The notes under the pieces were generated by a model that had not been told where the DNA came from, did no database searches, and was given only the letters and a program-made list of their open reading frames with translations. A stretch of DNA of 64,000 bases from a virus: positions 62,001 to 126,000 of IMG/VR virus record IMGVR_UViG_3300036772_000367. One strand, written 5' to 3'. Of this stretch, positions 1-64,000 are shown piece after piece; the first letter of the stretch is position 1, and each line of letters begins with the position of its first letter. The translations under genes were made by a program, and so were the position numbers.

Positions 1-555
1 TCCACCGATGGTGGTGACGAGCGCATGAAGCCGATCAACCACCTGCATCACGGCATCCCACACAATGACCAGGGCACAATGCCGTACGGCTATGACGATC
101 TGAGCGAATTCCGCGAGGATCACCCCGAAGTGCCGACGCGCTATACCAACAACCCCTTCGACCCCTACTACGGCGACTCCAACGACACCGGCCAGGATTC
201 CATTGGTGACACTGAGGATTCCCTCTCGCCCAACTCCGTCACGGCCGCTGGACACGCGACCACTCATGATGCGTCGGTGGCCGACATTGTCGCCCAGTTC
301 CAGGCCACTGCCGCCGCAGGCCAGCTGATGACCTCAGGTGGTGCGCCCACTAACGACGGCATGAACATCGCCGCCGCCGCACAAGCACACCTGCGTAAGT
401 CAGCGTTGAAGGACTTCAACTTCCATGAGCAGCAGGAGTTGATCAACGAGGGGGCGCGTGACCGAACACGGGCACGCAACATGGGAGACTTGCGCATCGA
501 GGGAACGCACTACGAAATGCTTCCTGACGATGAAGACGCCAACTTGTTCGTCTGA
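1..555 (+). CDS. 3' part of an unidentified head-region gene (5' end outside window)
   Basis: Frame 1 is open from the first base, so the gene starts left of the window and only its last 184 codons are seen. An ATG at base 25 has no ribosome-binding site and is probably internal. The visible part is hydrophilic, rich in Asp, Asn and Thr, with an Ala/Gln-rich middle and an acidic end (DDEDANLFV). A similar acidic end (DEDLFL) closes the scaffold-like protein at 6503. No family is recognised. Its place just upstream of fibre and head genes suggests a head or portal-region protein, which is inference only. Confidence 0.7.
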   Translation, partial: STDGGDERMKPINHLHHGIPHNDQGTMPYGYDDLSEFREDHPEVPTRYTNNPFDPYYGDSNDTGQDSIGDTEDSLSPNSVTAAGHATTHDASVADIVAQFQATAAAGQLMTSGGAPTNDGMNIAAAAQAHLRKSALKDFNFHEQQELINEGARDRTRARNMGDLRIEGTHYEMLPDDEDANLFV

Positions 556-566
556 GAGGACCCTTC

Positions 567-1859
567 ATGCCGACAGTACCGAATCCGCCGACAGGGGCAA
601 CCGCGACAGCGGGAAATACTCAGGCGACGGTGACTTATACGGCTCCGGCCAATAATGGCGGGGCTACCATCACTGGCTACACCGCGACGTCTACTCCCGG
701 TAGCTTCACCGCTTCGGTCTCGGGGGCCACGGCCACGCCCATCACGGTGACTGGTCTGACCAACGGTCAGGCGTACACCTTCACCGTGCACGCCACGAAC
801 TCCGTGGGTAACTCCACCGAGTCCACTGCGTCCAACGCGGTCACCCCGGCCACAGTGCCCAGCGCTCCGCAGACTCCTTCGGCAACAGCAGCCAATCAAC
901 GAGCCACGGTCTCCTTCACCGCGCCTGCCTCTACTGGAGGCGCCAGCATCACCGGCTATACGGTGACCGCGACCGACACCACAACGTCGGGCAACGGTGG
1001 CCAGACCGCTACCGGTACCACCAGTCCCATCCTGGTCACCGGTTTGACCAACGGGGACAACTACACCTTCACCGTGCACGCCACGAACGTGGCGGGTAAC
1101 TCGGTGGAATCCTCGGCCACCTCGGCGGTCAGTCCGCATACGACAGTGCCTGACCCACCCACCAACGTCACAGGTGGCTCGGGAATCGAGCAGGTGGCCG
1201 TGTCGTTCTCGTCGCCCGCGAACAATGGCGGGCACGCCATTACCAGCTATACCGTCACGGCCACCGATACCATCATCTCGGGCAACGGTGGACAGATCGC
1301 CTCCGGAGCTTCCAGCCCCATCACCGTAATCGGTCTGACGCCCGGGGACGCGTACACCTTCACCGTCCATGCCACCAACGTGACGGGTAATTCGGTGGAG
1401 TCGACTGCATCGGCCGTGAGTGTCCCCCAAGGACCGTCCAGCCCACAGGTCGCTCCCCCACCGTTCACGAATGGAACGTCCTATACAGTCACTAAGCCGA
1501 TCAACATCACGCAGCTCACCGATGAGATGACGACGGCCGCTGGTCAGGCTGTGCTGTTGTCTCCCCAGGTTTCAGCAACGTCGCCACAGCAACCTGGTGG
1601 GCCGGTGTTGAACTTCAGTATGAGTGATCCTGGCACGCTATGGGTGTCCCCTTCCACTATCTCCTCTACTGTTGTGAACAACACCATTGCGGCGCATGTG
1701 GCCAATCCTAACTATGGTTTGCCTGCTTCGGTGCAGGCATATAATGTCGTTCTGGCGCAGGTGCAGAGTAATTATGCTCTTGATCTGACTTCTAGCCAGA
1801 TGCAAACGGCGCTCAAGGGGCTGTTGCTGAATGTAGCGGCTCTGGTGACCCCTCACTAA
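567..1859 (+). CDS. Fibronectin type III repeat structural protein
   Basis: The 430-residue product has three consecutive Fn3 domains (roughly residues 1-95, 96-190 and 191-285). Each carries the family's pattern of a Pro-rich entry, NGG(A/H)xITxYT and a YTFTVHATN strand. A Ser/Thr/Pro-rich linker and an unrecognised C-terminal domain of about 130 residues follow. Fn3 modules decorate phage heads and tails and help weak adhesion to cell surfaces. The start has a GAGAGGA ribosome-binding site, 11 bases after the previous stop. The role as a head or tail surface protein is inferred from domain type and neighbours. Confidence 0.85.
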   Translation: MPTVPNPPTGATATAGNTQATVTYTAPANNGGATITGYTATSTPGSFTASVSGATATPITVTGLTNGQAYTFTVHATNSVGNSTESTASNAVTPATVPSAPQTPSATAANQRATVSFTAPASTGGASITGYTVTATDTTTSGNGGQTATGTTSPILVTGLTNGDNYTFTVHATNVAGNSVESSATSAVSPHTTVPDPPTNVTGGSGIEQVAVSFSSPANNGGHAITSYTVTATDTIISGNGGQIASGASSPITVIGLTPGDAYTFTVHATNVTGNSVESTASAVSVPQGPSSPQVAPPPFTNGTSYTVTKPINITQLTDEMTTAAGQAVLLSPQVSATSPQQPGGPVLNFSMSDPGTLWVSPSTISSTVVNNTIAAHVANPNYGLPASVQAYNVVLAQVQSNYALDLTSSQMQTALKGLLLNVAALVTPH

Positions 1860-1893
1860 AAAGTCACGCACGTAGGAATGCCTGTCTTTGCTC

Positions 1894-1952
1894 CGGAGGC
1901 TCCTATCAAGAGATGACGAGATATAATCTCGATTACTTGATGGGAGCCTCCG
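1894..1952. terminator. Long hairpin after the Fn3 gene
   Basis: CGGAGGCTCC pairs with GGAGCCTCCG, and ATCAAG continues with CTTGAT, giving a stem of about 17 pairs. A smaller hairpin (GAGAT/ATCTC) sits in its 25-base top and contains TATAAT. No T-run follows on the plus strand. It may be a terminator or an RNA-processing site between the Fn3 gene and the membrane genes; the TATAAT could also act as a promoter element. Confidence 0.55.
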
Positions 1953-1982
1953 TCATGCCTGCAAATATTATCGAGGGGTAGT

Positions 1983-2384
1983 ATGGCGGCTACCAGGCGA
2001 CTAAATACGCGTGCCATCGCAAGTTGGATACTCTGGGCACTCCAATTCATATTTGCTGTGTTGCATATATTTCCGTCGCTGGCATACCGCGCTGGATTGA
2101 AAGGGGCGACAACCCAAGTGGTCGCCTACATTAATGAACTCGGGCCGATCTGGGTTATTGCCTTTGGATTCAGTGCAGGCGGTCTCTTTCTGTCGTTGCT
2201 ACTTCAACGAGGGAGGCATCTCTGGCACCTGGTGGCCGGTGCGGTGTTCATGGGCTATACCACGGCGTTGTTTGTGGGAGCGCTAGGAGAGTCACCACAT
2301 GGCCCTGTCACGTACCCCGTGTTGGCAGTCCTACCGATCGTTGGGAACTTTTTACTGGCGCTGTCGTACGGTGGTGACAGATGA
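1983..2384 (+). CDS. Small integral membrane protein
   Basis: The 133-residue product has four hydrophobic segments, about residues 12-33, 48-70, 80-100 and 108-128, separated by short basic or polar loops. It is therefore an inner-membrane protein. The start follows a GAGGGG site. Its stop overlaps the next start (ATGA), so the two are translationally coupled. No family is recognised. Together with the next two genes it forms a membrane-associated cluster between fibre and head genes. Confidence 0.75.
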   Translation: MAATRRLNTRAIASWILWALQFIFAVLHIFPSLAYRAGLKGATTQVVAYINELGPIWVIAFGFSAGGLFLSLLLQRGRHLWHLVAGAVFMGYTTALFVGALGESPHGPVTYPVLAVLPIVGNFLLALSYGGDR

Positions 2385-2767
2385 ATCTTGGACAACTCGG
2401 CGAGCTAGCTTCACTACTGACGACTTTCATCTTTGCCATCGGTGGTCTCTTTACGATTCGGCAGCGTCGTCGTTCACGAGAAGTTACCGAACTGCGTGGA
2501 CTACGAGATTTCAATGTCGCCGCGATGGGGTATATTTATTCGCTGGAGATGGCCATACAGGAAATTCAGCACAAGTATCCCATACGTGTCAAAGTGGAAA
2601 AGCCAGATATTCTCACTCAGAGTTATGTCGAGAAGCGGGCCGAGTCCACTCAGAACACGGAGCTTCAGCAGATGAAGGACATTATGGCGTTACTGCAAAT
2701 GAGTGCCCCCAAACCAGTGATCAGTGGTGAAAATGAATCAATCACCCAACAAACCCCCCACCCCTAA
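2381..2767 (+). CDS. Single-pass membrane protein with helical tail
   Basis: This 128-residue protein has one hydrophobic segment near the N-terminus (about residues 10-25), a basic stop-transfer stretch (RQRRRSRE) and a long polar, probably helical, region. Its start overlaps the preceding stop by four bases. No family is recognised. The overlap with both neighbours suggests the three membrane proteins are made together. Confidence 0.75.
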   Translation: MNLGQLGELASLLTTFIFAIGGLFTIRQRRRSREVTELRGLRDFNVAAMGYIYSLEMAIQEIQHKYPIRVKVEKPDILTQSYVEKRAESTQNTELQQMKDIMALLQMSAPKPVISGENESITQQTPHP

Positions 2768-3725
2768 TCGTCATCGTTCATGGAACTGGGTATTTATTGT
2801 TCTCATCGTACTGGTTGCTCTGGGTGTTGTTGCTGCTCCCTACCTCCTAGGACGGCAAGCCCAGCAAGCTAGTGCGGCCGAGCAACAGGCCAATAATCAG
2901 TTGGGCCCTGCGCAAACACAGGCTTCGCTAGGTCAGAATCTCGCCAATAAGATCAGCGTGGCGTGTACGAACAAGGCACTTCTGGCACAGCTCCAAGCGC
3001 TTGGAGCGTGCCAGACGGCCAATCAGATACATGCGGTCCCGGGTCCGACGGGGCCTCCTGGTCAGAATGGCCAACCGGGACAGCCAGGGGCTGCCGGTTC
3101 AACAGGCCGAGGGATCACGAACACCTTCATCTCTGATAGCCATCTATTCGTGGTGTACACCGATGGCACCACGAAGGACCTCGGTCAGGTGGTGGGCGCT
3201 CAGGGTCCTGCCGGTCAGCAGGGCATCAGCATCGTCAACACCGCACTCGGTGGTACATCAGGCACGCACCTGATCATCACCTATAGCGACAATAACTCTG
3301 TCGACGTGGGCAACGTCGTGGGTTCCCAGGGTGCCCCAGGAACTCCTGGGGCGGTAGGGCCTTCCGGCCCGACTGGAATCCCTGGTGCGTCCGGCACGAA
3401 CGGCGCAGCGGGCAACAGTGTCAGTTCCGTGACGATCAACGCTCAGAGTCATCTCATCGTGGCTTTTACGGATGGCAGTACTCAGGATGCCGGCTTGGTG
3501 CCCGCAGGACCACAGGGGCCTCCTGGAGTCCAGGGAGCCCAAGGTGTCGGTGTGCAGTCCATCGTCTTGGATACAGGAGGATCCACCGGCTGCGAGTTCA
3601 CCTTTACCTTGGTGAACCCCGCGAACGGAAGCCTGAGTACTCAACATGTTGCCATAAACAACGTGCTGGTATGCGTGGGCGCCGGAGCGCCCACGACAAC
3701 CTCGCCACCACCGACGACGGGATAG
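2733..3725 (+). CDS. Membrane-anchored collagen-like protein
   Basis: The 330-residue product begins with a short basic cytoplasmic tail and one transmembrane helix (about residues 17-38), so it is probably a type II membrane protein. A Gln/Ala-rich segment follows, then three short collagen-like Gly-X-Y blocks (for example GPTGPPGQNGQPGQPG). These alternate with a beta module repeated three times (HLxVxYTDGxTxDxGxVxG). It ends in a Thr/Pro-rich tail. The ATG at 2733 is preferred over GTGs at 2724 and 2727, though none has a strong ribosome-binding site; coupling to the upstream gene is likely. Membrane anchoring is unusual, because phage collagen repeats normally sit in fibres. Confidence 0.75.
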   Translation: MNQSPNKPPTPNRHRSWNWVFIVLIVLVALGVVAAPYLLGRQAQQASAAEQQANNQLGPAQTQASLGQNLANKISVACTNKALLAQLQALGACQTANQIHAVPGPTGPPGQNGQPGQPGAAGSTGRGITNTFISDSHLFVVYTDGTTKDLGQVVGAQGPAGQQGISIVNTALGGTSGTHLIITYSDNNSVDVGNVVGSQGAPGTPGAVGPSGPTGIPGASGTNGAAGNSVSSVTINAQSHLIVAFTDGSTQDAGLVPAGPQGPPGVQGAQGVGVQSIVLDTGGSTGCEFTFTLVNPANGSLSTQHVAINNVLVCVGAGAPTTTSPPPTTG

Positions 3726-3728
3726 CTA

Positions 3729-3926
3729 TTGGCTCGACAACGAATCTTGCTGCGCTACGTCGATGATGACCATTGCGATCTCCTCCGCAATGGACGGCAA
3801 TTGCTTGCCGATATTACATGGCAGACCGCGAAACAATGGTTGCGTAAGAATGTGACTCCGCAGGACAACATTCTTCGAGAAGAAAGTGACGGCTATCGCG
3901 TGCCGGTGAAACTGTCAAGATTGTAA
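3729..3926 (+). CDS. Small hypothetical protein
   Basis: A 65-residue frame opens with TTG three bases after the collagen-like gene. The product is mildly basic and contains YVDDDHCDLL and GYRVPVKLSRL. No family is recognised and the ribosome-binding site is weak. It fills the gap between two real genes and reads in the same direction, which is the main support. Confidence 0.5.
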   Translation: MARQRILLRYVDDDHCDLLRNGRQLLADITWQTAKQWLRKNVTPQDNILREESDGYRVPVKLSRL

Positions 3927-3970
3927 TGAGCACGCGCAAGAGATGAAGTCGAACGATTCCGAGGTGGGCT

Positions 3971-6463
3971 GTGCTGCGGAAGACCGCTGTCTTTGATGTC
4001 CTGGATGTCATCCAGGCGCATGATATTGCGCGACAGACTCCTCTAGGGCCGATCAGTCGCATCGGTCATCGACATGTCTTTGATTTCGAGCCTCGGTATG
4101 GCTACCTCTATGTTCGTAGCCGGATGATTTCCTCGCGGTGCAATGATAACTTCGATGAGTTCCCCGCCGAGGAAATCAAGAAAGCCTACGCCACGTTCGT
4201 CGGCAAGCCAGTCTTCGTCAACCACAATAACGATGATCACCGTCGGATGCGTGGTCTGATCATCGATGCCGTGCTGCACGAAGATCGTAACCCAGATGGC
4301 TCCCCAGACACCTGGGTCGAGGGCCTGATGGAGATCGATGGCCTGCGGTATCCCAAGTTGGCCAAAGCACTCATCAAACGGCACATCGAGCGCACCTCCA
4401 TGGGTGTGGACGTTGAGTACTCCATCTGTTCGAAGTGTGGCAACAAGGCCACCACACCACTGGAGTACTGCCGCCACGTGCCGGGCATGAAGGGCAAGCG
4501 CATCTACTCCTTCACCAAGTCTGGTGCCAGGGTCAGCGAACTGATCCGGGAGAAGTGCTACGGGCTGGGGTTCTTCGAGAACTCCCTGTTGGTCGAGCCA
4601 CCAGCAGATCCAACTGCCCTCTTTTTGGACAAGCCCATCCTCGGTCCTGGACTGGAGCACCTGGCCATGACGGCATCGGACCGTTACCTTCAGCGTATTG
4701 CCTCCGTCGCGGCATCCTTTCGTCTGGTAGCTGGGATGCGCTGCGTGGCATGTCGGGGTCTGAACACCGTGGCCGACCTAGAGGGGCACCACGAGTGCTT
4801 CGACTGTTCGGCGGCTTGGAACTCGCGTACCGCTTCTCTGGAAGTGGAAGCGGCTCCGCGTTACGCCGATCCTGCCCAACATCCTTGGTTCCAGCAGCAC
4901 CCGCTGAATCACCAGAACATCGTGGATCATTGGCATCAGGCCACTCCCGACGAGCGTACCCAAGGAATGCATTGGTATTCTGATGCGCATATTATCGGGC
5001 AGGCTCTCGGTGAGCACCATGAAAAATCGCATGGTCTTGTGCACCCGCAGGGTGCATCACATCTTGGTGCGGGCATTCTTGCGACCTACTCGCCTCAGAT
5101 GGGTTGGGCAGGCAATATGCACAATGCCGCCCGAGTGTTGCACGGCAACAAGGGCATCGGTGGACCTAATTCCGGCATGATGGCCAGTACCCATCAACGC
5201 GTCGCAGCCGACCGCATTCTCAACGGTGAGAACTACATGGATGTGCTCAAGGGTCCGAAGATCCAGGACTTCGCGCACCTGATCGAGCATGGTGGGGACG
5301 CTGATCCTGATCATCCTCATGTCGTGGTAGATCGTCATGCACTCTCGGTTGCCGCTGGTCATCGGCTCACTGATGAGCAATACGGTAAGGCTCCTACTTC
5401 GCAGCGGCACTACTACGGCCATGCCGTGCAGCAGTACCATCACGCTGCCCGTGAACTGTCCAACGAGGAGTCCAGCCCCGTCGCTGGGCATCAGGTGCAG
5501 GCCACTACCTGGCTGGTCCGTCAGCGCCTCAATCAGGCCGAAGAAAAGGCTCATGCCCAAACAGGAGCCGACACACGATTGGACCGAGGACGCGATCGTG
5601 CTCGGGGCAATGCGGAAAAGAAGTGGGAGGACTGGCGCACGGAGAACCTGCCTGATCTCCAACACAAGGGACCAGGCACCGGCTATGTCGCGCGACGGCG
5701 CAGTGTGGCCTATGGCGAGACGAAGGCCCCGGCCGACGTAGACACCCTACGCGAGGAAGCTTGTCCGGTTTGCGGTGAGGAGAACGCCTACGACGGCACC
5801 GAGTGCAAGGTCTGCGGTTTTGTCGCGCCACCCAAGGAATTCCAGGATCCTGACCTGGAGATGGCCAAGCGCGTCGACCTGCGCAAGGACGTGTCCGATT
5901 TGAATGGTGCCGACGTCTCCGATCTCAACGAGGATCTCAACGACGTTGACAAGGACGGACTTGACGACGAAACCGGGGAACCGGTCGACGGTACTGGCCC
6001 TGGCGACGTGCAGCCGACGTTGGTGTGCAACAACTGCGGCACCGAGTTCGAGGCAGGCGAGCCCATCACGACCGACACACGTGATCCGCAGGCTGGTGAC
6101 GCGGGACTCGGCCCCGACGAAGGTGACGTCTGCCCGGCCTGTGGCAAGGGCATCTTGGAAGCTCCCAACGATCTGGACGTCTCTCCACAGGACGACCAGA
6201 ATCGCTCCGAGCCCGAGGACCCTGACCCGTCTGCTCAGCAAACACCTCCTTTCTCGCGCGATCGCGGCGAAGAAGATGAGGATGAGAACGAGCAGAATGG
6301 GCAACCAGACAACGACGAGGACCCCGACGCCCAGGAACGCAACTTCGTGCCGACTGACGAGGATGGGGATCCTGATGATGATGGCGACAATGACGAAGAC
6401 GCCATTCCTCCGCGTAAGCGCAAAGGCACGCCTGCTCGCCAGGACCGGAACCCCTTCAAGTGA
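3971..6463 (+). CDS. Prohead (capsid maturation) protease with long acidic tail
   Basis: The first 230 of 830 residues resemble large-phage prohead proteases: a FVGKPVFVNHNNDDH segment (conserved His near residue 80), then GLIIDAVLHED and a MGVDVEY strand. Such enzymes cleave scaffold and capsid precursors during head maturation. Two or three CxxC zinc-ribbon motifs follow (CSKCGNK, CVACRG, CPVCGEE and CKVCG further on). A His-rich middle (about 330-560) is unassigned. The last 200 residues are extremely acidic (poly-Asp/Glu), like internal scaffold segments, so the gene may fuse protease and scaffold. GTG start with a GAGGTGG site. Protease assignment is by motif and position. Confidence 0.65.
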   Translation: MLRKTAVFDVLDVIQAHDIARQTPLGPISRIGHRHVFDFEPRYGYLYVRSRMISSRCNDNFDEFPAEEIKKAYATFVGKPVFVNHNNDDHRRMRGLIIDAVLHEDRNPDGSPDTWVEGLMEIDGLRYPKLAKALIKRHIERTSMGVDVEYSICSKCGNKATTPLEYCRHVPGMKGKRIYSFTKSGARVSELIREKCYGLGFFENSLLVEPPADPTALFLDKPILGPGLEHLAMTASDRYLQRIASVAASFRLVAGMRCVACRGLNTVADLEGHHECFDCSAAWNSRTASLEVEAAPRYADPAQHPWFQQHPLNHQNIVDHWHQATPDERTQGMHWYSDAHIIGQALGEHHEKSHGLVHPQGASHLGAGILATYSPQMGWAGNMHNAARVLHGNKGIGGPNSGMMASTHQRVAADRILNGENYMDVLKGPKIQDFAHLIEHGGDADPDHPHVVVDRHALSVAAGHRLTDEQYGKAPTSQRHYYGHAVQQYHHAARELSNEESSPVAGHQVQATTWLVRQRLNQAEEKAHAQTGADTRLDRGRDRARGNAEKKWEDWRTENLPDLQHKGPGTGYVARRRSVAYGETKAPADVDTLREEACPVCGEENAYDGTECKVCGFVAPPKEFQDPDLEMAKRVDLRKDVSDLNGADVSDLNEDLNDVDKDGLDDETGEPVDGTGPGDVQPTLVCNNCGTEFEAGEPITTDTRDPQAGDAGLGPDEGDVCPACGKGILEAPNDLDVSPQDDQNRSEPEDPDPSAQQTPPFSRDRGEEDEDENEQNGQPDNDEDPDAQERNFVPTDEDGDPDDDGDNDEDAIPPRKRKGTPARQDRNPFK

Positions 6464-6502
6464 TAGAGATCCATCCATTCATGGTGAAGGAGTAGATTAG
6501 CC

Positions 6503-7366
6503 ATGCGTCCAGCCCTGGCTGCTCTCGCCGAGCAGCAACAGCTCATCGAAAATCTTCGCCGTCAGGCTCACATCCTGAACAAGGCGTCGGTCAAGCAGGA
6601 AGGCCAGATCACCAGTCTGGCTCGCGGCCTGCAAACACTGGCCGCGCTGGCAGGAGTAGATCGGCACGTGGCGGCTGCCATGCTCGGCCGCAAGGTGGCG
6701 GACATCCAGAACCCAGCCCAGCCGGTTCCCGAGCCTCCGGCTCAGCCTTCGCCGCAGGGCACGGAGGACGCCAAGACGCCCGAGGCGTTCGCTGATGTGA
6801 CCGCTCCTGGTCTGGCCCCTGGCACCACAAACGACGTCGCGGCCGATGCCACCACCACGGCCTACACGCCTGGCATGGATATCGGTGCCCCGGCGTTCAA
6901 GAACCTCATCGATGTCACCGCACCGGTCGAGGGCACTCAGAATCCTCGTCCGTTGGAGGAGACCAAGACCCTCACCGACGTGCGCGTGGGCAATCCGATG
7001 AACCCTCAGGTGGCTTTCCCGCTGCGGGGCGACTTCGCCAATGCTCAGCGCACGAGTTCGGCGCGAACCTACGCCTGTTTGCGTCTGGCCCGGTTGCAGA
7101 TCGCAGCTGGATTGGTCGAGGGCCAGACCGACATCGAGATCGCGACCGGACTGGAGAAGAACGCGGAGTTGTCCCTGAACTCCATCGAGGCCGAGATCGG
7201 TACGTTGGAGCGCGTTCGTACCGCAGCTCGTCGTCAAGGATCTGCCGCTTCGCGCCGGTTGGTTCCCCGTACCGCTGCCCAGCGGTCCGCACCTTCCCTT
7301 CAGGCCGTGGCTTCCCATCAGGTAGCTGCATCGGTGGGTGACAGCGACGAGGATCTGTTCCTGTGA
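6503..7366 (+). CDS. Probable scaffold or head-assembly protein
   Basis: The 287-residue product starts with a predicted coiled coil (residues 1-50, EQQQLIENLRRQ). A Pro-rich linker, a Thr/Ala-rich central region and a helical Arg-rich part follow. It ends in the acidic motif SDEDLFL. It lies between the protease and the capsid genes, the usual place for scaffolds. An AAGGAG site precedes the ATG by 10 bases. The terminal acidic motif may be a recognition tag shared with the protein at the left edge. Confidence 0.55.
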   Translation: MRPALAALAEQQQLIENLRRQAHILNKASVKQEGQITSLARGLQTLAALAGVDRHVAAAMLGRKVADIQNPAQPVPEPPAQPSPQGTEDAKTPEAFADVTAPGLAPGTTNDVAADATTTAYTPGMDIGAPAFKNLIDVTAPVEGTQNPRPLEETKTLTDVRVGNPMNPQVAFPLRGDFANAQRTSSARTYACLRLARLQIAAGLVEGQTDIEIATGLEKNAELSLNSIEAEIGTLERVRTAARRQGSAASRRLVPRTAAQRSAPSLQAVASHQVAASVGDSDEDLFL

Positions 7367-7390
7367 CCTGGTCGTCTGATCGGGGGCGAT

Positions 7391-7759
7391 ATGTACGTCA
7401 GTCGTAAAGAGTTTCACTCCGCTCTCGCCGCTGTGTGGGAACAATTGGAACAGTTCGAAAGCGCCCTGAAACAACAACTGGAGAAGGAAATGACCGACTT
7501 CACTACTGCACTGTCCGACCTGGATTCGGCTCTGTCTTCTCTGGAGGGTGATGTCACGAACCTCCAGCAGCAGATCGCGGCCGGCAACCAGGCGGCTACT
7601 GCCGCTGCCGCTACCCAACTGGAGCAGCGAGTCGCCGGTATCCGTACGTTCCTGGCTGGTCCGCCGGCAACGCCGACCCCGACTCCGACAATCGGAGGCA
7701 CCACGACCACCGCTGCGTCGGACACGGGTACGACAACGACAACTCCGGCTTCCTCCTGA
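7391..7759 (+). CDS. Small coiled-coil protein with Thr/Pro tail
   Basis: This 122-residue protein has a heptad-like N-terminal two thirds (LEQFESALKQQLEKEM, LSSLEGDVTNLQQQI), then a low-complexity Thr/Pro/Ala tail. It suits a trimeric coiled-coil head fibre or a scaffold accessory. No family is recognised. A strong hairpin terminator follows its stop. Confidence 0.65.
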   Translation: MYVSRKEFHSALAAVWEQLEQFESALKQQLEKEMTDFTTALSDLDSALSSLEGDVTNLQQQIAAGNQAATAAAATQLEQRVAGIRTFLAGPPATPTPTPTIGGTTTTAASDTGTTTTTPASS

Positions 7760-7778
7760 TCTATCACTAGCAATCCTC

Positions 7779-7811
7779 AACGGACCTCGGGCCTTGTGCT
7801 CGGGGTCCGTT
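7779..7811 (+). terminator. Rho-independent terminator before the capsid genes
   Basis: AACGGACC pairs with GGTCCGTT, with further CGG/CCG pairing inside, followed by a T-rich stretch (TGCTTTGTTC). It separates the scaffold genes from the capsid genes and could allow different expression levels. Confidence 0.8.
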
Positions 7812-7935
7812 GCTTTGTTCTGTTCTTCTGGTGACAGTAATCCTGTCCAGGAATAGCGTTCTCCGTCACTAAGGGCTGTAGAGAGGGAATCAGTCATGAC
7901 CCTCCGGTAAGGAACCCAACAACACGGAGGACTCC

Positions 7936-8469
7936 ATGCTCCGAGTTTCCCTCCAGAACGCTTACATCAAGCGGACCATCCGGCCGACGTACGCGTTCAC
8001 CCAGGCAACACCGAAGTCGATGTACCTGGACCCGAACTGGAACAAGTCGGTCGACATCTACCCAGGCATGGCCTTGATGAAGACCTCTGGTGAGAACGTC
8101 ACGCTCCTGGGTGGCAGCACCACCACGGCCATCCCGGTTGGTCTGTCGGCGTTTTACTGCGCTCCGACGTTCGGTATCGATGAGATCACCGAGCAGGGCG
8201 TGAATGCCTGTGCCTACTGGCACATGGCATCCGACGCTGAGTTCCAGATCTTGGCCCCTGCGTTCGACACATCGTTGAGTTGGACGGATCCCGGTGACGG
8301 CACGATCGTCAAGGTCACTGCGTACACCGCAGGGCCCAAGCGTGGTCAGTTGTGCCCCTTGGGCACGTCGGACGGCACCAATCTGCCGTCCACCATCGCC
8401 ATCGCGCGGCTGCTGGAAGTCAACTCGGCATCGCAGATCACCATCGGTGGTCTGACGGGCACCGTCTGA
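7936..8469 (+). CDS. Probable head decoration protein
   Basis: The 177-residue product is beta-rich, with strands such as SVDIYPGMAL, EFQILAPAF and GTIVKVTAYT and many Gly/Thr turns. It is encoded directly upstream of the major capsid gene, where large phages often place a decoration or capsid-stabilising protein. A GGAGG site precedes the start. The assignment rests on position and fold character, not on a recognised motif. Confidence 0.55.
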   Translation: MLRVSLQNAYIKRTIRPTYAFTQATPKSMYLDPNWNKSVDIYPGMALMKTSGENVTLLGGSTTTAIPVGLSAFYCAPTFGIDEITEQGVNACAYWHMASDAEFQILAPAFDTSLSWTDPGDGTIVKVTAYTAGPKRGQLCPLGTSDGTNLPSTIAIARLLEVNSASQITIGGLTGTV

Positions 8470-8503
8470 TCCTGACCCCTACGAGAATCCCAAGGAATCA
8501 CGC

Positions 8504-9586
8504 ATGAACCAGGCTCTCGTTCATTCCGGGGTCAATGGTCAACTGTCGCGGCAGGCAGCGTATGCGCCTCCGCAGCAGCAGGTGAGTTACGCGCCACCGC
8601 AGCCCAACTACCCGGCCATGCCGAGCAATCTGTTGCGCAAGGCAGCCACGAAGTCCGACGACTACGTCGATCGGATTCTGCAACGCCGCGAGTCGGGCCA
8701 GAAGTTGGCGCACGCTGACAAGGTCCAGAAGATGGCTCTGATCCTCTCCGATGAGGTCAGTGGCATCAAGCGGCTCGGCGTGGGCATGATCGGCCCGATC
8801 CAGCTCAAGTTGCGCTATCAGGGTATTACGCGCAACGTGCTGATCGAGGACCCGGTCACCCCCGGTACTCCGGTCGAGTACGACGTGTGGGACGACCTGG
8901 GCCAGGCGTACATCATGTCCGGCCACGAGGGTGAAGTTCGGATCACCCCGTTCGAGGGCAAGCGCGTTCCGGTGCGGTTCTTCCGTATCGCCTCGCGGCC
9001 CGCGATCCGCAAGGAAGACCTGTTCTACCTCCGCATCAACGCGGTCGAGCAGGCCCAGGACGAAACCAAACAGGCGATCCTCAAGCAGGAGGACTCCCGC
9101 TTGATGGTGATCCTCCAAGCCGCCGTGAACGACTACGCCACCCGGCCCGACCACATCGTCACGCCGAACCACAACGTCATCGAGACCAGTGGTTACTACA
9201 CACCGGCGTCGCTGTACACCGCCGTCGCGCAGACCGACATGCACGAGTTGCAGTCCGCGCGGATCATGGTCAACCCCTACGACTACCGGGATTTCTTCCG
9301 GTGGGACATCAACACCACCGGTTGGGCCTTCAAGGACCGGGTTGTCGCGGGCGAGACCATCACCACCTTCGGTGAGTTCCAGTTCCAGCGCAGCATCATC
9401 GTCCCCCAGAAGACGATGTACCTGACGCCGGAGCCGAACTTCCTCGGTGTGTTCCCGGTGCTGTACTCGTTGGACGTCGAGGAAAACCACAATGTTGAAG
9501 CATTCTGGAAAGGATGGGTCTTCGACGAAATGGTTTCCATGGCAATCCTCAACCCCAGAGGGATTGCAACTGTGTCGAAGCCATAA
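8504..9586 (+). CDS. Major capsid protein (HK97 fold)
   Basis: At 360 residues it is the right length and position for the major head protein. After a Gln/Pro-rich N-terminal arm (about 1-45, possibly removed during maturation) it shows features of myovirus capsid proteins. These are a long helix (DETKQAILKQEDSRLMVILQ), the ARIMVNPYDYRDFF region and a C-terminal strand PQKTMYLTPEPNFLGVFPV. An AAGGAA site precedes the ATG. A strong terminator follows, as expected for a highly expressed gene. Confidence 0.8.
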   Translation: MNQALVHSGVNGQLSRQAAYAPPQQQVSYAPPQPNYPAMPSNLLRKAATKSDDYVDRILQRRESGQKLAHADKVQKMALILSDEVSGIKRLGVGMIGPIQLKLRYQGITRNVLIEDPVTPGTPVEYDVWDDLGQAYIMSGHEGEVRITPFEGKRVPVRFFRIASRPAIRKEDLFYLRINAVEQAQDETKQAILKQEDSRLMVILQAAVNDYATRPDHIVTPNHNVIETSGYYTPASLYTAVAQTDMHELQSARIMVNPYDYRDFFRWDINTTGWAFKDRVVAGETITTFGEFQFQRSIIVPQKTMYLTPEPNFLGVFPVLYSLDVEENHNVEAFWKGWVFDEMVSMAILNPRGIATVSKP

Positions 9587-9624
9587 CAATTTAGGATCGG
9601 ATTGGTAACGGTACTAGGTAGCAA

Positions 9625-9659
9625 CAGCCCCCTCACCAGCACATATGGTGAGGGGGCTG
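9625..9659 (+). terminator. Strong terminator after the capsid gene
   Basis: A perfect 14-pair stem (CAGCCCCCTCACCA with TGGTGAGGGGGCTG) closes a 7-base loop, followed by TCGT. It ends capsid transcription before the inserted endonuclease gene. Confidence 0.9.
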
Positions 9660-9725
9660 TCGTATGCTCGGAGAGAACCACACTGTGAGAGTGTTTTTGG
9701 AAGGGCTGGGTTATTGAACGCATAG

Positions 9726-9755
9726 TTGCGAGCAGAGATTGGGTGTACTTACACT
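9726..9755 (+). promoter_or_regulatory. Promoter of the free-standing endonuclease
   Basis: TTGCGA and TACACT are 18 bases apart. The ATG begins six bases after the -10 element, so the transcript is probably leaderless. The antisense HNH gene at 22748 has the same -10/6-base/start arrangement. Confidence 0.6.
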
Positions 9756-9761
9756 GCGGGT

Positions 9762-10928
9762 ATGGCTACCATCGCCGCAGAGACCCGAGCACGAGTCATG
9801 GAGCGTCACCAGGCCGGTGACGTGCCCTCACGTATCTGTCATGTCCTGCACCTCTCGCCCTCCACGGTGGCCCGCGTGCTGCGTGAAGTGGGTGTGCTGA
9901 CCGTGGAGCACAAGACCACTGTCGAGGCCCGGCAGCTTCGAGCTGAGCAGGCACCTCAGGTGCGGCGCCTCGCTGAGAAGGGGATCAGCCCAACGCAGAT
10001 CTGTAAAGAGCTGCATCTGGGCTATGACACACTCCGACAGATCGCTCGTGAGCATGAGATTGATCTACCGAAGGGGAGGGTCGGTGCACCTACCCAGAAG
10101 GCCCGACTCATGCCTCGCATACGAGAGCTTGTTGGTAAGGGTCTGTCACAATCTGAGATTTCTGAGGCTGTGGTTGTCCCACTTCCCACTATCAGTCGAT
10201 GGCTTCGGCAAGAAGAGATTCATCTTGGTCGCATAGACCGACACCCCGATCGCTCAGCTAACTTTGGTGCGACCTCGGAAGAACGGAGTGCGAGGGGAAG
10301 TCGAGGAGGACACGCCTCAGCGGACAAACTCGTTACCGTTGCTTGCAAATATTGTGGAGAAGAATTCACCCAAGGACGCAGTGGTTCTGGCAGAACTAGT
10401 CGTGATAGATATTGTTCACGTGAACATGCCTACGCGTACCGTCGGGAAAACTCTGGCAAGATGACCGTTTATACATGTGAATATTGTTCGACCGAATTCC
10501 AGTGGTGGACGAATCAACCACGAAAATTTTGTAGTCGAGAACATTTCTTGAAGGCGAATAAGCAAGTACCGAAGTATGGGTTTGAAGGACAAATCCTCGA
10601 TTCCGGCTACGAAGCCGCCTTCGTCGGAATGTGCTCAGTCTTGGGTATTCCCTTTGAGTTCTTTGATCGTGACGAGTGCGTGGAGTGGCAACCGGGGAGC
10701 TTGTATGGTCCTGATTTTCGTGTACTGATTGCAGGGAAGCCCGTCTTTGTCGATACGAAGGGACAAGACCGAGGATCTCACAAGTGGAAAGCTTTTCGCG
10801 AGCAGCGCGGTAGGTTGGCTATCCTGCATCGAGATGATTTGGCTATCCTTATGAAGATTTCGTCGTCCACGGACTGGCTGAATCATATCCGTGACATTGC
10901 GGTTGTCCAACAAGCAGAGCAAGAGTAA
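9762..10928 (+). CDS. Free-standing PD-(D/E)XK homing-type endonuclease
   Basis: The product (388 residues from this ATG) has three helix-turn-helix segments in tandem (about 10-40, 55-85 and 100-130, for example SPSTVARVLREVGV). Two zinc-binding segments follow: CKYCGEEF with a downstream C-x2-EH, and CEYCSTEF with CSREH. The C-terminal domain carries a conserved Glu in SGYEAAF, then GPDF and VDTKG, which match a PD-(D/E)XK nuclease core. It sits between the capsid and neck genes behind a terminator, as homing endonucleases in structural operons do. An upstream TTG at 9726 overlaps the promoter and is rejected. The family name is inferred from motifs. Confidence 0.7.
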   Translation: MATIAAETRARVMERHQAGDVPSRICHVLHLSPSTVARVLREVGVLTVEHKTTVEARQLRAEQAPQVRRLAEKGISPTQICKELHLGYDTLRQIAREHEIDLPKGRVGAPTQKARLMPRIRELVGKGLSQSEISEAVVVPLPTISRWLRQEEIHLGRIDRHPDRSANFGATSEERSARGSRGGHASADKLVTVACKYCGEEFTQGRSGSGRTSRDRYCSREHAYAYRRENSGKMTVYTCEYCSTEFQWWTNQPRKFCSREHFLKANKQVPKYGFEGQILDSGYEAAFVGMCSVLGIPFEFFDRDECVEWQPGSLYGPDFRVLIAGKPVFVDTKGQDRGSHKWKAFREQRGRLAILHRDDLAILMKISSSTDWLNHIRDIAVVQQAEQE

Positions 10929-10993
10929 CTCCTGTCCTTTGCGACCTCACTCCGCCAGCAAGAGGTGAGAGTCGGGTTCTCAGAGGAGTGACA

Positions 10994-11563
10994 ATGCTGA
11001 CTACTACATCCGAACCGATTATGATTCGGAATCTACACGCTGGACCTACCGTCTTTACGTACGGCAAGAATGCGGAAGACTTTGTGGAATGGGCTGGTCG
11101 GGGCGACCAGATGGGCAACGACATCCAGGCGGTGCCCGCTAACCTCCTGAACCTGGTGCAGTTCCGCCGGTCGCTGACGCGCGGCATCTTTGAGATCGTG
11201 GATGAACCCGATCTGGTGCTCCAGACCAACAACCTGCACCGGACGGAGTGGGAGAACCGCCAGGAGCAACAACAGCTCGCGGCAGCCGAGTCGATGGACG
11301 AGGTGCAGGACAACGACCTGCTGATGCTGACCTGCATCGCACCGGCCCAGAAGAACAGCATCAAGCAGTGTGAGACCTCGGTGCCGGTGCGCGCCAAGGA
11401 GCAGGACGACGCTCCCCCGCTGTGCGGTGAGCACAAGCACCTGTCTACGCAATTCGTGCTGGAGTACACCGGTCGCATGAACGGTGCCGAGCCGGAGAAG
11501 GCATGGAAGAAGGTCACCCTGGCGGCTCGGACTCGCCAGGCTGCTCAGAAAAAGGGAGAGTAA
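10994..11563 (+). CDS. Head-tail region protein
   Basis: This 189-residue acidic protein has a helical Gln/Glu-rich middle (EWENRQEQQQLAAAESMDEVQ) and three cysteines and a His (CIAP, CETS, LCGEHKH) that could bind a metal. ATG 10994 is chosen because AGAGGAG ends seven bases before it; a GTG at 10988 would touch that site. No family is recognised. It lies directly upstream of, and abuts, the next small gene. Confidence 0.65.
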   Translation: MLTTTSEPIMIRNLHAGPTVFTYGKNAEDFVEWAGRGDQMGNDIQAVPANLLNLVQFRRSLTRGIFEIVDEPDLVLQTNNLHRTEWENRQEQQQLAAAESMDEVQDNDLLMLTCIAPAQKNSIKQCETSVPVRAKEQDDAPPLCGEHKHLSTQFVLEYTGRMNGAEPEKAWKKVTLAARTRQAAQKKGE

Positions 11564-12061
11564 ATGACTGAGACGAAGCGGCCTGAGTTCGATGTGGACC
11601 AGAGCACGCTGTTCAAGACCACCGGGTACGTCGAAGACCCCGCCTGGGTGCCGTCGCCCTTCGATCAGTTCGGCACCGTCCAGACGGCAGGTACCGCAGG
11701 CGACGACGTGCATGGCGATGTCCGGGAGGTCTCGGCGGCTTTCCAGATCGGCCGTGTCCGTGACCTGATGCACGCGGCGCGGGCCCTCGATCCCGACGAC
11801 CCGACTCCGGCCGACAACGTGGTGCTGCCCGGCCAGGACCACCGCGACGAGTCCACGGCTCGCGAGGAGGTCTTCCGACTGGCTCGCCGGCATATCGCCG
11901 AGCCCGTTGAGCTGGGCATGACTGAGGCCCGTCGGCGTGCGGCCGAAACGGAATCCGACGCTGAGGTGGAAACGGAATCCGACGGGGAGAAGTCCGAGGA
12001 CGAGAGGCAGGAAAATCCCGATCGGACGGCGGCAGCGGGATGGACCAACCAAAACGGCTGA
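11564..12061 (+). CDS. Acidic hypothetical head-tail protein
   Basis: The 165-residue product begins directly after the previous stop with a good AAGGGAGAG site. It has a helical centre (FRLARRHIAEPVELGMTEARRRAA) and a strongly charged, Glu-rich C-terminus. No family is recognised. A terminator follows, so it closes a two-gene unit. Confidence 0.65.
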   Translation: MTETKRPEFDVDQSTLFKTTGYVEDPAWVPSPFDQFGTVQTAGTAGDDVHGDVREVSAAFQIGRVRDLMHAARALDPDDPTPADNVVLPGQDHRDESTAREEVFRLARRHIAEPVELGMTEARRRAAETESDAEVETESDGEKSEDERQENPDRTAAAGWTNQNG

Positions 12062-12075
12062 CGTTCTGATTTCAC

Positions 12076-12110
12076 GACGAGCCAGGTGAGTCATTCTTGC
12101 CTGGCTCGTC
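12076..12110 (+). terminator. Terminator
   Basis: GACGAGCCAGG pairs perfectly with CCTGGCTCGTC over 11 pairs with a 13-base loop, followed by a pyrimidine-rich run (TCCTGTCTTCG). Confidence 0.85.
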
Positions 12111-12171
12111 TCCTGTCTTCGTTCTTTCTGCTGCCTGAGTAAGTAATGAAGGTACGAATGGAAGGAACCCT

Positions 12172-12843
12172 GTGACTACTGCCAGTAAGACTCCGAACTT
12201 GGGTCTGATGTACCCAGTGGGTTCTGACACGTTCGACATCACGGACTTCGAGAACACCTTCACCATCATCGATCAGAATCCCGGTACGTTGACTGTCGCC
12301 AATCAGGCGTCGCGACCCACTGGTTGGGGTGCCAATCAGCATGGTCGCCGGGTGATGCAGGCCGATCAGGGTATCGAGTGGTGGTGGAACCAGCCCAGTT
12401 CCATCGTGGCCGGAGTGTGGACACGGGTGGCACCCAAGGGCTGGCTGGGAGGCACCTACCACGGTGGCTCGGTCAGTTGTAACGACACGTCTACCCCGGG
12501 TGTGCTAGTGGCATCGGTGAACCTCCTGGTACCCGGCGGCCGACCTGTGCAGGTGTTCTATTCATTTCTGTACGCCACCAACACCAACAATAGTGACGGT
12601 CAGGCTCTCGTGCAGTATTACGAGAACGGCACTTTCGTCAACAACAAAACACACAATGGTACGGGCTACAATGGTGGAGATCCCTCGAACCCACCGAGTT
12701 CCGGCATGATGTACTACCTGCGTAACATCGCGCCGACCACGCAGCAGAACGTGACATTCAGCATTTATGTGACGGGGATCGCAGGTCGTCCCATCGGACA
12801 AACAACACTATGGAATACGACTCTCGATATTTACGAGGTCTGA
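12172..12843 (+). CDS. Fibre-like structural protein
   Basis: The 223-residue product opens with TPNLGLMYPVGSDTFDITDFENTFTIID. This resembles the N-terminal attachment segment of many phage fibre and appendage proteins. A Gly/Asn/Trp-rich beta region with a jelly-roll-like C-terminus follows. GTG start with GGAAGGA upstream. Function as a short fibre is inferred. Confidence 0.6.
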   Translation: MTTASKTPNLGLMYPVGSDTFDITDFENTFTIIDQNPGTLTVANQASRPTGWGANQHGRRVMQADQGIEWWWNQPSSIVAGVWTRVAPKGWLGGTYHGGSVSCNDTSTPGVLVASVNLLVPGGRPVQVFYSFLYATNTNNSDGQALVQYYENGTFVNNKTHNGTGYNGGDPSNPPSSGMMYYLRNIAPTTQQNVTFSIYVTGIAGRPIGQTTLWNTTLDIYEV

Positions 12844-12849
12844 TACGTC

Positions 12850-13722
12850 ATGACGACAGCCGGGAATCCCGTTCGACAGTATGTGAGTCAGTATTCCAAT
12901 GACGCGCTGACTCTGAATATTCACATCGCGGGTGTGTTGGCCGATCCCGACAACAGCGCGGTCACCGTCACCATGCTGGATGAAAGCACGAATGCCACCG
13001 TCTTCACCGAGGCCGCTACACGCGTGGGAGCGGGTCAATATGATGTCGTGCTCACCTCGGCACAGTCGGCTACGCCGGACAACTACACGGTCACCTGGGA
13101 ATACTCCATTCAGGGTCGAGGTCAATTTTTCCAGACCTACATCTTGATCGGGCAGGCCGACCCCAACTACGACAACCTCACGCTGGACATGAAGAACCTC
13201 GTGGAGAGCGTCTGGTTCCGGTTCGCCGATCTGTTCGACTCCCCCGAGGGCGGTCCGAACCTCCAGACCTACTTCCAGACCAACTGGACCCGGGGTCGTG
13301 TCGCGCAGCTGTTGGGCGTGGCGTTCGGCTACATCAACACGATCCAGCAACCCTTCCAGACCTGGTCTATGGACGGTACGACGGGCCCCATCTTCCCGGT
13401 GGCTCAGTGGGGTTCGCTGCTGAGTCAGGCACTACTGGTGGAATGTCTCAAACACCTACGCCGGTCCTACACCGAGCAGCCGGACTTCCAGGGCGGTGCG
13501 GTTACCCGCCTGGACCGACAGCAGTACTGGGACCGCTGGGGTCAGATCTTGCAAGAGGAGCAAGCCACCCTCAAGCAGCAGCGCGACGTACTGAAGATCA
13601 GCTCCATGAGTCTGTCTCAACCAATGGTTCTGGTGAGCGGTGGAGTGTTTGGCAAATATGGGCCAACGAGATATGCAGGAAGTGCCGCAGCCCGTCCTAG
13701 GCTATGGGCTCGGTTTTATTAA
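12850..13722 (+). CDS. Neck or connector-associated protein
   Basis: The 290-residue product has an immunoglobulin-like N-terminal domain (about 15-105, with GAGQYDVVLTS and NYTVTWEY). A mainly helical domain follows, with two Gln-rich helices at the end (QQYWDRWGQILQEEQATLKQQRDVLK). Its position between the capsid and tail genes suggests a neck or head-completion role. No specific family is recognised. Confidence 0.6.
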   Translation: MTTAGNPVRQYVSQYSNDALTLNIHIAGVLADPDNSAVTVTMLDESTNATVFTEAATRVGAGQYDVVLTSAQSATPDNYTVTWEYSIQGRGQFFQTYILIGQADPNYDNLTLDMKNLVESVWFRFADLFDSPEGGPNLQTYFQTNWTRGRVAQLLGVAFGYINTIQQPFQTWSMDGTTGPIFPVAQWGSLLSQALLVECLKHLRRSYTEQPDFQGGAVTRLDRQQYWDRWGQILQEEQATLKQQRDVLKISSMSLSQPMVLVSGGVFGKYGPTRYAGSAAARPRLWARFY

Positions 13723-13747
13723 TCACTAGGAAAGCTGTCATTTCACG

Positions 13748-13795
13748 TAGCTCTCCCTCTAAGAGATGACCACGGTCGTCGGTGAGGGAGAGCTA
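13748..13795 (+). terminator. Hairpin overlapping the next leader
   Basis: TAGCTCTCCCTC pairs with GAGGGAGAGCTA (12 pairs). The 3' arm holds the GGGAG that would serve as ribosome-binding site for the following ATG, so the hairpin could both terminate transcription and hide the next start. The loop side contains AAGAGATGAC, also present in the hairpin at 1894. Confidence 0.7.
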
Positions 13796-13799
13796 TGTC

Positions 13800-14033
13800 A
13801 TGACCACTCCAGAATTGCCCGTCCGCATCTGCGTCGGGTGTGGACAATCCGATGATCACCCACGCCATGTCGTCGTGGATCCCCAACATGGTGATGAGCT
13901 GCCCTGGCACATGGACTGCCACTCCCACGTGGGGTGTGAGACCTGCCAGGCGTCCGTGTCCGGCTCCAACGGAGCCCAGGGCCATGTACTGCGCCAACAC
14001 ATCGTCACAACGGCGCAGGGAGGCGCACAGTGA
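13800..14033 (+). CDS. Small Cys/His-rich protein
   Basis: The 77-residue product carries CVGCGQ, HMDCHSH and CETC spaced like one zinc-binding unit. The ATG follows a GGGAG site inside a hairpin arm. Its stop overlaps the next GTG start. No specific family is recognised; phage proteins of this kind are often small zinc fingers of unknown role. Confidence 0.65.
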   Translation: MTTPELPVRICVGCGQSDDHPRHVVVDPQHGDELPWHMDCHSHVGCETCQASVSGSNGAQGHVLRQHIVTTAQGGAQ

Positions 14034-14425
14034 GCAATCTCGTCCAGGTCGAAGCCAACCACCTGTTGGATGCTTCCCTGGGGACCGCCGCGTACACCGC
14101 GCCGACGTCACCGGTTCAGCTGGCTCTGGTGACCACGGCTGGCTCCAACACGGCCGCCGGCACCGAGGTCGTCAACGCGGGTGGCTCCTCCTACAGCCGT
14201 CAGAACATCACATTCAACTCGGCGTCGGCGGGGAGCACTTCGAACTCGGCCATCATCAACTTCACCAACATGCCGGCCACGACGACTGTGGGCGTGGAGA
14301 TTTGGGATTCTGCCACCGGTACGCATGTGCGCCGGTACTTCGGGAACCTGACCGCCTCCAAGACCACCGCGCTGGGTGACACGCTGTCGTTCGCATCCGG
14401 AGCTATCACCGCCACGCTGTCCTGA
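14030..14425 (+). CDS. Phage tail fibre-like protein
   Basis: At 131 residues it follows a common phage pattern. An N-terminal helix (NHLLDASLGTAAYTAP) leads into VQLALVTTAG, a GGSSYSRQNITFNSAS strand, a VGVEIWDSATG strand, and LTASKTTALGDTLSFASGAI at the end. Proteins with this signature are annotated as minor tail or fibre proteins. It is coupled to the upstream gene (GTGA overlap) and lies 12 bases before the large dimethylformamidase-like fibre. Confidence 0.75.
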   Translation: MSNLVQVEANHLLDASLGTAAYTAPTSPVQLALVTTAGSNTAAGTEVVNAGGSSYSRQNITFNSASAGSTSNSAIINFTNMPATTTVGVEIWDSATGTHVRRYFGNLTASKTTALGDTLSFASGAITATLS

Positions 14426-14437
14426 GAAGGGAACCGA

Positions 14438-16849
14438 ATGGCGACATTTGTTGCCAAAACAGACTGGGTGCATCCGAAGTCTGGCGGTACTTCCTTTTCC
14501 GTGACCCTGTCGCACACCGCTACCGCTGGCAACAAACTGGTGTTTTTCAGCGGTGGCGGTGCTATCTCCACTCCCACGGGTTTTACTGAACTCACCACCT
14601 ATGGGGGCGGTACGGAGGACGTTTCCATCTGGGACAAGACCGCTGCGGGCGGTGAGACGTCAGTTTCGGTGTCTCTCAATGGCTCCGGAGACAATGTCGG
14701 TGGAACCATCCTGGAGTTCGGGCCTGGCTTGACCTTCTCAGCGTGGTCCAACAATGGCACTGGCAACGTCGCCCAGCAATCCAACGACTACCAGATCTTG
14801 CCTTCGTCGGCGGTGTCGTTGTCCTCCGGCAACGGCGTGTTGGTCTCTATCCACACGGCCGCCACCTCGGTGGCCTGGTCGTTGGCCAACTCCATGCGCT
14901 CCTACGGACCACTGGGTTCGCTGATCAGCGTGGGTGGCAACGTGGATGCCAGTGGCACCGAGTTCTTCAACTACGGCATCGGCATCGCTGATGTCACGTC
15001 CACCGGTTCCTACCCGGCCACCGCAGCGGCGGGCCACTACACGGCGACGACGAACTACACGCCTGGCTCAGGGCGATGCTATGCGGCCCAGGTGCTCTAC
15101 ACCGACACGTCGGGTGTCGCCACCGTGGCTCCGTCGACCAAGACAGCGCAGGAGAACTCCCTGCCGGGGACCGTCTACCAGAACTGGTTTCTGGGTGACA
15201 ACGGCACCGACTCCACGACAGCCGCGTACACGGACTTTTGTTCGTATAACCCCGGCGACACTGTCAATTTCAAGGTGAATTCTTCTAACAATCCATTCCG
15301 AGTGGAGATCTATCGTCTAGGGTTCTATTCCTATGAGACATTCGGCGCTCGCAATGTGTTGGGTAATCAGGCTGGCTACATCACCGGCACCGCGATGGTC
15401 CAGCCGACACCCACCACTGATTCCACGCTGGGGTCGGTCTCGTGTGGTTGGACGACGAATGCCACCTGGGCGATCCCCTCGACCGCACAATCTGGTGTGT
15501 ACTACTACTTCGTGCGTCGTACGGATGTGACCACGCATGTTGCCTCAGGGCACTTCGTGGTCAAGGCAGCCTCGGTGACCAACAAGATGGTGGTGGTCAT
15601 CCCCGATCAGACCCATCAGGCGTACAACCGCTGGGGTGCCATCACGGACACTGGCACCACCATGACCGGCCGCAGTCTATATGCCTCCGGTGCCGACGGC
15701 GGCACGTGGGTGTTCACCGACCGGGCCTACGCGGTGAGCTTCGATCGGCCCTATGGTCTGCAAGCCGACCGCGACGTGACGTATCTGTTCGACTCCACCA
15801 TGTCCTTCATCTCTTTCGCCGAGGCGCAGGGCTACGAGATGTGCTATGTCAGCGACATGGATCTGCACGCCAGCCCCACGATCTGTCAGGGTGCGGCGAT
15901 GGTGGTGCTGGCTGGTCACCAGGAATATTGGACGACGAATACGTACAACGCGATGTACAACATCGTGAACAATTATGGCATCAATGTCGTGAACCTCTCT
16001 GCGAACACGGCATTGTGGCATACGCGGTTCGCGTCGGCCGACACAAACTACCGCACCATGATCTGTTACAAGGAATCCGGCACCCTGGATGTTGGGCCCA
16101 ATGGTGCGCTGCCGGGCACCGGATATGATCCGGTATCCTACACGGGAACATGGCGTGACACTCGGCAGCTCTCGGGCACCGTCAACAATGTTGACATCCG
16201 GCGCGAAAATTTCTTGGGTCAGATCTTTGTGATATCGGGTCACTTCTCCGGTCAGGCGGTCATCGACGCGGCCCACAAGACAAGCCCGATCTGGCGCAAC
16301 TCGGCCGGAGTCCAGGCGCTGACCACGGGGCAGACTTACACGTGCCCCATCACCTCGATCGGTGATGAGACTGACTATCCGGATGGCTCCTCCGGGCAAC
16401 CGGCCAACATGGTGATGTTGTTCTCCCAACCAGGCGTGACGTCGAGCTTGGGTGCGAACGCGGCAGGCACTTTGTACAGCAGCAGCGTGACAGTCACGCT
16501 GGGATGGACACTGGCACAGACCTCGGGCGGATCACTGATCTTCTCCACCGGCAACTGGCGTGGTCACAACCCGATCTCCCGCTGGCGTACCGCTTCCACT
16601 GCCCCCTCCACCGGAGGCATAGATCTGAACTGGCAGAACGCCCTGCTCTGCATCTTGTACGACATGGGACAGACGCCCGTCACGCTCACTGCGATGCAAC
16701 CGGGCACAGACACGGCTGTCACCGATCCCGCGATGGGTGGCATGGGGCAAGGCAAGACCACTGTAGGCAAAGCTTATGGATTGCTGGAGCCCACCCCCAA
16801 AGTGGCCTTTATGTACAGCCAGGCCGTCAATCGTTCGGCAACATACTGA
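14438..16849 (+). CDS. Tail fibre with dimethylformamidase-like C-terminal domain
   Basis: The first 240 of 803 residues form a Gly/Ser-rich beta region typical of phage adhesins. From about residue 250 the sequence matches the large-subunit C-terminal family of N,N-dimethylformamidase. The landmarks appear in order: YRLGFYS (about 292), a linker, QAYNRWG (396), SFDRPY (434), DMDLH (about 475), GHQEYW (493) and SANTALWHTRF. In bacteria this family is hydrolytic or sugar-associated; in a phage fibre it may bind or modify host surface polymers, which is inference. Start has a GAAGGGA site. Confidence 0.75.
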   Translation: MATFVAKTDWVHPKSGGTSFSVTLSHTATAGNKLVFFSGGGAISTPTGFTELTTYGGGTEDVSIWDKTAAGGETSVSVSLNGSGDNVGGTILEFGPGLTFSAWSNNGTGNVAQQSNDYQILPSSAVSLSSGNGVLVSIHTAATSVAWSLANSMRSYGPLGSLISVGGNVDASGTEFFNYGIGIADVTSTGSYPATAAAGHYTATTNYTPGSGRCYAAQVLYTDTSGVATVAPSTKTAQENSLPGTVYQNWFLGDNGTDSTTAAYTDFCSYNPGDTVNFKVNSSNNPFRVEIYRLGFYSYETFGARNVLGNQAGYITGTAMVQPTPTTDSTLGSVSCGWTTNATWAIPSTAQSGVYYYFVRRTDVTTHVASGHFVVKAASVTNKMVVVIPDQTHQAYNRWGAITDTGTTMTGRSLYASGADGGTWVFTDRAYAVSFDRPYGLQADRDVTYLFDSTMSFISFAEAQGYEMCYVSDMDLHASPTICQGAAMVVLAGHQEYWTTNTYNAMYNIVNNYGINVVNLSANTALWHTRFASADTNYRTMICYKESGTLDVGPNGALPGTGYDPVSYTGTWRDTRQLSGTVNNVDIRRENFLGQIFVISGHFSGQAVIDAAHKTSPIWRNSAGVQALTTGQTYTCPITSIGDETDYPDGSSGQPANMVMLFSQPGVTSSLGANAAGTLYSSSVTVTLGWTLAQTSGGSLIFSTGNWRGHNPISRWRTASTAPSTGGIDLNWQNALLCILYDMGQTPVTLTAMQPGTDTAVTDPAMGGMGQGKTTVGKAYGLLEPTPKVAFMYSQAVNRSATY

Positions 16850-16860
16850 AAGGCAGTGAC

Positions 16861-17328
16861 ATGGGTGCGTATGTTGTCCACAATCAAGGGGCTATTCCAG
16901 CGCTGACTGCCTCCACGACCAAGACGTTGGTTTATATCAACCCTGCTGTGGTGGATATCGTTATTAACGAGATTAGTATTTCCTTTGACTCACCTTCGGC
17001 GGCTACGGCGATCGAAGTGGATCTGTATCGAACAACCAACGCGACGAGTGCGGCCGGTCCTTCCTTCACTCCGGTAAAGACGACCAAGCCTGGTAGTGGT
17101 GGTACTGCTGCACAGTCCACTGCCTTGATCAACCTCACAGTGGAACCCACTGCCATAGAAGTGGTGCGCACCTACTTCATTTCTCCCGCTTCGGGTTTGA
17201 TGGTATTGCAGTTCCCCTTGGGCAAGGAGCCTGCTGCGCTAGGGGGCGGTCAACCCATTGGCCTACGGGTGGTCACTCCAGCAGGAGTGACACCCCATGC
17301 GTTGGCGTATCTCGACTTTTCTGAGTAG
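16861..17328 (+). CDS. Small beta-rich structural protein
   Basis: The 155-residue product is Thr/Ala/Val-rich with predicted strands throughout and no Cys. The ATG with AAGG upstream is chosen over longer frames that overlap the fibre gene. It resembles head or fibre decoration proteins in composition only; no family is recognised. Confidence 0.65.
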   Translation: MGAYVVHNQGAIPALTASTTKTLVYINPAVVDIVINEISISFDSPSAATAIEVDLYRTTNATSAAGPSFTPVKTTKPGSGGTAAQSTALINLTVEPTAIEVVRTYFISPASGLMVLQFPLGKEPAALGGGQPIGLRVVTPAGVTPHALAYLDFSE

Positions 17329-17354
17329 TGATCTTCTGACATAGGTGATCTGAC

Positions 17355-18911
17355 ATGGCACGGTTGGCGAGGTCGTTCCCCGGCTTCATCGTGCTACGGG
17401 GCCCGATCGCGACGACGCCGTCTTGGACCACGTGGCAGGGTGCCGCCGCGTTTGCCCCTGCCCTGACCTTGACAACAGCCGGCACCTTGATCTTGGCGTC
17501 ATCGGCCGCCACCCTGTCGGTCACGGCTGGGTTGTCCGCTGATGGCGGGGCAATCAGTCAGGCTGTTGTCACCTTGACGCCGACGGCCAGTTTGTCCAGC
17601 GCGGCCATCGACGTTGTTCCCGGAGCGGTCTCTCTGTCCGGCACAGCGGGGTTGAATGCCGCCGGCAGCTATATTGCCCAGGGCAGCGTCACGATGTCGG
17701 CCACGGCGAGCCTGGGTACCGTTGCGGTCCAGACTGGCTTCGGTCAGGCATCGTTGGCACCGGTTGCGTCCCTCGTGGTGGGTACACAGACGGTGTGGCA
17801 GGCCAGCGCCACGTTGGCTCCCGTTTCTGTTCTGGTCGCCGGAGCGGCCCAGACGAGCTTCCCTACGGTAGATCTGACTCCCTCGGCCGGGATGACGGTG
17901 GCGGCGACACGGATCGTGTTGCCGGGAGTCGCGCTGGCACCCCTGGCTGCTCTGACCACCGCGACACCGATGGCGATCTATCAGGGCGCTGTGTCCTTCA
18001 GCCCTGCCATGTCGTTGACCCTGGCATCCGGATCGAACTTCACCGGCAATGTCATTATGTCCGGGACCGGCGCGCTCACTATCGTTGGTCCGAAGGCGAT
18101 CTATCAGGCTATTATCGCGCTGGTTCCGATGGCGACCTTCACGGTGGCCAGTCTGATCCTGCCCTCTGGCGTGCTCCTGGCTCCCGTCATATCTCTGACG
18201 GCGGCGGCCGACATCCAGCTCAACGTCGGCCAGGTCCAGCCCTACTACATCAGGCAACGCCAGGACTGGGCTATCCAACAGGAACGTCAGCGTCACGCTG
18301 AGGCCATCTACTGGATCGGCGAGATGGTGTGCCTTATTTTGATGTGGCACGAGATTGATTTTCAGAAAGGTCTCGTGCAGCGCTGCCATACTTGTTACAA
18401 CACCACGGACACTATCACCAATCGCATCACTGCGGTATACAACCAACCGACGCGTAATGAATGCCCTGATTGTTTCGGTACAACCTTCGAAGGTGGCTAC
18501 CGAGCCCGCATTGTGCGACCTGCGATCCTGACCGATGTGGACGAGACCGAACGCCAGGACCGCAAGGGTTCCATGCATCCGAGTTCTCTGAACGTAGAGA
18601 CCGTCTGGGACTTCCGGTCTCGGGCGGGAGACTATCTACTGCGCGCGGACGGATCACGCTGGCGGCTCTCCGATCCCCAGCGCACCACGTTGCGCACCGG
18701 CTTCTACCATCCGGCGCAGTCCACTAGCTCCATCACGTACGGCAATATCCGCGCGCAGTACGAGGAAGAGACCACGGTGGCCTACCTCTTGCCACCCACC
18801 GATGTTTCCACTCTGAGCACATTGTTGCAGCAACAGGTGTTCTTCCCGCCGAACTTTTCCAGCTTCGAGATCATCCGGGCACCTCTCATTCCGACTGCCC
18901 TGCAAGACTAG
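17355..18911 (+). CDS. Neck protein with N-terminal beta-repeat extension
   Basis: Residues about 25-295 of 518 are built from roughly 12 repeats of 20-23 residues (pattern: small residue, x, V/A, x, L/F, x, P/A, x, A, x, L, then a variable TxxxYQ-like end). From about 300 a different domain begins: a Trp/Arg-rich helix, WIGEMVCLILMWHE, a zinc-ribbon-like pair CHTCYN and CPDCFG, then DVDETERQDRKG and a strand-rich end. The second part resembles head-closure or neck proteins by position and content. The repeats may add a collar or whisker. The fusion is seen; its role is inferred. Confidence 0.65.
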   Translation: MARLARSFPGFIVLRGPIATTPSWTTWQGAAAFAPALTLTTAGTLILASSAATLSVTAGLSADGGAISQAVVTLTPTASLSSAAIDVVPGAVSLSGTAGLNAAGSYIAQGSVTMSATASLGTVAVQTGFGQASLAPVASLVVGTQTVWQASATLAPVSVLVAGAAQTSFPTVDLTPSAGMTVAATRIVLPGVALAPLAALTTATPMAIYQGAVSFSPAMSLTLASGSNFTGNVIMSGTGALTIVGPKAIYQAIIALVPMATFTVASLILPSGVLLAPVISLTAAADIQLNVGQVQPYYIRQRQDWAIQQERQRHAEAIYWIGEMVCLILMWHEIDFQKGLVQRCHTCYNTTDTITNRITAVYNQPTRNECPDCFGTTFEGGYRARIVRPAILTDVDETERQDRKGSMHPSSLNVETVWDFRSRAGDYLLRADGSRWRLSDPQRTTLRTGFYHPAQSTSSITYGNIRAQYEEETTVAYLLPPTDVSTLSTLLQQQVFFPPNFSSFEIIRAPLIPTALQD

Positions 18912-18919
18912 GAGGGGCG

Positions 18920-19648
18920 ATGCCGCAACTTCTCGCCCCGCAGATGCGTTTCGCCGCCGGGGCTCCGGACCGGCTGGTGATGTTGGCCGACGTCAGCCGG
19001 GAGGAGTCCTACTACCTGGCGACCGAAGCGGTCTACATCGCCCGGCAGACGATGCCCCGCGTCACGGGTGTCACCGCGTCCCGACTGGCCACCATCGTGG
19101 CCGAGGGTTACTTCGGCATCTACTTCCCGGACGCCACTACCTGGTTCCTGGAGGCGGGCACGCGGGCCTTCACCATGAGGTCGCTAGCCGGCAAGACCAT
19201 CCCGATGTGGGTGTCCGATACAGATGGTCAGCTCCGGCGGGACAACCCGAAGATCCGTATCCACACCACGGAGGATGGCCGTCTCCAGGTTCTGATCTTC
19301 CGTCGTGCCGCGCGCCTGGGTCAGCGCAAGGTCGTTCGACGGAAGGATCCGGTCACCGGTCAGCTGACCCTCCGCACGACGGTGGCGTCCTACCCTGGAG
19401 CGCCAGGTCGGATTAACCGTCGTCAGCCTGCCGCTCCGTGGAATGCGTCTGGGACGCAGGGTGGTCAGATCGCCGGAGGGAATGTCGGTGTTCGCTGGCG
19501 GCATCCTGGCATCCAAGCAATGCAGTTTCTCAACGGTGCGCTGGCGCGGACGGCTTTCGAGGCGGGGTTGCCGATCACCACGGTCTACGCGGTGGATGGC
19601 GCCAGTTGGCAGTCCTTCTTGAGCTTCCGCCTACGAGGAGTGCAGTAA
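18920..19648 (+). CDS. Neck/tail completion protein
   Basis: The 242-residue basic protein (ARLGQRKVVRRKDP) lies between the neck protein and a tail-terminator-like gene. This is the usual slot of an HK97-gp10-like or tail-completion protein. GGAGGGG precedes the ATG. It has strand-rich character with an ISRxGP-type helix absent, so the exact family is uncertain. Confidence 0.55.
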   Translation: MPQLLAPQMRFAAGAPDRLVMLADVSREESYYLATEAVYIARQTMPRVTGVTASRLATIVAEGYFGIYFPDATTWFLEAGTRAFTMRSLAGKTIPMWVSDTDGQLRRDNPKIRIHTTEDGRLQVLIFRRAARLGQRKVVRRKDPVTGQLTLRTTVASYPGAPGRINRRQPAAPWNASGTQGGQIAGGNVGVRWRHPGIQAMQFLNGALARTAFEAGLPITTVYAVDGASWQSFLSFRLRGVQ

Positions 19649-19650
19649 TC

Positions 19651-20265
19651 ATGTACCTAACACCTCTGAAGACCGCTGTGGTGGAAGCACTCCGTGACAC
19701 CTTTAATGGCAGTTATCCGAACTCCGACTTTCAGAACATCAACATCAGTGTGGAATATCCCGTACTGAAGTCGCAGTATCCCAATCTCTGGGTGACGTAC
19801 GAAGATACCGCTGAGTTGAGCATTGCCAGTATTGGACACCTGGAAGTCAGCTTCAATACCCAGACTAGAACTTATACTCAGGTGAACCGGTGGCGCTTCC
19901 AGGGGAGCATCACCATTACTATTGCGGCTTTGTCCTCTCTGGAACGCGATCGGCTCTATGACGAAGTCGTGCGTACCTTCGCCTTCGGTGGACAGAATGA
20001 TTCTTTGAATGTCTTTCGACAGAAGATCGAACAGAACGACTTTGTCGGTATGAACTTCAATTTCGACGATCTTCAGCCCACCGGAGACACCGCCGCGATG
20101 GGAACACCGTGGCAGACCGATGAAATGATTTACGAGAAGTCACTCACTATCGACTTGATCGGTGAGTTTGTGGGAGACCCACGTACCCAACAGTTGGTGG
20201 CTCTGTCGAAGTTCGACATCATCGGGACGCCTGAGGCACCAGATGGTATGCAGTTGGCCGGTTAA
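19651..20265 (+). CDS. Tail terminator/completion protein
   Basis: The 204-residue product begins MYLTPLKTAVVEALRDTF, followed by IEYPVLKSQYPNLWVTYED-like strands and helix LERDRLYDEVVRTFAF. This pattern of an N-terminal helix, mixed strands and a second helix, just before the sheath, is typical of tail terminators of myoviruses. It starts two bases after the previous stop. Assignment is by position and predicted fold. Confidence 0.6.
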   Translation: MYLTPLKTAVVEALRDTFNGSYPNSDFQNINISVEYPVLKSQYPNLWVTYEDTAELSIASIGHLEVSFNTQTRTYTQVNRWRFQGSITITIAALSSLERDRLYDEVVRTFAFGGQNDSLNVFRQKIEQNDFVGMNFNFDDLQPTGDTAAMGTPWQTDEMIYEKSLTIDLIGEFVGDPRTQQLVALSKFDIIGTPEAPDGMQLAG

Positions 20266-20304
20266 TCCTGTCCCTGCTGTGCTTGACCCGGATCAAGAAC
20301 TGAG

Positions 20305-20324
20305 GAAGGGAGACGAGTCCCTTC
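20305..20324 (+). promoter_or_regulatory. Hairpin in the sheath leader
   Basis: GAAGGGA pairs with TCCCTTC around a 6-base loop, inside the 96-base gap before the sheath gene. It has no T-run, so an mRNA-stabilising or processing role is as likely as termination. Confidence 0.5.
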
Positions 20325-20361
20325 GGGTGATCGTTGTTGGTGGCCGAAGGAGCTGAGTCAC

Positions 20362-21891
20362 ATCCCGAACTTCACTCAATACGTGCCGCCCAATGTGTAT
20401 ATCAATACTGCCTCGACACCTGTGGTGGCGCCGATCGGTGTCAACCCCACGGTCATTTGTCTCATCGGTGCGGGTGTTGGCTATAACACTTTTCAGGACA
20501 TTGTCACCTTCAGTGGATCAACACCGGTCACCCTGACGAAGAGTGGCATCAATGCTTCATCCATTGTGGTGACGGGATACATTCCCGATCCCAATGCCAG
20601 CAACCAGGCGCTGCCACACACCTTCTTGCCGGACATCACCGGTGGTTCCCCACAGACCAGGGACTATTCGGTCAACCAGACCGGCTCCGGGGCCAGCAGC
20701 GTCACCACGCTGACCAAGGAGGGGTCGGGCACGATCAGCACGACTTATCCGCAAGCAACGGTGTCCTACCAGTACACCGACGCCAGCTACTACGGATTGC
20801 ACTTCTTTTCCGACTACACCAGTTTCACCAACGCCTACGGTCCCGCGTTGGATCCCACCACCGGAGCTCTCGTCAGTCCTCTGTCGCTGGCTGCCCAGGT
20901 CGCCATGCAGAACGGCGCGAACCAGCTCTACGCCATCGCGCTGGAGGGTGGCTCCAACACTCTTCAACAGCAGTTCGCCGATGCCTATGCGCTGTTGTCG
21001 TCTACGAATACCGATGCCAACATCATCGTGCCGCTGTGGAATGAGGTTACCGATCCCACGCAGCTCGCCGGGATGCTCGCCACGCTCAAGGCATTCGTGG
21101 AGGGAGATGCGACCAATCAGGGCATTCTGCGGATGGCATTCGTCGGGTTCGACGAGGCTTACGCACCGGCAATATCGGACCTGGCGACGCTGGCGGTGAA
21201 CGTGGCCTCCGAACGAGTCGTGATGGCGTGGCCGAACCAGTTGAACTTCTTCAACGGAGTGACCTCCCAGACACAGATCTTGGACGGCTTCTATCTGGCC
21301 ACGGCCTATGCGGGGCTGCTGTCCGCGCTACCGCCGCAGATGCCGTTGACCCAGAAGTATCCCCAGGGCTTCTCGGGTGTGCCTATAGCGATCAGCCAGA
21401 CTCTGACTACGACAGCGAAGAACCAGCTCTCCAGCTCCGGCGTCACCGTCTGCAATACCGATCGACGGGGTCGTCTGGTTGTTCGACATGGTCTCACCAC
21501 AGATTATGTCGGCGGAGTGCTCGCTCGCGAGATCAGTCTGGTGCGGGCCGAGGACGCCCTGTTCAACTTGGTCGACCAGAACTTGCTCACCGCTCAACTC
21601 ATTGGTCAGCCGATCATCACCAACACGGTGACCAGCACCAACACCACTCTGTTGCAGGTACGGTCCATTGTGACCGGCGCGCTGGATACGGCGACGACGT
21701 CCGCGCTGATCAATGGCTACAACAACGTCGTGGTGACGGAACAGCAACCACCGTCGGGCGACCCCACTATTATCCAGGTGCAGTTCGCCTACTTGCCGCC
21801 GTGGCCGTTGAACTACGTCCTGGTGTCATTCAGCGTCGACACGACGACCGGTCAGACGAACCTGACGGCCTCGGGAAACACCACGGGCTGA
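20362..21891 (+). CDS. Tail sheath protein (apparent ATC start)
   Basis: The product (509 residues if initiated here) is a contractile tail sheath. It has an N-terminal PNFTQYVPPNVYI segment typical of sheaths, a central variable domain, and a C-terminal half with YAIALEGG, ERVVMAWPNQ, YLATAYAGLLS, LVVRHGLTT and YLPPWPLNYVLVSFSV. The only in-frame AUG-like start is GTG at 20383, which would remove the conserved PNFTQY and has no ribosome-binding site. GAAGGAG lies nine bases before an ATC at 20362, exactly where Met is expected. ATC initiation is therefore the best reading, or the base is a variant of ATG. Confidence 0.85.
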   Translation: MPNFTQYVPPNVYINTASTPVVAPIGVNPTVICLIGAGVGYNTFQDIVTFSGSTPVTLTKSGINASSIVVTGYIPDPNASNQALPHTFLPDITGGSPQTRDYSVNQTGSGASSVTTLTKEGSGTISTTYPQATVSYQYTDASYYGLHFFSDYTSFTNAYGPALDPTTGALVSPLSLAAQVAMQNGANQLYAIALEGGSNTLQQQFADAYALLSSTNTDANIIVPLWNEVTDPTQLAGMLATLKAFVEGDATNQGILRMAFVGFDEAYAPAISDLATLAVNVASERVVMAWPNQLNFFNGVTSQTQILDGFYLATAYAGLLSALPPQMPLTQKYPQGFSGVPIAISQTLTTTAKNQLSSSGVTVCNTDRRGRLVVRHGLTTDYVGGVLAREISLVRAEDALFNLVDQNLLTAQLIGQPIITNTVTSTNTTLLQVRSIVTGALDTATTSALINGYNNVVVTEQQPPSGDPTIIQVQFAYLPPWPLNYVLVSFSVDTTTGQTNLTASGNTTG

Positions 21892-21896
21892 TGATG

Positions 21897-22748
21897 TTAC
21901 TCGACGTGCTTCCACGACTTACGTCGCACGATAGCGCTGACGTTTGCGGCAGACATGCCGTACGCGTGAGCGATGTCGTCGGTCAGATCACCGGAGGCGT
22001 ATCGAGCACGGATAATGCGGATGTCGTTGTCAATGAGACGACTACCACCACCTTGTCGACGAACATGAGGGGCTTCGATCTCGTCCAGGTGCTGCCAGGT
22101 CTGACCTCTGATCGCATAGCCCAAAACAGCGATCTGGACATTATGGTGAGCTGCGATGGAAGCTTGGGTCTCGCCTGCTTTGGATCGAGTCCGAGCATCC
22201 AATACGATGGCATCAGTCAGGACGGCCGAGTCATTGGCTTCGCCACGCTGATTGGTCTTCCCTCTAGCTCGGCCGCGCTTGCTTTTGTCTCGCATGTTGT
22301 CAGCATGGGTTCCGTTCTCCAGATGACTGGGACGACAACAGGGTGGGTTGTCGCACTTGTGTCGGGCATGGTCTGGGATCGCTCCGCCCTGACTCAGCAT
22401 CAAAGCCATACGGTGGGCTCCGATGGTGGACTTACCATCAGGATTCTTCCGGTCATTGAAGATACGGAACAATCCGTACTCCTCGCCTTGAACGGGTCGT
22501 CGTCCGGCGGTCCACTCCCAACACGAGTCGTCGTCGTCAATGATGTTGACCTTCGACCAGAATCGAACTTCCAGTTCTGTCAGCTCTTGAGGACAGCTCT
22601 GGAACAGGAGGGCCTTGCGTTCGGCCACCTTAGCTCGAAGATCTTTGAGTGTGTTCCACACCTCGGTGATCTGACTTTCGAGCGCCCTGATCGGTTCCCA
22701 GCCTTCGTTCCAATCGGCGAGGGTCCGTACTTTGTCGTCGTATTCCAC
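21897..22748 (-). CDS. HNH homing-type endonuclease, antisense insertion
   Basis: The 283-residue product has an N-terminal coiled coil. The HNH core follows (about 100-185): CWEWTAG, YGLFRI, GAHRMALML, HKCDNPPCCRPSHLENGTHADNMRDK. Two helix-turn-helix segments at the C-terminus (GETQASIAAHHNV, LTDDIAHAYGMSAANVSAI) probably recognise DNA. It lies head-on between the sheath and tube genes, ending five bases after the sheath stop. The GTG at 22748 is chosen because a TATACT element lies six bases upstream. The frame continues further upstream only as antisense of the tube gene. Confidence 0.85.
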   Translation of the reverse strand: MEYDDKVRTLADWNEGWEPIRALESQITEVWNTLKDLRAKVAERKALLFQSCPQELTELEVRFWSKVNIIDDDDSCWEWTAGRRPVQGEEYGLFRIFNDRKNPDGKSTIGAHRMALMLSQGGAIPDHARHKCDNPPCCRPSHLENGTHADNMRDKSKRGRARGKTNQRGEANDSAVLTDAIVLDARTRSKAGETQASIAAHHNVQIAVLGYAIRGQTWQHLDEIEAPHVRRQGGGSRLIDNDIRIIRARYASGDLTDDIAHAYGMSAANVSAIVRRKSWKHVE

Positions 22749-22754
22749 GGCGGC

Positions 22755-22760
22755 AGTATA
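22755..22760 (-). promoter_or_regulatory. -10 element of the HNH gene
   Basis: TATACT on the minus strand lies six bases before the GTG start. The -35 region is weak. The arrangement implies a leaderless transcript, matching the other inserted endonuclease gene. Confidence 0.5.
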
Positions 22761-22865
22761 GCAGGTAGTGAAACCTCTTCGTTGGGTGCCTCGGAACCGC
22801 ACCAAAATGATCTTGAAGAGATCATCTTCGATGAGCGTTTTCCCTGCTGGGGTGGTGGTTAACTC

Positions 22866-23360
22866 ATGCCGAACACACAGGTTCGTGTCGTGGGATCTTA
22901 GTCCGGATTTAGCACTTTTAGCTACCAAGGACACCCTATTGCGTTCCTGGAGGGTGTAGAAGATTCCGGTCAGCGGGCCTTCTCCGACGCAGGTCAGGGC
23001 TACCAGTTCATCCACCCGTTGGGTTTCACGCACCCGATCGAGATCGCGACCTCGCGTGTGCTCGCGGGTGGCACGCTGAACCTGACCATCCGGGAATTGT
23101 GGAACACCTTCATCTGGGAGCAGCTGTTCGGTCTGGCGGGGACGCACAACATCGTGGACGTGTTCGCCGCCCTCGCTGCGAACCCCGCTTATGTCACCTG
23201 TCAGACGGTGATTCAGCCACCCGGTGGTGCTGCTCCTCGTGGAAAGAACTTCCACAATTGCGTGGTGGTTGACATTGCCGACAACGACACCATCACCGTG
23301 GGGGCGCTGGCGGTGACCAAGGGAATCGTCGTGGCATATACCCACTCATCGGCGCTCTGA
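22866..23360 (+). CDS. Tail tube protein gene interrupted by an in-frame amber codon
   Basis: Reading from the ATG gives MPNTQVRVVGS, then TAG at 22899, then an uninterrupted continuation in the same frame (SGFSTFSYQGHPIAFLEGV and on to the stop). The position between sheath and chaperones and the length (164 codons) identify the tail tube. No ATG, GTG or TTG lies between the amber codon and a TTG at 23019, which would delete the first 50 residues. The upstream ribosome-binding site is weak (GGGGTGG). Translation must use readthrough, suppression or an unusual start, unless the base is an error. Several other genes here end in TAG, so global amber recoding is unlikely. Confidence 0.75.
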
Positions 23361-23399
23361 TGATCATGCATCAGCGCTGATTACAGAAAGGGTCATTAC

Positions 23400-23951
23400 A
23401 TGACCGCATTCAGTGCTGATGAAGCCCTGGTGGGTCCGACGTCCCGATCGTCGGACCCACCAGGCGTCTGGGATGCCCCAGAGCAGGAGACAACCACTCC
23501 TACGACTCCTGTGCGGGACGACCCGGTCAAGGACGATACCGATGATCTGACGCCGCGCGAGTTCAACCCTCGGGCCAGAGAACCGTTCATCGGATTGCTG
23601 TACCTGGGATCGCTGGACCGAGAGGTGACACTGTACGGCCACAAGTTCCTGTTGGTCACGCCCACTAATGCGGAGCGCATCCAGATGGGGTTGATCACCA
23701 AGGACTGGCGCGACACTGCGACCGAGGAAGTTGCCCTGGGTCAGGCGCTCGTGGCGGCCTTCCTGCACAAGGTCGACGGCCAACCGCTGCCAGAACCGAT
23801 CAGCCCAGATCCGAAGGACACCGCACTACGCGGCCGGTTCAATTGGGTGGGGGAAAACCTGCGGCGGCAGGTGATCACCGCGTTGTTCCAGGAGTGCATG
23901 ATCCTGGACACCCAAGTCGATATCGCGTTGGAGGCTATGGGAAAAGCGTAG
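23400..23951 (+). CDS. Tail assembly chaperone, short form
   Basis: The 183-residue product has a disordered acidic N-terminus, then a compact domain (FIGLLYLGSLDREVTLYGHKFLLVTP onward) as in gpG-like tail chaperones, and lies between tube and tape measure. It ends with GGA AAA GCG TAG, where the first two codons form part of a slippery heptamer. AAAGGG precedes the ATG. Confidence 0.8.
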   Translation: MTAFSADEALVGPTSRSSDPPGVWDAPEQETTTPTTPVRDDPVKDDTDDLTPREFNPRAREPFIGLLYLGSLDREVTLYGHKFLLVTPTNAERIQMGLITKDWRDTATEEVALGQALVAAFLHKVDGQPLPEPISPDPKDTALRGRFNWVGENLRRQVITALFQECMILDTQVDIALEAMGKA

Positions 23952-24355
23952 CGCCAGCCGGAGTGGACCCGTGGCTGAAGACAGAGTTGCGGTTGGCGGA
24001 ACGACAGGGACTGCTCACGGGACGTTACTTGTCGCCGATTCAGGTGCAGGGGATTCAAGTCCTCCGGCTGTTGGACGAGGTGGAGAAGCAGCAAACGAAG
24101 TTCGATCTGTTGCGGACGGCCTTGGTGGCGGCGGGAGCCCCTCCTCAGGACATGTGGCCCGAGTTCAAGGAGCTGTTCGGTGACGCCACGGTGGAGATGG
24201 ACGATCCGGCCGCTGACGATCCGAACGCGACGTATGACTACCGTGACGTGGAGTGGAAGGGCATCAGCGATGCTGCGCAGGAATACGAGGATCTGATGGT
24301 GAAGGTTGCTGCGCTCCACACGGGACGCATCAATGGTGAGTCCCTGACGAAGTAG
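23400..24355 (+). CDS. Tail assembly chaperone, -1 frameshift fusion form
   Basis: A -1 shift at G GGA AAA lets ribosomes continue as SVAPAGVDPWLKTELRL into a frame that stays open to 24355, adding about 135 residues. Known families of this type make a gpG/gpGT pair in fixed ratio to load the tape measure protein. The downstream frame has no own start with a ribosome-binding site that would give a full product. The fusion lies immediately before the tape measure gene, as expected. Confidence 0.85.
23939..23945 (+). promoter_or_regulatory. -1 ribosomal frameshift site GGGAAAA
   Basis: The heptamer fits X XXY YYZ in the zero frame (G GGA AAA) and lies two codons before the short-form stop. Both tRNAs can re-pair after a one-base backward slip. 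Confidence 0.85.
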
Positions 24356-24360
24356 GAATC

Positions 24361-26913
24361 ATGCCTCGGGAAAACGCACGCAAGACCGAAAACGCGTGGA
24401 AGCTTCGGGATGAGGAAGCAGCGCGCAACCAAGCGCAAGCTGCTGGTCAACCGAATCCCGCTGATGTGCGTTTCGGTGGCACTTCACAGATGCGGACCAT
24501 GAAGGTTCAGATCGTGGGTGCCGATAGTGCTTTCGTCGAGGACTTGAAGCGTGCGTTGGGAATCTCGGATAATTCAGGAACCATGGGCATCCATGCGAGT
24601 ATCGGTGGTGGCTTCGGAGAACTGCATACTCAACTTCAGTCCGTCATCACAGATCAACAGGCGATTTCCCAAGCCACCAAGCAGGTAGCGCAAGATCTTT
24701 CGTTGGCCGTGAACATGGTCACGAATTATCAAGCCACTATCGCTCGGCAAATGGGCACTTATATCTCGGATATGAGTAATCTGCGTCAGCAAGAAACCCA
24801 GCACATGCAGAACCTCGTCAGCATGATGACCAACGCGGTAGCTCAGATGCAGGGCGCCCCCGGTGGAGGGGGCGCCGTTCCGACGTCACCAACTCTTCCT
24901 GTCCCTCCTCCATCTCCTGGTGCACCACCACCCACCCCGTTGCCACCACCTCCTCCCAGGGGCGCAGGTGGTGGAGGTGGAGGCCCGACACCCCCTCTGC
25001 CACCTCGTCGTCCACGGACGCCTCCCACCCCATCCGGTGGTGGTACCACGATGAGTCAACTTCGTCAGCAGGCCGCACGGGGATATCGGAGTTGGGCGAG
25101 TGGTCATGGGTCAGCCGGTCAGACTATCGCCTCCACGGCCACGAATATAGGAAGTCGACTGCTACGGGCGAATCCCGTCACAGGAATTCCTCTCGCAACA
25201 GGGCAAATAATAAATGATGCAGCTATCTGGGTCACCAATCAACGTCAGGCCAATGCGCAGTATCAGTCGATCTATGACAATGGAAATTTCTCGGCAGGAG
25301 GAGCACTCTCTCAACTGGGTAGTTTCATTACTGGTGGTGCGACCAACGACACCTCCGGCTTCGGTCAACGAATGGCTGAAGAAGGCTTCGTCTTGTCCCA
25401 ACGGTTCTCTGGCGGGATGACAGAAGGTCAGGCGCGACAAGCTTTTCAGGGTGTTTCTCAACTCGGTTACGCTGGAGGTCAACGAGACAACGCATTGCAG
25501 TTTGTCTCAGACAACTACAAGCAGATGGGCATGGACATCGCCCAGTCTATTCAACTTGTTCAGTCGGCTGCGCAGAATGGTAATCAATCTCTCGCCGGAT
25601 TGGCCCAGCAACTTCAGGCGGTGTCTTCGCAAGCAGCCGCTACCGGTCAGAACGCGGGCGCGTTGCGACAACAGTTTTCGAATTACTACTCCCAGGGTTT
25701 GCAGTCGGGCCTGGGTGCAGGGTCTGGTTCTGTGGCGCAAGTGCTTACGTCGACTACTTCGGGTACCAGTCGTGACTTGACGAACGTCAACTACAGTTCG
25801 CTACTGTCCAACCCGGTCCTCATGCAGACCCTGGCGGCCCAGCGGGGGATGACTTTGGGACAGATGGAATCCCAGGTGGCCCAAGGCAATACCGGAGCCT
25901 TCACTCAAGCTTTGGGACAGCGCACCAATCAAGTATTGACAGGTTCTATGAACCAAACTCTGCGGACTCTGTTCAGTCAACAGGTGCAGCAAGCCGGTGG
26001 CTATCAACGAGTTGCACAGACACCTGGTTCGCAATACAACATTGCCGTCCAGCTCATGCAGAGTCGAGACTGGAATGTCATGGAAGCTCGGGCGGCCATG
26101 GGCACCCTGGGTATCGACACGTCCAAAATGAATGATGAGCAGATTGCCGAATATTACGTGTCGACCCTCTCCAGCGGCGGTGTTCAGGCTGCCGGCAGAG
26201 CACAACAGAGCAAACTCGGAACCCTCACACCACAGGAACGTGCTGCTGCGGGGGGTGGTAGCCCTAATATTGGTGGATCGTCTTATCTCAATAAGATGGC
26301 CCAGGACCGGGCTCAGAATACCCCCAGTGTGTTGGATTGGGCCAGTCAGCTCTTCGGTGGTGACAGCACAGAGAACAATGCTAAGAATGCCAAATCGCTT
26401 GCGCAGGCGTATCAGGGTTACGAGTCGCAGCAGGGCAACAGCAACCCGGCCATCGAATCGATGATCTCGTCACTGGGTACCACCGGTTCCTCTCAACTCC
26501 GTGTGCAGACACCCCAGGGTGACCGGGTGGTGTCCATGCAGGATGCGATCAAGTACTACTCCGACCAGATCTCCACTGGCTCGGCTGTCGTGGTGGGAGG
26601 CGCCCAGAACGGCAAGACTCTGGGAGAGGCCACCGGCACCGTCATCGCGGGCTACCAGTCACCCCGTCCGGGTGGTTCGGCCAAGAACGGCCCCGCCAAC
26701 ATCGGCCAGTCCTGGGCGGACTACCAGAAGGCCAACCCGAGCCAGCAGCAGGGTGCGGCGGCGGCCACCGGCACACAGACCAACGGCACCGTCACGGTAA
26801 GTCCGAGCCCCACGCTGATGCAGATGTTCAACTGGTCTTCCACGGGAGGCGTCAACATCGCGGGCTCCACGGCCCAAGGTGTGACACCCGCGATTCCGGG
26901 AGGCAACTATTGA
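24361..26913 (+). CDS. Tape measure protein
   Basis: The 850-residue product follows the frameshifted chaperones. It is Gln/Ala/Ser-rich and mostly helical, with a Pro/Gly-rich low-complexity linker at about 165-235. A small hydrophobic patch sits near 275-290, and long helical stretches suit an extended rod that sets tail length and leaves with the DNA. No peptidase domain is visible. Its stop overlaps the next TTG start. Confidence 0.85.
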   Translation: MPRENARKTENAWKLRDEEAARNQAQAAGQPNPADVRFGGTSQMRTMKVQIVGADSAFVEDLKRALGISDNSGTMGIHASIGGGFGELHTQLQSVITDQQAISQATKQVAQDLSLAVNMVTNYQATIARQMGTYISDMSNLRQQETQHMQNLVSMMTNAVAQMQGAPGGGGAVPTSPTLPVPPPSPGAPPPTPLPPPPPRGAGGGGGGPTPPLPPRRPRTPPTPSGGGTTMSQLRQQAARGYRSWASGHGSAGQTIASTATNIGSRLLRANPVTGIPLATGQIINDAAIWVTNQRQANAQYQSIYDNGNFSAGGALSQLGSFITGGATNDTSGFGQRMAEEGFVLSQRFSGGMTEGQARQAFQGVSQLGYAGGQRDNALQFVSDNYKQMGMDIAQSIQLVQSAAQNGNQSLAGLAQQLQAVSSQAAATGQNAGALRQQFSNYYSQGLQSGLGAGSGSVAQVLTSTTSGTSRDLTNVNYSSLLSNPVLMQTLAAQRGMTLGQMESQVAQGNTGAFTQALGQRTNQVLTGSMNQTLRTLFSQQVQQAGGYQRVAQTPGSQYNIAVQLMQSRDWNVMEARAAMGTLGIDTSKMNDEQIAEYYVSTLSSGGVQAAGRAQQSKLGTLTPQERAAAGGGSPNIGGSSYLNKMAQDRAQNTPSVLDWASQLFGGDSTENNAKNAKSLAQAYQGYESQQGNSNPAIESMISSLGTTGSSQLRVQTPQGDRVVSMQDAIKYYSDQISTGSAVVVGGAQNGKTLGEATGTVIAGYQSPRPGGSAKNGPANIGQSWADYQKANPSQQQGAAAATGTQTNGTVTVSPSPTLMQMFNWSSTGGVNIAGSTAQGVTPAIPGGNY

Positions 26914-27644
26914 CCGGCATCGCTTCGCTGGGTGGATTGTCTTTTCGGGTCAACCCCAGCCAGATCACCGTCGACTACTCCGTGGACACCTGTGTCATCA
27001 ACACGGTGGGTGGCCGCGTCGTGCAGGTCTATGGCACCACACTGGGCGACATGACCGTGCAGGGCCTGTACGGGGTCGACCGCGCGACACCGCAGGAGTC
27101 TTGGGAGATCGCGGAAACTTTCCAAGGACAAATCGCTCAGTTGATCAACCAGCAGGGTGCGCGGCCCTCCATCGCACAACTCAGTGGAACCGACCCCACA
27201 CCGATGCTGCCGCCTTTGCGTTTTACCTATTCCGATCCTAAGCATACGTGGGATTACAATGTCTATATCAAGTCATTCAAGGACATCAACAATCCTGAAG
27301 CGACTATCGAGCATGTCACAGGGAAATACTCCTATGGCTATTCTCTGATACTGTTCATTGTGCAGGATAATACCGGACAGCTTGCGCAGGTGGCGCAGGA
27401 TCAGTTCATCAGTCGACTATCTGATGGGCTTGGCTGGCAGCGCACTGCGTACAACGGACAGATGACGATTGCCGACCTCCAGAACTACTTGACGAAGAAC
27501 AGCCCGGACGGGACGATCCATGGATTGATCTTGCAGGAGTTCAACCAGGCGTCTCAGGGACAGCTCCCCACGGCCGGGTCGGCCACCAACCCAGTGCCCG
27601 GTGGCGCGGGCACCGTGAACAGCTTGGGCACATCAGGAGGCTGA
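26910..27644 (+). CDS. Baseplate/tail-tip protein
   Basis: The 244-residue product starts at a TTG overlapping the tape measure stop. It has a strand-rich first half (SFRVNPSQITVDYSV, RVVQVYGTTLGDMTVQG) like tail-tip proteins that bind the tube end. Helical segments and a Gly/Pro tail follow. Proteins in this slot of myoviruses join tape measure and hub. No named family is recognised with certainty. Confidence 0.6.
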   Translation: MTGIASLGGLSFRVNPSQITVDYSVDTCVINTVGGRVVQVYGTTLGDMTVQGLYGVDRATPQESWEIAETFQGQIAQLINQQGARPSIAQLSGTDPTPMLPPLRFTYSDPKHTWDYNVYIKSFKDINNPEATIEHVTGKYSYGYSLILFIVQDNTGQLAQVAQDQFISRLSDGLGWQRTAYNGQMTIADLQNYLTKNSPDGTIHGLILQEFNQASQGQLPTAGSATNPVPGGAGTVNSLGTSGG

Positions 27645-27645
27645 G

Positions 27646-27846
27646 ATGGCGACATCCGATCTGTGGGGGACTGACACCCCCATCTCTATGCCCGAACCCA
27701 TCGTCCCCAGTCAGCCGGTTCTGGTGGACATGGGAGGGTTCGGCTTCACCCAGACCGGCATCGCACACAACATCACGCGTGCAGGTCTGGAGGTTTACAC
27801 CACCCCCTCGTTCTTGCCGTCTCCATCGCTGGAATCTGACCGGTGA
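27646..27846 (+). CDS. Small baseplate-region protein
   Basis: A 66-residue frame with an excellent AGGAGG site begins two bases after the upstream stop and overlaps the next GTG start by four bases. The product is Pro-rich with one central Gly/Phe-rich stretch (VDMGGFGFTQTGIAHN). Function is unknown. Confidence 0.7.
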   Translation: MATSDLWGTDTPISMPEPIVPSQPVLVDMGGFGFTQTGIAHNITRAGLEVYTTPSFLPSPSLESDR

Positions 27847-28460
27847 GTGGCACCACGGGAACGAGTGGGCCGAATAGCAATGCAGCCTTCGCGTTCACAG
27901 CGGGCGGCTCTGGATATTACTTCCAGAGCCGCTGTCGAGGCATCACCCATGGTTATGAGGTCGTGGCATCGGAATCGCACGCTCGCACCACTCGTGCGTT
28001 CTATCCGCGCCAGCGAGCGCTGGCCCAGTTCACACTCACACTGGAACTGAAGGGGTACGCAGACTACAAGGCTTTCATGGACTTCATGCGCAGCTACCTC
28101 CAGAACTTCGCCGCCAACACCGCCACGGGAGCCATGAGCGTGGGGGTACCGCAGCGCAATTTCCTGCGCTACGGCGTGCCAGTCGGTGGCATCTCCGATG
28201 GAGATCACATCGGGTCGATGGTCTTTGCACCCACGATCGTCTTCGAGTCCATCTATGATCCGCTGGATACAGCTATTTTCACTACCACGACCGACACTTC
28301 TCAGGTGGACCTGGGGACTTCCCAGAGTGACAATGCCGCGACGTTTTTCTATCCGGTTACCGCACCCACCAACGACCCCAACGCCACGGGAGAGTCTCTC
28401 TACGACGCACCACCTCCGGTGACCCAACCCGGTGGGCCCAGTAGTAAGCGGGCGGTGTGA
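27843..28460 (+). CDS. Baseplate structural protein
   Basis: The 205-residue product is strand-rich (GYYFQSRCRGITHGYEVVASESHART, AQFTLTLELKG) with one helix (YKAFMDFMRSYLQNF) and a Pro-rich tail. It resembles tube-like or hub-adaptor proteins, and its position before the hub supports a baseplate role. GTG start overlaps the preceding stop. Confidence 0.6.
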   Translation: MSGTTGTSGPNSNAAFAFTAGGSGYYFQSRCRGITHGYEVVASESHARTTRAFYPRQRALAQFTLTLELKGYADYKAFMDFMRSYLQNFAANTATGAMSVGVPQRNFLRYGVPVGGISDGDHIGSMVFAPTIVFESIYDPLDTAIFTTTTDTSQVDLGTSQSDNAATFFYPVTAPTNDPNATGESLYDAPPPVTQPGGPSSKRAV

Positions 28461-28466
28461 ACTGGA

Positions 28467-31136
28467 ATGCCCACATTTGTTTATGCCCCGAGCGTCACGG
28501 CCCATGTGGAGGTCACCAATAAACAGGGTCAGGCTGAGATCGTTGACATCTCTAATGATCTGACCGCAGGGCAAATGAATCTTCGCACCAATGGTGTGCA
28601 TTTGTTTCAATTCAAGCTCCAGAATTCTCAGCGCAAATATGACGGTCTGATCCGGCCGATGGATCGCATCGTCATATCGATGTCCCGGATCGGTGCCCCA
28701 CTTCGAGTGTTTTCTGGGTACATGAACAACGGGCCGATCTTTTCGGTGTGGCCGCGCGTGCTCAATATGACTGCCTCGTGCACCATCAAGAAGCTTCAGT
28801 TCTGGTACTGGGACTCCTCATCGAACGCCGCTCAGACTCTTATCACGAGCTGGCAACAGCTCCAGGCCAATCAGTCCACCCAGACGAAGGCCAACCAGGG
28901 CAACCAACCGAACGCGGCGGACGGCGGCATCCGCGACATGGTCATCCAGCTGCTGACCGAGGTCGTGGGCTGGCCCCAGGAGAAGATCCACATCGGGGCT
29001 ATCCCCACTCGATGGTTCGACTTCGCTACGTCGGTGGGCGACGAGATCATCAAGGCGGCCGACGAATCGGCCCTCATCGGCACGCTGGGCGGCTCGGCCT
29101 CGGTGGGTGGCTCAACTCTCACCGCGAACGGTTCGCTGCCGCCAGGGACGTACGCAGGCGTTGCGTTGAACCAGGATCAGGCCAACAACGCGGCGACCAT
29201 CTTCAACGTCGCTGTCTCCCGTGGTCTGACGTCCCATGACGCCGCGCTGGGCATCGGTTGTGCCATGCAGGAGTCCTCGCTGGTGAACCTCCACAGCGGT
29301 TCGGCTGACTCGGTGGGTCTGTTCCAACAACGGCCGTCTCAGGGCTGGGGCACCGTTGCGCAGATCGAGGACCCGCAGTACTCGGCCGGGAAATTCTTCG
29401 ACGCCTTGATCAAGGTCCCTAATTACGAGACACTGCCGTTCACAGTAGTGATCCAGGATGTCCAGCGTTCAGGGAATCCGAATGCTTATGCGCAGTGGGA
29501 GAATCTTGCCAACGCGTGCGTACAGGTCTTGCAGAAGAACAACACGAGCAGTACCAACGCAGGCATTCTGACACAGGGTTCGACGACCATCGGCTCCGGC
29601 GGTGCGACGGGAGAGAACATCGCTTCAGTGTCCTACAATCTTATCAAAAGCCATCCTCCCGGTTACATTCGTTATCGAGAAGGTGGCGACTCCGCCTACA
29701 ACGATCCGGATCCTCGGATTCTGGATTGCTCTAGTTTTGTAGATTGGGTCTTTTATCACACCACGGGTCGACCGTTGAATCCTTCCGGGCAACGCTCGGT
29801 GGCCGCATCTATCGGGCCGCAGTGCATCAACATCGACCAGGCCGCTGCCAAGAACATCAAGGGCGCCCTGCTGTTCCTCGGCGGTGTCGGTGCCGAGACG
29901 CATGTGGAAGTGTCCTTGGGCAATGGCTACACAGCCGCCGCGCACACCGACCAGGTCCCGCTCGCTCAACAGGTAGATGTTGGTCAGGCGGGGAACTTCA
30001 CCCACGGTGGTCTGCTGCCAGGTATCAACTACTCGAACTCGGCGACCACGGCAGTCGCCGCAAATCTCATCCAGGCCGTGGAGCACTATAAGGCCAGTAC
30101 GTCCGACCCCAACCAGTTCGGACCTAACGCTCCAGCCAGTTCCGTCAACCCCACCAACCAGACCGGAGCCAACACGGGAGACCCCTTCAACGCACTGATC
30201 AATGTCTACACGTGGGGCTTCAACCCCAGCAACGACGCGGATATTTTCGCTGGCCCACGCGCGATGATGAACGACGAGCCGATCCTGCCCTATATCTCGA
30301 ACCTATTGGGCGCGTCGATGCGTTCCTGGTGCTCGGCCCCCAACGGAGACTTCATGGCCTGGTTCCCGGACTATTTCAACATCTGGGGCATCAGTGCGGT
30401 CATGAATGTGCGGGCGATCGAGCTGATGGACTTCACGGTCGACTGGTCGGATCAGCAGATCGTTACTCATCAGTATGTTGTCGGTGTCCCCCAAGGAATG
30501 TTCGACACGGCATCAGGCTCTGTGTCGGCCTACGACCCAACCGGCGGCCAGGGACAACTCTACTGGGAGCTGACCACCCAGGGCGTTGCTACGATGGACT
30601 TCCCGCAGATCTTCCGAGCTATCTTCGGTCAGGATGCCACGACCGACTTCGTGAACAATTACTTGTCGCGCTTCGGTGGCCGTCCGAACATGGTCACCAT
30701 CCCGACCATCTCTCAGGGACGACCAGAGTTTTTCATGGCGCTGTATCTGTTCATGCAGCGGTGGGCCAATCAGTTCCAGGCTAATGTGCCCATGACCTTC
30801 ATGCCCGAGTTGTGGCCCGGCATGATTCTTCGCTTGCCGGAATTTAACTTCCAGGCGTATATCAGCGAGGTGCAACACAACTTTCAGTTCGGGCCAGACG
30901 GTGGTTTTTCCACCACGGCATCCATCAGTGCCCCAGCTCGTATCAACGATCAAGCCAGCATGTTCGGTCTGCTGCCACTGGGTGGTCAGGTCTACGCTCA
31001 GCCCATCACACCCAACGCACCCCAGACGCCGCCCTCCAATACCACCGGAGCACCACCGTTGCCGTTGCCGACCGCGACGGCCCCTCCGACGAGCTTGCCT
31101 GGCCTATTGAACACCCTGACGGGAGGTAACCCGTGA
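28467..31136 (+). CDS. Baseplate hub with lytic transglycosylase-like and NlpC/P60 domains
   Basis: The N-terminal 200 of 889 residues are a hub-like beta domain (FQFKLQNSQRKYDGLIRPMDRIVIS). A lysozyme/transglycosylase-like domain follows at about 225-330, with a likely catalytic Glu269 in AMQESSL and GLFQQRPSQGWGT. An NlpC/P60 peptidase is next (about 375-510), with Cys421 in LDCSSF and His479 in ETHVEV. The C-terminal 300 residues return to hub-like sequence ending in a Pro-rich tail. It would drill the peptidoglycan during DNA entry. The enzyme domains are inserted inside the hub fold rather than attached at one end. Confidence 0.8.
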   Translation: MPTFVYAPSVTAHVEVTNKQGQAEIVDISNDLTAGQMNLRTNGVHLFQFKLQNSQRKYDGLIRPMDRIVISMSRIGAPLRVFSGYMNNGPIFSVWPRVLNMTASCTIKKLQFWYWDSSSNAAQTLITSWQQLQANQSTQTKANQGNQPNAADGGIRDMVIQLLTEVVGWPQEKIHIGAIPTRWFDFATSVGDEIIKAADESALIGTLGGSASVGGSTLTANGSLPPGTYAGVALNQDQANNAATIFNVAVSRGLTSHDAALGIGCAMQESSLVNLHSGSADSVGLFQQRPSQGWGTVAQIEDPQYSAGKFFDALIKVPNYETLPFTVVIQDVQRSGNPNAYAQWENLANACVQVLQKNNTSSTNAGILTQGSTTIGSGGATGENIASVSYNLIKSHPPGYIRYREGGDSAYNDPDPRILDCSSFVDWVFYHTTGRPLNPSGQRSVAASIGPQCINIDQAAAKNIKGALLFLGGVGAETHVEVSLGNGYTAAAHTDQVPLAQQVDVGQAGNFTHGGLLPGINYSNSATTAVAANLIQAVEHYKASTSDPNQFGPNAPASSVNPTNQTGANTGDPFNALINVYTWGFNPSNDADIFAGPRAMMNDEPILPYISNLLGASMRSWCSAPNGDFMAWFPDYFNIWGISAVMNVRAIELMDFTVDWSDQQIVTHQYVVGVPQGMFDTASGSVSAYDPTGGQGQLYWELTTQGVATMDFPQIFRAIFGQDATTDFVNNYLSRFGGRPNMVTIPTISQGRPEFFMALYLFMQRWANQFQANVPMTFMPELWPGMILRLPEFNFQAYISEVQHNFQFGPDGGFSTTASISAPARINDQASMFGLLPLGGQVYAQPITPNAPQTPPSNTTGAPPLPLPTATAPPTSLPGLLNTLTGGNP

Positions 31137-31921
31137 TGAATACCAACGGGTTGTCTCAGCCAACCTATCCAGGGAGCGCTAGCCGGGGCTTCGCGTGGAA
31201 GCAGGTGTTGGTGCAGGGGGTCGACGGCAATGTAGCTGTCGTGCAGGACTCGGTCACCAAGAAGACTTTCAACGTCTCCATCACTAACATGCCTGCCAAG
31301 GGCGTCCCACCCGCACCAGGCGAAATGTGGTTGGTGAGTCGTCAGTATGCGGTGTGGGCCTTCGTATTGTGTCTCAATGCTCCCACGGCGTTGCAAATAT
31401 CCAATATCCAGAATCTGACGTCGGATTTGGCTACGCTCACTACGGCTACTCAACGTCCTCAGCTATTGTCTACTTTGTACAGTACGGCTAGCGTGCAGTA
31501 TATGGAGCAGGGCGCAGCCATTGCTTCAATCACCAATCAGACGTCGTACAGCACCATGCTGACTACTGGCTCGCCGGGCGCCCCCAACGGCTTAGTGTTC
31601 ATCGCACCACCTAGCGGTATTGTGCGATTGAGTTGGGGCGGGAATTTTCGCGTCGACACAGCCGCCATTGTGGTATATATCGGGTTGCTCGTCGCAAGTG
31701 GCGCCGTAATTGGATCAGGAACCCCTCTCTTGGGTATCGCGGACTTCGAGGCTATTCAAACGACTGCGACCAACATTGTTGTCCCTGGTGCACGCACGCG
31801 TTACATTAACGGACTGGTCTCAGGTGGCTTCTACAATGCCTATATTCAATGGCGTACGAGTGGCAACGGGACAGGTGAGGCGAATGGAGTGTGGGCCGAC
31901 GCGGTGCCCTCACCGCAATGA
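31136..31921 (+). CDS. Baseplate spike/OB-fold protein
   Basis: The 261-residue product begins with an OB-like barrel (ASRGFAWKQVLVQGVDGNVAVVQDSVTKKTFNVSI, EMWLVSRQYAVW), as in central spike proteins of contractile tails. A Ser/Thr-rich stretch and a C-terminal beta domain follow. ATG 31136 lies nine bases after GGGAGG; a GTG three bases earlier is an alternative. It overlaps the hub stop by one base. Confidence 0.6.
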   Translation: MNTNGLSQPTYPGSASRGFAWKQVLVQGVDGNVAVVQDSVTKKTFNVSITNMPAKGVPPAPGEMWLVSRQYAVWAFVLCLNAPTALQISNIQNLTSDLATLTTATQRPQLLSTLYSTASVQYMEQGAAIASITNQTSYSTMLTTGSPGAPNGLVFIAPPSGIVRLSWGGNFRVDTAAIVVYIGLLVASGAVIGSGTPLLGIADFEAIQTTATNIVVPGARTRYINGLVSGGFYNAYIQWRTSGNGTGEANGVWADAVPSPQ

Positions 31922-31969
31922 TCCTGTCCTGAGCATTCCAGTTAATGCTAAGGGCTGAAGGAGGTGGAC

Positions 31970-32404
31970 GTGGAGACTTTTGCTCTGGTGCACGGAGATC
32001 TGATGGTGGACAGTTCCGGTCAACTGTTGACTTACTCGGGTCCTAATCGTATTCGCCAGGATCTTCAATTGGCGCTCTCAGAGGAGTACGGAGCAGACCA
32101 TTTCCACCCGAAGTGGGGATCTATCGTCAAGAGCTACATCGGCAATCCCATCACACCCAGCCTTGAGCTGCTTGTTCAAGCCGAAGTAAATCGGGTAGTG
32201 CAGAACTACATAACTCTTCAACAATCCTCGGTACTGCGTAGCACTACTTTTGATATTGCCGGAGTATTTGATACCTCGGATGTCGTACAAAGTGTAGGGC
32301 CACTGCGCGTGTCGACCGCTTACGACACGATTTACATCTCTGCCACTTTGACTACCGTGGATCGTCAGACAATCACCATTACCCAGCAGGTGAGCAATGC
32401 CTAG
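31970..32404 (+). CDS. gp25-like baseplate wedge protein
   Basis: The 144-residue product has the gp25/W family pattern: SGPNRIRQDLQLALSEEYG, then HPKWGSIVKSYIGNP, and a helix EVNRVVQNYITLQQ. The family forms the wedge inner ring that starts sheath assembly. The GTG at 31970 is chosen because AAGGAGG ends five bases before it; a GTG at 31964 overlaps that site. Confidence 0.8.
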   Translation: METFALVHGDLMVDSSGQLLTYSGPNRIRQDLQLALSEEYGADHFHPKWGSIVKSYIGNPITPSLELLVQAEVNRVVQNYITLQQSSVLRSTTFDIAGVFDTSDVVQSVGPLRVSTAYDTIYISATLTTVDRQTITITQQVSNA

Positions 32405-34238
32405 TGCTGCGGATATTGCTAGCAACATGATTGCGGCACTCCAGGTGTCTATTCCAAACTTGGACACCTCGATCGGCACACCGTTGCGTCATGTACTGGA
32501 CTCGCTCAGCGAACAGATCGCTGAGGCGTACACAGATGGTTATCTGATCAACTACCAGTACGACATCGACTCCAAGGTCGGTGGTGACCTGGATGACTTC
32601 TGTTCGCTGTTCGGGATTACACGTATTCCCGCGCAGCGGGCCACGGGCGTCGTGACCTTCAGCCGACCGAGTGACGCGAACACACTGGCCACGATCGTGA
32701 CGATCCCGCCGGGCTCGCAAGAGATCGCGATGACCAACCCGATCGTCTACTGCCAGACCACGGTGTCGGCCATCATGAACGTCAATGACTCCACGGCGAA
32801 TGTGCCTGTGCAAGCCGTGGTAGCGGGTTCTCAGGGTAATGTGCCGGCTGGGCTGCTCAACACGATCGCCTCGGCGCTCAGTGGTATCACCTCCTGCACC
32901 AACACCAGCGCTCTCACCGGAGGTCAGGACCGGGAGTCCGACACAGACCTGCGGACGCGCTTCAAGCAGACTGTGTTTCGTTCCCTGGCGGGCACCTCGG
33001 CCATGTATCAGGCCATTGCACAGTCCGTTCCGCAGAACCCCACTACGGCTTCGACGTTCGCGGTGAAATTCACCAACATCATTGGCTCCTCGAAGCGTTG
33101 GCAAGAACAACTTCAGGTTGTCAGTGGCACAGCCACCAGTACGGTGACGAATGCGGCCTACATCTTTCCCGACAACGTCTTCTGCGCGGTAGATCTATCC
33201 TCGGGCGTTTTCCTCAACCAAGAAACAGATTTCAGCTTTGCCCCCACCAATCCCACGGATGGGATCAGCAACGCTAGTGCGGTGCTGACATCCTTGAGTT
33301 CCACCACGATGCCAGATGGACTATACGATCTGGACTTCGAGTATGTACCGCAGGCATCACGCAATGATCCCGGCAATACAAGGTTCGGCCAGGGTGGTAT
33401 TAATAATCGCATTGACGTCTGGTGCAACGGTAGTATTCCACAGTCGGCGACGCAGAATGTGGTCTTCTCGACGGCACTGACGTTCTCGACGTTGTCGACG
33501 AGTCCGTACTACAACGTCAAGTACAGCATCGGTAAGACGGGATCACAGACGCCGACGGCTGGGCAAATCTTCGTTCCCCTGAGTTATGGGCCCATTCTCA
33601 ATGTCCCTTTGACACTAACGATAGGCGGCACTGTCTACAATTATCTTACAGATTACTTCGCGGTGCATCGCACTGACTGTTTCGGCTACACCATGAACAG
33701 CACCTTCGGTCTTGCGTGGACCACTACCTCCGGCCGCATCCCGGCCAACGGCTCCATCATCACGCTGACCTACACCTACAACCAGGTGCCGTCTTTGGTT
33801 CAGCAATCGATGGAACAGTGGCGGCTGGTGGGCACCGATGCCAAGGCGCACGCGGGCAAAACCATCCCTCTGTTGTTCAATTTCGCCATCGTGTTCGATC
33901 AACGTTTCGACTCGACAGCGGTGACGACGAGCATCAACGATGCCCTAGCTGCTTATCTCAGTACCATTGGGTTCGATGCGACCCTCAGGGTGGCTGGAGT
34001 TCTCAACGTCGTCAGCAATGTGGCGGGAGTACTCAATGCACGATTTCTGACCAGTACCGACAACAGTGGGCAGTATGCTATCTGTCGGATGTCCAACTGG
34101 GTGCCGAACACTATCGTCAGCATTTACAATCAAGGTGGCCGAGCCACAGACATTGCATTCGCCGATGATCAATACCCCGTTTTTTCAGCGACGAACATTG
34201 TGACCAAGGCGCAAAACACTTTCACTATCGGAGCATAA
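32397..34238 (+). CDS. Baseplate J-like wedge protein
   Basis: The 613-residue product matches baseplate J/gp6-type wedge proteins. It has an N-terminal helix pair, DDFCSLFGITRIPAQRATGVVTFSR, IPPGSQ, VQAVVAGSQGNVPAG and GGQDRESDTDLRTRFKQ. The C-terminal half holds extra beta domains. It overlaps the gp25-like gene by eight bases and precedes the tail protein I-like gene, the canonical wedge order. Confidence 0.85.
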   Translation: MPSAADIASNMIAALQVSIPNLDTSIGTPLRHVLDSLSEQIAEAYTDGYLINYQYDIDSKVGGDLDDFCSLFGITRIPAQRATGVVTFSRPSDANTLATIVTIPPGSQEIAMTNPIVYCQTTVSAIMNVNDSTANVPVQAVVAGSQGNVPAGLLNTIASALSGITSCTNTSALTGGQDRESDTDLRTRFKQTVFRSLAGTSAMYQAIAQSVPQNPTTASTFAVKFTNIIGSSKRWQEQLQVVSGTATSTVTNAAYIFPDNVFCAVDLSSGVFLNQETDFSFAPTNPTDGISNASAVLTSLSSTTMPDGLYDLDFEYVPQASRNDPGNTRFGQGGINNRIDVWCNGSIPQSATQNVVFSTALTFSTLSTSPYYNVKYSIGKTGSQTPTAGQIFVPLSYGPILNVPLTLTIGGTVYNYLTDYFAVHRTDCFGYTMNSTFGLAWTTTSGRIPANGSIITLTYTYNQVPSLVQQSMEQWRLVGTDAKAHAGKTIPLLFNFAIVFDQRFDSTAVTTSINDALAAYLSTIGFDATLRVAGVLNVVSNVAGVLNARFLTSTDNSGQYAICRMSNWVPNTIVSIYNQGGRATDIAFADDQYPVFSATNIVTKAQNTFTIGA

Positions 34239-35549
34239 ATGACAACTCCGGTGAACGGTTCCATCTTCAACTCGAACCTACCCAGTTTCTTCGACAAGTT
34301 CTCGTCAGCGGCAGCCCAGGACTTGATGACGCTTCAGCTCGTTGCTGGGCAGCTGGAGCCCTCCGGTGGCATCGTCACGGTGACCAATCCGATCATTCCC
34401 GATCGGACCGTCGCACAACGCATGAATAACTTCGACCCGACGATCTACGATCTCCGAGACCAGTCCACCTTGATGAAGATCATGAAGGTGCTCCTGGGAG
34501 GTGCTGGGGCCGGTGGGCTCCGCAAGCAGTCAGCGATCGCTCGGCTACAGAACACCTTCTCGGGGATGCACTTCCTGGACCTGGATCGTTTTTACGGCGC
34601 ACTGTTCGGGATCTCCCGGACTGCTCAAGAGGGTGCGCCGGATATCGACTTCGATCCCTACCACGATGCCACCGATCCAGCATCCTGGGATGACCTTCAG
34701 GCACGCGATGCCAGCTACCGCGATCGATTGATCAAATTCGCCAAGAGCATCTACTTCGGAGGATCGGTCGCCGGCATCACTGCAATGGCCGAATCCTTGA
34801 TCGGCGCGCAGGTGGATGTGTACGAGTCCTGGGAATGGGTGGACGAGGAAAACGCCGATGTCCTCGTGAACTCCACCTTGATCTATACGTACACGTTCTT
34901 GAACCGCAGTGTCGGAACATGGGCTGGATTGACGGGTCATACCTGGGCAGACTGGGGTGGTGGTACGTTGCCCTTCGTCGGGAGAACAGGTCAGCGCAAC
35001 CGCAGCGAGTTCATCCTTCAGCCGCATATCGCCCTCACGATCGACGAGCGATACGAGATCTTGCGGGTCATCAACACCTTCAAGCCTGCCGGAACCCAGT
35101 TCACCATCAATCCCGCTGGTCTGACTACACAGACTCCGATCAGTTTGCGAGCAGTCGCCGCCGATTCAGAATACTGGGCTATCATTCCCGTGACGGTACC
35201 CAACCCACAACTGGGTACGAATGTATATATTCCTAGTGGTGATATCACTGTTCGATCGGTTATTCAACAGAGGCCGGCATTCTCTCAGTTTCAAGGAGAT
35301 GACTGGTCGTATAACAATGACATTCTCGGTGTTACGTCATATACGATCGATAACGGCGTCACGAGTACGACAACGGATGATCAAACAGTGGTGTATTCCG
35401 ATAGCACTACCCGTACCTACGTAGCGGCAGCGGCCCCCATGACCGGCGCGCAGGCCATCTCGGCACGCATCGTGTCCGACGGCGTACTCACCGCGACCCC
35501 CTATGCTCCAACGAGAGGTTCCATCAACACCGCATTGGTGACCACATGA
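34239..35549 (+). CDS. Wedge/tail protein I-like
   Basis: The 436-residue product starts one base after the J-like gene. Its first 230 residues are helical, with FYGALFGIS and YRDRLIKFAKSIYFGGSVAGITAMAESLIGA, a pattern of wedge proteins that connect J to fibres. Strand-rich Thr-rich sequence follows. Its stop overlaps the start of the giant fibre gene. The name is positional and by weak motif. Confidence 0.65.
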   Translation: MTTPVNGSIFNSNLPSFFDKFSSAAAQDLMTLQLVAGQLEPSGGIVTVTNPIIPDRTVAQRMNNFDPTIYDLRDQSTLMKIMKVLLGGAGAGGLRKQSAIARLQNTFSGMHFLDLDRFYGALFGISRTAQEGAPDIDFDPYHDATDPASWDDLQARDASYRDRLIKFAKSIYFGGSVAGITAMAESLIGAQVDVYESWEWVDEENADVLVNSTLIYTYTFLNRSVGTWAGLTGHTWADWGGGTLPFVGRTGQRNRSEFILQPHIALTIDERYEILRVINTFKPAGTQFTINPAGLTTQTPISLRAVAADSEYWAIIPVTVPNPQLGTNVYIPSGDITVRSVIQQRPAFSQFQGDDWSYNNDILGVTSYTIDNGVTSTTTDDQTVVYSDSTTRTYVAAAAPMTGAQAISARIVSDGVLTATPYAPTRGSINTALVTT

Positions 35550-38500
35550 CGACTCCGGCGAACACCCCCACCGGCTCGACGGTCGCAGTGCCGTGGGCGG
35601 ACACCATGTCGTTGGACACCCTCAACACGTCTCTGTCGGTGGACTCCACCACCGCCGTGGCGTTGCAGCAAGCCGTTGACACACAACGTTTTTGGGCTAC
35701 ACCACTACGTGCCGCCAGCGATTCGACCTACGACGTCATGCAGGTCACCCTGACCAGCCCTCGACTGGTCAATCAGTTGATCTTTGATGTCGCGATCTTC
35801 CCGCAGACCATCACTGTCGAGTACTACAACGACGCTGCCGCCGCCTGGCAGCCGCTCCTGCAACAGGGGTCGACCTCGGCGGTGTCCGTGACGCAAACGA
35901 TCAGTACGTCTTATCCGCTGGTGCTGCCACCGATCACCAACGTGACTGGCCATGTTCATCCGCAACACAGCTTCTCCGGTCACTGGCAGACCATCGAGTT
36001 CAACACCCAACCGGTCACTGCGCGGCTGTTTCGTGTGCTGCTGATTCGTAGCACCAATGGTGTCGCCCCTACCGATGTCTTCGGAAATCCGGTTCCCTAT
36101 TCATTGGCTATTCGACACTTTTACCTCGGTTATGTGGTTCAGGCGCTGACGGATGTCCCGCTATCGTCGCCGGTCAATAGCGCATTGACCGGCGACGGAT
36201 CCTTCGCCTCTACGATTGATCTGCTGGGTTCCACCGTGAACTTCACCATGCAGACCAACGCGGCTGAGAACGTGCTCCGTAACCAGGCCACGCAGTCCAA
36301 TGTGGTGTGGAAGTGTGCCCCACAACCCTTTCCGTGGGCCGTGGTGGGTTTCTATGTTGACGCGCGTGACGTGAATGGTAACGCCCAGGTCATCGACCGA
36401 TTTTATCTAGAGCCGCTCTATACAGGACCAAGTGTCCACATCTACTACTCCAACGACACAGTGACCTCGGCCTACGCCGGAACTATCGAACCTCTCATTT
36501 ATCCCGAGGCCCAGACATTCGATCCGAACGGTGTCGGTGGCGATGTGCTGCATTCGGGCAGTGCAGGGACCGGAGCTACCGCGTTTGTCAAGGTCGATAA
36601 CCAAGTCTTGAGTTTCGATCCCAGTCGATCCTGGTGGGTAGGCGCCAGGGTCAACGACAAGACTGGACACCACACCGAGAACTATGACTCTCCTCTGTTC
36701 GATTGCGGTGCCTTCCGGATCTTCCTGACTCCGTTCGGTATGGCGTGCCGGACCGTCTACGGAGACACGCTGGCCATCGATCTGGACCCGTTTGATCCCG
36801 CCACCACCTTGACGTGGATGGTGGCCTACGACGGCGTGGACACCCTGTCGATCAATGCCCAGGCGGGACCGGTCACCTACACCGGCTCGATGCCGCTGCC
36901 CGTTCCGTTGAGTGGCGCCACGGTGACGATGCTGAGCATCGGGGCCTTCCTCGGTGCTGTGCCGGGAGTCAACAATTTCGACTTCCAGGACTTCGTACTC
37001 AAGACCGATGATGTGCCCAACGCGGCTACCATCCAGGACTTCCTGACCCATCCGGACGCCTACGTTCAGGTGGCCGCGTTCGCCTCTCAGACCGACCCTC
37101 GCACACAGAATGCTCTGCTGCGGTATCACCCGGGCTGGGTCACCAACGACGTCCCCAGCGGCTTCATCGGCGGTGAACCCAACCAGTACGATGAACTGGT
37201 CTGGTCTCCCATCGCGCGGGACTACACCCTCACCAAGGGTAACTTCGACGTCCCGGCAACCAAGGCGAAGTACTGGAAGTTCGAGTTCAGCAGCCTGATC
37301 CCGGAGCCCTACGAGGTGTACAAGCCGATCACCTCCGTTGTGCGCACCTTCAGCAGCACGATGACCGGGGTCAGCAGCACCACCAACAATTTCCCGATCA
37401 CCCCACAGACACCCCAAGGTGTACAGCTCCAGGCGACCTATCAAGTAAACAATGCTTTGACGTCCGGTTTCGATCGCGTCTTCACACAGACCGGAACTGG
37501 TGCGGCAGCCTTGGGGTTGACGCCGACGCAGGCGCGCGTGCTGGTGGACAACAATTCTCGTGTCCTCGTGGGGAAAGCCTACTGGGCCTGGAACTTTTTG
37601 CCGGTACACTCATCACCTGTCGTGACGTCGTTCGTGGGCACCACGAAGCATGTTTACGAGACGATCAACGTCACACAGACCTCGAAGATCGCTTATTTTG
37701 TGGGACTGGTATCGATCGCTGCGTATCGATTGGATGCGCTCGCCACCGACGACACCATCCGATATGTTGACAACTTCTACGATCTGGCGAACATCGCGCA
37801 AGACACGAACTGGACGTTGGTGGCCGATCACCAGCTCACCTCGGGTGCATCCCAGTATGCGGTGTTGCAGTCGCAACCGTTGAACTCCACACGCATTGTC
37901 ACGGCTGTGCAGTTCGCTGCCCAGCAGTCGGATCCGATCCAGTATCTGCCTGACTCCGATTTCAGCGATCCTACGCATGTTAACTGGGCTGCTGTGGGAG
38001 ATGCCAATCTGGCACCCGGCATCACCGTGGACACCACGGTTGGCAATACTATTCAGATCAGTCGAGCGTCGGTGCCGAATAACTGGTCGATCATTGAGAC
38101 CGGCTATCCAGCGTGGCACAATATCACTGATCTTAATCTGAGCTGGTCGCGATTGGCCACCAGTGCACAGAACACCGCATTGGAAGGTGGCATCACTTCC
38201 GGCGCTATCACATTGCCTGCTGGAGGTCGTATCACGGCCGCTGCACGAGTGATTACCGCAACCGATCTGACGAGTCCGCTGGTCGTTCAGATCGTGAATG
38301 ACCAGAACAATCAGGTGGTGTCCGAGAGTCAGGCTGATGTCACAGCGCATCAGGTCACGGAGTGGTATACCAGTTTCACTCTAGGTGATGTTGCTGTAGC
38401 TCCGTGGCGGTGGTCGGACTTTGTGTCGGCGCCCGTGGCACAGCTGTTCGTTGATGGCTTCCACCACCCTAGTGGTCGACCGCTGCCGGCCATGGATAGC

Positions 38501-41209
38501 GGTCAGGCGTGGTCCTCCGACTTGGGTAACCAAGGACAGTCTCTGTCTCTGTCCATTGTGAACAACGCTGCCCAGGTCACCACGGATGGTCAGTACAACT
38601 ACGTAGACGTGCGGCAACCGTGGGGAACCCTGGAGTTCCAGGCCGGCACCATTGGCAACAGCGAGACGTTGCTGAACTTGATCGTCAACCCGATCTTCTT
38701 CAGCACCACTACGGGTTGGACGGCCACGGACAACCCGACTCTTACACTGGGGCAAAACGCTGGTCTGGATGGACAGACCTCGTATCTTCAGATCACGTCG
38801 ACCGACGCCACAGTGCACACCACGATCGCCCAGACGGCGATGATTCTTAATATCACGCCGAACTTCACTTACCGGTGGGCCGTCGACCTGACTGGTTCCA
38901 TCCCAGGTAACGTCGTCACGATGTCGGTGCAGTGGTATAACTCCAGTAATACATTGATCTCCACATCTTCTTCCAACATCACGATTACATCGGGATGGAA
39001 TCATTTCGATGTATTTCTCACCGCACCCACTGGGGCGGTGAAAGCGATCCCTTTGTTGGATTTTGGTGTGATGGCTATCGGCAGTACCGTTAGTTTCACG
39101 AATGCCTACTTCCAAGTGGGCTCTACCAGTAGCTCGATCGATCTCATTCCTAACTCTTCCTTCGAAGTCAATACCACCGGCTGGGTAGGCATCGGGAGTC
39201 CGACCATCACGCGAGTCTCGGGTGGTAGCCCACAGGGAGGCTCTTTCTCGGCACAGGTGAAATCTACCCAAGCCACGACACCCACCTTCTTCCTCCTATC
39301 TACGAATATACCCAGTATTCAGCCTGGAATTACTTATGATTTCGCAGTTGATGTGAACCCTTCAGGGATCACCGCGATCAGTCTTCAGGTCAACTGGTAC
39401 GATTCGTCTGGCACTAATTTGTTGTCCCAGGTAGCTAGTACCTTCAGTGGTCTGGTGACTGGCTGGCAGACCCTGACTGTGCACTTCCTGGCACCTACCA
39501 ACGCTGCCTACGCATTGGCCATTGTGGGTGGAGGAGTGATGCCGATTAATTCCACCTTTAATGTGGACAATGTTTTCTTTGGTGTTCCCACGCACAATGC
39601 GCTGGTGATATTCGATCCTTTTATGATCGACGAGCTGGGTGTGCTTGATGATAATGGAGGAACACCACTACCAGCGGCATACGACACGAATGTCTTGACG
39701 TCGAGCAATACATCACGGTTCGTGCAACCCAACGACGACATCCGGGTAGATATCCTACCGACTTATCTAGTACCTGGTAACAGGCAGGATATTGCTCATT
39801 CGTCCAATCCCGACCCGGTGGTGTGGCCCTACAGCTTGATGTTCTTTCTCAACGGCACCTGGATGCGCACCGTCTCCCACGACCTAGGGGCGCGATCGCT
39901 ACGAGAGATCAAGGGGCGCTTGGGCCAGCGGTTCCTCAGCTGGTCGTGGACACCCTTCAAGTACAGCCAGCTGCTCAGCAATGTGATTATGTACCTGCCC
40001 CGACTGGATAAGGGGCAGTGGATCGACTCGATCTCTCAAACCACCTTCCAGAGCGTCACCGGCACGACGTGGAAGGCCACCGGGAGCTGGGATCTCGCTA
40101 CTCCTGCCGAACGGATCTATGCCGACAACTACGGGCCGCCGCTGACCGTGGTGACGTCCGGTTCAACCCTGACGACGGACGTGGGTGTCTGGTACGGCGC
40201 GATGACCGCATACGTACGCAATATCGCCACCGGAGTGACTGGTGGCCCCCATGGTGACGTCTTGGTGTTGGATGCGGACAACGGTGTGACGCTGAACTAC
40301 GCGGGCAACATCATGCGATCGGGCACCAGTTACGGCAACCTCATCCCCGGAGGGGTGCCGACCAACGCCATGGTCACCGTGCAGTGGGTTCGGACGTCGG
40401 TGGTCACCGCCGCGACGAGGGGCACCATCAACGCCACCACCTTCCCGGACATGATTATCGGCAAGGTCAACGGTCAGATCGTGGGCACCTTCGCCTCAGC
40501 CCAACTGGCGACCTGGCGTGGGACCAAGCGCGGAGTCAGCGGGGACATCTACAACCCCGGTGGCGGCTCGCGGCCGACGAACCTGCCCAACTACCTGTTG
40601 GATACGTCCTTCCGGTCGTTCCACTGGGCACCCGATGCCTCTCTGGTGTCCCAGGATCCGACGAAACCCACCTGGAACGACATCACGAACTACAACTCGA
40701 TCACCTACACCCAGGTCATCCGAGGACGCGTCCTGACCTTCCCGGCCCTCCGTGCTCAGGTAGTGCAGTACGGACAGAGCCATGACGTGTGGGATCTGGA
40801 CAATCTGTCCTTGTTTGTCGATCCCGTTGTATGGAGCTTCTCCAATGATGGTGGTACGACATTCTTTCCCGCCTACGACATTCGCAATAATCCTTCGGGT
40901 GTGTTGTCATTCCCTACCTCCACCGTGGTGACGTCCCTGGGTCGCACCCCTGGCACCACGCTGACGTGGCGAGCTACTTCCTACGCGCCGGATCGGATCA
41001 TCTCCAGCATCGTGATCCGGCCTTGGTATGCCGGGCTGATCTCCGGAGCGACACATCGAGTGGGCGTGGGTACGACCGGGCCGAACCTGTCGGTCAATGA
41101 TCAAACTCCGCCCTTGAGCCAAGACCCGGCATTCCAGGTATGGGACTCTCCCGTGCCTCAGAGCTGGTGGTATCAGTTCAAACTGGTCCAGCGCGCCAAG
41201 ACGTCGTAG
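35546..41209 (+). CDS. Giant tail fibre/baseplate protein with carbohydrate-binding-like modules
   Basis: At 1,887 residues this is the largest gene here. It is almost entirely beta-rich. A concanavalin/LamG-like segment lies near 330-500. Two tandem modules of about 140 residues lie near 1040-1345 and resemble carbohydrate-binding jelly rolls (NPIFFSTTTGWT / PNSSFEVNTTGWV, then SVQWYNSSNTLIS / QVNWYDSSGTNLL). It probably forms the host-recognising fibre or its baseplate mount. No Cys-rich or peptidase domain is seen. Its ATGA start overlaps the previous gene. Confidence 0.7.
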   Translation: MTTPANTPTGSTVAVPWADTMSLDTLNTSLSVDSTTAVALQQAVDTQRFWATPLRAASDSTYDVMQVTLTSPRLVNQLIFDVAIFPQTITVEYYNDAAAAWQPLLQQGSTSAVSVTQTISTSYPLVLPPITNVTGHVHPQHSFSGHWQTIEFNTQPVTARLFRVLLIRSTNGVAPTDVFGNPVPYSLAIRHFYLGYVVQALTDVPLSSPVNSALTGDGSFASTIDLLGSTVNFTMQTNAAENVLRNQATQSNVVWKCAPQPFPWAVVGFYVDARDVNGNAQVIDRFYLEPLYTGPSVHIYYSNDTVTSAYAGTIEPLIYPEAQTFDPNGVGGDVLHSGSAGTGATAFVKVDNQVLSFDPSRSWWVGARVNDKTGHHTENYDSPLFDCGAFRIFLTPFGMACRTVYGDTLAIDLDPFDPATTLTWMVAYDGVDTLSINAQAGPVTYTGSMPLPVPLSGATVTMLSIGAFLGAVPGVNNFDFQDFVLKTDDVPNAATIQDFLTHPDAYVQVAAFASQTDPRTQNALLRYHPGWVTNDVPSGFIGGEPNQYDELVWSPIARDYTLTKGNFDVPATKAKYWKFEFSSLIPEPYEVYKPITSVVRTFSSTMTGVSSTTNNFPITPQTPQGVQLQATYQVNNALTSGFDRVFTQTGTGAAALGLTPTQARVLVDNNSRVLVGKAYWAWNFLPVHSSPVVTSFVGTTKHVYETINVTQTSKIAYFVGLVSIAAYRLDALATDDTIRYVDNFYDLANIAQDTNWTLVADHQLTSGASQYAVLQSQPLNSTRIVTAVQFAAQQSDPIQYLPDSDFSDPTHVNWAAVGDANLAPGITVDTTVGNTIQISRASVPNNWSIIETGYPAWHNITDLNLSWSRLATSAQNTALEGGITSGAITLPAGGRITAAARVITATDLTSPLVVQIVNDQNNQVVSESQADVTAHQVTEWYTSFTLGDVAVAPWRWSDFVSAPVAQLFVDGFHHPSGRPLPAMDSGQAWSSDLGNQGQSLSLSIVNNAAQVTTDGQYNYVDVRQPWGTLEFQAGTIGNSETLLNLIVNPIFFSTTTGWTATDNPTLTLGQNAGLDGQTSYLQITSTDATVHTTIAQTAMILNITPNFTYRWAVDLTGSIPGNVVTMSVQWYNSSNTLISTSSSNITITSGWNHFDVFLTAPTGAVKAIPLLDFGVMAIGSTVSFTNAYFQVGSTSSSIDLIPNSSFEVNTTGWVGIGSPTITRVSGGSPQGGSFSAQVKSTQATTPTFFLLSTNIPSIQPGITYDFAVDVNPSGITAISLQVNWYDSSGTNLLSQVASTFSGLVTGWQTLTVHFLAPTNAAYALAIVGGGVMPINSTFNVDNVFFGVPTHNALVIFDPFMIDELGVLDDNGGTPLPAAYDTNVLTSSNTSRFVQPNDDIRVDILPTYLVPGNRQDIAHSSNPDPVVWPYSLMFFLNGTWMRTVSHDLGARSLREIKGRLGQRFLSWSWTPFKYSQLLSNVIMYLPRLDKGQWIDSISQTTFQSVTGTTWKATGSWDLATPAERIYADNYGPPLTVVTSGSTLTTDVGVWYGAMTAYVRNIATGVTGGPHGDVLVLDADNGVTLNYAGNIMRSGTSYGNLIPGGVPTNAMVTVQWVRTSVVTAATRGTINATTFPDMIIGKVNGQIVGTFASAQLATWRGTKRGVSGDIYNPGGGSRPTNLPNYLLDTSFRSFHWAPDASLVSQDPTKPTWNDITNYNSITYTQVIRGRVLTFPALRAQVVQYGQSHDVWDLDNLSLFVDPVVWSFSNDGGTTFFPAYDIRNNPSGVLSFPTSTVVTSLGRTPGTTLTWRATSYAPDRIISSIVIRPWYAGLISGATHRVGVGTTGPNLSVNDQTPPLSQDPAFQVWDSPVPQSWWYQFKLVQRAKTS

Positions 41210-41220
41210 CACCCACACAA

Positions 41221-41233
41221 GGAGGAAACCTCC
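41221..41233 (+). terminator. Short hairpin after the structural operon
   Basis: GGAGG and CCTCC flank AAA, 11 bases after the fibre stop; a second small palindrome (AACCTGAAGGTT) lies at 41256. Neither has a T-run. The 134-base gap holds no gene and no convincing promoter. Confidence 0.35.
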
Positions 41234-41343
41234 GAGCAACTGCACGTTGTGGCCAACCTGAAGGTTGAAGTTGTTTGCCTTCGGGTATCTTGTCCTGTCA
41301 TACTGCGGATACCATACCGACGAACCTGGAGAAAGGGGGCCGC

Positions 41344-41661
41344 GTGTCTCTCGACCTTGCGGTCTCCCAGGCGCTGATGCGAGCACGCGCGTTGGAGCGT
41401 GCCCTACACGACGCGGGCCCATGGACCATCTGCGTAGATTCACCGAAGAATCGTTGCAAGTTGGCCGTTACCGCAACTCGTCATATCACTCATGATGCAG
41501 TCACCTTCTCCATTCCTTACCTCCTATGTGATGGTGGAGAACGTCAAGTCACACTTGCTTGTCGTGGAGATGAAATTCTCGTACGGGTGATGCGATTGGA
41601 TGGATACGGCATCATCAACCTGGATTGGGAACTACGGCTGTCCGACCCTGTCGCGGCATGA
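41344..41661 (+). CDS. Small hypothetical protein before the helicase
   Basis: The 105-residue product begins at GTG after GAGAAAGGGGG and overlaps the helicase start (ATGA). It is strand-rich (WTICVDSPKNRCKLAV, VTFSIPYLLCDGGERQVTLACRGDEILVRVMRLDGYG). No family is recognised. Coupled translation suggests a partner of the helicase. Confidence 0.7.
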   Translation: MSLDLAVSQALMRARALERALHDAGPWTICVDSPKNRCKLAVTATRHITHDAVTFSIPYLLCDGGERQVTLACRGDEILVRVMRLDGYGIINLDWELRLSDPVAA

Positions 41662-43304
41662 TTACTGTGGAGGACCGCGCTCGGATCACTCCGGCGCGGT
41701 CCTTGCCCAATGGTGAGTTCTTTTATTCACCACTAGGACTTTTTGGGTTCCAGGCGGACGGAGTCGCCCAGGCATACCTGGAGACCGAACCAGGTACTGC
41801 CGGGGGTGTGGTGGTCGTCTTCGACGCCGGTTTGGGCAAGACGGTGCTGGGCATCGGTGTGGCGGCCTACCTGTTTGATGATGAGAAGATCGACCTGTGC
41901 ATCGTCGTGTGTGAGCGCAACAAGATCCGAGACTGGCACACCGAATTTGAGAACTTCTCGGCACTGAGTGTCCACACGTATTACGGCCCTGGTCGCCAGA
42001 AGCGACTGGAAAAGGTCCTAGCTCAGGGTGAAGTTCACGTATTGGTGACCACCTACGAGACCGGCCGCAACGAGCTGATGAGTCGCATGACCAACGGTCG
42101 GCGAGGCAAGGGCACGAAAATGGACGGCCCGCTGTTCGAGGCTCTGCAATTGCATACTCGGCGGAGCTTGTGGCTGTTCGACGAGGGTACCCGGCTGGGT
42201 GGTCGCGCTACTCAGTTGCATCAGTCCTACGACTACGCGCTACGAGAACTGCGCAAAGGTCCACATCACCAGCGTGCCCTATCTCTGACGGCTACGCCGT
42301 TGGAGCGGGACATGGAAAGCTCTTACAACATGGGCCGCATCATCACGCCGACGACGATGCCAACTGTGGCTCGGTTCGAGGCCGACTACACCCGAGGAAA
42401 GGACGACTTCGGCCGGTATCAGTTCCGTCATGATCGCAAGGCTGATTTCGGTGCGATCTTCCGGCAGACCATGATCCGCAAGCGCAAGACCGACCTGGAC
42501 GTCATTGACCAGTTCCCCGCGCAGGTCGAGAAGTCCATCAAGGTAGACCTCTCTCCGCACCACCGAGAGCTGTACAGCCTCGTGCGGTCGTTGCTGGATC
42601 CGCCCGAAGGGCAGCCCGATGACCGGACGCCGGAGCAGTACGCGGCCGACGAACGAGCCTTGTTTCTCGCTCTTCGACTCACCGCCGGTCATCCGGCGGC
42701 TCATCTGCGGGCCCAGAATCGTCTCTCCCGCATCATCGCGGCGGAGATGGGGGAAACACTGCGGGCCATCAGTTCGTCCAAGAGCGACGAGCTGGTGGCC
42801 CGGCTTAGGCCGGTCATCAAGGGTCAAGGTGCGCAGGCGGTGGTGTTCACGTTCTTCGCCAACACGGTACTGCCGGACCTCGCCACCGACCTACGGCACG
42901 CTGGGTACACTGTGAGTACTTACTCGGGTGCTCAGAGTCACGACACCAACCTGGCGGCCGAGGACGAGTTCAAGGCCGGCAAGACCGAGATCTTGTTGAC
43001 GTCGGACTCCGGCTGCCGTGGGCTGAACCTGCCCAACGCCGAGTACGTGGTGGAGTATGAATCGGCCCTCACGCACGCCAAGCGCATCCAGCGGATCAAC
43101 CGCATCCACCGCATCACCAGCACGAAGCAACTGGTAACCTGCTACACGATGGTGGCACTGGATACCGTCGAAGAGGGCCTCGTCAACCTTATGCTCCGGC
43201 GCAACGAAGATCACGACATCCTGGTCGGGGACGAGGAAGACGGTACCCAGTTCGTCAGCGCGGCCGAACGCCGCGTGCTGTTGGACATCGCGCGCAAGCG
43301 CTAA
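41658..43304 (+). CDS. SNF2-family helicase
   Basis: The 548-residue product has Walker A GLGKT (Lys61), a Walker B variant DEGT in LWLFDEGTRLGG, SLTATPLE, then the second RecA lobe with QAVVFTFFANT and motifs V/VI in LLTSDSGCRGLNLPNAEYVVEYE and RIQRINRIHRI. This is the SNF2/Rad54-like ATPase order. It lacks extra nuclease domains. Phage copies are linked to recombination, repair or replication restart. It begins the non-structural rightward genes. Confidence 0.85.
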   Translation: MITVEDRARITPARSLPNGEFFYSPLGLFGFQADGVAQAYLETEPGTAGGVVVVFDAGLGKTVLGIGVAAYLFDDEKIDLCIVVCERNKIRDWHTEFENFSALSVHTYYGPGRQKRLEKVLAQGEVHVLVTTYETGRNELMSRMTNGRRGKGTKMDGPLFEALQLHTRRSLWLFDEGTRLGGRATQLHQSYDYALRELRKGPHHQRALSLTATPLERDMESSYNMGRIITPTTMPTVARFEADYTRGKDDFGRYQFRHDRKADFGAIFRQTMIRKRKTDLDVIDQFPAQVEKSIKVDLSPHHRELYSLVRSLLDPPEGQPDDRTPEQYAADERALFLALRLTAGHPAAHLRAQNRLSRIIAAEMGETLRAISSSKSDELVARLRPVIKGQGAQAVVFTFFANTVLPDLATDLRHAGYTVSTYSGAQSHDTNLAAEDEFKAGKTEILLTSDSGCRGLNLPNAEYVVEYESALTHAKRIQRINRIHRITSTKQLVTCYTMVALDTVEEGLVNLMLRRNEDHDILVGDEEDGTQFVSAAERRVLLDIARKR

Positions 43305-43329
43305 CCCGCACCAGAGGGTGCAACCACAT

Positions 43330-43623
43330 ATGAAGATCACTCGCGCCCATCTCGGTCACATCTACAACATCACCGAGCAACGCATTACCAGCTACCACGT
43401 AGAGGTCACGCGGACACCGCTGCACGTCGAGCTGGTGGATCAGTTTCATACACTGGCGCACCGGTTCACTCGACCGTTCCCACCGCTGTTCCGGGTCGTG
43501 TGTTGGTTGCTGTGTCAGCACACCGACGCAGGCATCGAGTCCTGGGTCTGGCGCAAGACGCAGCGCTGGGATTTCCCCCTCACCGACGAGCAACGAGACG
43601 AATTTCGGAGGCAGCTTCAGTGA
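43330..43623 (+). CDS. Small hypothetical protein
   Basis: The 97-residue product is basic and aromatic-rich (HTLAHRFTRPFPPLFRVVCWLLCQHTD). It has an AGAGGG site about a dozen bases before the ATG. Its stop overlaps the next GTG. No family is recognised. Confidence 0.6.
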   Translation: MKITRAHLGHIYNITEQRITSYHVEVTRTPLHVELVDQFHTLAHRFTRPFPPLFRVVCWLLCQHTDAGIESWVWRKTQRWDFPLTDEQRDEFRRQLQ

Positions 43624-43994
43624 CCACTAAGCCGTGGGATAGCAGCAAGTACATCACTCCGGAAAACAAAGACCGCATCGAGGAGCACAAGGATCAGATG
43701 CGGTCCGAAATCAAGCCCCACCGGGTAGCTGTGGTGATCTTCACCGAGGTCGAGGCTGTGGACGAGGGAGACGCCGTGTTCATCGCCGAACGTGCGGTCA
43801 AGGAAGCTATCCGCATAGCCAGCATCGGTAATGAGCCTCTCACCAGTATCACTGCGCCTCGACTGGAGTTCACCTCACGAGGTAATAATTTCACTGTGGG
43901 TGTGCATTCCGTCAAGGAAATCGGTTGCGCGGCGCGCATGGGACTTCTTTGGTTGAACCCCACATCATCCGCTTACAAAAAGCATGAGAACTGA
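43620..43994 (+). CDS. Small alpha/beta hypothetical protein
   Basis: The 124-residue product has an alternating strand/helix pattern (RVAVVIFTEVEAVDEGDAVFIAERAVKEAIRIAS). The GTG start overlaps the preceding stop and has GGAGG upstream. No family is recognised, but the compact domain and coupling support a real gene. Confidence 0.7.
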   Translation: MTTKPWDSSKYITPENKDRIEEHKDQMRSEIKPHRVAVVIFTEVEAVDEGDAVFIAERAVKEAIRIASIGNEPLTSITAPRLEFTSRGNNFTVGVHSVKEIGCAARMGLLWLNPTSSAYKKHEN

Positions 43995-44033
43995 TGTTAT
44001 TGTCCGACTTTGACTAACTACGGAGACAGTACG

Positions 44034-44402
44034 TTGATTACTAACTTGAACGAGGAGCTGGCACCTGCGGTGGCAGCGGCCATCGAGCGCTACGCGGGCG
44101 GCGAAGACGTCCGCTGGGACACGGCCTTTACCGCGTTCCCCAACCCTGCTCAGCCGGGTGCCATGGTCGGTGTGGTGCTGGTGTACATCCAGATCAAGGG
44201 CGCCGTGCTGGGTACACACCTGACCATGACGTCGCTGCTGTCCCCGAACATCGCGGCCGAGGATGTCGACAAGCAGGTCCGCGAGATCATGTCCAGCATC
44301 TTCGAGCAGCGCTCCGAGCAGCTCGGCTCCATGTCAGAGCAGCAGGAGGGGGCTCACGCCAACGGGCAGTCGCCGCCGGTCGGTGGGTTGATCCTGCCAT
44401 GA
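44034..44402 (+). CDS. Small hypothetical protein
   Basis: The TTG at 44034 follows ACGGAGA by eight bases and gives 122 residues. An upstream TTG at 44010 lacks a site. The product has a strand pair around VGVVLVYIQIKGAVLGTHLTMTS and a helical, Gln/Ser-rich end. Its stop overlaps the next ATG (ATGA). Confidence 0.65.
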   Translation: MITNLNEELAPAVAAAIERYAGGEDVRWDTAFTAFPNPAQPGAMVGVVLVYIQIKGAVLGTHLTMTSLLSPNIAAEDVDKQVREIMSSIFEQRSEQLGSMSEQQEGAHANGQSPPVGGLILP

Positions 44403-44605
44403 CGGATCTTTCTTGTTCCGAGATCCTCTGGGCGGCAGCAGCGAAACTGCGGGATGGTTCGCCGCTCGTGTCTCCCACTGTGGTCGAACCGCTCGCTAAG
44501 TGGTTGGAGGACAACGCCGACGACATGGACCAGGAGGACCGCGCCGAGCCCGAGACGAGCCAAGAGAGCTATTCCGTGGCTTTCGCCCGCTCCATCCTCC
44601 GATGA
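44399..44605 (+). CDS. Small acidic helical protein
   Basis: The 68-residue product is helical and acidic (VVEPLAKWLEDNADDMDQEDRAEPE). It is coupled at both ends by ATGA overlaps. A domain of this pattern (EILWAAAAKLRDG...) is common in actinobacterial and phage small proteins of unknown role. Confidence 0.7.
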   Translation: MTDLSCSEILWAAAAKLRDGSPLVSPTVVEPLAKWLEDNADDMDQEDRAEPETSQESYSVAFARSILR

Positions 44606-44799
44606 CGACCCCACTGAATCGCCCCGTACCTGGTCATACTCCGATCAGGTACGGGGCGGGAGACTGGCGGTGTCGTTGTGGCCGGTTACTGGGCGGTGGC
44701 CCCTACGGTAATGGCCGACGAGGTGCCCGTGACGTCATGCACTTCCATCGGATGGATTTGAACTTCGCCGTGCTCGCGATTCTTCGTTCAGCCGCTTGA
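44602..44799 (+). CDS. Small Cys/Arg-rich protein
   Basis: The 65-residue product carries WRCRCGRLLGGG and a basic middle. It starts in an ATGA overlap and ends inside the convergent gene, overlapping it by 65 bases. Function unknown. Confidence 0.55.
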   Translation: MTTPLNRPVPGHTPIRYGAGDWRCRCGRLLGGGPYGNGRRGARDVMHFHRMDLNFAVLAILRSAA

Positions 44800-45115
44800 G
44801 TTCAGCCAGACTCGGGTAGATCCCGAGTAGCCGACGGTGCAACACGAAGGCCACGATCCGAGTGACCTGATCAAGCCGAGAGTCACCGGGCACACCATCC
44901 GTCATCGTCTCGCTGTTCCAGGTGTCGTCGGTATCCCAGGCAGCACCCAGTGTGCCTGCGACCTCAGCGGCGATGTCACATGCGGCACAATCACGTTCGT
45001 GAATATCCTCGATTTTCCAATTGACATCGAGGATATTGTGCAGGAACTTGTCGTTCTTGCCGGTCATGGCATCAGCGAGTTTCTGGATCATTCGATCCCA
45101 GCTTAGTTCAGTCAT
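44735..45115 (-). CDS. Small hypothetical protein
   Basis: The 126-residue product (MTELSWDRMIQKL...) is mostly helical with a CAAC motif. Its ATG overlaps the stop of the upstream gene by eight bases, which decides the start. It is the last gene of a short leftward pair and converges on rightward genes. Confidence 0.65.
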   Translation of the reverse strand: MTELSWDRMIQKLADAMTGKNDKFLHNILDVNWKIEDIHERDCAACDIAAEVAGTLGAAWDTDDTWNSETMTDGVPGDSRLDQVTRIVAFVLHRRLLGIYPSLAELKRLNEESRARRSSNPSDGSA

Positions 45116-45401
45116 CGGCTGAGTTGTCTCGGTAGGGACGTGCATCGACCGGCAGCTCCCGCGTTGTCACCTGACGGACCGGGAAGCCCTGGTTGATGTA
45201 GACCCTCAGGTAAGTACTTGATCTGTCCCAGTAGCCTCGGCTATCGGGCGGATAGCAGTACCAGGTGTGTTGGATGTCAGGATGAGCACGGTCGATTCGA
45301 AGGAAGACACCGCCGGGGCGCATACCATCCACGAGCCAATAACTGAATTCCGGCGCGTTGGTGTAGTTCTCGGTGACTTCGTCGTGACATTCAGTATCCA
45401 T
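45108..45401 (-). CDS. Small hypothetical protein
   Basis: The 97-residue product is aromatic-rich and strand-rich (FSYWLVDGMRPGGVFLRIDRAHPDIQHTWYCYPPD). A GGAGGT site lies six bases before the ATG. No family is recognised. It lies downstream of a strong terminator of the hydrolase operon, so it may have its own promoter. Confidence 0.7.
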   Translation of the reverse strand: MDTECHDEVTENYTNAPEFSYWLVDGMRPGGVFLRIDRAHPDIQHTWYCYPPDSRGYWDRSSTYLRVYINQGFPVRQVTTRELPVDARPYRDNSADD

Positions 45402-45438
45402 TCGGTGACCTCCGGTGCAGTCGTGGGCTCGGTGTCGG

Positions 45439-45479
45439 TGTCCCGAGCCTCGTTGAGGTAACGACCGAGGCTCGGGACA
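45439..45479 (-). terminator. Terminator of the secreted hydrolase operon
   Basis: TGTCCCGAGCCTCG pairs perfectly with CGAGGCTCGGGACA (14 pairs, 13-base loop) seven bases after the hydrolase stop. Confidence 0.85.
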
Positions 45480-45485
45480 TATTCC

Positions 45486-46640
45486 TTACCTCCCGATCGA
45501 CAGCGCACCGGTCTGTGCACACCGCGCATGACCTGTGGTGGGAGAGATCGTCTCGCGTACCCACGACACGATGTCCCGGTTGGCGGTAGCCGCACCCTCC
45601 TCGGTGGTGAGGTCGTGGCCCGAGCGCGGCACTACGCCTGCCGTGAAGCAGGCTGCCAGGTAGTTCGGCTTCTCCGCCGTGTACAAAGCCGCACCGCTGG
45701 AGCAGTCATCTAGGTTCGTCTCGTTCGGTGCCGGTGCCTGGGAGTTGTCACAGTAGTGCGCGTCGTGCTGCCCGTCCAAGAGCAACACTGGCACCCGGAT
45801 GGTGGCCGTCAACGCGTTCAGTGTGGCCGGGCGGGATGTGATCTCACCCAACGTCAGGGTGTCCTCGGTAGTCCAATCGAACTGCACCATGCCGGGCGAG
45901 GCGAAGCCGGGCGTGTAGACAGTCAGCAGCCTGCCGGCGGCCGTGGTGTTGGTCAGGTAGCCGGGATCCAGTGGACTGAACCGCCGGGGCCACACTGTCG
46001 CGGCGGCTGAGAAGGCCGTGTGCGTGGCGGCCGTGGTCGCGGCACTCACCTTGCTACCCGAGCCGGTGACGACGAGCGCAGCGTAGTCCTGGGGGTAGGT
46101 CGCGGCCTGATTCACCAGTTGTGCCGAACCGAAGCTGTGTCCCACTCCGACCACGCTGGTGTACCGGACCTTCAGCTGGGCGACCACCTGATGCAGTGTC
46201 CATCCCTGCTGGGTGAAGGTGTTCAAGCCGGAGAGCGGGTGGCTGGAGATGCCGTAGCCGAGCCGGTCGATCGCGGTGACCGCGTAGCCGGCAGCCAGCG
46301 CGGACCAGACGGTGCTGCGGACGGCAGGATCGTCTGGCCAGGACCAGTAGCTGCTGTTGTAGGTCCCGCCGTGCAGGAGGAGCAGGTCGGTCCGTGGTGG
46401 TAGTCGAAGGGTGGGAATGCATTGGAATCCACGCAAATCAGCATGTGTGTTGTCTGTCAAAGTGACCGGAAAAGTCACCTCATGACAAATGCCGATCCAG
46501 AACGGCGGAAGGGCGAACATCGGCTCGCGCGCCATGGAGGATTGCTGTGTCGACGTATCGGCCGAAGCGGCACTGGACAAAAACAGCGAACTGACTACAA
46601 GAGCCATTATTACAGTACACACTTTTTGAAGTAAGCGCAT
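45486..46640 (-). CDS. Secreted alpha/beta hydrolase (esterase/lipase-like)
   Basis: The 384-residue product has a clear signal peptide (basic MRLLQK, hydrophobic core to about residue 22, cleavage near SAASA/D). The mature part is an alpha/beta hydrolase: LLLLHGG oxyanion motif (about 86-92), nucleophile Ser169 in GHSFGS, LLLDGQHD with the acid, and SGHDLTTEE with the His. AGGAGGT lies nine bases before the ATG, and the start overlaps the upstream stop (TAATG). An esterase exported by a phage-infected cell could act on envelope lipids in the manner of LysB, or on extracellular polymer. The substrate is unknown. Confidence 0.85.
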   Translation of the reverse strand: MRLLQKVCTVIMALVVSSLFLSSAASADTSTQQSSMAREPMFALPPFWIGICHEVTFPVTLTDNTHADLRGFQCIPTLRLPPRTDLLLLHGGTYNSSYWSWPDDPAVRSTVWSALAAGYAVTAIDRLGYGISSHPLSGLNTFTQQGWTLHQVVAQLKVRYTSVVGVGHSFGSAQLVNQAATYPQDYAALVVTGSGSKVSAATTAATHTAFSAAATVWPRRFSPLDPGYLTNTTAAGRLLTVYTPGFASPGMVQFDWTTEDTLTLGEITSRPATLNALTATIRVPVLLLDGQHDAHYCDNSQAPAPNETNLDDCSSGAALYTAEKPNYLAACFTAGVVPRSGHDLTTEEGAATANRDIVSWVRETISPTTGHARCAQTGALSIGR

Positions 46641-47173
46641 TATTGTGGACCTCCTAGGATTGGGTATAACGCCAGCGGCGTCACGTAACCGGCCCAACGG
46701 CCGTCGTTGAACACGTTTTTCACGGTCTTGGACGCCTCAACCAGTCCTCTGGTGATCCCCTCGTCCACGAGTTCGCTACAGATCATGTGGCCGGTGTTGG
46801 CGATGAACTCCCGCAGGCCCGGCGGGTTGATGCCGAACCTATGCAATGCGATCGCGCCATAGTCCAGCGCCGAGTAGCCGACGCCCTCCAGCGCGCGGCC
46901 GTGCTTGGCGATACTGTCCCGGACGGCCGAGGTCAGGATCTCGTCCGACCAGTGGCTCCAGACGATGTTGGTGCCGTCGTACGTAGACACGGGCACGATC
47001 GTGGCGCCGCCCGGCTCTGCCTGAACCACTTCGTCATCGCCCACGCACAGAACGGCGTGCTGGTAGTCCCGCCAGCCGTTCTTATTGATGCCCTGGCCGA
47101 ACCAGATAGCCCGGCCGGGGAAGCCCTTGATCGCGACCAGGCCGAAGTCGCCCGCCTGTGGTTTCGCGATCAT
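46640..47173 (-). CDS. Permuted NlpC/P60-like (YiiX-type) amidase
   Basis: The 177-residue product begins with AGDFGLVAIKG, then YQHAVLCVGDDEVVQAEPGG, ALDYGAIALHRFG and MICSELVDEG. This is the circularly permuted papain-like order, in which the catalytic His (HAV) precedes the Cys (CSE). Such proteins are amidases or peptidases, often cell-wall or lipid linked. It has no signal peptide. It is coupled to the secreted hydrolase below and to the gene above by ATGA/TAATG overlaps, so the three act as one operon. Confidence 0.75.
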   Translation of the reverse strand: MIAKPQAGDFGLVAIKGFPGRAIWFGQGINKNGWRDYQHAVLCVGDDEVVQAEPGGATIVPVSTYDGTNIVWSHWSDEILTSAVRDSIAKHGRALEGVGYSALDYGAIALHRFGINPPGLREFIANTGHMICSELVDEGITRGLVEASKTVKNVFNDGRWAGYVTPLALYPILGGPQ

Positions 47174-47601
47174 GCCGGCCGCACGATGTTGCGGAAGTCG
47201 GTCCGCCGCGCCTCATCGGTCGTCAGATCGTGCACGATATAGGGATCCTCGCCATGGCCGTGGTTCGGTGCATAGGGCTTCACTCCGTCGTCCGTGAAGA
47301 ACTCCATGCACTCATGCTTCTCGACTTCGAGTAGACGTTCGAACAGCCAGCGCTGCCATGAGGCCCTGTTGTAGGCGGCGGCCGGCACGGGGAACAAATG
47401 CCGCACGCGGATCTCTTCGTGCGGTGGGTAGCTATTCGGGCCTACCACGAGCACCGTCAACGTCAGACCGGAACAACCTTGTCCCCGGTCCTCGTCGGAT
47501 AGCCACAGTTGCCAGCCGGGCCGGTACGCGCATTGTTCCACCAACTCGACTAAGGTGTATGGATATGGCCCCACTTGATCATTTCGTTCGCTCGTTGTCA
47601 C
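47170..47601 (-). CDS. Small hypothetical protein of the hydrolase operon
   Basis: The 143-residue product (GTG with GGAGG four bases upstream) contains CAYRPGWQLWLSDEDRGQGCSGLTLTVLVVG and YNRASWQRWLFERLLEVEKHECMEFF. This pattern is repeated in actinophage proteins of unknown role. Its stop overlaps the amidase start. A longer frame upstream lacks a site and is rejected. Confidence 0.7.
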   Translation of the reverse strand: MTTSERNDQVGPYPYTLVELVEQCAYRPGWQLWLSDEDRGQGCSGLTLTVLVVGPNSYPPHEEIRVRHLFPVPAAAYNRASWQRWLFERLLEVEKHECMEFFTDDGVKPYAPNHGHGEDPYIVHDLTTDEARRTDFRNIVRPA

Positions 47602-47624
47602 GCTGCCTCCATCGTCGCTATTAA

Positions 47625-47807
47625 TCACCGCATATCCTCCGGCTTCATCTCTACTTCGTACATGGGTCCGTCCCAGCCGGTCGTGTTGTGAAGCCACGCC
47701 GCGAAGGCCGCTGGTGCCTCTTCGGGCTGGAGGCCGTGCTCATCCATGTAGTGATCGAAGTCGGCGAAATCACCTTCGTGACATCCCTGATCACAATAGC
47801 TACTCAC
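47625..47807 (-). CDS. Small Cys/His-containing protein
   Basis: The 60-residue product starts at GTG six bases after GGAGGAGG and contains YCDQGCHEGDFADFDHYMDEHG. It heads the leftward operon directly downstream of the terminator that ends the tRNA-like region. Function unknown. Confidence 0.7.
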   Translation of the reverse strand: MSSYCDQGCHEGDFADFDHYMDEHGLQPEEAPAAFAAWLHNTTGWDGPMYEVEMKPEDMR

Positions 47808-47831
47808 GGTATTCCTCCTCCACAACGCAGC

Positions 47832-47862
47832 GACCCCCGGAGCATATCCGACTCCGGGGGTC
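47832..47862 (-). terminator. Terminator after the permuted tRNA-like genes
   Basis: GACCCCCGGAG pairs with CTCCGGGGGTC (11 pairs, 9-base loop). On the minus strand it ends any transcript running through the tRNA-like region before the hydrolase operon. Confidence 0.85.
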
Positions 47863-47957
47863 TATCTACACGTAATAACCTGCACGGTTAATTGTAGTGC
47901 TGCGCATCAGTGCGAGAAATCCAGCAAGCATTTAAGCATCTACATGAGCTTCAGCGA

Positions 47958-48138
47958 TGCCGTGTAATTCCTTTATACTATCGAGCCGTGCGGGGGACCA
48001 TCCAAAACCAGCGGGCGTAGATGGTCCCCCTGTATCCCACCCGGACCCCTCCCAGTGGGGCCTGGCGGCCCTCCCCCGAACTGGGAGACTCCGAGGAGGG
48101 CCAGAGGCTCGAAGGGGAATTGAACCCCCATCTCGGCA
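47958..48138 (-). tRNA. Circularly permuted tRNA-like gene 2
   Basis: On the minus strand the 3' half comes first: TGCCG (48138-48134), AGAT, T-arm GGGGG-TTCAATT-CCCCT, acceptor TCGAGCC ending at 48106, then T. After 118 bases the 5' half follows: acceptor GGCTCGA (47987-47981), TA, D-arm GTAT-AAAGGAA-TTAC, A, then CGGCA (47962-47958). Acceptor (7/7) and anticodon stem (5/5) pair perfectly only across this inverted order. Flanks also pair: TGTAG-A-TGC (47944-47936) with GCA-C-CTACA (48156-48148). The base at position 33 is C, not U, and the joined anticodon cannot be fixed from sequence. The discriminator would be T. Confidence 0.75.
47992..48030 (-). other. Hairpin just before the 5' half of tRNA-like 2
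   Basis: GGGGGACCATC pairs with GATGGTCCCCC (11 pairs) and ends four bases before the acceptor of the 5' half. GGCCCTCC/GGAGGGCC and CCCAGT/ACTGGG pairings lie further upstream in the same intervening segment. It may position or process the intervening RNA. Confidence 0.75.
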
Positions 48139-48215
48139 ATTCAGTTGTGTAGGTGCGGTCGATCTGGATTTCGCAGCGGGTTTCAGCTTGGGGCAAGAAC
48201 TTGAGTCTGATGAGA

Positions 48216-48340
48216 AACGGTGCCTCTGCCAATTGGGCTACCGGAGCGTTGGGGAGAAGAGAACGCGTGCACGTTCTCTTCTCCGATCCCTGACTAGAGG
48301 GTAGAGCTCCGGGAGGGATTCGAACCCTCACTGTCCCGTT
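48216..48340 (-). tRNA. Circularly permuted tRNA-like gene 1
   Basis: On the minus strand the 3' half comes first: AACGG (48340-48336), GACAGT, T-arm GAGGG-TTCGAAT-CCCTC, acceptor CCGGAGC ending at 48306, then T. After 58 bases the 5' half follows: acceptor GCTCCGG (48247-48241), TA, D-arm GCCC-AATTGGCAG-AGGC, A, then CCGTT (48220-48216). Acceptor 7/7 and anticodon stem 5/5 are perfect in this permuted order. The helix continues into the flanks (TCTC with GAGA, leaving a two-base AC bulge). Position 33 reads C. Whether the halves are ligated, and which anticodon results, is unknown. Confidence 0.78.
48253..48284 (-). other. Hairpin between the halves of tRNA-like 1
   Basis: GGAGAAGAGAACG pairs perfectly with CGTTCTCTTCTCC (13 pairs, 6-base loop TGCACG). 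It ends five bases before the acceptor of the 5' half. The layout mirrors the hairpin in tRNA-like 2, which argues for a processing role rather than simple termination. Confidence 0.8.
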
Positions 48341-48378
48341 GTTCTCTGAGCCTCAGCTTTACCTTGAGCTTATGCCCA

Positions 48379-48399
48379 CCCGACCTCAAGGAGGTCGGG
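48379..48399 (-). terminator. Short hairpin after the DUF7873-like gene
   Basis: CCCGACCTC pairs with GAGGTCGGG around a 3-base loop, 10 bases after the stop. There is no T-run, so some read-through into the tRNA-like genes is possible. Confidence 0.6.
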
Positions 48400-48409
48400 A
48401 GTCTGTGTG

Positions 48410-49180
48410 TTACCGGAGGTCGGTCAACGGGTCGAACAGGTAGCCGAAGATCCTGCGGCCGAGGGTACGCTCCTGCTCCACGACGAGAGTATTGCCCTCG
48501 GAGCGAGCGGCTTTGACCGCGCGACGCAGGGTGTCGATGCGCTGGATCAACTCCACCTTCACCGAAGCGCGGATGGCGCCGGACGTCTTCACCGTCGCCC
48601 AGTAGCCGACGATCACGTCCTCGTAGAACATCTCGACCTGCGCCGGGTGCTTGTCGGTGGCCGGAGCCTTCTCGTGGTTGCGCGGGACCTTCTTGGTGCG
48701 GGTGGTTTCCGTGGGCACCGTCGCGAAGGCCACGGCGTCGTTGTTGTAGGACCACGTCTCGGCCGGGTCCAAGGTGGGCACCAGGCTGACCACCTTGCGC
48801 AGGTCGGTGAGCTGCTTCTCCAAGAAGATCAGGTAGGTCACCGGCACGTCGACCAGAATCGCGTCCGGCTGGCCGTCCAGCTTGACCGTGGCGACGGCAC
48901 TGGTGTTGGCCTTCACCGAGGTGAACTCCAGGTTCAACAGGTCCGCCAGGCTCTCCTGGAGGCCGTCGAGCAGCTCCGGTACGCGAAGCTGGACCTGGGT
49001 CTGCTCGGCCGGCAGCTTGTCGCCCTCGTCGTCCTTGGGCTTGTAGGTGCGCTGGATGCCGGCCATACGGCTGGTCTGAGTGCTGTTGAAGGTGTGCAGG
49101 ACGCCTTCCAGCGACTTCTTGGCGCGGTTCTTGGCGTCGGGCAGTACGGCGAGGATCTGGCTGAGGCGAGTGGTCGCCAC
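48410..49180 (-). CDS. DUF7873-like protein of unknown function
   Basis: The 256-residue product resembles an actinobacterial family of about 250 residues of unknown function. Shared-looking segments are QRTYKPKDDEGDKLP, DVPVTYLIFLEKQLTDLRKVVS, and TRTKKVPRNHEKAPATDKHPAQVE followed by DVIVGYW. The GTG start has GGAGG six bases upstream. A good minus-strand promoter lies about 85 bases further upstream. It is the only gene directly upstream of the two permuted tRNA-like genes on the same strand, so a functional link is possible but unproven. The family name is from memory. Confidence 0.7.
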   Translation of the reverse strand: MATTRLSQILAVLPDAKNRAKKSLEGVLHTFNSTQTSRMAGIQRTYKPKDDEGDKLPAEQTQVQLRVPELLDGLQESLADLLNLEFTSVKANTSAVATVKLDGQPDAILVDVPVTYLIFLEKQLTDLRKVVSLVPTLDPAETWSYNNDAVAFATVPTETTRTKKVPRNHEKAPATDKHPAQVEMFYEDVIVGYWATVKTSGAIRASVKVELIQRIDTLRRAVKAARSEGNTLVVEQERTLGRRIFGYLFDPLTDLR

Positions 49181-49263
49181 GTAGTGCCTCCGGGGTCCTG
49201 TGAGCTGAGCTTGAGGTAGTGCCGCTTCGCGTTCAGTGTCGTCCAGCGGCGGGTACGGACGGA

Positions 49264-49292
49264 AGTTAACAGGATCCCCACGTCTTCGTCAA
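49264..49292 (-). promoter_or_regulatory. Promoter for the DUF7873-like gene and tRNA-like region
   Basis: TTGACG (49292-49287) and TTAACT (49269-49264) are separated by 17 bases on the minus strand. Confidence 0.65.
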
Positions 49293-49328
49293 CTCCGTTC
49301 ACTCAGTGTGATGTTGACCAAGGGGAGG

Positions 49329-49357
49329 TTGACAGACCAGGTGGCGACCACTATCAC
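49329..49357 (+). promoter_or_regulatory. Rightward promoter and tandem TTGACA boxes
   Basis: TTGACA and TATCAC are 17 bases apart. Two more TTGACA boxes follow at 49397 and 49466, about 68 bases apart, without clear -10 partners. With the leftward promoter at 49264 they make a divergent control region. The stretch 49358-49701 has no convincing gene. Confidence 0.55.
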
Positions 49358-49550
49358 GCGTGTCCGGGCGCATTGTTTTGTGTGTCGACGATCGATTTGA
49401 CATCGTCATTACCATTGAGGGTGGAGTTGGGTGGGTACGATACAGTCCATCCCGATATCCAGGATTTGACATGGTGGATAGGATCGGTTCTGGCTTCTGT
49501 TCTCCAACAAGCTCGCTCATATCCGCTCGCGAAATACATAAGGGCAACTC

Positions 49551-49600
49551 ACGCGCACGCGCTACGCGCCTGCGCGCTCGCTGCGCGCTACGCGCGCGAG
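49551..49600. repeat. GC-alternating segment with a repeated palindrome-like core
   Basis: CGCGCTACGCGC occurs at 49558-49569 and again at 49584-49595. The segment is otherwise almost only GCGC/CGCG, with GCGCGC on both sides of CTCGCT. It could form several alternative hairpins or Z-DNA. It lies in the divergent control region; function unknown. Confidence 0.6.
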
Positions 49601-49701
49601 GTATGCCAGGGACCTAACAACGGTATTCAACCGTACCCAGTAATATCGCGCGAGTACCCGACCGCCGCCCCCAGCGCAAGCCCTCGACGGAGATTCTTAG
49701 A

Positions 49702-49764
49702 ATGACTTTCGATACGCCTGACAAGACCGAGTACTGCCGGGAGAGTGTGTCTCTGTGGGAATGA
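49702..49764 (+). CDS. Possible 20-residue leader peptide
   Basis: A short frame (MTFDTPDKTEYCRES...) starts 10 bases after GGAG and ends in ATGA, overlapping the next small gene. It may be a translational leader. Support is the site and coupling only. Confidence 0.4.
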   Translation: MTFDTPDKTEYCRESVSLWE

Positions 49765-49901
49765 CACATAGCCATCGCTGGGGTGAATGGGTATACGATC
49801 CGTACACCAACAAATCTATTCGGACATGTAAGGATCTTGAGTGTCAGGATCAGCAGACAGCCTCCGGAGATAAATCTCCTGGCAAAGACAAGAAGAAATA
49901 A
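49761..49901 (+). CDS. 46-residue Cys-containing protein
   Basis: The product MTHSHRWGEWVYDPYTNKS is followed by IRTCKDLECQDQQT and a Lys-rich end. The HRWGxW...YDPY...RxCxDxxC pattern recurs in small actinophage proteins and suggests a minimal metal-binding fold. It is coupled to the preceding short frame by ATGA. Confidence 0.6.
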   Translation: MTHSHRWGEWVYDPYTNKSIRTCKDLECQDQQTASGDKSPGKDKKK

Positions 49902-49998
49902 ATAGTCGGTCTTCCTGTGTACGGAGCGATGTTTCCATTAAAGGGTTGTTCCTGACACTCTGCTCGGCGGCTGCCGGGCTCATCTACCAGGAGACCGA

Positions 49999-50598
49999 AT
50001 GCCCCATCAGGTCAAGACCCTCGTCGGGAATGTGACTCTACCGTCCGACGATGAGGGCCCGCCGATTTCCGTCCAGGCCGCGCAACAGACCATCACGTTG
50101 ACGGACGCGCAGTATGCGAAGATCCCGCCCGCCGCTTTCGCCAGCATGTCGTTCTACCAGGAACTGACGCCCGACCAGATCTCTAACGCCAACGCGCCGT
50201 ACCAGGGCCTGTACTACTCCCTCACCGGCACGCACAGCGCCTACCTCCAGGACCTGGGGGCGACTGCCGGCGGCAGTATTCTGGTCACGGCTCAGGGCAC
50301 GCACGTCGCTGCGATGGGTGCTCTGACCTCGTCGGCCCCAGCGGCCGTGACGTCCAGTCAGAACGCCACGACCATCGCGGTGACGCCCGCCAACGCGTCC
50401 TACACCCAGGCTGACCAGACCACGATCGCCAACCTGGCGAACGCCCTGAAGATCAGCTACAACGCCGCGCAGGTCGACATCGCAGCCCTGCGCACCACGT
50501 TGGCCGCAGTGCAGACCGACTTGGCGACACTGCGCACGTTGGTGAACACTGAGCTGGCCGCCCTCCAGATCACAGGTGGTCCGCAGGCAGCGAGCTGA
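49999..50598 (+). CDS. Structural-type protein with coiled-coil end
   Basis: The 199-residue product (AGGAG before the ATG) has a beta-rich first half, an Ala/Thr-rich middle and a coiled-coil C-terminus (AQVDIAALRTTLAAVQTDLATLRTLVNTELAAL). This composition suits a trimeric fibre. It lies alone between the control region and a strong terminator. No family is recognised. Confidence 0.65.
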   Translation: MPHQVKTLVGNVTLPSDDEGPPISVQAAQQTITLTDAQYAKIPPAAFASMSFYQELTPDQISNANAPYQGLYYSLTGTHSAYLQDLGATAGGSILVTAQGTHVAAMGALTSSAPAAVTSSQNATTIAVTPANASYTQADQTTIANLANALKISYNAAQVDIAALRTTLAAVQTDLATLRTLVNTELAALQITGGPQAAS

Positions 50599-50611
50599 CC
50601 TGTAGAAGCAC

Positions 50612-50647
50612 CTCGACCCCGCACCTCCTCCAGGGTGCGGGGTCGAG
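50612..50647 (+). terminator. Terminator before the repeat array
   Basis: CTCGACCCCGCACC pairs perfectly with GGTGCGGGGTCGAG (14 pairs, 8-base loop) followed by TCTGTCT. It isolates the array from rightward transcription. Confidence 0.9.
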
Positions 50648-50688
50648 TCTGTCTAGAAATATGGAAAGCGACGACGCACTCCTGGACT

Positions 50689-51286
50689 GGAACACCCATC
50701 GATGGCTTGGCGAATGAATCACCCCAATGAAACACTCTGGATCGCGGTGTGTGGAATACCCATATAAGATGTCGCGAACGGAACACTCCAGATAGTGGCG
50801 AGAAGTCGTCGGGCGTGGAACACCCGTAACTGCCAACACGCCAAGGAGGAACACCCTCAAATCGGCGCGTACCTGTGCTATGGAACATCCCCGTAGAACA
50901 AAAGACCCGCTCGGCTACCGCTGTCGGAACACCCCGTGTACGTGGGACAGATAGGTGGACCGACGATCTACGCCGAGGCCGGGAGGGAACACCCTCAGGA
51001 ATCAAGGTCATCGCCCTGGGACGGGAGGGAACACCGGACCCTGCTACATCGGCAGCGGCAAGTGGAACACACAGGCAGTGGTGAGGAACGTCGGGGGAAC
51101 ACCCTGTTCGGATTGCTTCCCCCGTAGGAATACTCTCACAGGTACCGGTAGACGTGCCGAGAACACCCTGTACGGCATGATCGACTGATCGTCGCGGAAC
51201 AAACCCTCAGATCTTTCGGATGACCAGGTAGCCCAGAACACTCTCGTGAGAACACTCTTGTACAGCGGGAGTTATACAAGTTCGCT
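50689..51286 (-). repeat. Array part with repeats mostly reduced to a GGAACACC core
   Basis: About 17 copies of a nine-base core (GGAACACCC and close variants) start at 50689, 50729, 50753, 50780, 50817, 50848, 50882, 50926, 50986, 51028, 51063, 51096, 51127, 51160, 51196, 51235 and 51249. Spacing is mostly 24-44 bases. Only the copy at 50926 keeps the long repeat (28 bases, then 32 unique). On the minus strand the core reads GGGTGTTCC, the 3' end of the full repeat, which in CRISPR RNAs would be the 5' handle. Segments between cores are unique. No reading frame is conserved. Confidence 0.75.
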
Positions 51287-51689
51287 GGAGCAGCCTCGCA
51301 TACACGGGACAGATCTGGAGCCGCGCGGGAGGGGAGAACACCCCTGTGTACGTGGGATAGACCTTACGTGTGTCGGCGTAAGCCCGTACAGCAGAAGAAC
51401 ACCCTCGCGTACACAGGAAAGACGGCCCGCCGTCGCTGTCCGCCTTGAGTGGAACAACCCTGAGTACGTGGGACAGACGGACCCTTCTTGCCGAGCCACA
51501 GTCTGTCACTCGGAACACTTCTGCGTACGTGGGACAGACCGCTCGAAGCGATCCTTGAATGCCTGACGAGCCGGAATACCCCTGTGTACGTGGGCAGACC
51601 TTGGCGGTATTCGCGGCCCGGAACACACCCGCGTACGCGAGACAGACGGCGGCCCTGTAACCACGGATGGATGAGCCAACGGAACATCC
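51287..51689 (-). CRISPR. Degenerate CRISPR-like array, 29-base repeats with 32-base spacers
   Basis: Seven long repeats start at 51287, 51335, 51396, 51451, 51512, 51573 and 51620, with a core-only copy at 51681. The consensus is GGAACACCCC, then TGCGTACGTGGG, then ACAGACC. Four units (51335, 51451, 51512, 51620) are exactly 29 + 32 = 61 bases. The others have shortened spacers (19 or 26). Spacers are all different. The centre is near-palindromic with CCC and GGG arms, as in type I-E repeats of actinobacteria. No cas1, cas2 or Cascade genes are nearby. The period of 61 is not a multiple of three, so this is not a protein repeat. In crRNA polarity it reads leftward, the same direction as tnpB. 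Confidence 0.7.
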
Positions 51690-51749
51690 CGTCAGGGCAC
51701 CGATTTCCCGTGTCCATATCACTATGTAGATATAGGGGTGTGTCAGGAA

Positions 51750-53192
51750 TTACTTCCTGGCGGTGGCCATCTGACGATGGTCTTCTCGTTTCACCGAGGA
51801 CTGCTCACCATTGCTGGTGAGACTGACATTCTCTCCACGAGCGTTTAATGTCTCCCCTGCTCCAGAGGCGACAGATCGATCAGGGGCCCATTCCACCAGA
51901 TTTCTGGCGGCATTCACGTCCCGATTGAGGACGAGACCGCAATGATCACAAACATATACTCTGTCCTGGAGGTTCAGCGTGGCTTTAACTGAACCGCATC
52001 GAGAACATACTTTACTGGAAGGAAAAAATCTGTCTACCACGGTCAGGGCAGATCCGTACCACTGGGTCTTGTAGTCCAGTTGGCGGCGGAACTCACCGAA
52101 CGCGGCATCCAGAATCGAGCGCGAAAGACCTGATTTCGCTCGAACATTCTTGCCGGGCTTCTCGACGGTGCCTCGGGCTGAGGCTGTCATGCCGAGTACG
52201 TTCAGATCTTCGATGGCCACGCGCTCGTACTGCGTAGCCAAGTTCTTGGTCAGCCCGTGCAGGAACGATGCTCGTTGCTCGGCGACCTGGTGGTGAATGC
52301 GGCCGACCCGAACTGCCGCACGATGACGTCGTGCAGAGCCCCGTTCGGTCCGACTCAGTCGCCGCTGTGCTGTGCGCAGTCGTGCGGCAGCAGCGCGGAC
52401 GAACCGAGGATTGTTGATCAGGGTGCCGTCCGAGTAGGCGGCCAGGTGCAACAAGCCCACATCGACACCGACGGCACCACGGACACGCTGGGCACGCGTG
52501 GTGGGCCGGAGAACGTGCTCTGCCGGCTCCTTCACCAACACGGCCGCGTACCACTGCGAAGCGCCCCGAGATAGCGCCACGGACTGAATCCGGGCACCCC
52601 TACTCAGGGCACGCACCAGACGCTTCGCCGAGGAGTGCAAGCGAAGCGACCCGAGTCGGGGAACGAGTAGGTGCCGGTATCCATCCGGGCGGATGGTAGG
52701 CGACTTGACATCGTGGTAGATCCGGAATGAGTCGCGCGAGCGACCCTTCTTCTTGAACTTCGGGTAGCCCATCTTCCGGCCTTTGCGTTTGCCGGTGAGG
52801 GAATTCATCCAGTTCTTGAAGGCAGCATCGGCATCGGAGAAGGCCGAGGAGAAGGTGTAGGAGGACACGGTGCGCCACCAGGGGCTGGCACCGTCCTCGC
52901 CGGTCTTCTCGTCGCCTCGGATCTTGATCCACGCACTCTTCATCGTGAAGGCCGTCGGGATCTTGATCGACACCTGCTTGCGGGCGACCTGCTCGTCTAG
53001 GCCCTCGTCCACCAGCGCCTGGACCTGGTCACGCCAGGTCTGATGCACGCCGATCTTCACCGCCAGGGCGTGATTGAATGCCCATCGAGCGGTGCCGGCG
53101 TGCTGTGCCAACGCGGACAGCTGGTTCTGGTTGGGGTCCAGGTTGAAGCGGTACGCGCGGAGGATCGTCGCCGACTCATCGGACTCGGTCAT
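51750..53192 (-). CDS. tnpB: TnpB-family RNA-guided nuclease, catalytically intact
   Basis: The 480-residue product begins with the TnpB N-terminal helix-turn-helix (RAYRFNLDPNQNQLSALAQHAGTARWAFNHAL). The RuvC triad is complete: Asp244 in VGVDVG, Glu328 in AIEDL and Asp425 in LNRDVNAARN. The zinc finger has Cys396, Cys399, Cys415 and Cys418. The tail (ETLNARGEN) is typical of actinobacterial copies. The ATG lies eight bases after AAGGAGG. No tnpA is present, so it is either a lone IS remnant or a domesticated gene. The repeat array begins about 60 AT-richer bases downstream of its stop, where TnpB guide RNAs normally arise. Confidence 0.92.
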   Translation of the reverse strand: MTESDESATILRAYRFNLDPNQNQLSALAQHAGTARWAFNHALAVKIGVHQTWRDQVQALVDEGLDEQVARKQVSIKIPTAFTMKSAWIKIRGDEKTGEDGASPWWRTVSSYTFSSAFSDADAAFKNWMNSLTGKRKGRKMGYPKFKKKGRSRDSFRIYHDVKSPTIRPDGYRHLLVPRLGSLRLHSSAKRLVRALSRGARIQSVALSRGASQWYAAVLVKEPAEHVLRPTTRAQRVRGAVGVDVGLLHLAAYSDGTLINNPRFVRAAAARLRTAQRRLSRTERGSARRHRAAVRVGRIHHQVAEQRASFLHGLTKNLATQYERVAIEDLNVLGMTASARGTVEKPGKNVRAKSGLSRSILDAAFGEFRRQLDYKTQWYGSALTVVDRFFPSSKVCSRCGSVKATLNLQDRVYVCDHCGLVLNRDVNAARNLVEWAPDRSVASGAGETLNARGENVSLTSNGEQSSVKREDHRQMATARK

Positions 53193-53258
53193 CTCACGCA
53201 CCTCCTTCAGTCGCTGGAACCGGTAACACGTAATCTACGCATGTCTTCCGCAGAAGTC

Positions 53259-53279
53259 AAACTACTACGGAGGTAGTTT
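53259..53279. promoter_or_regulatory. Operator-like palindrome between tnpB and dinG
   Basis: AAACTAC and GTAGTTT flank a 7-base spacer in the divergent gap. A TACACT that could serve the rightward gene lies at 53308. The symmetry suits a dimeric repressor site. Confidence 0.5.
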
Positions 53280-53350
53280 TCTCTTCCCTCGGAGGTCACT
53301 GGGCTGCTACACTTCCTAAAGACGCCAACCGCACCGGAGGAATGAGCGCC

Positions 53351-55336
53351 ATGAGCTGGAAGTCCGCACAGGCCGCATTGTCCGCAAGCCTGCCCCGCTA
53401 CGAAGACCGCCCCGAGCAGACCCGCCTGGCGACCACTATCGAGCAGACCTTCGCCACGGGCACGCACGAGCTGGCCCAGGCCGGTACGGGCACCGGTAAG
53501 TCCCTCGCCCTGCTGATCCCGGCCATTCAGTACTCCCTGGAGACCGGCGGCCCGGTGGTTGTGGCCACCGCGACCAAGGCCCTTCAGGACCAGTACGCCG
53601 GCAAGGACCTGCCGTTCCTGCGCGAGCACCTGGGTGTCGAGTTCGACTACGCGGTGGTCAAGGGTCGCAGCAACTACATCTGCCTGGCGAAGGCCAACGC
53701 TCTGGCCCCCAACGTGGTGCAGAACCAGGTCGCGCTGCTGGAGGAGTTGATCACCCACAAGACCGGCGACTTCGACGAGCTGGCCACCGTCATGGACCCG
53801 CGTGACAAGCCGCAGCTGACCACCGGTTCGGACGAATGTCCCGGCAAGCGGGACTGCCCCTTTGGTGAGATGTGCTTCGCCGAACAAGCCAAGCAGCGGG
53901 CGCGCGAGGCCAACATCATCGTGGCCAACCACTCGGTGCTGGTGACCGATCTGGCCGTGAAGCAGGCAACGGCGGGACGCGGTTCCCTCCTGCCCGACTA
54001 CGACGCGGTGGCCATCGACGAGGCCCACGAGCTGGAGGACTACACCACCAACGCCATCGGCGGGGAGTTCACCCAGCGCAGCTTCACCGCGTACTCCACC
54101 GAGGTCGCCAGCTTCCTGCACGACCCGAAGATCACCCAGCAGGTCAACGGTGCCGCCCAGCGGCTGTTCACCACGCTGGAGCGGTTCCAGGGCAACGAGA
54201 AGACCCGGAACCTGACCGACATGGCCGTGTTGGACCACGAGTCTGAGTTCATCGCCGCGATCGACGCGCTGCGCACGCTGCGTACGCACGTGGAAGCCGA
54301 AAAGATCGTCGGCAACGACGACGCGGCCGGTCGGCGCAAGCGGTTGCTCAAGCGGGGCAAAAGCCTGATCGACCGGCTGGTGGCCGTGGTGCTGTCGGAC
54401 TCCGAGGACTTGGTTCGCTGGGTGGAGCGCGACGACAAGCGTGGCGTCATCCTGAAGTACGCCCCCCTCTCGGTCGCGAGTTTCCTGCGGGAGAACCTGT
54501 GGCAGCAGGTCAGTTTCCCGGACTCCGACCTGGGCGACAGGCTGCCGGAGGTCACCAACCGGACCGTGATCCTGCTGTCGGCCACCCTGGCGCTGTCCGG
54601 AGACTTCGGCTACATCGCCTCCCGGTTGGGTCTGGACGAGTACAACTCGTTCGACGCCGGCACGCCGTTCAACTACCCGCAGCAGTCGGCCCTCTACGTT
54701 CCGCAGACCGACTTCGATCCCTCGCAGGGTTTCACCTGGCAGGCCAAGATGTCCGCGTCCATCGGTGAGATGGTCAAGGCAGCCGGTGGCCGGGCGCTGC
54801 TGCTGTTCACCTCGCGCACCGCGATGAACGCCGCCTACGACACCACGGCCAACCAGATGGCCGCTGCCGGCCTGACGGTACTGCGCCAGGGTGACAGGCC
54901 CAACCGGCAGCTCGTGGACGAGTTCAAGGCCGATGAGACCTCGGTTCTGTTCGCGCTGAAGTCCTTCATGACCGGTGTGGACGTGCAGGGCGATGCCCTC
55001 CGGCTGGTCGTGATCGACAAGCTGCCCTTCCCGGTGCCCACCGACGTCATCGTCAAGGCCCGTGCCGACGCCGTTGACGCCAAGGCGAGGAACAAGTGGG
55101 TGGATGGTGCCTTCCCCACCCTGACGGTGCCCGCCATGGCGCTGACCCTGATGCAGGCGTTCGGTCGGCTGATCCGGACCCGGGACGACGAGGGTCTCGT
55201 TGCGATCATGGACTCGCGGTTGTACTCCAAGAAGTACGGCAAGAAGATCCTCGCCGCACTGCCGTCGGCCCAGCGGTTGACTACGCTGACCGAGGCGACC
55301 GACTACCTGGCGGAGCTGACCAAGCGTCGGGGCTGA
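53351..55336 (+). CDS. DinG-like (XPD family) DNA helicase
   Basis: The 661-residue product has Walker A GTGTGKS (about 45-51), four cysteines suited to an Fe-S cluster (111, 163, 169, 175), DEAH at 223-226 and LSATLALSG, with the second motor lobe at the C-terminus (LFALKSFMTGVDVQGDALRLVVIDKLPF, MQAFGRLIRTRDDEG). This is the DinG/XPD order, a 5'-3' helicase for repair and R-loop or junction processing. ATG 53351 is 10 bases after GGAGG; an ATG at 53342 is too close. Confidence 0.9.
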   Translation: MSWKSAQAALSASLPRYEDRPEQTRLATTIEQTFATGTHELAQAGTGTGKSLALLIPAIQYSLETGGPVVVATATKALQDQYAGKDLPFLREHLGVEFDYAVVKGRSNYICLAKANALAPNVVQNQVALLEELITHKTGDFDELATVMDPRDKPQLTTGSDECPGKRDCPFGEMCFAEQAKQRAREANIIVANHSVLVTDLAVKQATAGRGSLLPDYDAVAIDEAHELEDYTTNAIGGEFTQRSFTAYSTEVASFLHDPKITQQVNGAAQRLFTTLERFQGNEKTRNLTDMAVLDHESEFIAAIDALRTLRTHVEAEKIVGNDDAAGRRKRLLKRGKSLIDRLVAVVLSDSEDLVRWVERDDKRGVILKYAPLSVASFLRENLWQQVSFPDSDLGDRLPEVTNRTVILLSATLALSGDFGYIASRLGLDEYNSFDAGTPFNYPQQSALYVPQTDFDPSQGFTWQAKMSASIGEMVKAAGGRALLLFTSRTAMNAAYDTTANQMAAAGLTVLRQGDRPNRQLVDEFKADETSVLFALKSFMTGVDVQGDALRLVVIDKLPFPVPTDVIVKARADAVDAKARNKWVDGAFPTLTVPAMALTLMQAFGRLIRTRDDEGLVAIMDSRLYSKKYGKKILAALPSAQRLTTLTEATDYLAELTKRRG

Positions 55337-55362
55337 CACACACACGATCTTCCTTTACACTC

Positions 55363-55386
55363 GGCGACAGGAGAAATCCTGTCGCC
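55363..55386 (+). terminator. Rho-independent terminator after dinG
   Basis: GGCGACAGGA pairs with TCCTGTCGCC around GAAA, followed by TTTCTTTGTCTT: a textbook terminator. Confidence 0.95.
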
Positions 55387-55436
55387 TTTCTTTGTCTTCC
55401 CTTCGAGGAATGACACTGCTCCTGTAAAGGAATACG

Positions 55437-56366
55437 ATGATTGCTACGTGGGTTGATGCCGACAATACTTTGTCTGGAACAACGTTGGTGGCGGCGAAGA
55501 TTTATGGTGCACTGCGCTACGTCGGCATCGGTACCGGTCCGAAACGCATGACGGTTGCTGAACGAAATGACTTGACCGCACATAGCATTACGGTATTCGG
55601 TATTGCCGAATCCACCGTCACGGAGGCGGATAACGGTTACAACGCTGGTGTTCGCGATGCCCAGGCGGTGCTTGCGGATCCGGCTAGTGTTGGATTGCAA
55701 TACATCTTCGCCGTTAATGATAAACCCACTTATATTCAAAGCGACGTGGACTACGTGCGTGGCTTCGCGTCTGTGCTTGGTACCAGGGCCAGTGCATATG
55801 GATTCGCCTCCTTTCTGGTCGCTGTGCGGACCCAGACGCCTGTATCTTTGTACTGGCAGGCGGGTCTCCCTCCGAATATGACTGGTACCCAGTCTTTTGT
55901 GCATTTCTGGCAACGACAAGGCACCAGCGGTAACGGTTCGGACGGACCGGCCAACCCGACGACTGCGGTCATTGGTGGCGTGACCTGCGATCTGAACAAT
56001 CAACTTCTGGAGGTAGTCGTGACCCAACCCGCAGATATCTGGAGCTACGCGATTCCCAATCCGTTGTTCGACTCGACTGTCACCGACTCGGCTGACGTCC
56101 GTAGCCACAAGGCATATACGGCCGCGCAATTCTTGGTGGGTGACTGGCGTAACGATCTTCAGACCCAGCAGACCGTGAGTGCCAACCAGGTGGCGTTGCT
56201 GTCGGCTCTCAAGACGTTGCCTACGGGTGGCCAGGTGGACGTCCCGACGTTGGTAGCGGCATTGGCAGCCCCGCTGGAGGCTGCGCTGGCCCCCCTCCTT
56301 CCGCAAGGCGTTACGGCAGCTCAAATGGCGCACGAGCTGGGCGCGGCGTTGGACGCGGCGAAGTAG
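55437..56366 (+). CDS. Endolysin with DUF1906-type glycoside hydrolase-like domain
   Basis: Residues 1-215 of 309 follow the Rv2525c/DUF1906 pattern: ATWVDADNTLSG near the N-terminus, ALRYVGIG, KRMTVAERNDL, a DNGYNAGVRDAQ segment, YIFAVNDKPT and a long TIM-barrel-like tail. The C-terminal 90 residues are helical and Ala/Leu-rich and may bind the wall. The following two small genes look like a holin pair, which supports a lysis role. An AAAGGAA site precedes the start. Confidence 0.75.
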   Translation: MIATWVDADNTLSGTTLVAAKIYGALRYVGIGTGPKRMTVAERNDLTAHSITVFGIAESTVTEADNGYNAGVRDAQAVLADPASVGLQYIFAVNDKPTYIQSDVDYVRGFASVLGTRASAYGFASFLVAVRTQTPVSLYWQAGLPPNMTGTQSFVHFWQRQGTSGNGSDGPANPTTAVIGGVTCDLNNQLLEVVVTQPADIWSYAIPNPLFDSTVTDSADVRSHKAYTAAQFLVGDWRNDLQTQQTVSANQVALLSALKTLPTGGQVDVPTLVAALAAPLEAALAPLLPQGVTAAQMAHELGAALDAAK

Positions 56367-56411
56367 CACATTACTGTCTACTTCGTACTGAGAACTCTCA
56401 GGATGAGGTAG

Positions 56412-56442
56412 TTGACGGAGACGGGGCACGGAGCACTACGAT
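56412..56442 (+). promoter_or_regulatory. Possible promoter of the holin genes
   Basis: TTGACG and TACGAT are 19 bases apart in the 145-base gap after the endolysin. The TACGATGTC string also occurs at 57206, upstream of the next gene block. Spacing is longer than ideal. Confidence 0.35.
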
Positions 56443-56511
56443 GTCGTCATACCGATCGTGGTACGAGTACCCCTACTTCGACTGAGATCGCCACTACATC
56501 AAAGGGGAATA

Positions 56512-56802
56512 ATGAGTACGCCTACTAGCGGTTCCACGCCTGCCCAGGAAGTCGAGAAGCAAGCTCTTTCCAAGGTTCATCAATTCTTCGACGAGATCGA
56601 ATCCAAGGCGAAGAATGCTCTGGGAATATTGTCCAGCGACGCACAGGCTCTGCTCGCGAAGCTGCGCAATCAAGTCCACCAGGACGTCCAGCTGGGTACC
56701 GATCAGGTCAAGCAGGACATCACGCAGGGCAGCACTGACGTCCAGCAGGCTGTTGCCCCGGCCGCTACCGACAACGCTCCCACGGCCACTCCTCAGTCCT
56801 GA
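56512..56802 (+). CDS. Helical lysis-cassette protein
   Basis: The 96-residue product has an amphipathic helical middle (KALGILSSDAQALLAKLRNQVHQDVQ-like) and a Thr/Pro end, with no transmembrane segment. AAGGGG precedes the ATG. Its stop overlaps the holin start, so it is likely an accessory lysis protein. No family is recognised. Confidence 0.65.
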   Translation: MSTPTSGSTPAQEVEKQALSKVHQFFDEIESKAKNALGILSSDAQALLAKLRNQVHQDVQLGTDQVKQDITQGSTDVQQAVAPAATDNAPTATPQS

Positions 56803-57137
56803 TGACCAGCGGTTTTCAGCAGTTGCCCGCGAAGGGTCTCATGGCGAGTGAACCGGCGCTCACCACGAGCGGCGGCGTCATGTTCTGCACGTTGATCATC
56901 AACGCGCTGGTGTCCTACGGGCTGCCCGTCACGTTGGACTTGAAGATCCTTTTGGTGTCAGTGGTGGGCATCCTGGGGCCGATGGTGAGCGGAGTGATCA
57001 CTCGCAGCCGGGTGTTCAGCCCTACGGCGATCAACGAACTGCAAAAAGGCTGGTCACAGGTGGTGGACAGTACCTCTAAGGCTGATCCGACCACCTCGGT
57101 CGTCCAACCAAGCACACCGCAGAGGCCAGCAACGTAA
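56802..57137 (+). CDS. Holin-like two-helix membrane protein
   Basis: The 111-residue product has two hydrophobic helices, about 26-46 (GGVMFCTLIINALVSYG) and 50-70 (LKILLVSVVGILGPMVSGVI). A short turn separates them and a polar tail with many Ser/Thr follows. This is the class II holin layout. It is coupled to the preceding gene (TGATG) in the endolysin cassette. Confidence 0.75.
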   Translation: MTSGFQQLPAKGLMASEPALTTSGGVMFCTLIINALVSYGLPVTLDLKILLVSVVGILGPMVSGVITRSRVFSPTAINELQKGWSQVVDSTSKADPTTSVVQPSTPQRPAT

Positions 57138-57150
57138 CACGGAGTCACGA

Positions 57151-57176
57151 AGCCGCCACTCTCCTGGGTGGCGGCT
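57151..57176 (+). terminator. Terminator of the lysis cassette
   Basis: AGCCGCCAC pairs with GTGGCGGCT around an 8-base loop, followed by CTCTCCATGTCT. Confidence 0.85.
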
Positions 57177-57274
57177 CTCTCCATGTCTGTAGCAAGAAAT
57201 CTTGATACGATGTCCTCAGTCAGCTACCCTTGGGGTGACCGACTACGACGATCGAATCCGCACAGGAGGAAGCA

Positions 57275-57979
57275 ATGACGACGGCAGTAGAAATCGCTGC
57301 GAGCAAGGTGACCACGCTACTGGCTACGCCCGGTACGAAGTGGAGCGACCTGGTCAAGGCCCTGGTCACGGTCGCCGAGGAGCAGGCGGTGGAGACCGTC
57401 GAGTCCGAGGTGAGGTTGCCGGAGCCAGTCTTCCTCTCCGAGCGGGAGAAGGAGGCTCTGGCCATCCTGGAGGCCCGCGTGGATGCCACAGGTTGGCCGA
57501 AGGCCCGCAAGGAACTGACCAGCTTCCAGCGCACCTCGATGATCAAGCTGTTGTCCTCCACGAAGGTCCTCAAGGACCTGGTGGAACGGATCGAAGCGCA
57601 GACCAAGATCGCCGCTTGGAACCACCTGGACGTCGAACTGGAGAAGTCCGACGAGTTCGACGAGGAGAACACCCAGCGTGACAAGTGGGGTTACTACGCG
57701 GTCAGAGGCTCGATCGAGGACCCACAGACCGGTCTGCGTATCGACAGGGACGTCCGTGCGGCCAGCGCCAAGCTCACCGCTGAAGATCTGGCCACGTTGG
57801 AGACCGACGGCGTCATCACGCACGCCGAGTTCTTGGACTTGACCGCGCCGGCACGGGTCATCGAGCCCACGAAGTTCATGCACGCGTTGAGCAAGGATCG
57901 CACTCTCGTCACCCGGATCGCCTCGGCTACGCAGGCGGGCACCCCGAGCAACGCGATGGTGCTCCGAGGAAAGGACTGA
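57275..57979 (+). CDS. Helical hypothetical protein
   Basis: The 234-residue acidic product has AGGAGG upstream, a long helical N-terminal half (WSDLVKALVTVAEEQAVETVESEV) and a possible DNA-binding end. No family is recognised. It starts the replication-side gene cluster and is followed closely by a helix-turn-helix protein. Confidence 0.7.
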   Translation: MTTAVEIAASKVTTLLATPGTKWSDLVKALVTVAEEQAVETVESEVRLPEPVFLSEREKEALAILEARVDATGWPKARKELTSFQRTSMIKLLSSTKVLKDLVERIEAQTKIAAWNHLDVELEKSDEFDEENTQRDKWGYYAVRGSIEDPQTGLRIDRDVRAASAKLTAEDLATLETDGVITHAEFLDLTAPARVIEPTKFMHALSKDRTLVTRIASATQAGTPSNAMVLRGKD

Positions 57980-57984
57980 TCCAT

Positions 57985-58359
57985 ATGGTGACATCGCAAC
58001 CGCTGATCATGGCGGATCCCGAATTGCTGACTCCGCCGAATCAGCAACTGTGGACCACTCCCCGGATGTTGGACGAGCGCCGGATGTGGCCTACCTATTC
58101 GCCGCACGAGGTGGCCCACTGTTTCTTCGGTTTCACGACCGCGTGGCTTCGTAAGCATTTGCAGTCGGGCAAACACATCACGCAGCAGTGGGGCGAGATC
58201 GAGCCGCCCCGTACGGAGTCGGGTCGGATGCAGTTCCGCTTGTACGACGTCGAGCGGCTGGCGTACTCCTTCTTCGAGAATAATGTGATCACTGGCCAGC
58301 GTCTGGGTCAGGTCGTGCACCTCGTGAAGATCCACGCCCAGATGCACCGATTCATGTGA
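57985..58359 (+). CDS. Helix-turn-helix (MerR/excisionase-like) protein
   Basis: The 124-residue product contains YSPHEVAHCFFGFTTAWLRKHLQSGKH and MQFRLYDVERLAYSFF, the winged-helix pattern of MerR and excisionase-like DNA binders. It lies five bases after the previous gene with AAAGGA upstream. It could regulate the replication genes or bind an origin; both are inference. Confidence 0.65.
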   Translation: MVTSQPLIMADPELLTPPNQQLWTTPRMLDERRMWPTYSPHEVAHCFFGFTTAWLRKHLQSGKHITQQWGEIEPPRTESGRMQFRLYDVERLAYSFFENNVITGQRLGQVVHLVKIHAQMHRFM

Positions 58360-58369
58360 GGGATCGAGG

Positions 58370-58591
58370 ATGAAGGAGCTGCGCGTGCTCCTCGATGACG
58401 AGGAGCACAAGGTCATGATGCTGCTGCTGGCGCTACGCGAGCAGGAGCAGGCCGATGAAGAAGACACCATCAGTCCGGCTTTGATCGAGCTAGGCGACCG
58501 AGACCCCTTCTTGATCAAGACGTTGGAGGCAGTCTCGGCTCTATTGGACTACGTCAAGGAAAAGATCCATGCCGACACCACTGATGGATAA
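58370..58591 (+). CDS. Small acidic helical protein
   Basis: The 73-residue product is Glu/Leu-rich (LDDEEHKVMMLLLALREQEQADEED) and begins with GAGG upstream. Its end overlaps the next start by 23 bases. Function unknown. Confidence 0.65.
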   Translation: MKELRVLLDDEEHKVMMLLLALREQEQADEEDTISPALIELGDRDPFLIKTLEAVSALLDYVKEKIHADTTDG

Positions 58592-59039
58592 GCCCGAGGG
58601 CCAGATCCAGATCTGTGGTTACCGACTGGCGACCGGTCCGCTGTGTCACGCCGACACGGTGGACCGGTGGTGTGCTCACCACTCACAGGAGCAGTTCCTG
58701 ACGTGTTGCTCCTGCGGGGAGCCCGCGCTCCAGGAATGCCCTGCGTTCACGACGGCGGCCCAGATTCGCTGTGGGATGCCGCTGTGTGAGCGCTGCGAGC
58801 ACAAGCTCGGCGTAGGGCATGTACGGCGCCGCTCGGCCGTGGAGGTAGCCCGAGATGAGCTGGCTGCCGCCCTGCTCCTCGCGCTACGCGAGGCCGCACA
58901 CCGGCAGCTCGTGAGTTTCACCGAGGCCAACGGCCACCAACTGGCGACCTGGCTGATTGATCAATTGACGACGAGCATCACACTGAAGATGTTGAGCGGA
59001 TTGGCGACACCCCCTGATGCAGAACGACAAACCCATTAG
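58569..59039 (+). CDS. Cys-rich zinc-binding protein
   Basis: The 156-residue product has about ten cysteines and several His in its first half (CGYRL, CHAD, CAHHS, CCSCGE, CERCEHK), suggesting one or two zinc sites. A helical second half follows. It starts inside the end of the previous gene and overlaps the exonuclease start by 23 bases. Confidence 0.7.
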   Translation: MPTPLMDKPEGQIQICGYRLATGPLCHADTVDRWCAHHSQEQFLTCCSCGEPALQECPAFTTAAQIRCGMPLCERCEHKLGVGHVRRRSAVEVARDELAAALLLALREAAHRQLVSFTEANGHQLATWLIDQLTTSITLKMLSGLATPPDAERQTH

Positions 59040-60009
59040 TTATCTTTTGGTTGACGGTAATAATTTGCTGATGCGTGCCATCTACGCCACGCTTCAGTCC
59101 GGCATGGAAGTGGGAGGAATCAATACTGGCGGCCTACTGGTCTTCATCAATACGCTGACCAAACACATTCGTGAGACCAAAGCGACGCATGTCGGTGTCG
59201 CGTGGGACATGGTTGGTGGCTCGCATCGCCGCAGTATTGACTCTCAGTATAAGGTCAATCGACAGCTCGGGCCGACTGCGCAGCAGAAGAAGCTCATCTT
59301 TCCATTGGTGAAGGAATTTTGCACGCTGGCGGGAATCACCCAGTACGAACTGGAAGGTTGGGAGGCTGACGATATCGTCGCCGGTTGGTGGGCCGATACC
59401 TGGCACGAACTTACCGACAATAAGGCGACTGATCCGGTCATTATCATCTTGTCCTCGGACAAGGATTTCTTGCAACTGCTGGGTGACAACCCGCATGGTC
59501 TGCGCACCGTCCAGCTTCGACTGTCCTCGTTTCAGACCGACACGGACATGTGGACGGCCACGCGGGTCCAGGAGATCTATGGCTGCCAGCCTCGGCAGTT
59601 GCCAATGATGATGGCCTTCATGGGAGACTTGGCCGATAATGTCACCGGCATTCGTGGGATCGGCCCCAAGAAGGCCAAGAAGCTGCTGGAGACCCATAAC
59701 TGGGACTTCCATCGAACGGTGGATTCTCTGCTGGTGGCCGACGATCAGGATCGTGTGCGGCGCAATCTGTCTCTGGTGAATCTGCGCGAGGTCCGGTTTG
59801 AGCAAACGCCGTCGGAGACTCTGCATTTCATTCCGCCCAACGAGGGTACTCCTCGATACCAGCGACTGATGTCCTTCTGCACGGCGTGGCAGCTGGAGTC
59901 GGTAGTGCATCGACTCCCTACCGCGCTGTGGGAGAACTCGGAGCCCACCAAGTCGTTGCCGGGCAAGCACTTTGAGGTCCCCACCACGTCCGCGTCACCC
60001 TTGCCCTAA
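59017..60009 (+). CDS. 5'-3' exonuclease / FEN-like nuclease
   Basis: The 330-residue product matches phage FEN nucleases: LLVDGNNLLMRAIYAT (metal Asp), HVGVAWDM, an arch region, YELEGWEADDIVAG, SSDKDFLQLL and the helix-three-turn motif GDLADNVTGIRGIGPKKAKKLL. It removes primers or flaps in phage replication. Neighbouring loader, helicase and primase genes agree. The C-terminal 60 residues are polar. Confidence 0.9.
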   Translation: MQNDKPISYLLVDGNNLLMRAIYATLQSGMEVGGINTGGLLVFINTLTKHIRETKATHVGVAWDMVGGSHRRSIDSQYKVNRQLGPTAQQKKLIFPLVKEFCTLAGITQYELEGWEADDIVAGWWADTWHELTDNKATDPVIIILSSDKDFLQLLGDNPHGLRTVQLRLSSFQTDTDMWTATRVQEIYGCQPRQLPMMMAFMGDLADNVTGIRGIGPKKAKKLLETHNWDFHRTVDSLLVADDQDRVRRNLSLVNLREVRFEQTPSETLHFIPPNEGTPRYQRLMSFCTAWQLESVVHRLPTALWENSEPTKSLPGKHFEVPTTSASPLP

Positions 60010-60098
60010 GCTGCGTGATCAGCTACCGTCGAGCGGTCCTATCTACTGGACCTACTCGGTATCGGCATGACCGAGCCGTTACAGTGATCAACTGCATG

Positions 60099-60140
60099 AC
60101 GGCTTCGCCCGGTCTCTCTGGCCGAGCCGGGCGGAGCCGT
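60099..60140 (+). terminator. Strong hairpin after the exonuclease
   Basis: ACGGCT-T-CGCCCGG pairs with CCGGGCG-G-AGCCGT, 13 pairs with one mismatch. The 160-base gap also holds CTCGGT/ACCGAG at about 60055. There is no T-run, so it may be a terminator or a structured leader. Confidence 0.65.
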
Positions 60141-60170
60141 TGCATCTGTTAGGGGAGGGTCGCGCGAGTA

Positions 60171-60551
60171 GTGATGGATCTACAGCGACCGCTCGATGTC
60201 GACCAGCAGCCTCGACGTGAGGCGCTCCCCATGACGCGACGCCAACTGTTCCAAACAGTCAAAAGTGGACAGAGAATTACTTTCTCTGTCTTCGATGCAG
60301 ATCCAGTGACCGGCTACCTTGCTGGCATTGACGATGACCATTTCTTTGTGTTGGAGCCAGAACACAATAGTGGATTCCATAAAAAGGTCATTCGCGAGGG
60401 ATGTTGCCCTGTCTTCCTGATTCATCCGGAGCCATCTTTTGATGATGAGCCGGACAAAGAAGAAATGGAAAGAATCATCAGCCCCTTTCGGTCGTGGGTA
60501 TTGTCACAGATATATGGTCAGAAATCACGGTCTGAAAGGGATGTCGCATGA
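60171..60551 (+). CDS. Possible Sm-like small protein
   Basis: The 126-residue product has a compact strand pattern, RITFSVFDADPVTGYLAGIDDDHFFVLEP...KKVIREGCCPVFLIHP. This resembles an Sm/LSm barrel, followed by a helical acidic end. GTG 60171 is 12 bases after GGGGAGGG; an ATG three bases later is possible. Its stop overlaps the next ATG. The fold assignment is tentative. Confidence 0.6.
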   Translation: MMDLQRPLDVDQQPRREALPMTRRQLFQTVKSGQRITFSVFDADPVTGYLAGIDDDHFFVLEPEHNSGFHKKVIREGCCPVFLIHPEPSFDDEPDKEEMERIISPFRSWVLSQIYGQKSRSERDVA

Positions 60552-60946
60552 TCAATTTTGACACTGAACTGGATCAGGCCGGAGTCTCCCGACTCATTCG
60601 CGAGACAGTGCCCGTTGTTACCGACACCATCAGGATCACTCCCCGCCGAGAGACGCGTACGACGCATGTGCAACGGCCGTCAGCGCAGTGGACATGGGAG
60701 GATCTACGCAGCTATGTAGTTAGTCAACTCGAACAGCATTTCGGTGCCTTCCCTCGGGACCCCTTGAAGGAGAAGGCTATCTTCACCGGATTCCTGAGTC
60801 GGTGGGGTGAGAAGGCCGGTCCCATCGCGGAGTTCGTTTTCGAGTTGCAAGACGGCATGTGGAAGGGTGCGCCCATGTCCGTCTATCGATTCTGCCGCAA
60901 TTCTGATCCTTACTTTGCTCAACCCATCGCCGATCGTCTCAGCTAA
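60548..60946 (+). CDS. Small replication-region protein
   Basis: The 132-residue product is basic at the N-terminus (RITPRRETRTTHVQR) and helical after (WTWEDLRSYVVSQLEQHFGAF). It is coupled to the gene above (ATGA) and precedes the helicase loader. No family is recognised; a role with the loader is inferred from position. Confidence 0.7.
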   Translation: MINFDTELDQAGVSRLIRETVPVVTDTIRITPRRETRTTHVQRPSAQWTWEDLRSYVVSQLEQHFGAFPRDPLKEKAIFTGFLSRWGEKAGPIAEFVFELQDGMWKGAPMSVYRFCRNSDPYFAQPIADRLS

Positions 60947-60987
60947 ACGGACCCCTTTTCATATGCCTCGTCACAGAGGGGCTACCC

Positions 60988-61815
60988 ATGTTGACTTTGT
61001 CTCCGAATCCCCCTGCTATTCGGAATCTTTTGAACGCTGATCTCGATCGACTAGAGTCTTTGTACGGACCGAAGGTGTTGCCGCGCGGACCTCGGGGCTG
61101 TCCGACCTGTAAGGGAACAGGGCACTTCCGATGGAAAACCATTGGTGGTGAACCAGCTGAATGGCAATGCAACTGTTCCGAGCAGTACCAATTACACCTG
61201 TTCTTGCTGAATGCGGGCATAGATCTGCGGTACCAACGGCTGTCCTGGGCGGATATCGAGGGAGTGGAGCCCGAAGCGCTGGCCATGGTGGTGGACTACA
61301 TCGACCATGATCGCGCCTATGTCAACCAGGGGCTTGGTCTGGTACTGCACGGGGTCAACGGCACCGGGAAGACCCTGCTGGCGACACTGTTGCTCAAACG
61401 GCTGCTGAAGAAGAGCTACGACGGCTACTTCACCACCTTCCAGACCTTGATCTCCAACTTCACCGAGGGCTGGTACAACCAGGATCAACGCAAGTGGTTT
61501 GCCAAGCGCATCTACAACGCGGGCCTATTGGTAATCGATGATATCGGTCACGAGGATCGCCGTCGCCTTGAGACCGTTGTACCCATGTTGGATGAGATGG
61601 TGCGTGCTCGGGTCGCCGGAGCGCGGCCTACGTTCCTCACGACGAACTTGTCCTTGAAGGATGTGAAAGATCTATATCTCAACAATGTCATGTCCTTGTT
61701 GATGGGCTCCTCCATCATGCATGAGTTCACGGGTGATGATTACCGATCACGCGAAGCGGAAGAGACGAGGAAGATGGCTCGGGATGGTTTGTGTCGACCC
61801 ATTGTTTTGGAGTGA
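60988..61815 (+). CDS. DnaC-like AAA+ helicase loader
   Basis: The 275-residue product has an N-terminal zinc ribbon (CPTCKGTGHF, CNCSE), then an AAA+ ATPase with Walker A GVNGTGKT (about 122-129), Walker B LLVIDDIGHE and sensor 1 FLTTNLS. This is the DnaC/DnaI pattern, which loads the replicative helicase encoded directly downstream. GAGGGG precedes the ATG. Confidence 0.85.
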   Translation: MLTLSPNPPAIRNLLNADLDRLESLYGPKVLPRGPRGCPTCKGTGHFRWKTIGGEPAEWQCNCSEQYQLHLFLLNAGIDLRYQRLSWADIEGVEPEALAMVVDYIDHDRAYVNQGLGLVLHGVNGTGKTLLATLLLKRLLKKSYDGYFTTFQTLISNFTEGWYNQDQRKWFAKRIYNAGLLVIDDIGHEDRRRLETVVPMLDEMVRARVAGARPTFLTTNLSLKDVKDLYLNNVMSLLMGSSIMHEFTGDDYRSREAEETRKMARDGLCRPIVLE

Positions 61816-61818
61816 TAC

Positions 61819-63141
61819 ATGAATCATGCTGAGAAGGTGCTCTATCAACATCTTTCCGATGTGGATTCTCTCGATGTCCTGGCAAGAGAGCGCTTCTCTG
61901 TTGAAGAGGTAAGAGAGGTCATTCCCACCGAGGCTGGTCGTTATATTGTCGCGTGGTCGTTGAACTACTACTTCGCCAACGGTCGGAAGGTCGCTCCCAC
62001 TCCTGAAGCCATCACCGAGACCTGGGTGGTGGAGATGGAGCGTGCGGATATTTCATTGGGGGACGGCACCGAAACCGACTCCATTGAGTGGGCCATCGAG
62101 CAGCTTCGTGCCCATCATGCGGTGTGGAAGTCCCAGGAGTTCGTGAAGGGCTTCGCCAGTGCCATCGCCAAGGCCGCCCCCACGGAGAAGGTCGTCGTGG
62201 TCCAGCAGGCCGCTTACGACCTCTATCAGCTCTCCCAGCGCTTGATCAGCCGTCGGGAGGAGTCACAGCTCGCCCCCGGTGTTCAGACGGCCCTGGAGCA
62301 TTACAGGGAGCGTGCGGACACCGAGCAGTCCACGGATGGTCTGACGTTCGGGCTGCCCCTCGTGGACCTGCATACCCATGGTGTGCACGGCGGTGAGATC
62401 TCGGTGTTCGCGGCCGGGTCGGGTGTAGGCAAGTCCTGGTGGGCCGTGAAGACATTGCTGGCCGAGTGGCGGGCCGGACGTCAGGCGGTGCTGTTCACGC
62501 TGGAGCTGTCCATGCTGACGTGTTTCGATCGGATCGCGTGCATGGGTGCCGGCGTGTCCTACCAGCGCTGGCAAGAGGGTCGTGCCACCGAGGACGAAGT
62601 CGACCGAGTGACCCTTCTGATCAAGAACCTGGAGGACAGCCCGATCAAGCCTCTCATTGTCCTACCGCCCTCCGGGGAACGTTCCATGATGGCCATGGTG
62701 CGTCAAGCACAAAGTCATGATGCACAGTCCATCATTATTGACCAGCTCACTTTTGTGGACGTGGTGGAAGGTTCCCGGGCACGACAGCGATGGGAGTCGG
62801 TCGGTGAGAAGATGCACCAGCTGCACGAGCTGATCACGGGAGGCGCCTACCGGCCCTCCGTGTTGCTGATGCACCAGATCAACCGCGATGGTGTCCAGGC
62901 CGCGCAGAAGACTGGGCGGTACGAGATGTGGCACATGGCGGAGGCTGCGGAGGTCGAGCGCACAGCAACCTTCGTGTTCGCTGTCTTCCAGTCACGTATG
63001 GATCAGGTCATGCATCAGGCCAGATTGCAGATCCTGAAGAATCGACGTGGTGCTCTCAAGACGTGGATGATGCTGTGGGAGCTGGAGTTTGGTGCCATCA
63101 AGGCCGACCATGAGCTGGTAGAGGAAGACGATGACGACTGA
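61819..63141 (+). CDS. Replicative DnaB-like helicase
   Basis: The 440-residue product has an N-terminal helical domain and a RecA-like motor: TFGLPLVDLHTHGVHGGEISVFAAGSGVGKSWW (Walker A about 200-206), ELSMLT, SIIIDQLTFVD (Walker B) and HQINRDG. This is the DnaB/RAD51-like layout with an acidic tail. It lies three bases after the loader and overlaps the primase start by 11 bases. Confidence 0.9.
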   Translation: MNHAEKVLYQHLSDVDSLDVLARERFSVEEVREVIPTEAGRYIVAWSLNYYFANGRKVAPTPEAITETWVVEMERADISLGDGTETDSIEWAIEQLRAHHAVWKSQEFVKGFASAIAKAAPTEKVVVVQQAAYDLYQLSQRLISRREESQLAPGVQTALEHYRERADTEQSTDGLTFGLPLVDLHTHGVHGGEISVFAAGSGVGKSWWAVKTLLAEWRAGRQAVLFTLELSMLTCFDRIACMGAGVSYQRWQEGRATEDEVDRVTLLIKNLEDSPIKPLIVLPPSGERSMMAMVRQAQSHDAQSIIIDQLTFVDVVEGSRARQRWESVGEKMHQLHELITGGAYRPSVLLMHQINRDGVQAAQKTGRYEMWHMAEAAEVERTATFVFAVFQSRMDQVMHQARLQILKNRRGALKTWMMLWELEFGAIKADHELVEEDDDD

Positions 63142-64000
63142 CTTCTTCGAAGCTGTGTTGCTGGATGACGATGCCAAGGAATCCATCTGTCGCCAGCTCC
63201 TGAGTGAGTTCGGTGTCACCCACATCAATCGCACCGCCAAGGGTGAACTGATCCACTCCTGCTGTCTACCTTTCGGCTCTCATAAGAATGGCGACCGCAA
63301 TCCTTCGGCTTCTCTCAATTTTCGTAAGCTGACTTACAACTGCCTAGGGTGTGGATCACACGGTGGCTTGTTGTGGTTCATCGCCTCGTGCCGGGGTGAG
63401 GACTCCGCGCAGGCCCGAGAGTGGCTGGAGCAGCAGACTGGTCTGGGACAGACCGTCATGGAGCTGCCGACACTGCTGAAGATGATCGATGAGATGTACA
63501 AGCCCCAGGTACACCGACTGCCCCCGATTCCGCGCTACGACGAGGCAGTGTTGCGTCCTTGGACGCACGAGGTGTTCCATCCCTACCTCACCGATGGCCT
63601 ACCCGAGTATGGTGTGCAGGGCCGGCACATCCCGGAACAGACGCTACGTCGCTTCGGGATCGGTTATACCGATCATTATACGGATGGCTCCGAACGCATC
63701 ATCATTCCACAGTGGTGGGATGGTCACTTGGTAGGCTGGCAAGCTCGCCACGTGGATGCTGCCGGCAAGTCTGACAAGTACAAGAACTCGCCTGACTTTC
63801 CTCGGGAACAGACGATTTACAATTACGATCCCCACCAGATCACTGCCCTAGTGGTAGAAAGCCCTATGTCAGTGTTGCGTCATGTCCACCACATGCCGGA
63901 AATAATGGCGACGTTCGGCGCCAAGGTGACTGATGAGCAAATTCGTTTGCTCCAGGTCTTCCCGGATGTCGTGCTGTGGTACGACAATGACACGGCCGGG
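63131..64000 (+). CDS. DnaG-like primase (3' end outside window)
   Basis: The frame is open to the window edge, so at least 290 residues are seen. A CHC2-type zinc-binding domain comes first (HSCCLPFGSHKNGDRNPSASLNF, CLGCGSHGG). The catalytic core follows with YGVQGRHIPEQTLRRFGIGYT. A Toprim segment begins near the end (ALVVESPMSVLRH, VLWYDNDTAG). It starts inside the helicase gene, as expected for coupled replication genes. Confidence 0.88.
   Translation, partial: MTTDFFEAVLLDDDAKESICRQLLSEFGVTHINRTAKGELIHSCCLPFGSHKNGDRNPSASLNFRKLTYNCLGCGSHGGLLWFIASCRGEDSAQAREWLEQQTGLGQTVMELPTLLKMIDEMYKPQVHRLPPIPRYDEAVLRPWTHEVFHPYLTDGLPEYGVQGRHIPEQTLRRFGIGYTDHYTDGSERIIIPQWWDGHLVGWQARHVDAAGKSDKYKNSPDFPREQTIYNYDPHQITALVVESPMSVLRHVHHMPEIMATFGAKVTDEQIRLLQVFPDVVLWYDNDTAG

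Follow-up and report, generated by a model that had tools for sequence, protein, structure and literature searches.

An endonuclease-linked six-nucleotide insert in a phage tail tube gene, probably removed by ribosomal stop-hop

Tail Tube Gene and Its Neighborhood

The window analyzed here is the whole 64,000-nt stretch corresponding to positions 62001-126000 of a virus record of 155,226 bp. Its tail gene region contains the following features:

20383-21891, plus strand: tail sheath gene, upstream neighbor of the tube gene (PHROG 2839/279 tail sheath, E 1e-51)
21897-22748, minus strand: HNH homing-endonuclease-like gene between sheath and tube (Pfam HNH_3 above cut-off; presumed GTG start)
22866-23360, plus strand: tail tube gene with the insert (81-91% identical to its counterparts in the closest intact relatives; PHROG 2756)
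22896-22898, plus strand: proposed take-off codon UCU (Ser11), placed by alignment with 51 intact relatives
22899-22901, plus strand: amber codon TAG, codon 12, read directly from the sequence
22899-22904, plus strand: 6-nt insert TAGTCC, i.e., the amber codon and the proposed landing codon, missing from every intact relative
22902-22904, plus strand: proposed landing codon UCC, sharing tRNA-Ser(GGA) with the take-off codon
23400-23951, plus strand: tail assembly chaperone gene, downstream (PHROG 2792/2992)

The tube gene product belongs to PHROG 2756, a family of virion structural proteins. Homologues are present in 210 cultured phages of Mycobacterium, Gordonia and Rhodococcus, and the one from Rhodococcus phage E3 is annotated as 'tail tube protein'. 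In gene order the tube gene comes directly after the sheath gene and before the tail assembly chaperones, and its position is confirmed by the chaperone gene downstream, so that the original assignment as a tail tube gene is upheld. The entire record carries a single copy of the gene, and a second, intact copy was rejected on this ground. No solved structure for the family was retrieved by a sequence-based search and no host or prophage copies were found in GTDB genomes. Judging from the cultured relatives, the host is presumably an actinobacterium.

The tube gene reads MPNTQVRVVGS-TAG-SGFSTFSYQG...SSAL-TGA in one frame that stays open until the TGA at 23358-23360. The in-frame amber codon of the original prediction is therefore real. 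It was also correct that no usual start replaces the N-terminus, since no in-frame ATG, GTG or TTG occurs from the TAG up to the TTG at 23019 (codon 52).

A Six-Nucleotide Insert Rather Than a Mutated Codon

In intact relatives, [V/T]GS is followed directly and without a gap by [G/S][F/Y], while the window alone has VVGS-[*S]-GFSTF. None of the 51 intact metagenomic relatives, the 15 closest ones included, has the hexanucleotide TAGTCC, which is located in the context TCT/TAGTCC/GGA (take-off codon/insert/resumption codon). It is also missing from the 210 relatives among cultured phages, all of which match the tube protein in one piece. Since this codon position does not exist in the relatives, no sense codon there could have mutated to TAG; six bases were inserted, and the idea of a sense codon turned amber has to be abandoned.

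Across the ~76 kb of this genome that were aligned, no further internal stops were detected in well-conserved genes. This indicates that the contig is not error-ridden, and a genome-wide tolerance of internal stops was likewise rejected. A group I intron or another known RNA was dismissed as well, as there was no Rfam match within 14000-34000. Folding of the RNA around the insert was no better than that of shuffled sequences (z +0.39).

Inserts in Related Phages

Broken tube genes were also found in 6 of the 56 tube loci compared. Our analysis revealed ten further inserts in relatives, 2-15 nt long, in genes for the tube, the baseplate wedge and another tail gene, most of which adjoin an endonuclease gene or remnant (notation as above):

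L174, tube: TCT/TTAGGAGCCTAGTCT/GGT, at the same site as the window insert
L180, tube: TGG/TTAATTGT/GAG
L181, tube: TGG/TTAATGC/GAG
L182, tube: TGG/TTACCTGG/GAG (8 nt)
L186, tube: CAG/TTACTTAG/TTC
L185, tube, two inserts: TGT/TTAC/GAG and TTT/TT/ATC
L212, baseplate wedge: CAA/TTAGCAA/TAC
L215, PHROG 2786 gene: CTC/TT/ACC
L217, PHROG 2786 gene: CTA/TTACAAAGCTC/ACC

The inserts of L180, L181, L182, L186, L212, L215 and L217 break the frame (+1 or +2). In L185 the frame effects of the two inserts (4 and 2 nt) cancel, and a TGA lies between them. Some inserts share a site and are thus not fully independent, although their sequences at one site differ. The three non-tube inserts were obtained by comparing 1.52 Mb from the insert-bearing phages and five insert-free relatives; in the portions of these five that were sampled, no such insert was detected in any conserved gene. 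No RNA structure was consistently conserved across the inserts.

Linkage to Homing Endonuclease Genes

In most relatives the sheath and tube genes are adjacent, and in the closest groups free of the endonuclease gene only 9-43 nt separate the end of the sheath gene from the tube gene. A homologous HNH gene in the same place and orientation occurs in L139 (= L008), L152, L153, L156, L174, L180, L181. The gene thus combines an HNH motif with presence or absence at one site among relatives, as expected of a free-standing HNH homing endonuclease. In L182, what lies upstream of the tube gene is an endonuclease remnant that has lost the HNH core, and the 8-nt insert is kept; L186 has an endonuclease of a different type, AP2-HNH, beside the tube gene.

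Among 58 loci, approximately 10 carry an endonuclease gene or remnant at the tube gene and 48 do not. Tube inserts were found in 6 of the 10 loci with a neighboring endonuclease gene or remnant versus 1 of the 48 without (Fisher p 3e-5), and the association persisted after collapsing near-duplicates (p 6e-5). The linked endonucleases are of two types, HNH and AP2-HNH. The exception is L185, where the same gap holds no endonuclease but an N6/N4 DNA methyltransferase gene (~1737-2490, plus strand). The tube gene is intact in four endonuclease-bearing loci, and therefore the insert is not obligatory. Recoding of the tube 5' end in endonuclease loci was considered and set aside, the signal over the first 10 codons being weak (p 0.017) and a wider measure giving no significance. 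In L171, antisense ORFs, including one for a ParA-like protein (VITVGVLKGGTGKSRLAM), occupy a 1986-nt gap between sheath and an intact tube gene.

Concerning the non-tube inserts, an AP2-HNH gene with an in-frame stop (L212:14048-14551, minus strand) lies directly upstream of the baseplate wedge gene, and what appears by eye to be the C-terminus of an HNH protein precedes the PHROG 2786 gene in both L215 and L217. L217 additionally contains a short ORF (~13650-13870, minus strand) in which the PHROG 2786 N-terminus occurs a second time (MLGTATLGYPGGPAVPFRLDPEN) and is fused to an HNH-like tail (LCRSCHKKFD), as would be seen after invasion of the PHROG 2786 gene by an endonuclease.

A-Site Codon, Landing Codon and tRNAs

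Slow A-site codons are important for hopping (PMC5009743). The codon right after the take-off codon is UUA in all ten inserts of the relatives and UAG in the window. In the codon usage of these phages UUA ranks last or within the bottom four (0.34-1.1 per 1000), and intact tube genes contain 3 UUA in 8,563 codons, all in one locus. The full tRNA arrays of G008, G009, G011 and G012 include tRNA-Leu with anticodons CAG, GAG and CAA and lack tRNA-Leu(UAA). The window phage, which uses UAG after the take-off codon, encodes tRNA-Leu(UAA). No tRNA gene was found in the 166-kb record of the L181 phage (G010), compared with ~35-40 in four insert-bearing relatives.

When the take-off codon and the insert are read together, the last triplet equals the take-off codon or differs from it by a single base in 10 of the 11 inserts. 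The chance of such agreement is ~8e-8 if the inserts are independent and 9e-5 if counted per site, both values being optimistic owing to shared ancestry. Only two of the three bases match in L180, L181, L186 and L217, and the first L185 insert (L185a) fails the rule; in these five cases a +1 or +2 frameshift, with no hop, might suffice. In the window, the take-off and landing codons UCU and UCC are both read by the phage's own tRNA-Ser(gga), encoded outside the window at record position 23641-23729. An expanded anticodon loop in this tRNA was rejected, as the loop looks normal.

A suppressor tRNA encoded elsewhere was among the explanations first proposed. One borne by the phage itself is not supported, as none of the 40 tRNAs of the window phage has a CUA anticodon. 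TAG ends 19 of its 106 long ORFs, in line with the original statement that amber is still a stop. With no such tRNA and no avoidance of TAG as a stop, the phage does not resemble phages recoded through suppressor tRNAs. A tRNA with a CUA anticodon (ARAGORN 'Pyl') was observed in the related phage G011 (L218:16323-16396), at the place where G009 has tRNA-Arg(UCU); it is possibly a phage amber suppressor, and the tube insert of this relative uses UUA.

Proposed Stop-Hop and Alternative Explanations

Based on sequence comparison, we consider it probable that the tube gene carries an endonuclease-linked insert that is removed by a ribosomal stop-hop. The 6-nt insert, associated with the adjacent HNH gene, would break the endonuclease target in the tube gene and so shield the endonuclease-carrying phage, as proposed by analogy with T4 gene 60 and mobA. 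During translation, peptidyl-tRNA-Ser(GGA) would leave UCU while UAG occupies the A site and re-pair with UCC six nucleotides on, and translation would resume at GGA. The predicted product would be the exact protein of the family (MPNTQVRVVGSGFSTF...): VVGS-GFSTF equals the sequence of the 51 insert-free homologues, whereas a readthrough product would be two residues longer, as in no relative. The inserts of the relatives would follow the same design, with the slow codon UUA replacing UAG in the A site. Bypassing itself, its efficiency for a protein required in large numbers and the protection from cleavage are what we infer from these comparisons, protection being perhaps the simplest explanation of the linkage between inserts and endonucleases.

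The original prediction rightly regarded recoding here as worthy of attention and named regulated readthrough, a suppressor tRNA elsewhere and a conditional mutant as candidates. Each of these retains some probability, but all rank below a stop-hop, because the hop restores the exact protein of the family and because the frame-breaking inserts of the same design in relatives cannot be rescued by readthrough. Specifically, a near-cognate tRNA could read through UAG, adding X-Ser after Ser11. The insert does preserve the frame, which is open to the gene end, and among the many tRNAs encoded by the phage are those for Gln(CUG), Lys, Tyr and Trp. However, no relative has an extra residue at this place, the seven loci with +1 or +2 inserts would not be helped, and TAG routinely terminates genes of this phage; we thus regard readthrough as unlikely. 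Suppression by a tRNA of the host or of a co-infecting phage finds a precedent in the CUA-anticodon tRNA of G011, but the absence of such a tRNA from the window phage, its many genes ending in TAG and, once more, the frame-breaking inserts render it very unlikely.

The strong linkage to endonuclease genes could also mean that the inserts arose as scars of repair where the endonucleases cut, in genomes that are defective or complemented by a co-infecting phage; fill-in and joining of staggered ends can also create near-direct repeats around inserts. Under this explanation, one would not expect all 11 inserts, across two endonuclease types, to place UUA or UAG in frame behind the take-off codon (4/64 each by chance). 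Moreover, the assembled contigs, which measure 79-166 kb and come from seven different records, all have the inserts in essential single genes, and we judge repair scars to be quite improbable. An assembly or sequencing error is conceivable for a single contig, the more so as an exact 20-mer search found no match to the same population or a near-identical contig elsewhere. Such an error is nevertheless highly improbable, given that other contigs hold ten inserts built in the same way and that the aligned conserved genes of this genome have no other internal stop.

Comparison With Known Bypassing Systems

Efficient bypassing in bacteria is known mainly from one gene, T4 gene 60. Its 50-nt insert is thought to protect against a neighboring homing endonuclease (PMC5009743), a role that may also apply to the window insert. 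Both cases concern an essential phage gene with a stop directly after the take-off codon, a matched landing codon and an adjacent homing endonuclease gene. They differ in that the window insert has 6 instead of 50 nt and leaves the frame unchanged, while its endonuclease belongs to the HNH_3 family and is encoded on the opposite strand, in addition to the different gene and hosts. Furthermore, the take-off site is only 11 codons from the start of the tube gene, leaving little room for a nascent-peptide signal of the T4 type, and the folding analysis gave no take-off stem-loop. The window insert probably works like T4 gene 60 bypassing, without being a member of the class as defined by the T4 signals.

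In a stop-hop, matched codons flank a stop and nine nucleotides give one amino acid, an arrangement known from synthetic constructs (PMC5009743). UCU UAG UCC has precisely this arrangement, with one tRNA for both codons, but in a natural gene. With respect to natural in-frame stop hopping, a 2016 review stated that 'no occurences are known' (PMC5009743).

The UUA codon in the terminase gene of Streptomyces phage phiHau3 has been named a candidate bypass site (PMC5009743). There, and in prophage StrepC.1, UUA comes directly after the last in-frame codon, as in the ten inserts of the relatives. The phiHau3 record reads GGC/TTAC/TCC, with the same TTAC as L185a. The differences are that the gene is a terminase, that the window uses UAG, and that phiHau3 has no directly adjacent endonuclease, the nearest upstream HNH gene being gp1 at 591-905 and the terminase starting at 2329. 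The phiHau3 site (L270:2329-3995; KGWG/TTAC/SGKD) falls at the Walker A motif.

Mitochondrial byps of Magnusiomyces are 27-55 nt long. Like the inserts described here, they are many short non-coding sequences removed at translation, some with imperfectly matched landing codons and with an unused codon in the A site (PMC5009743); unlike them, they are bypassed by mitochondrial ribosomes, in a yeast.

Implications for Phage Biology

The ten similar inserts suggest that a phenomenon famous from one T4 gene may recur as a strategy. A broader reading, which we hold with about even confidence, is that large actinobacterial phages harbor a recurrent class of mobile bypass elements of miniature size (2-15 nt) within essential virion genes. 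Each would have a homing endonuclease as its partner, the A-site trigger would be UUA or UAG, whichever the phage in question decodes slowly, and the window would contain the first natural in-frame stop-hop. If the inserts are indeed bypassed, endonuclease-linked bypass elements would constitute a recurring class in phages. They would be short enough for codon-by-codon dissection, with two alternative triggers (UUA and UAG) and natural insert-free controls, and would supply a natural in-frame stop-hop. They would also warn that some apparent readthrough is in fact hopping, and would account for broken virion genes in metagenomic phage genomes.
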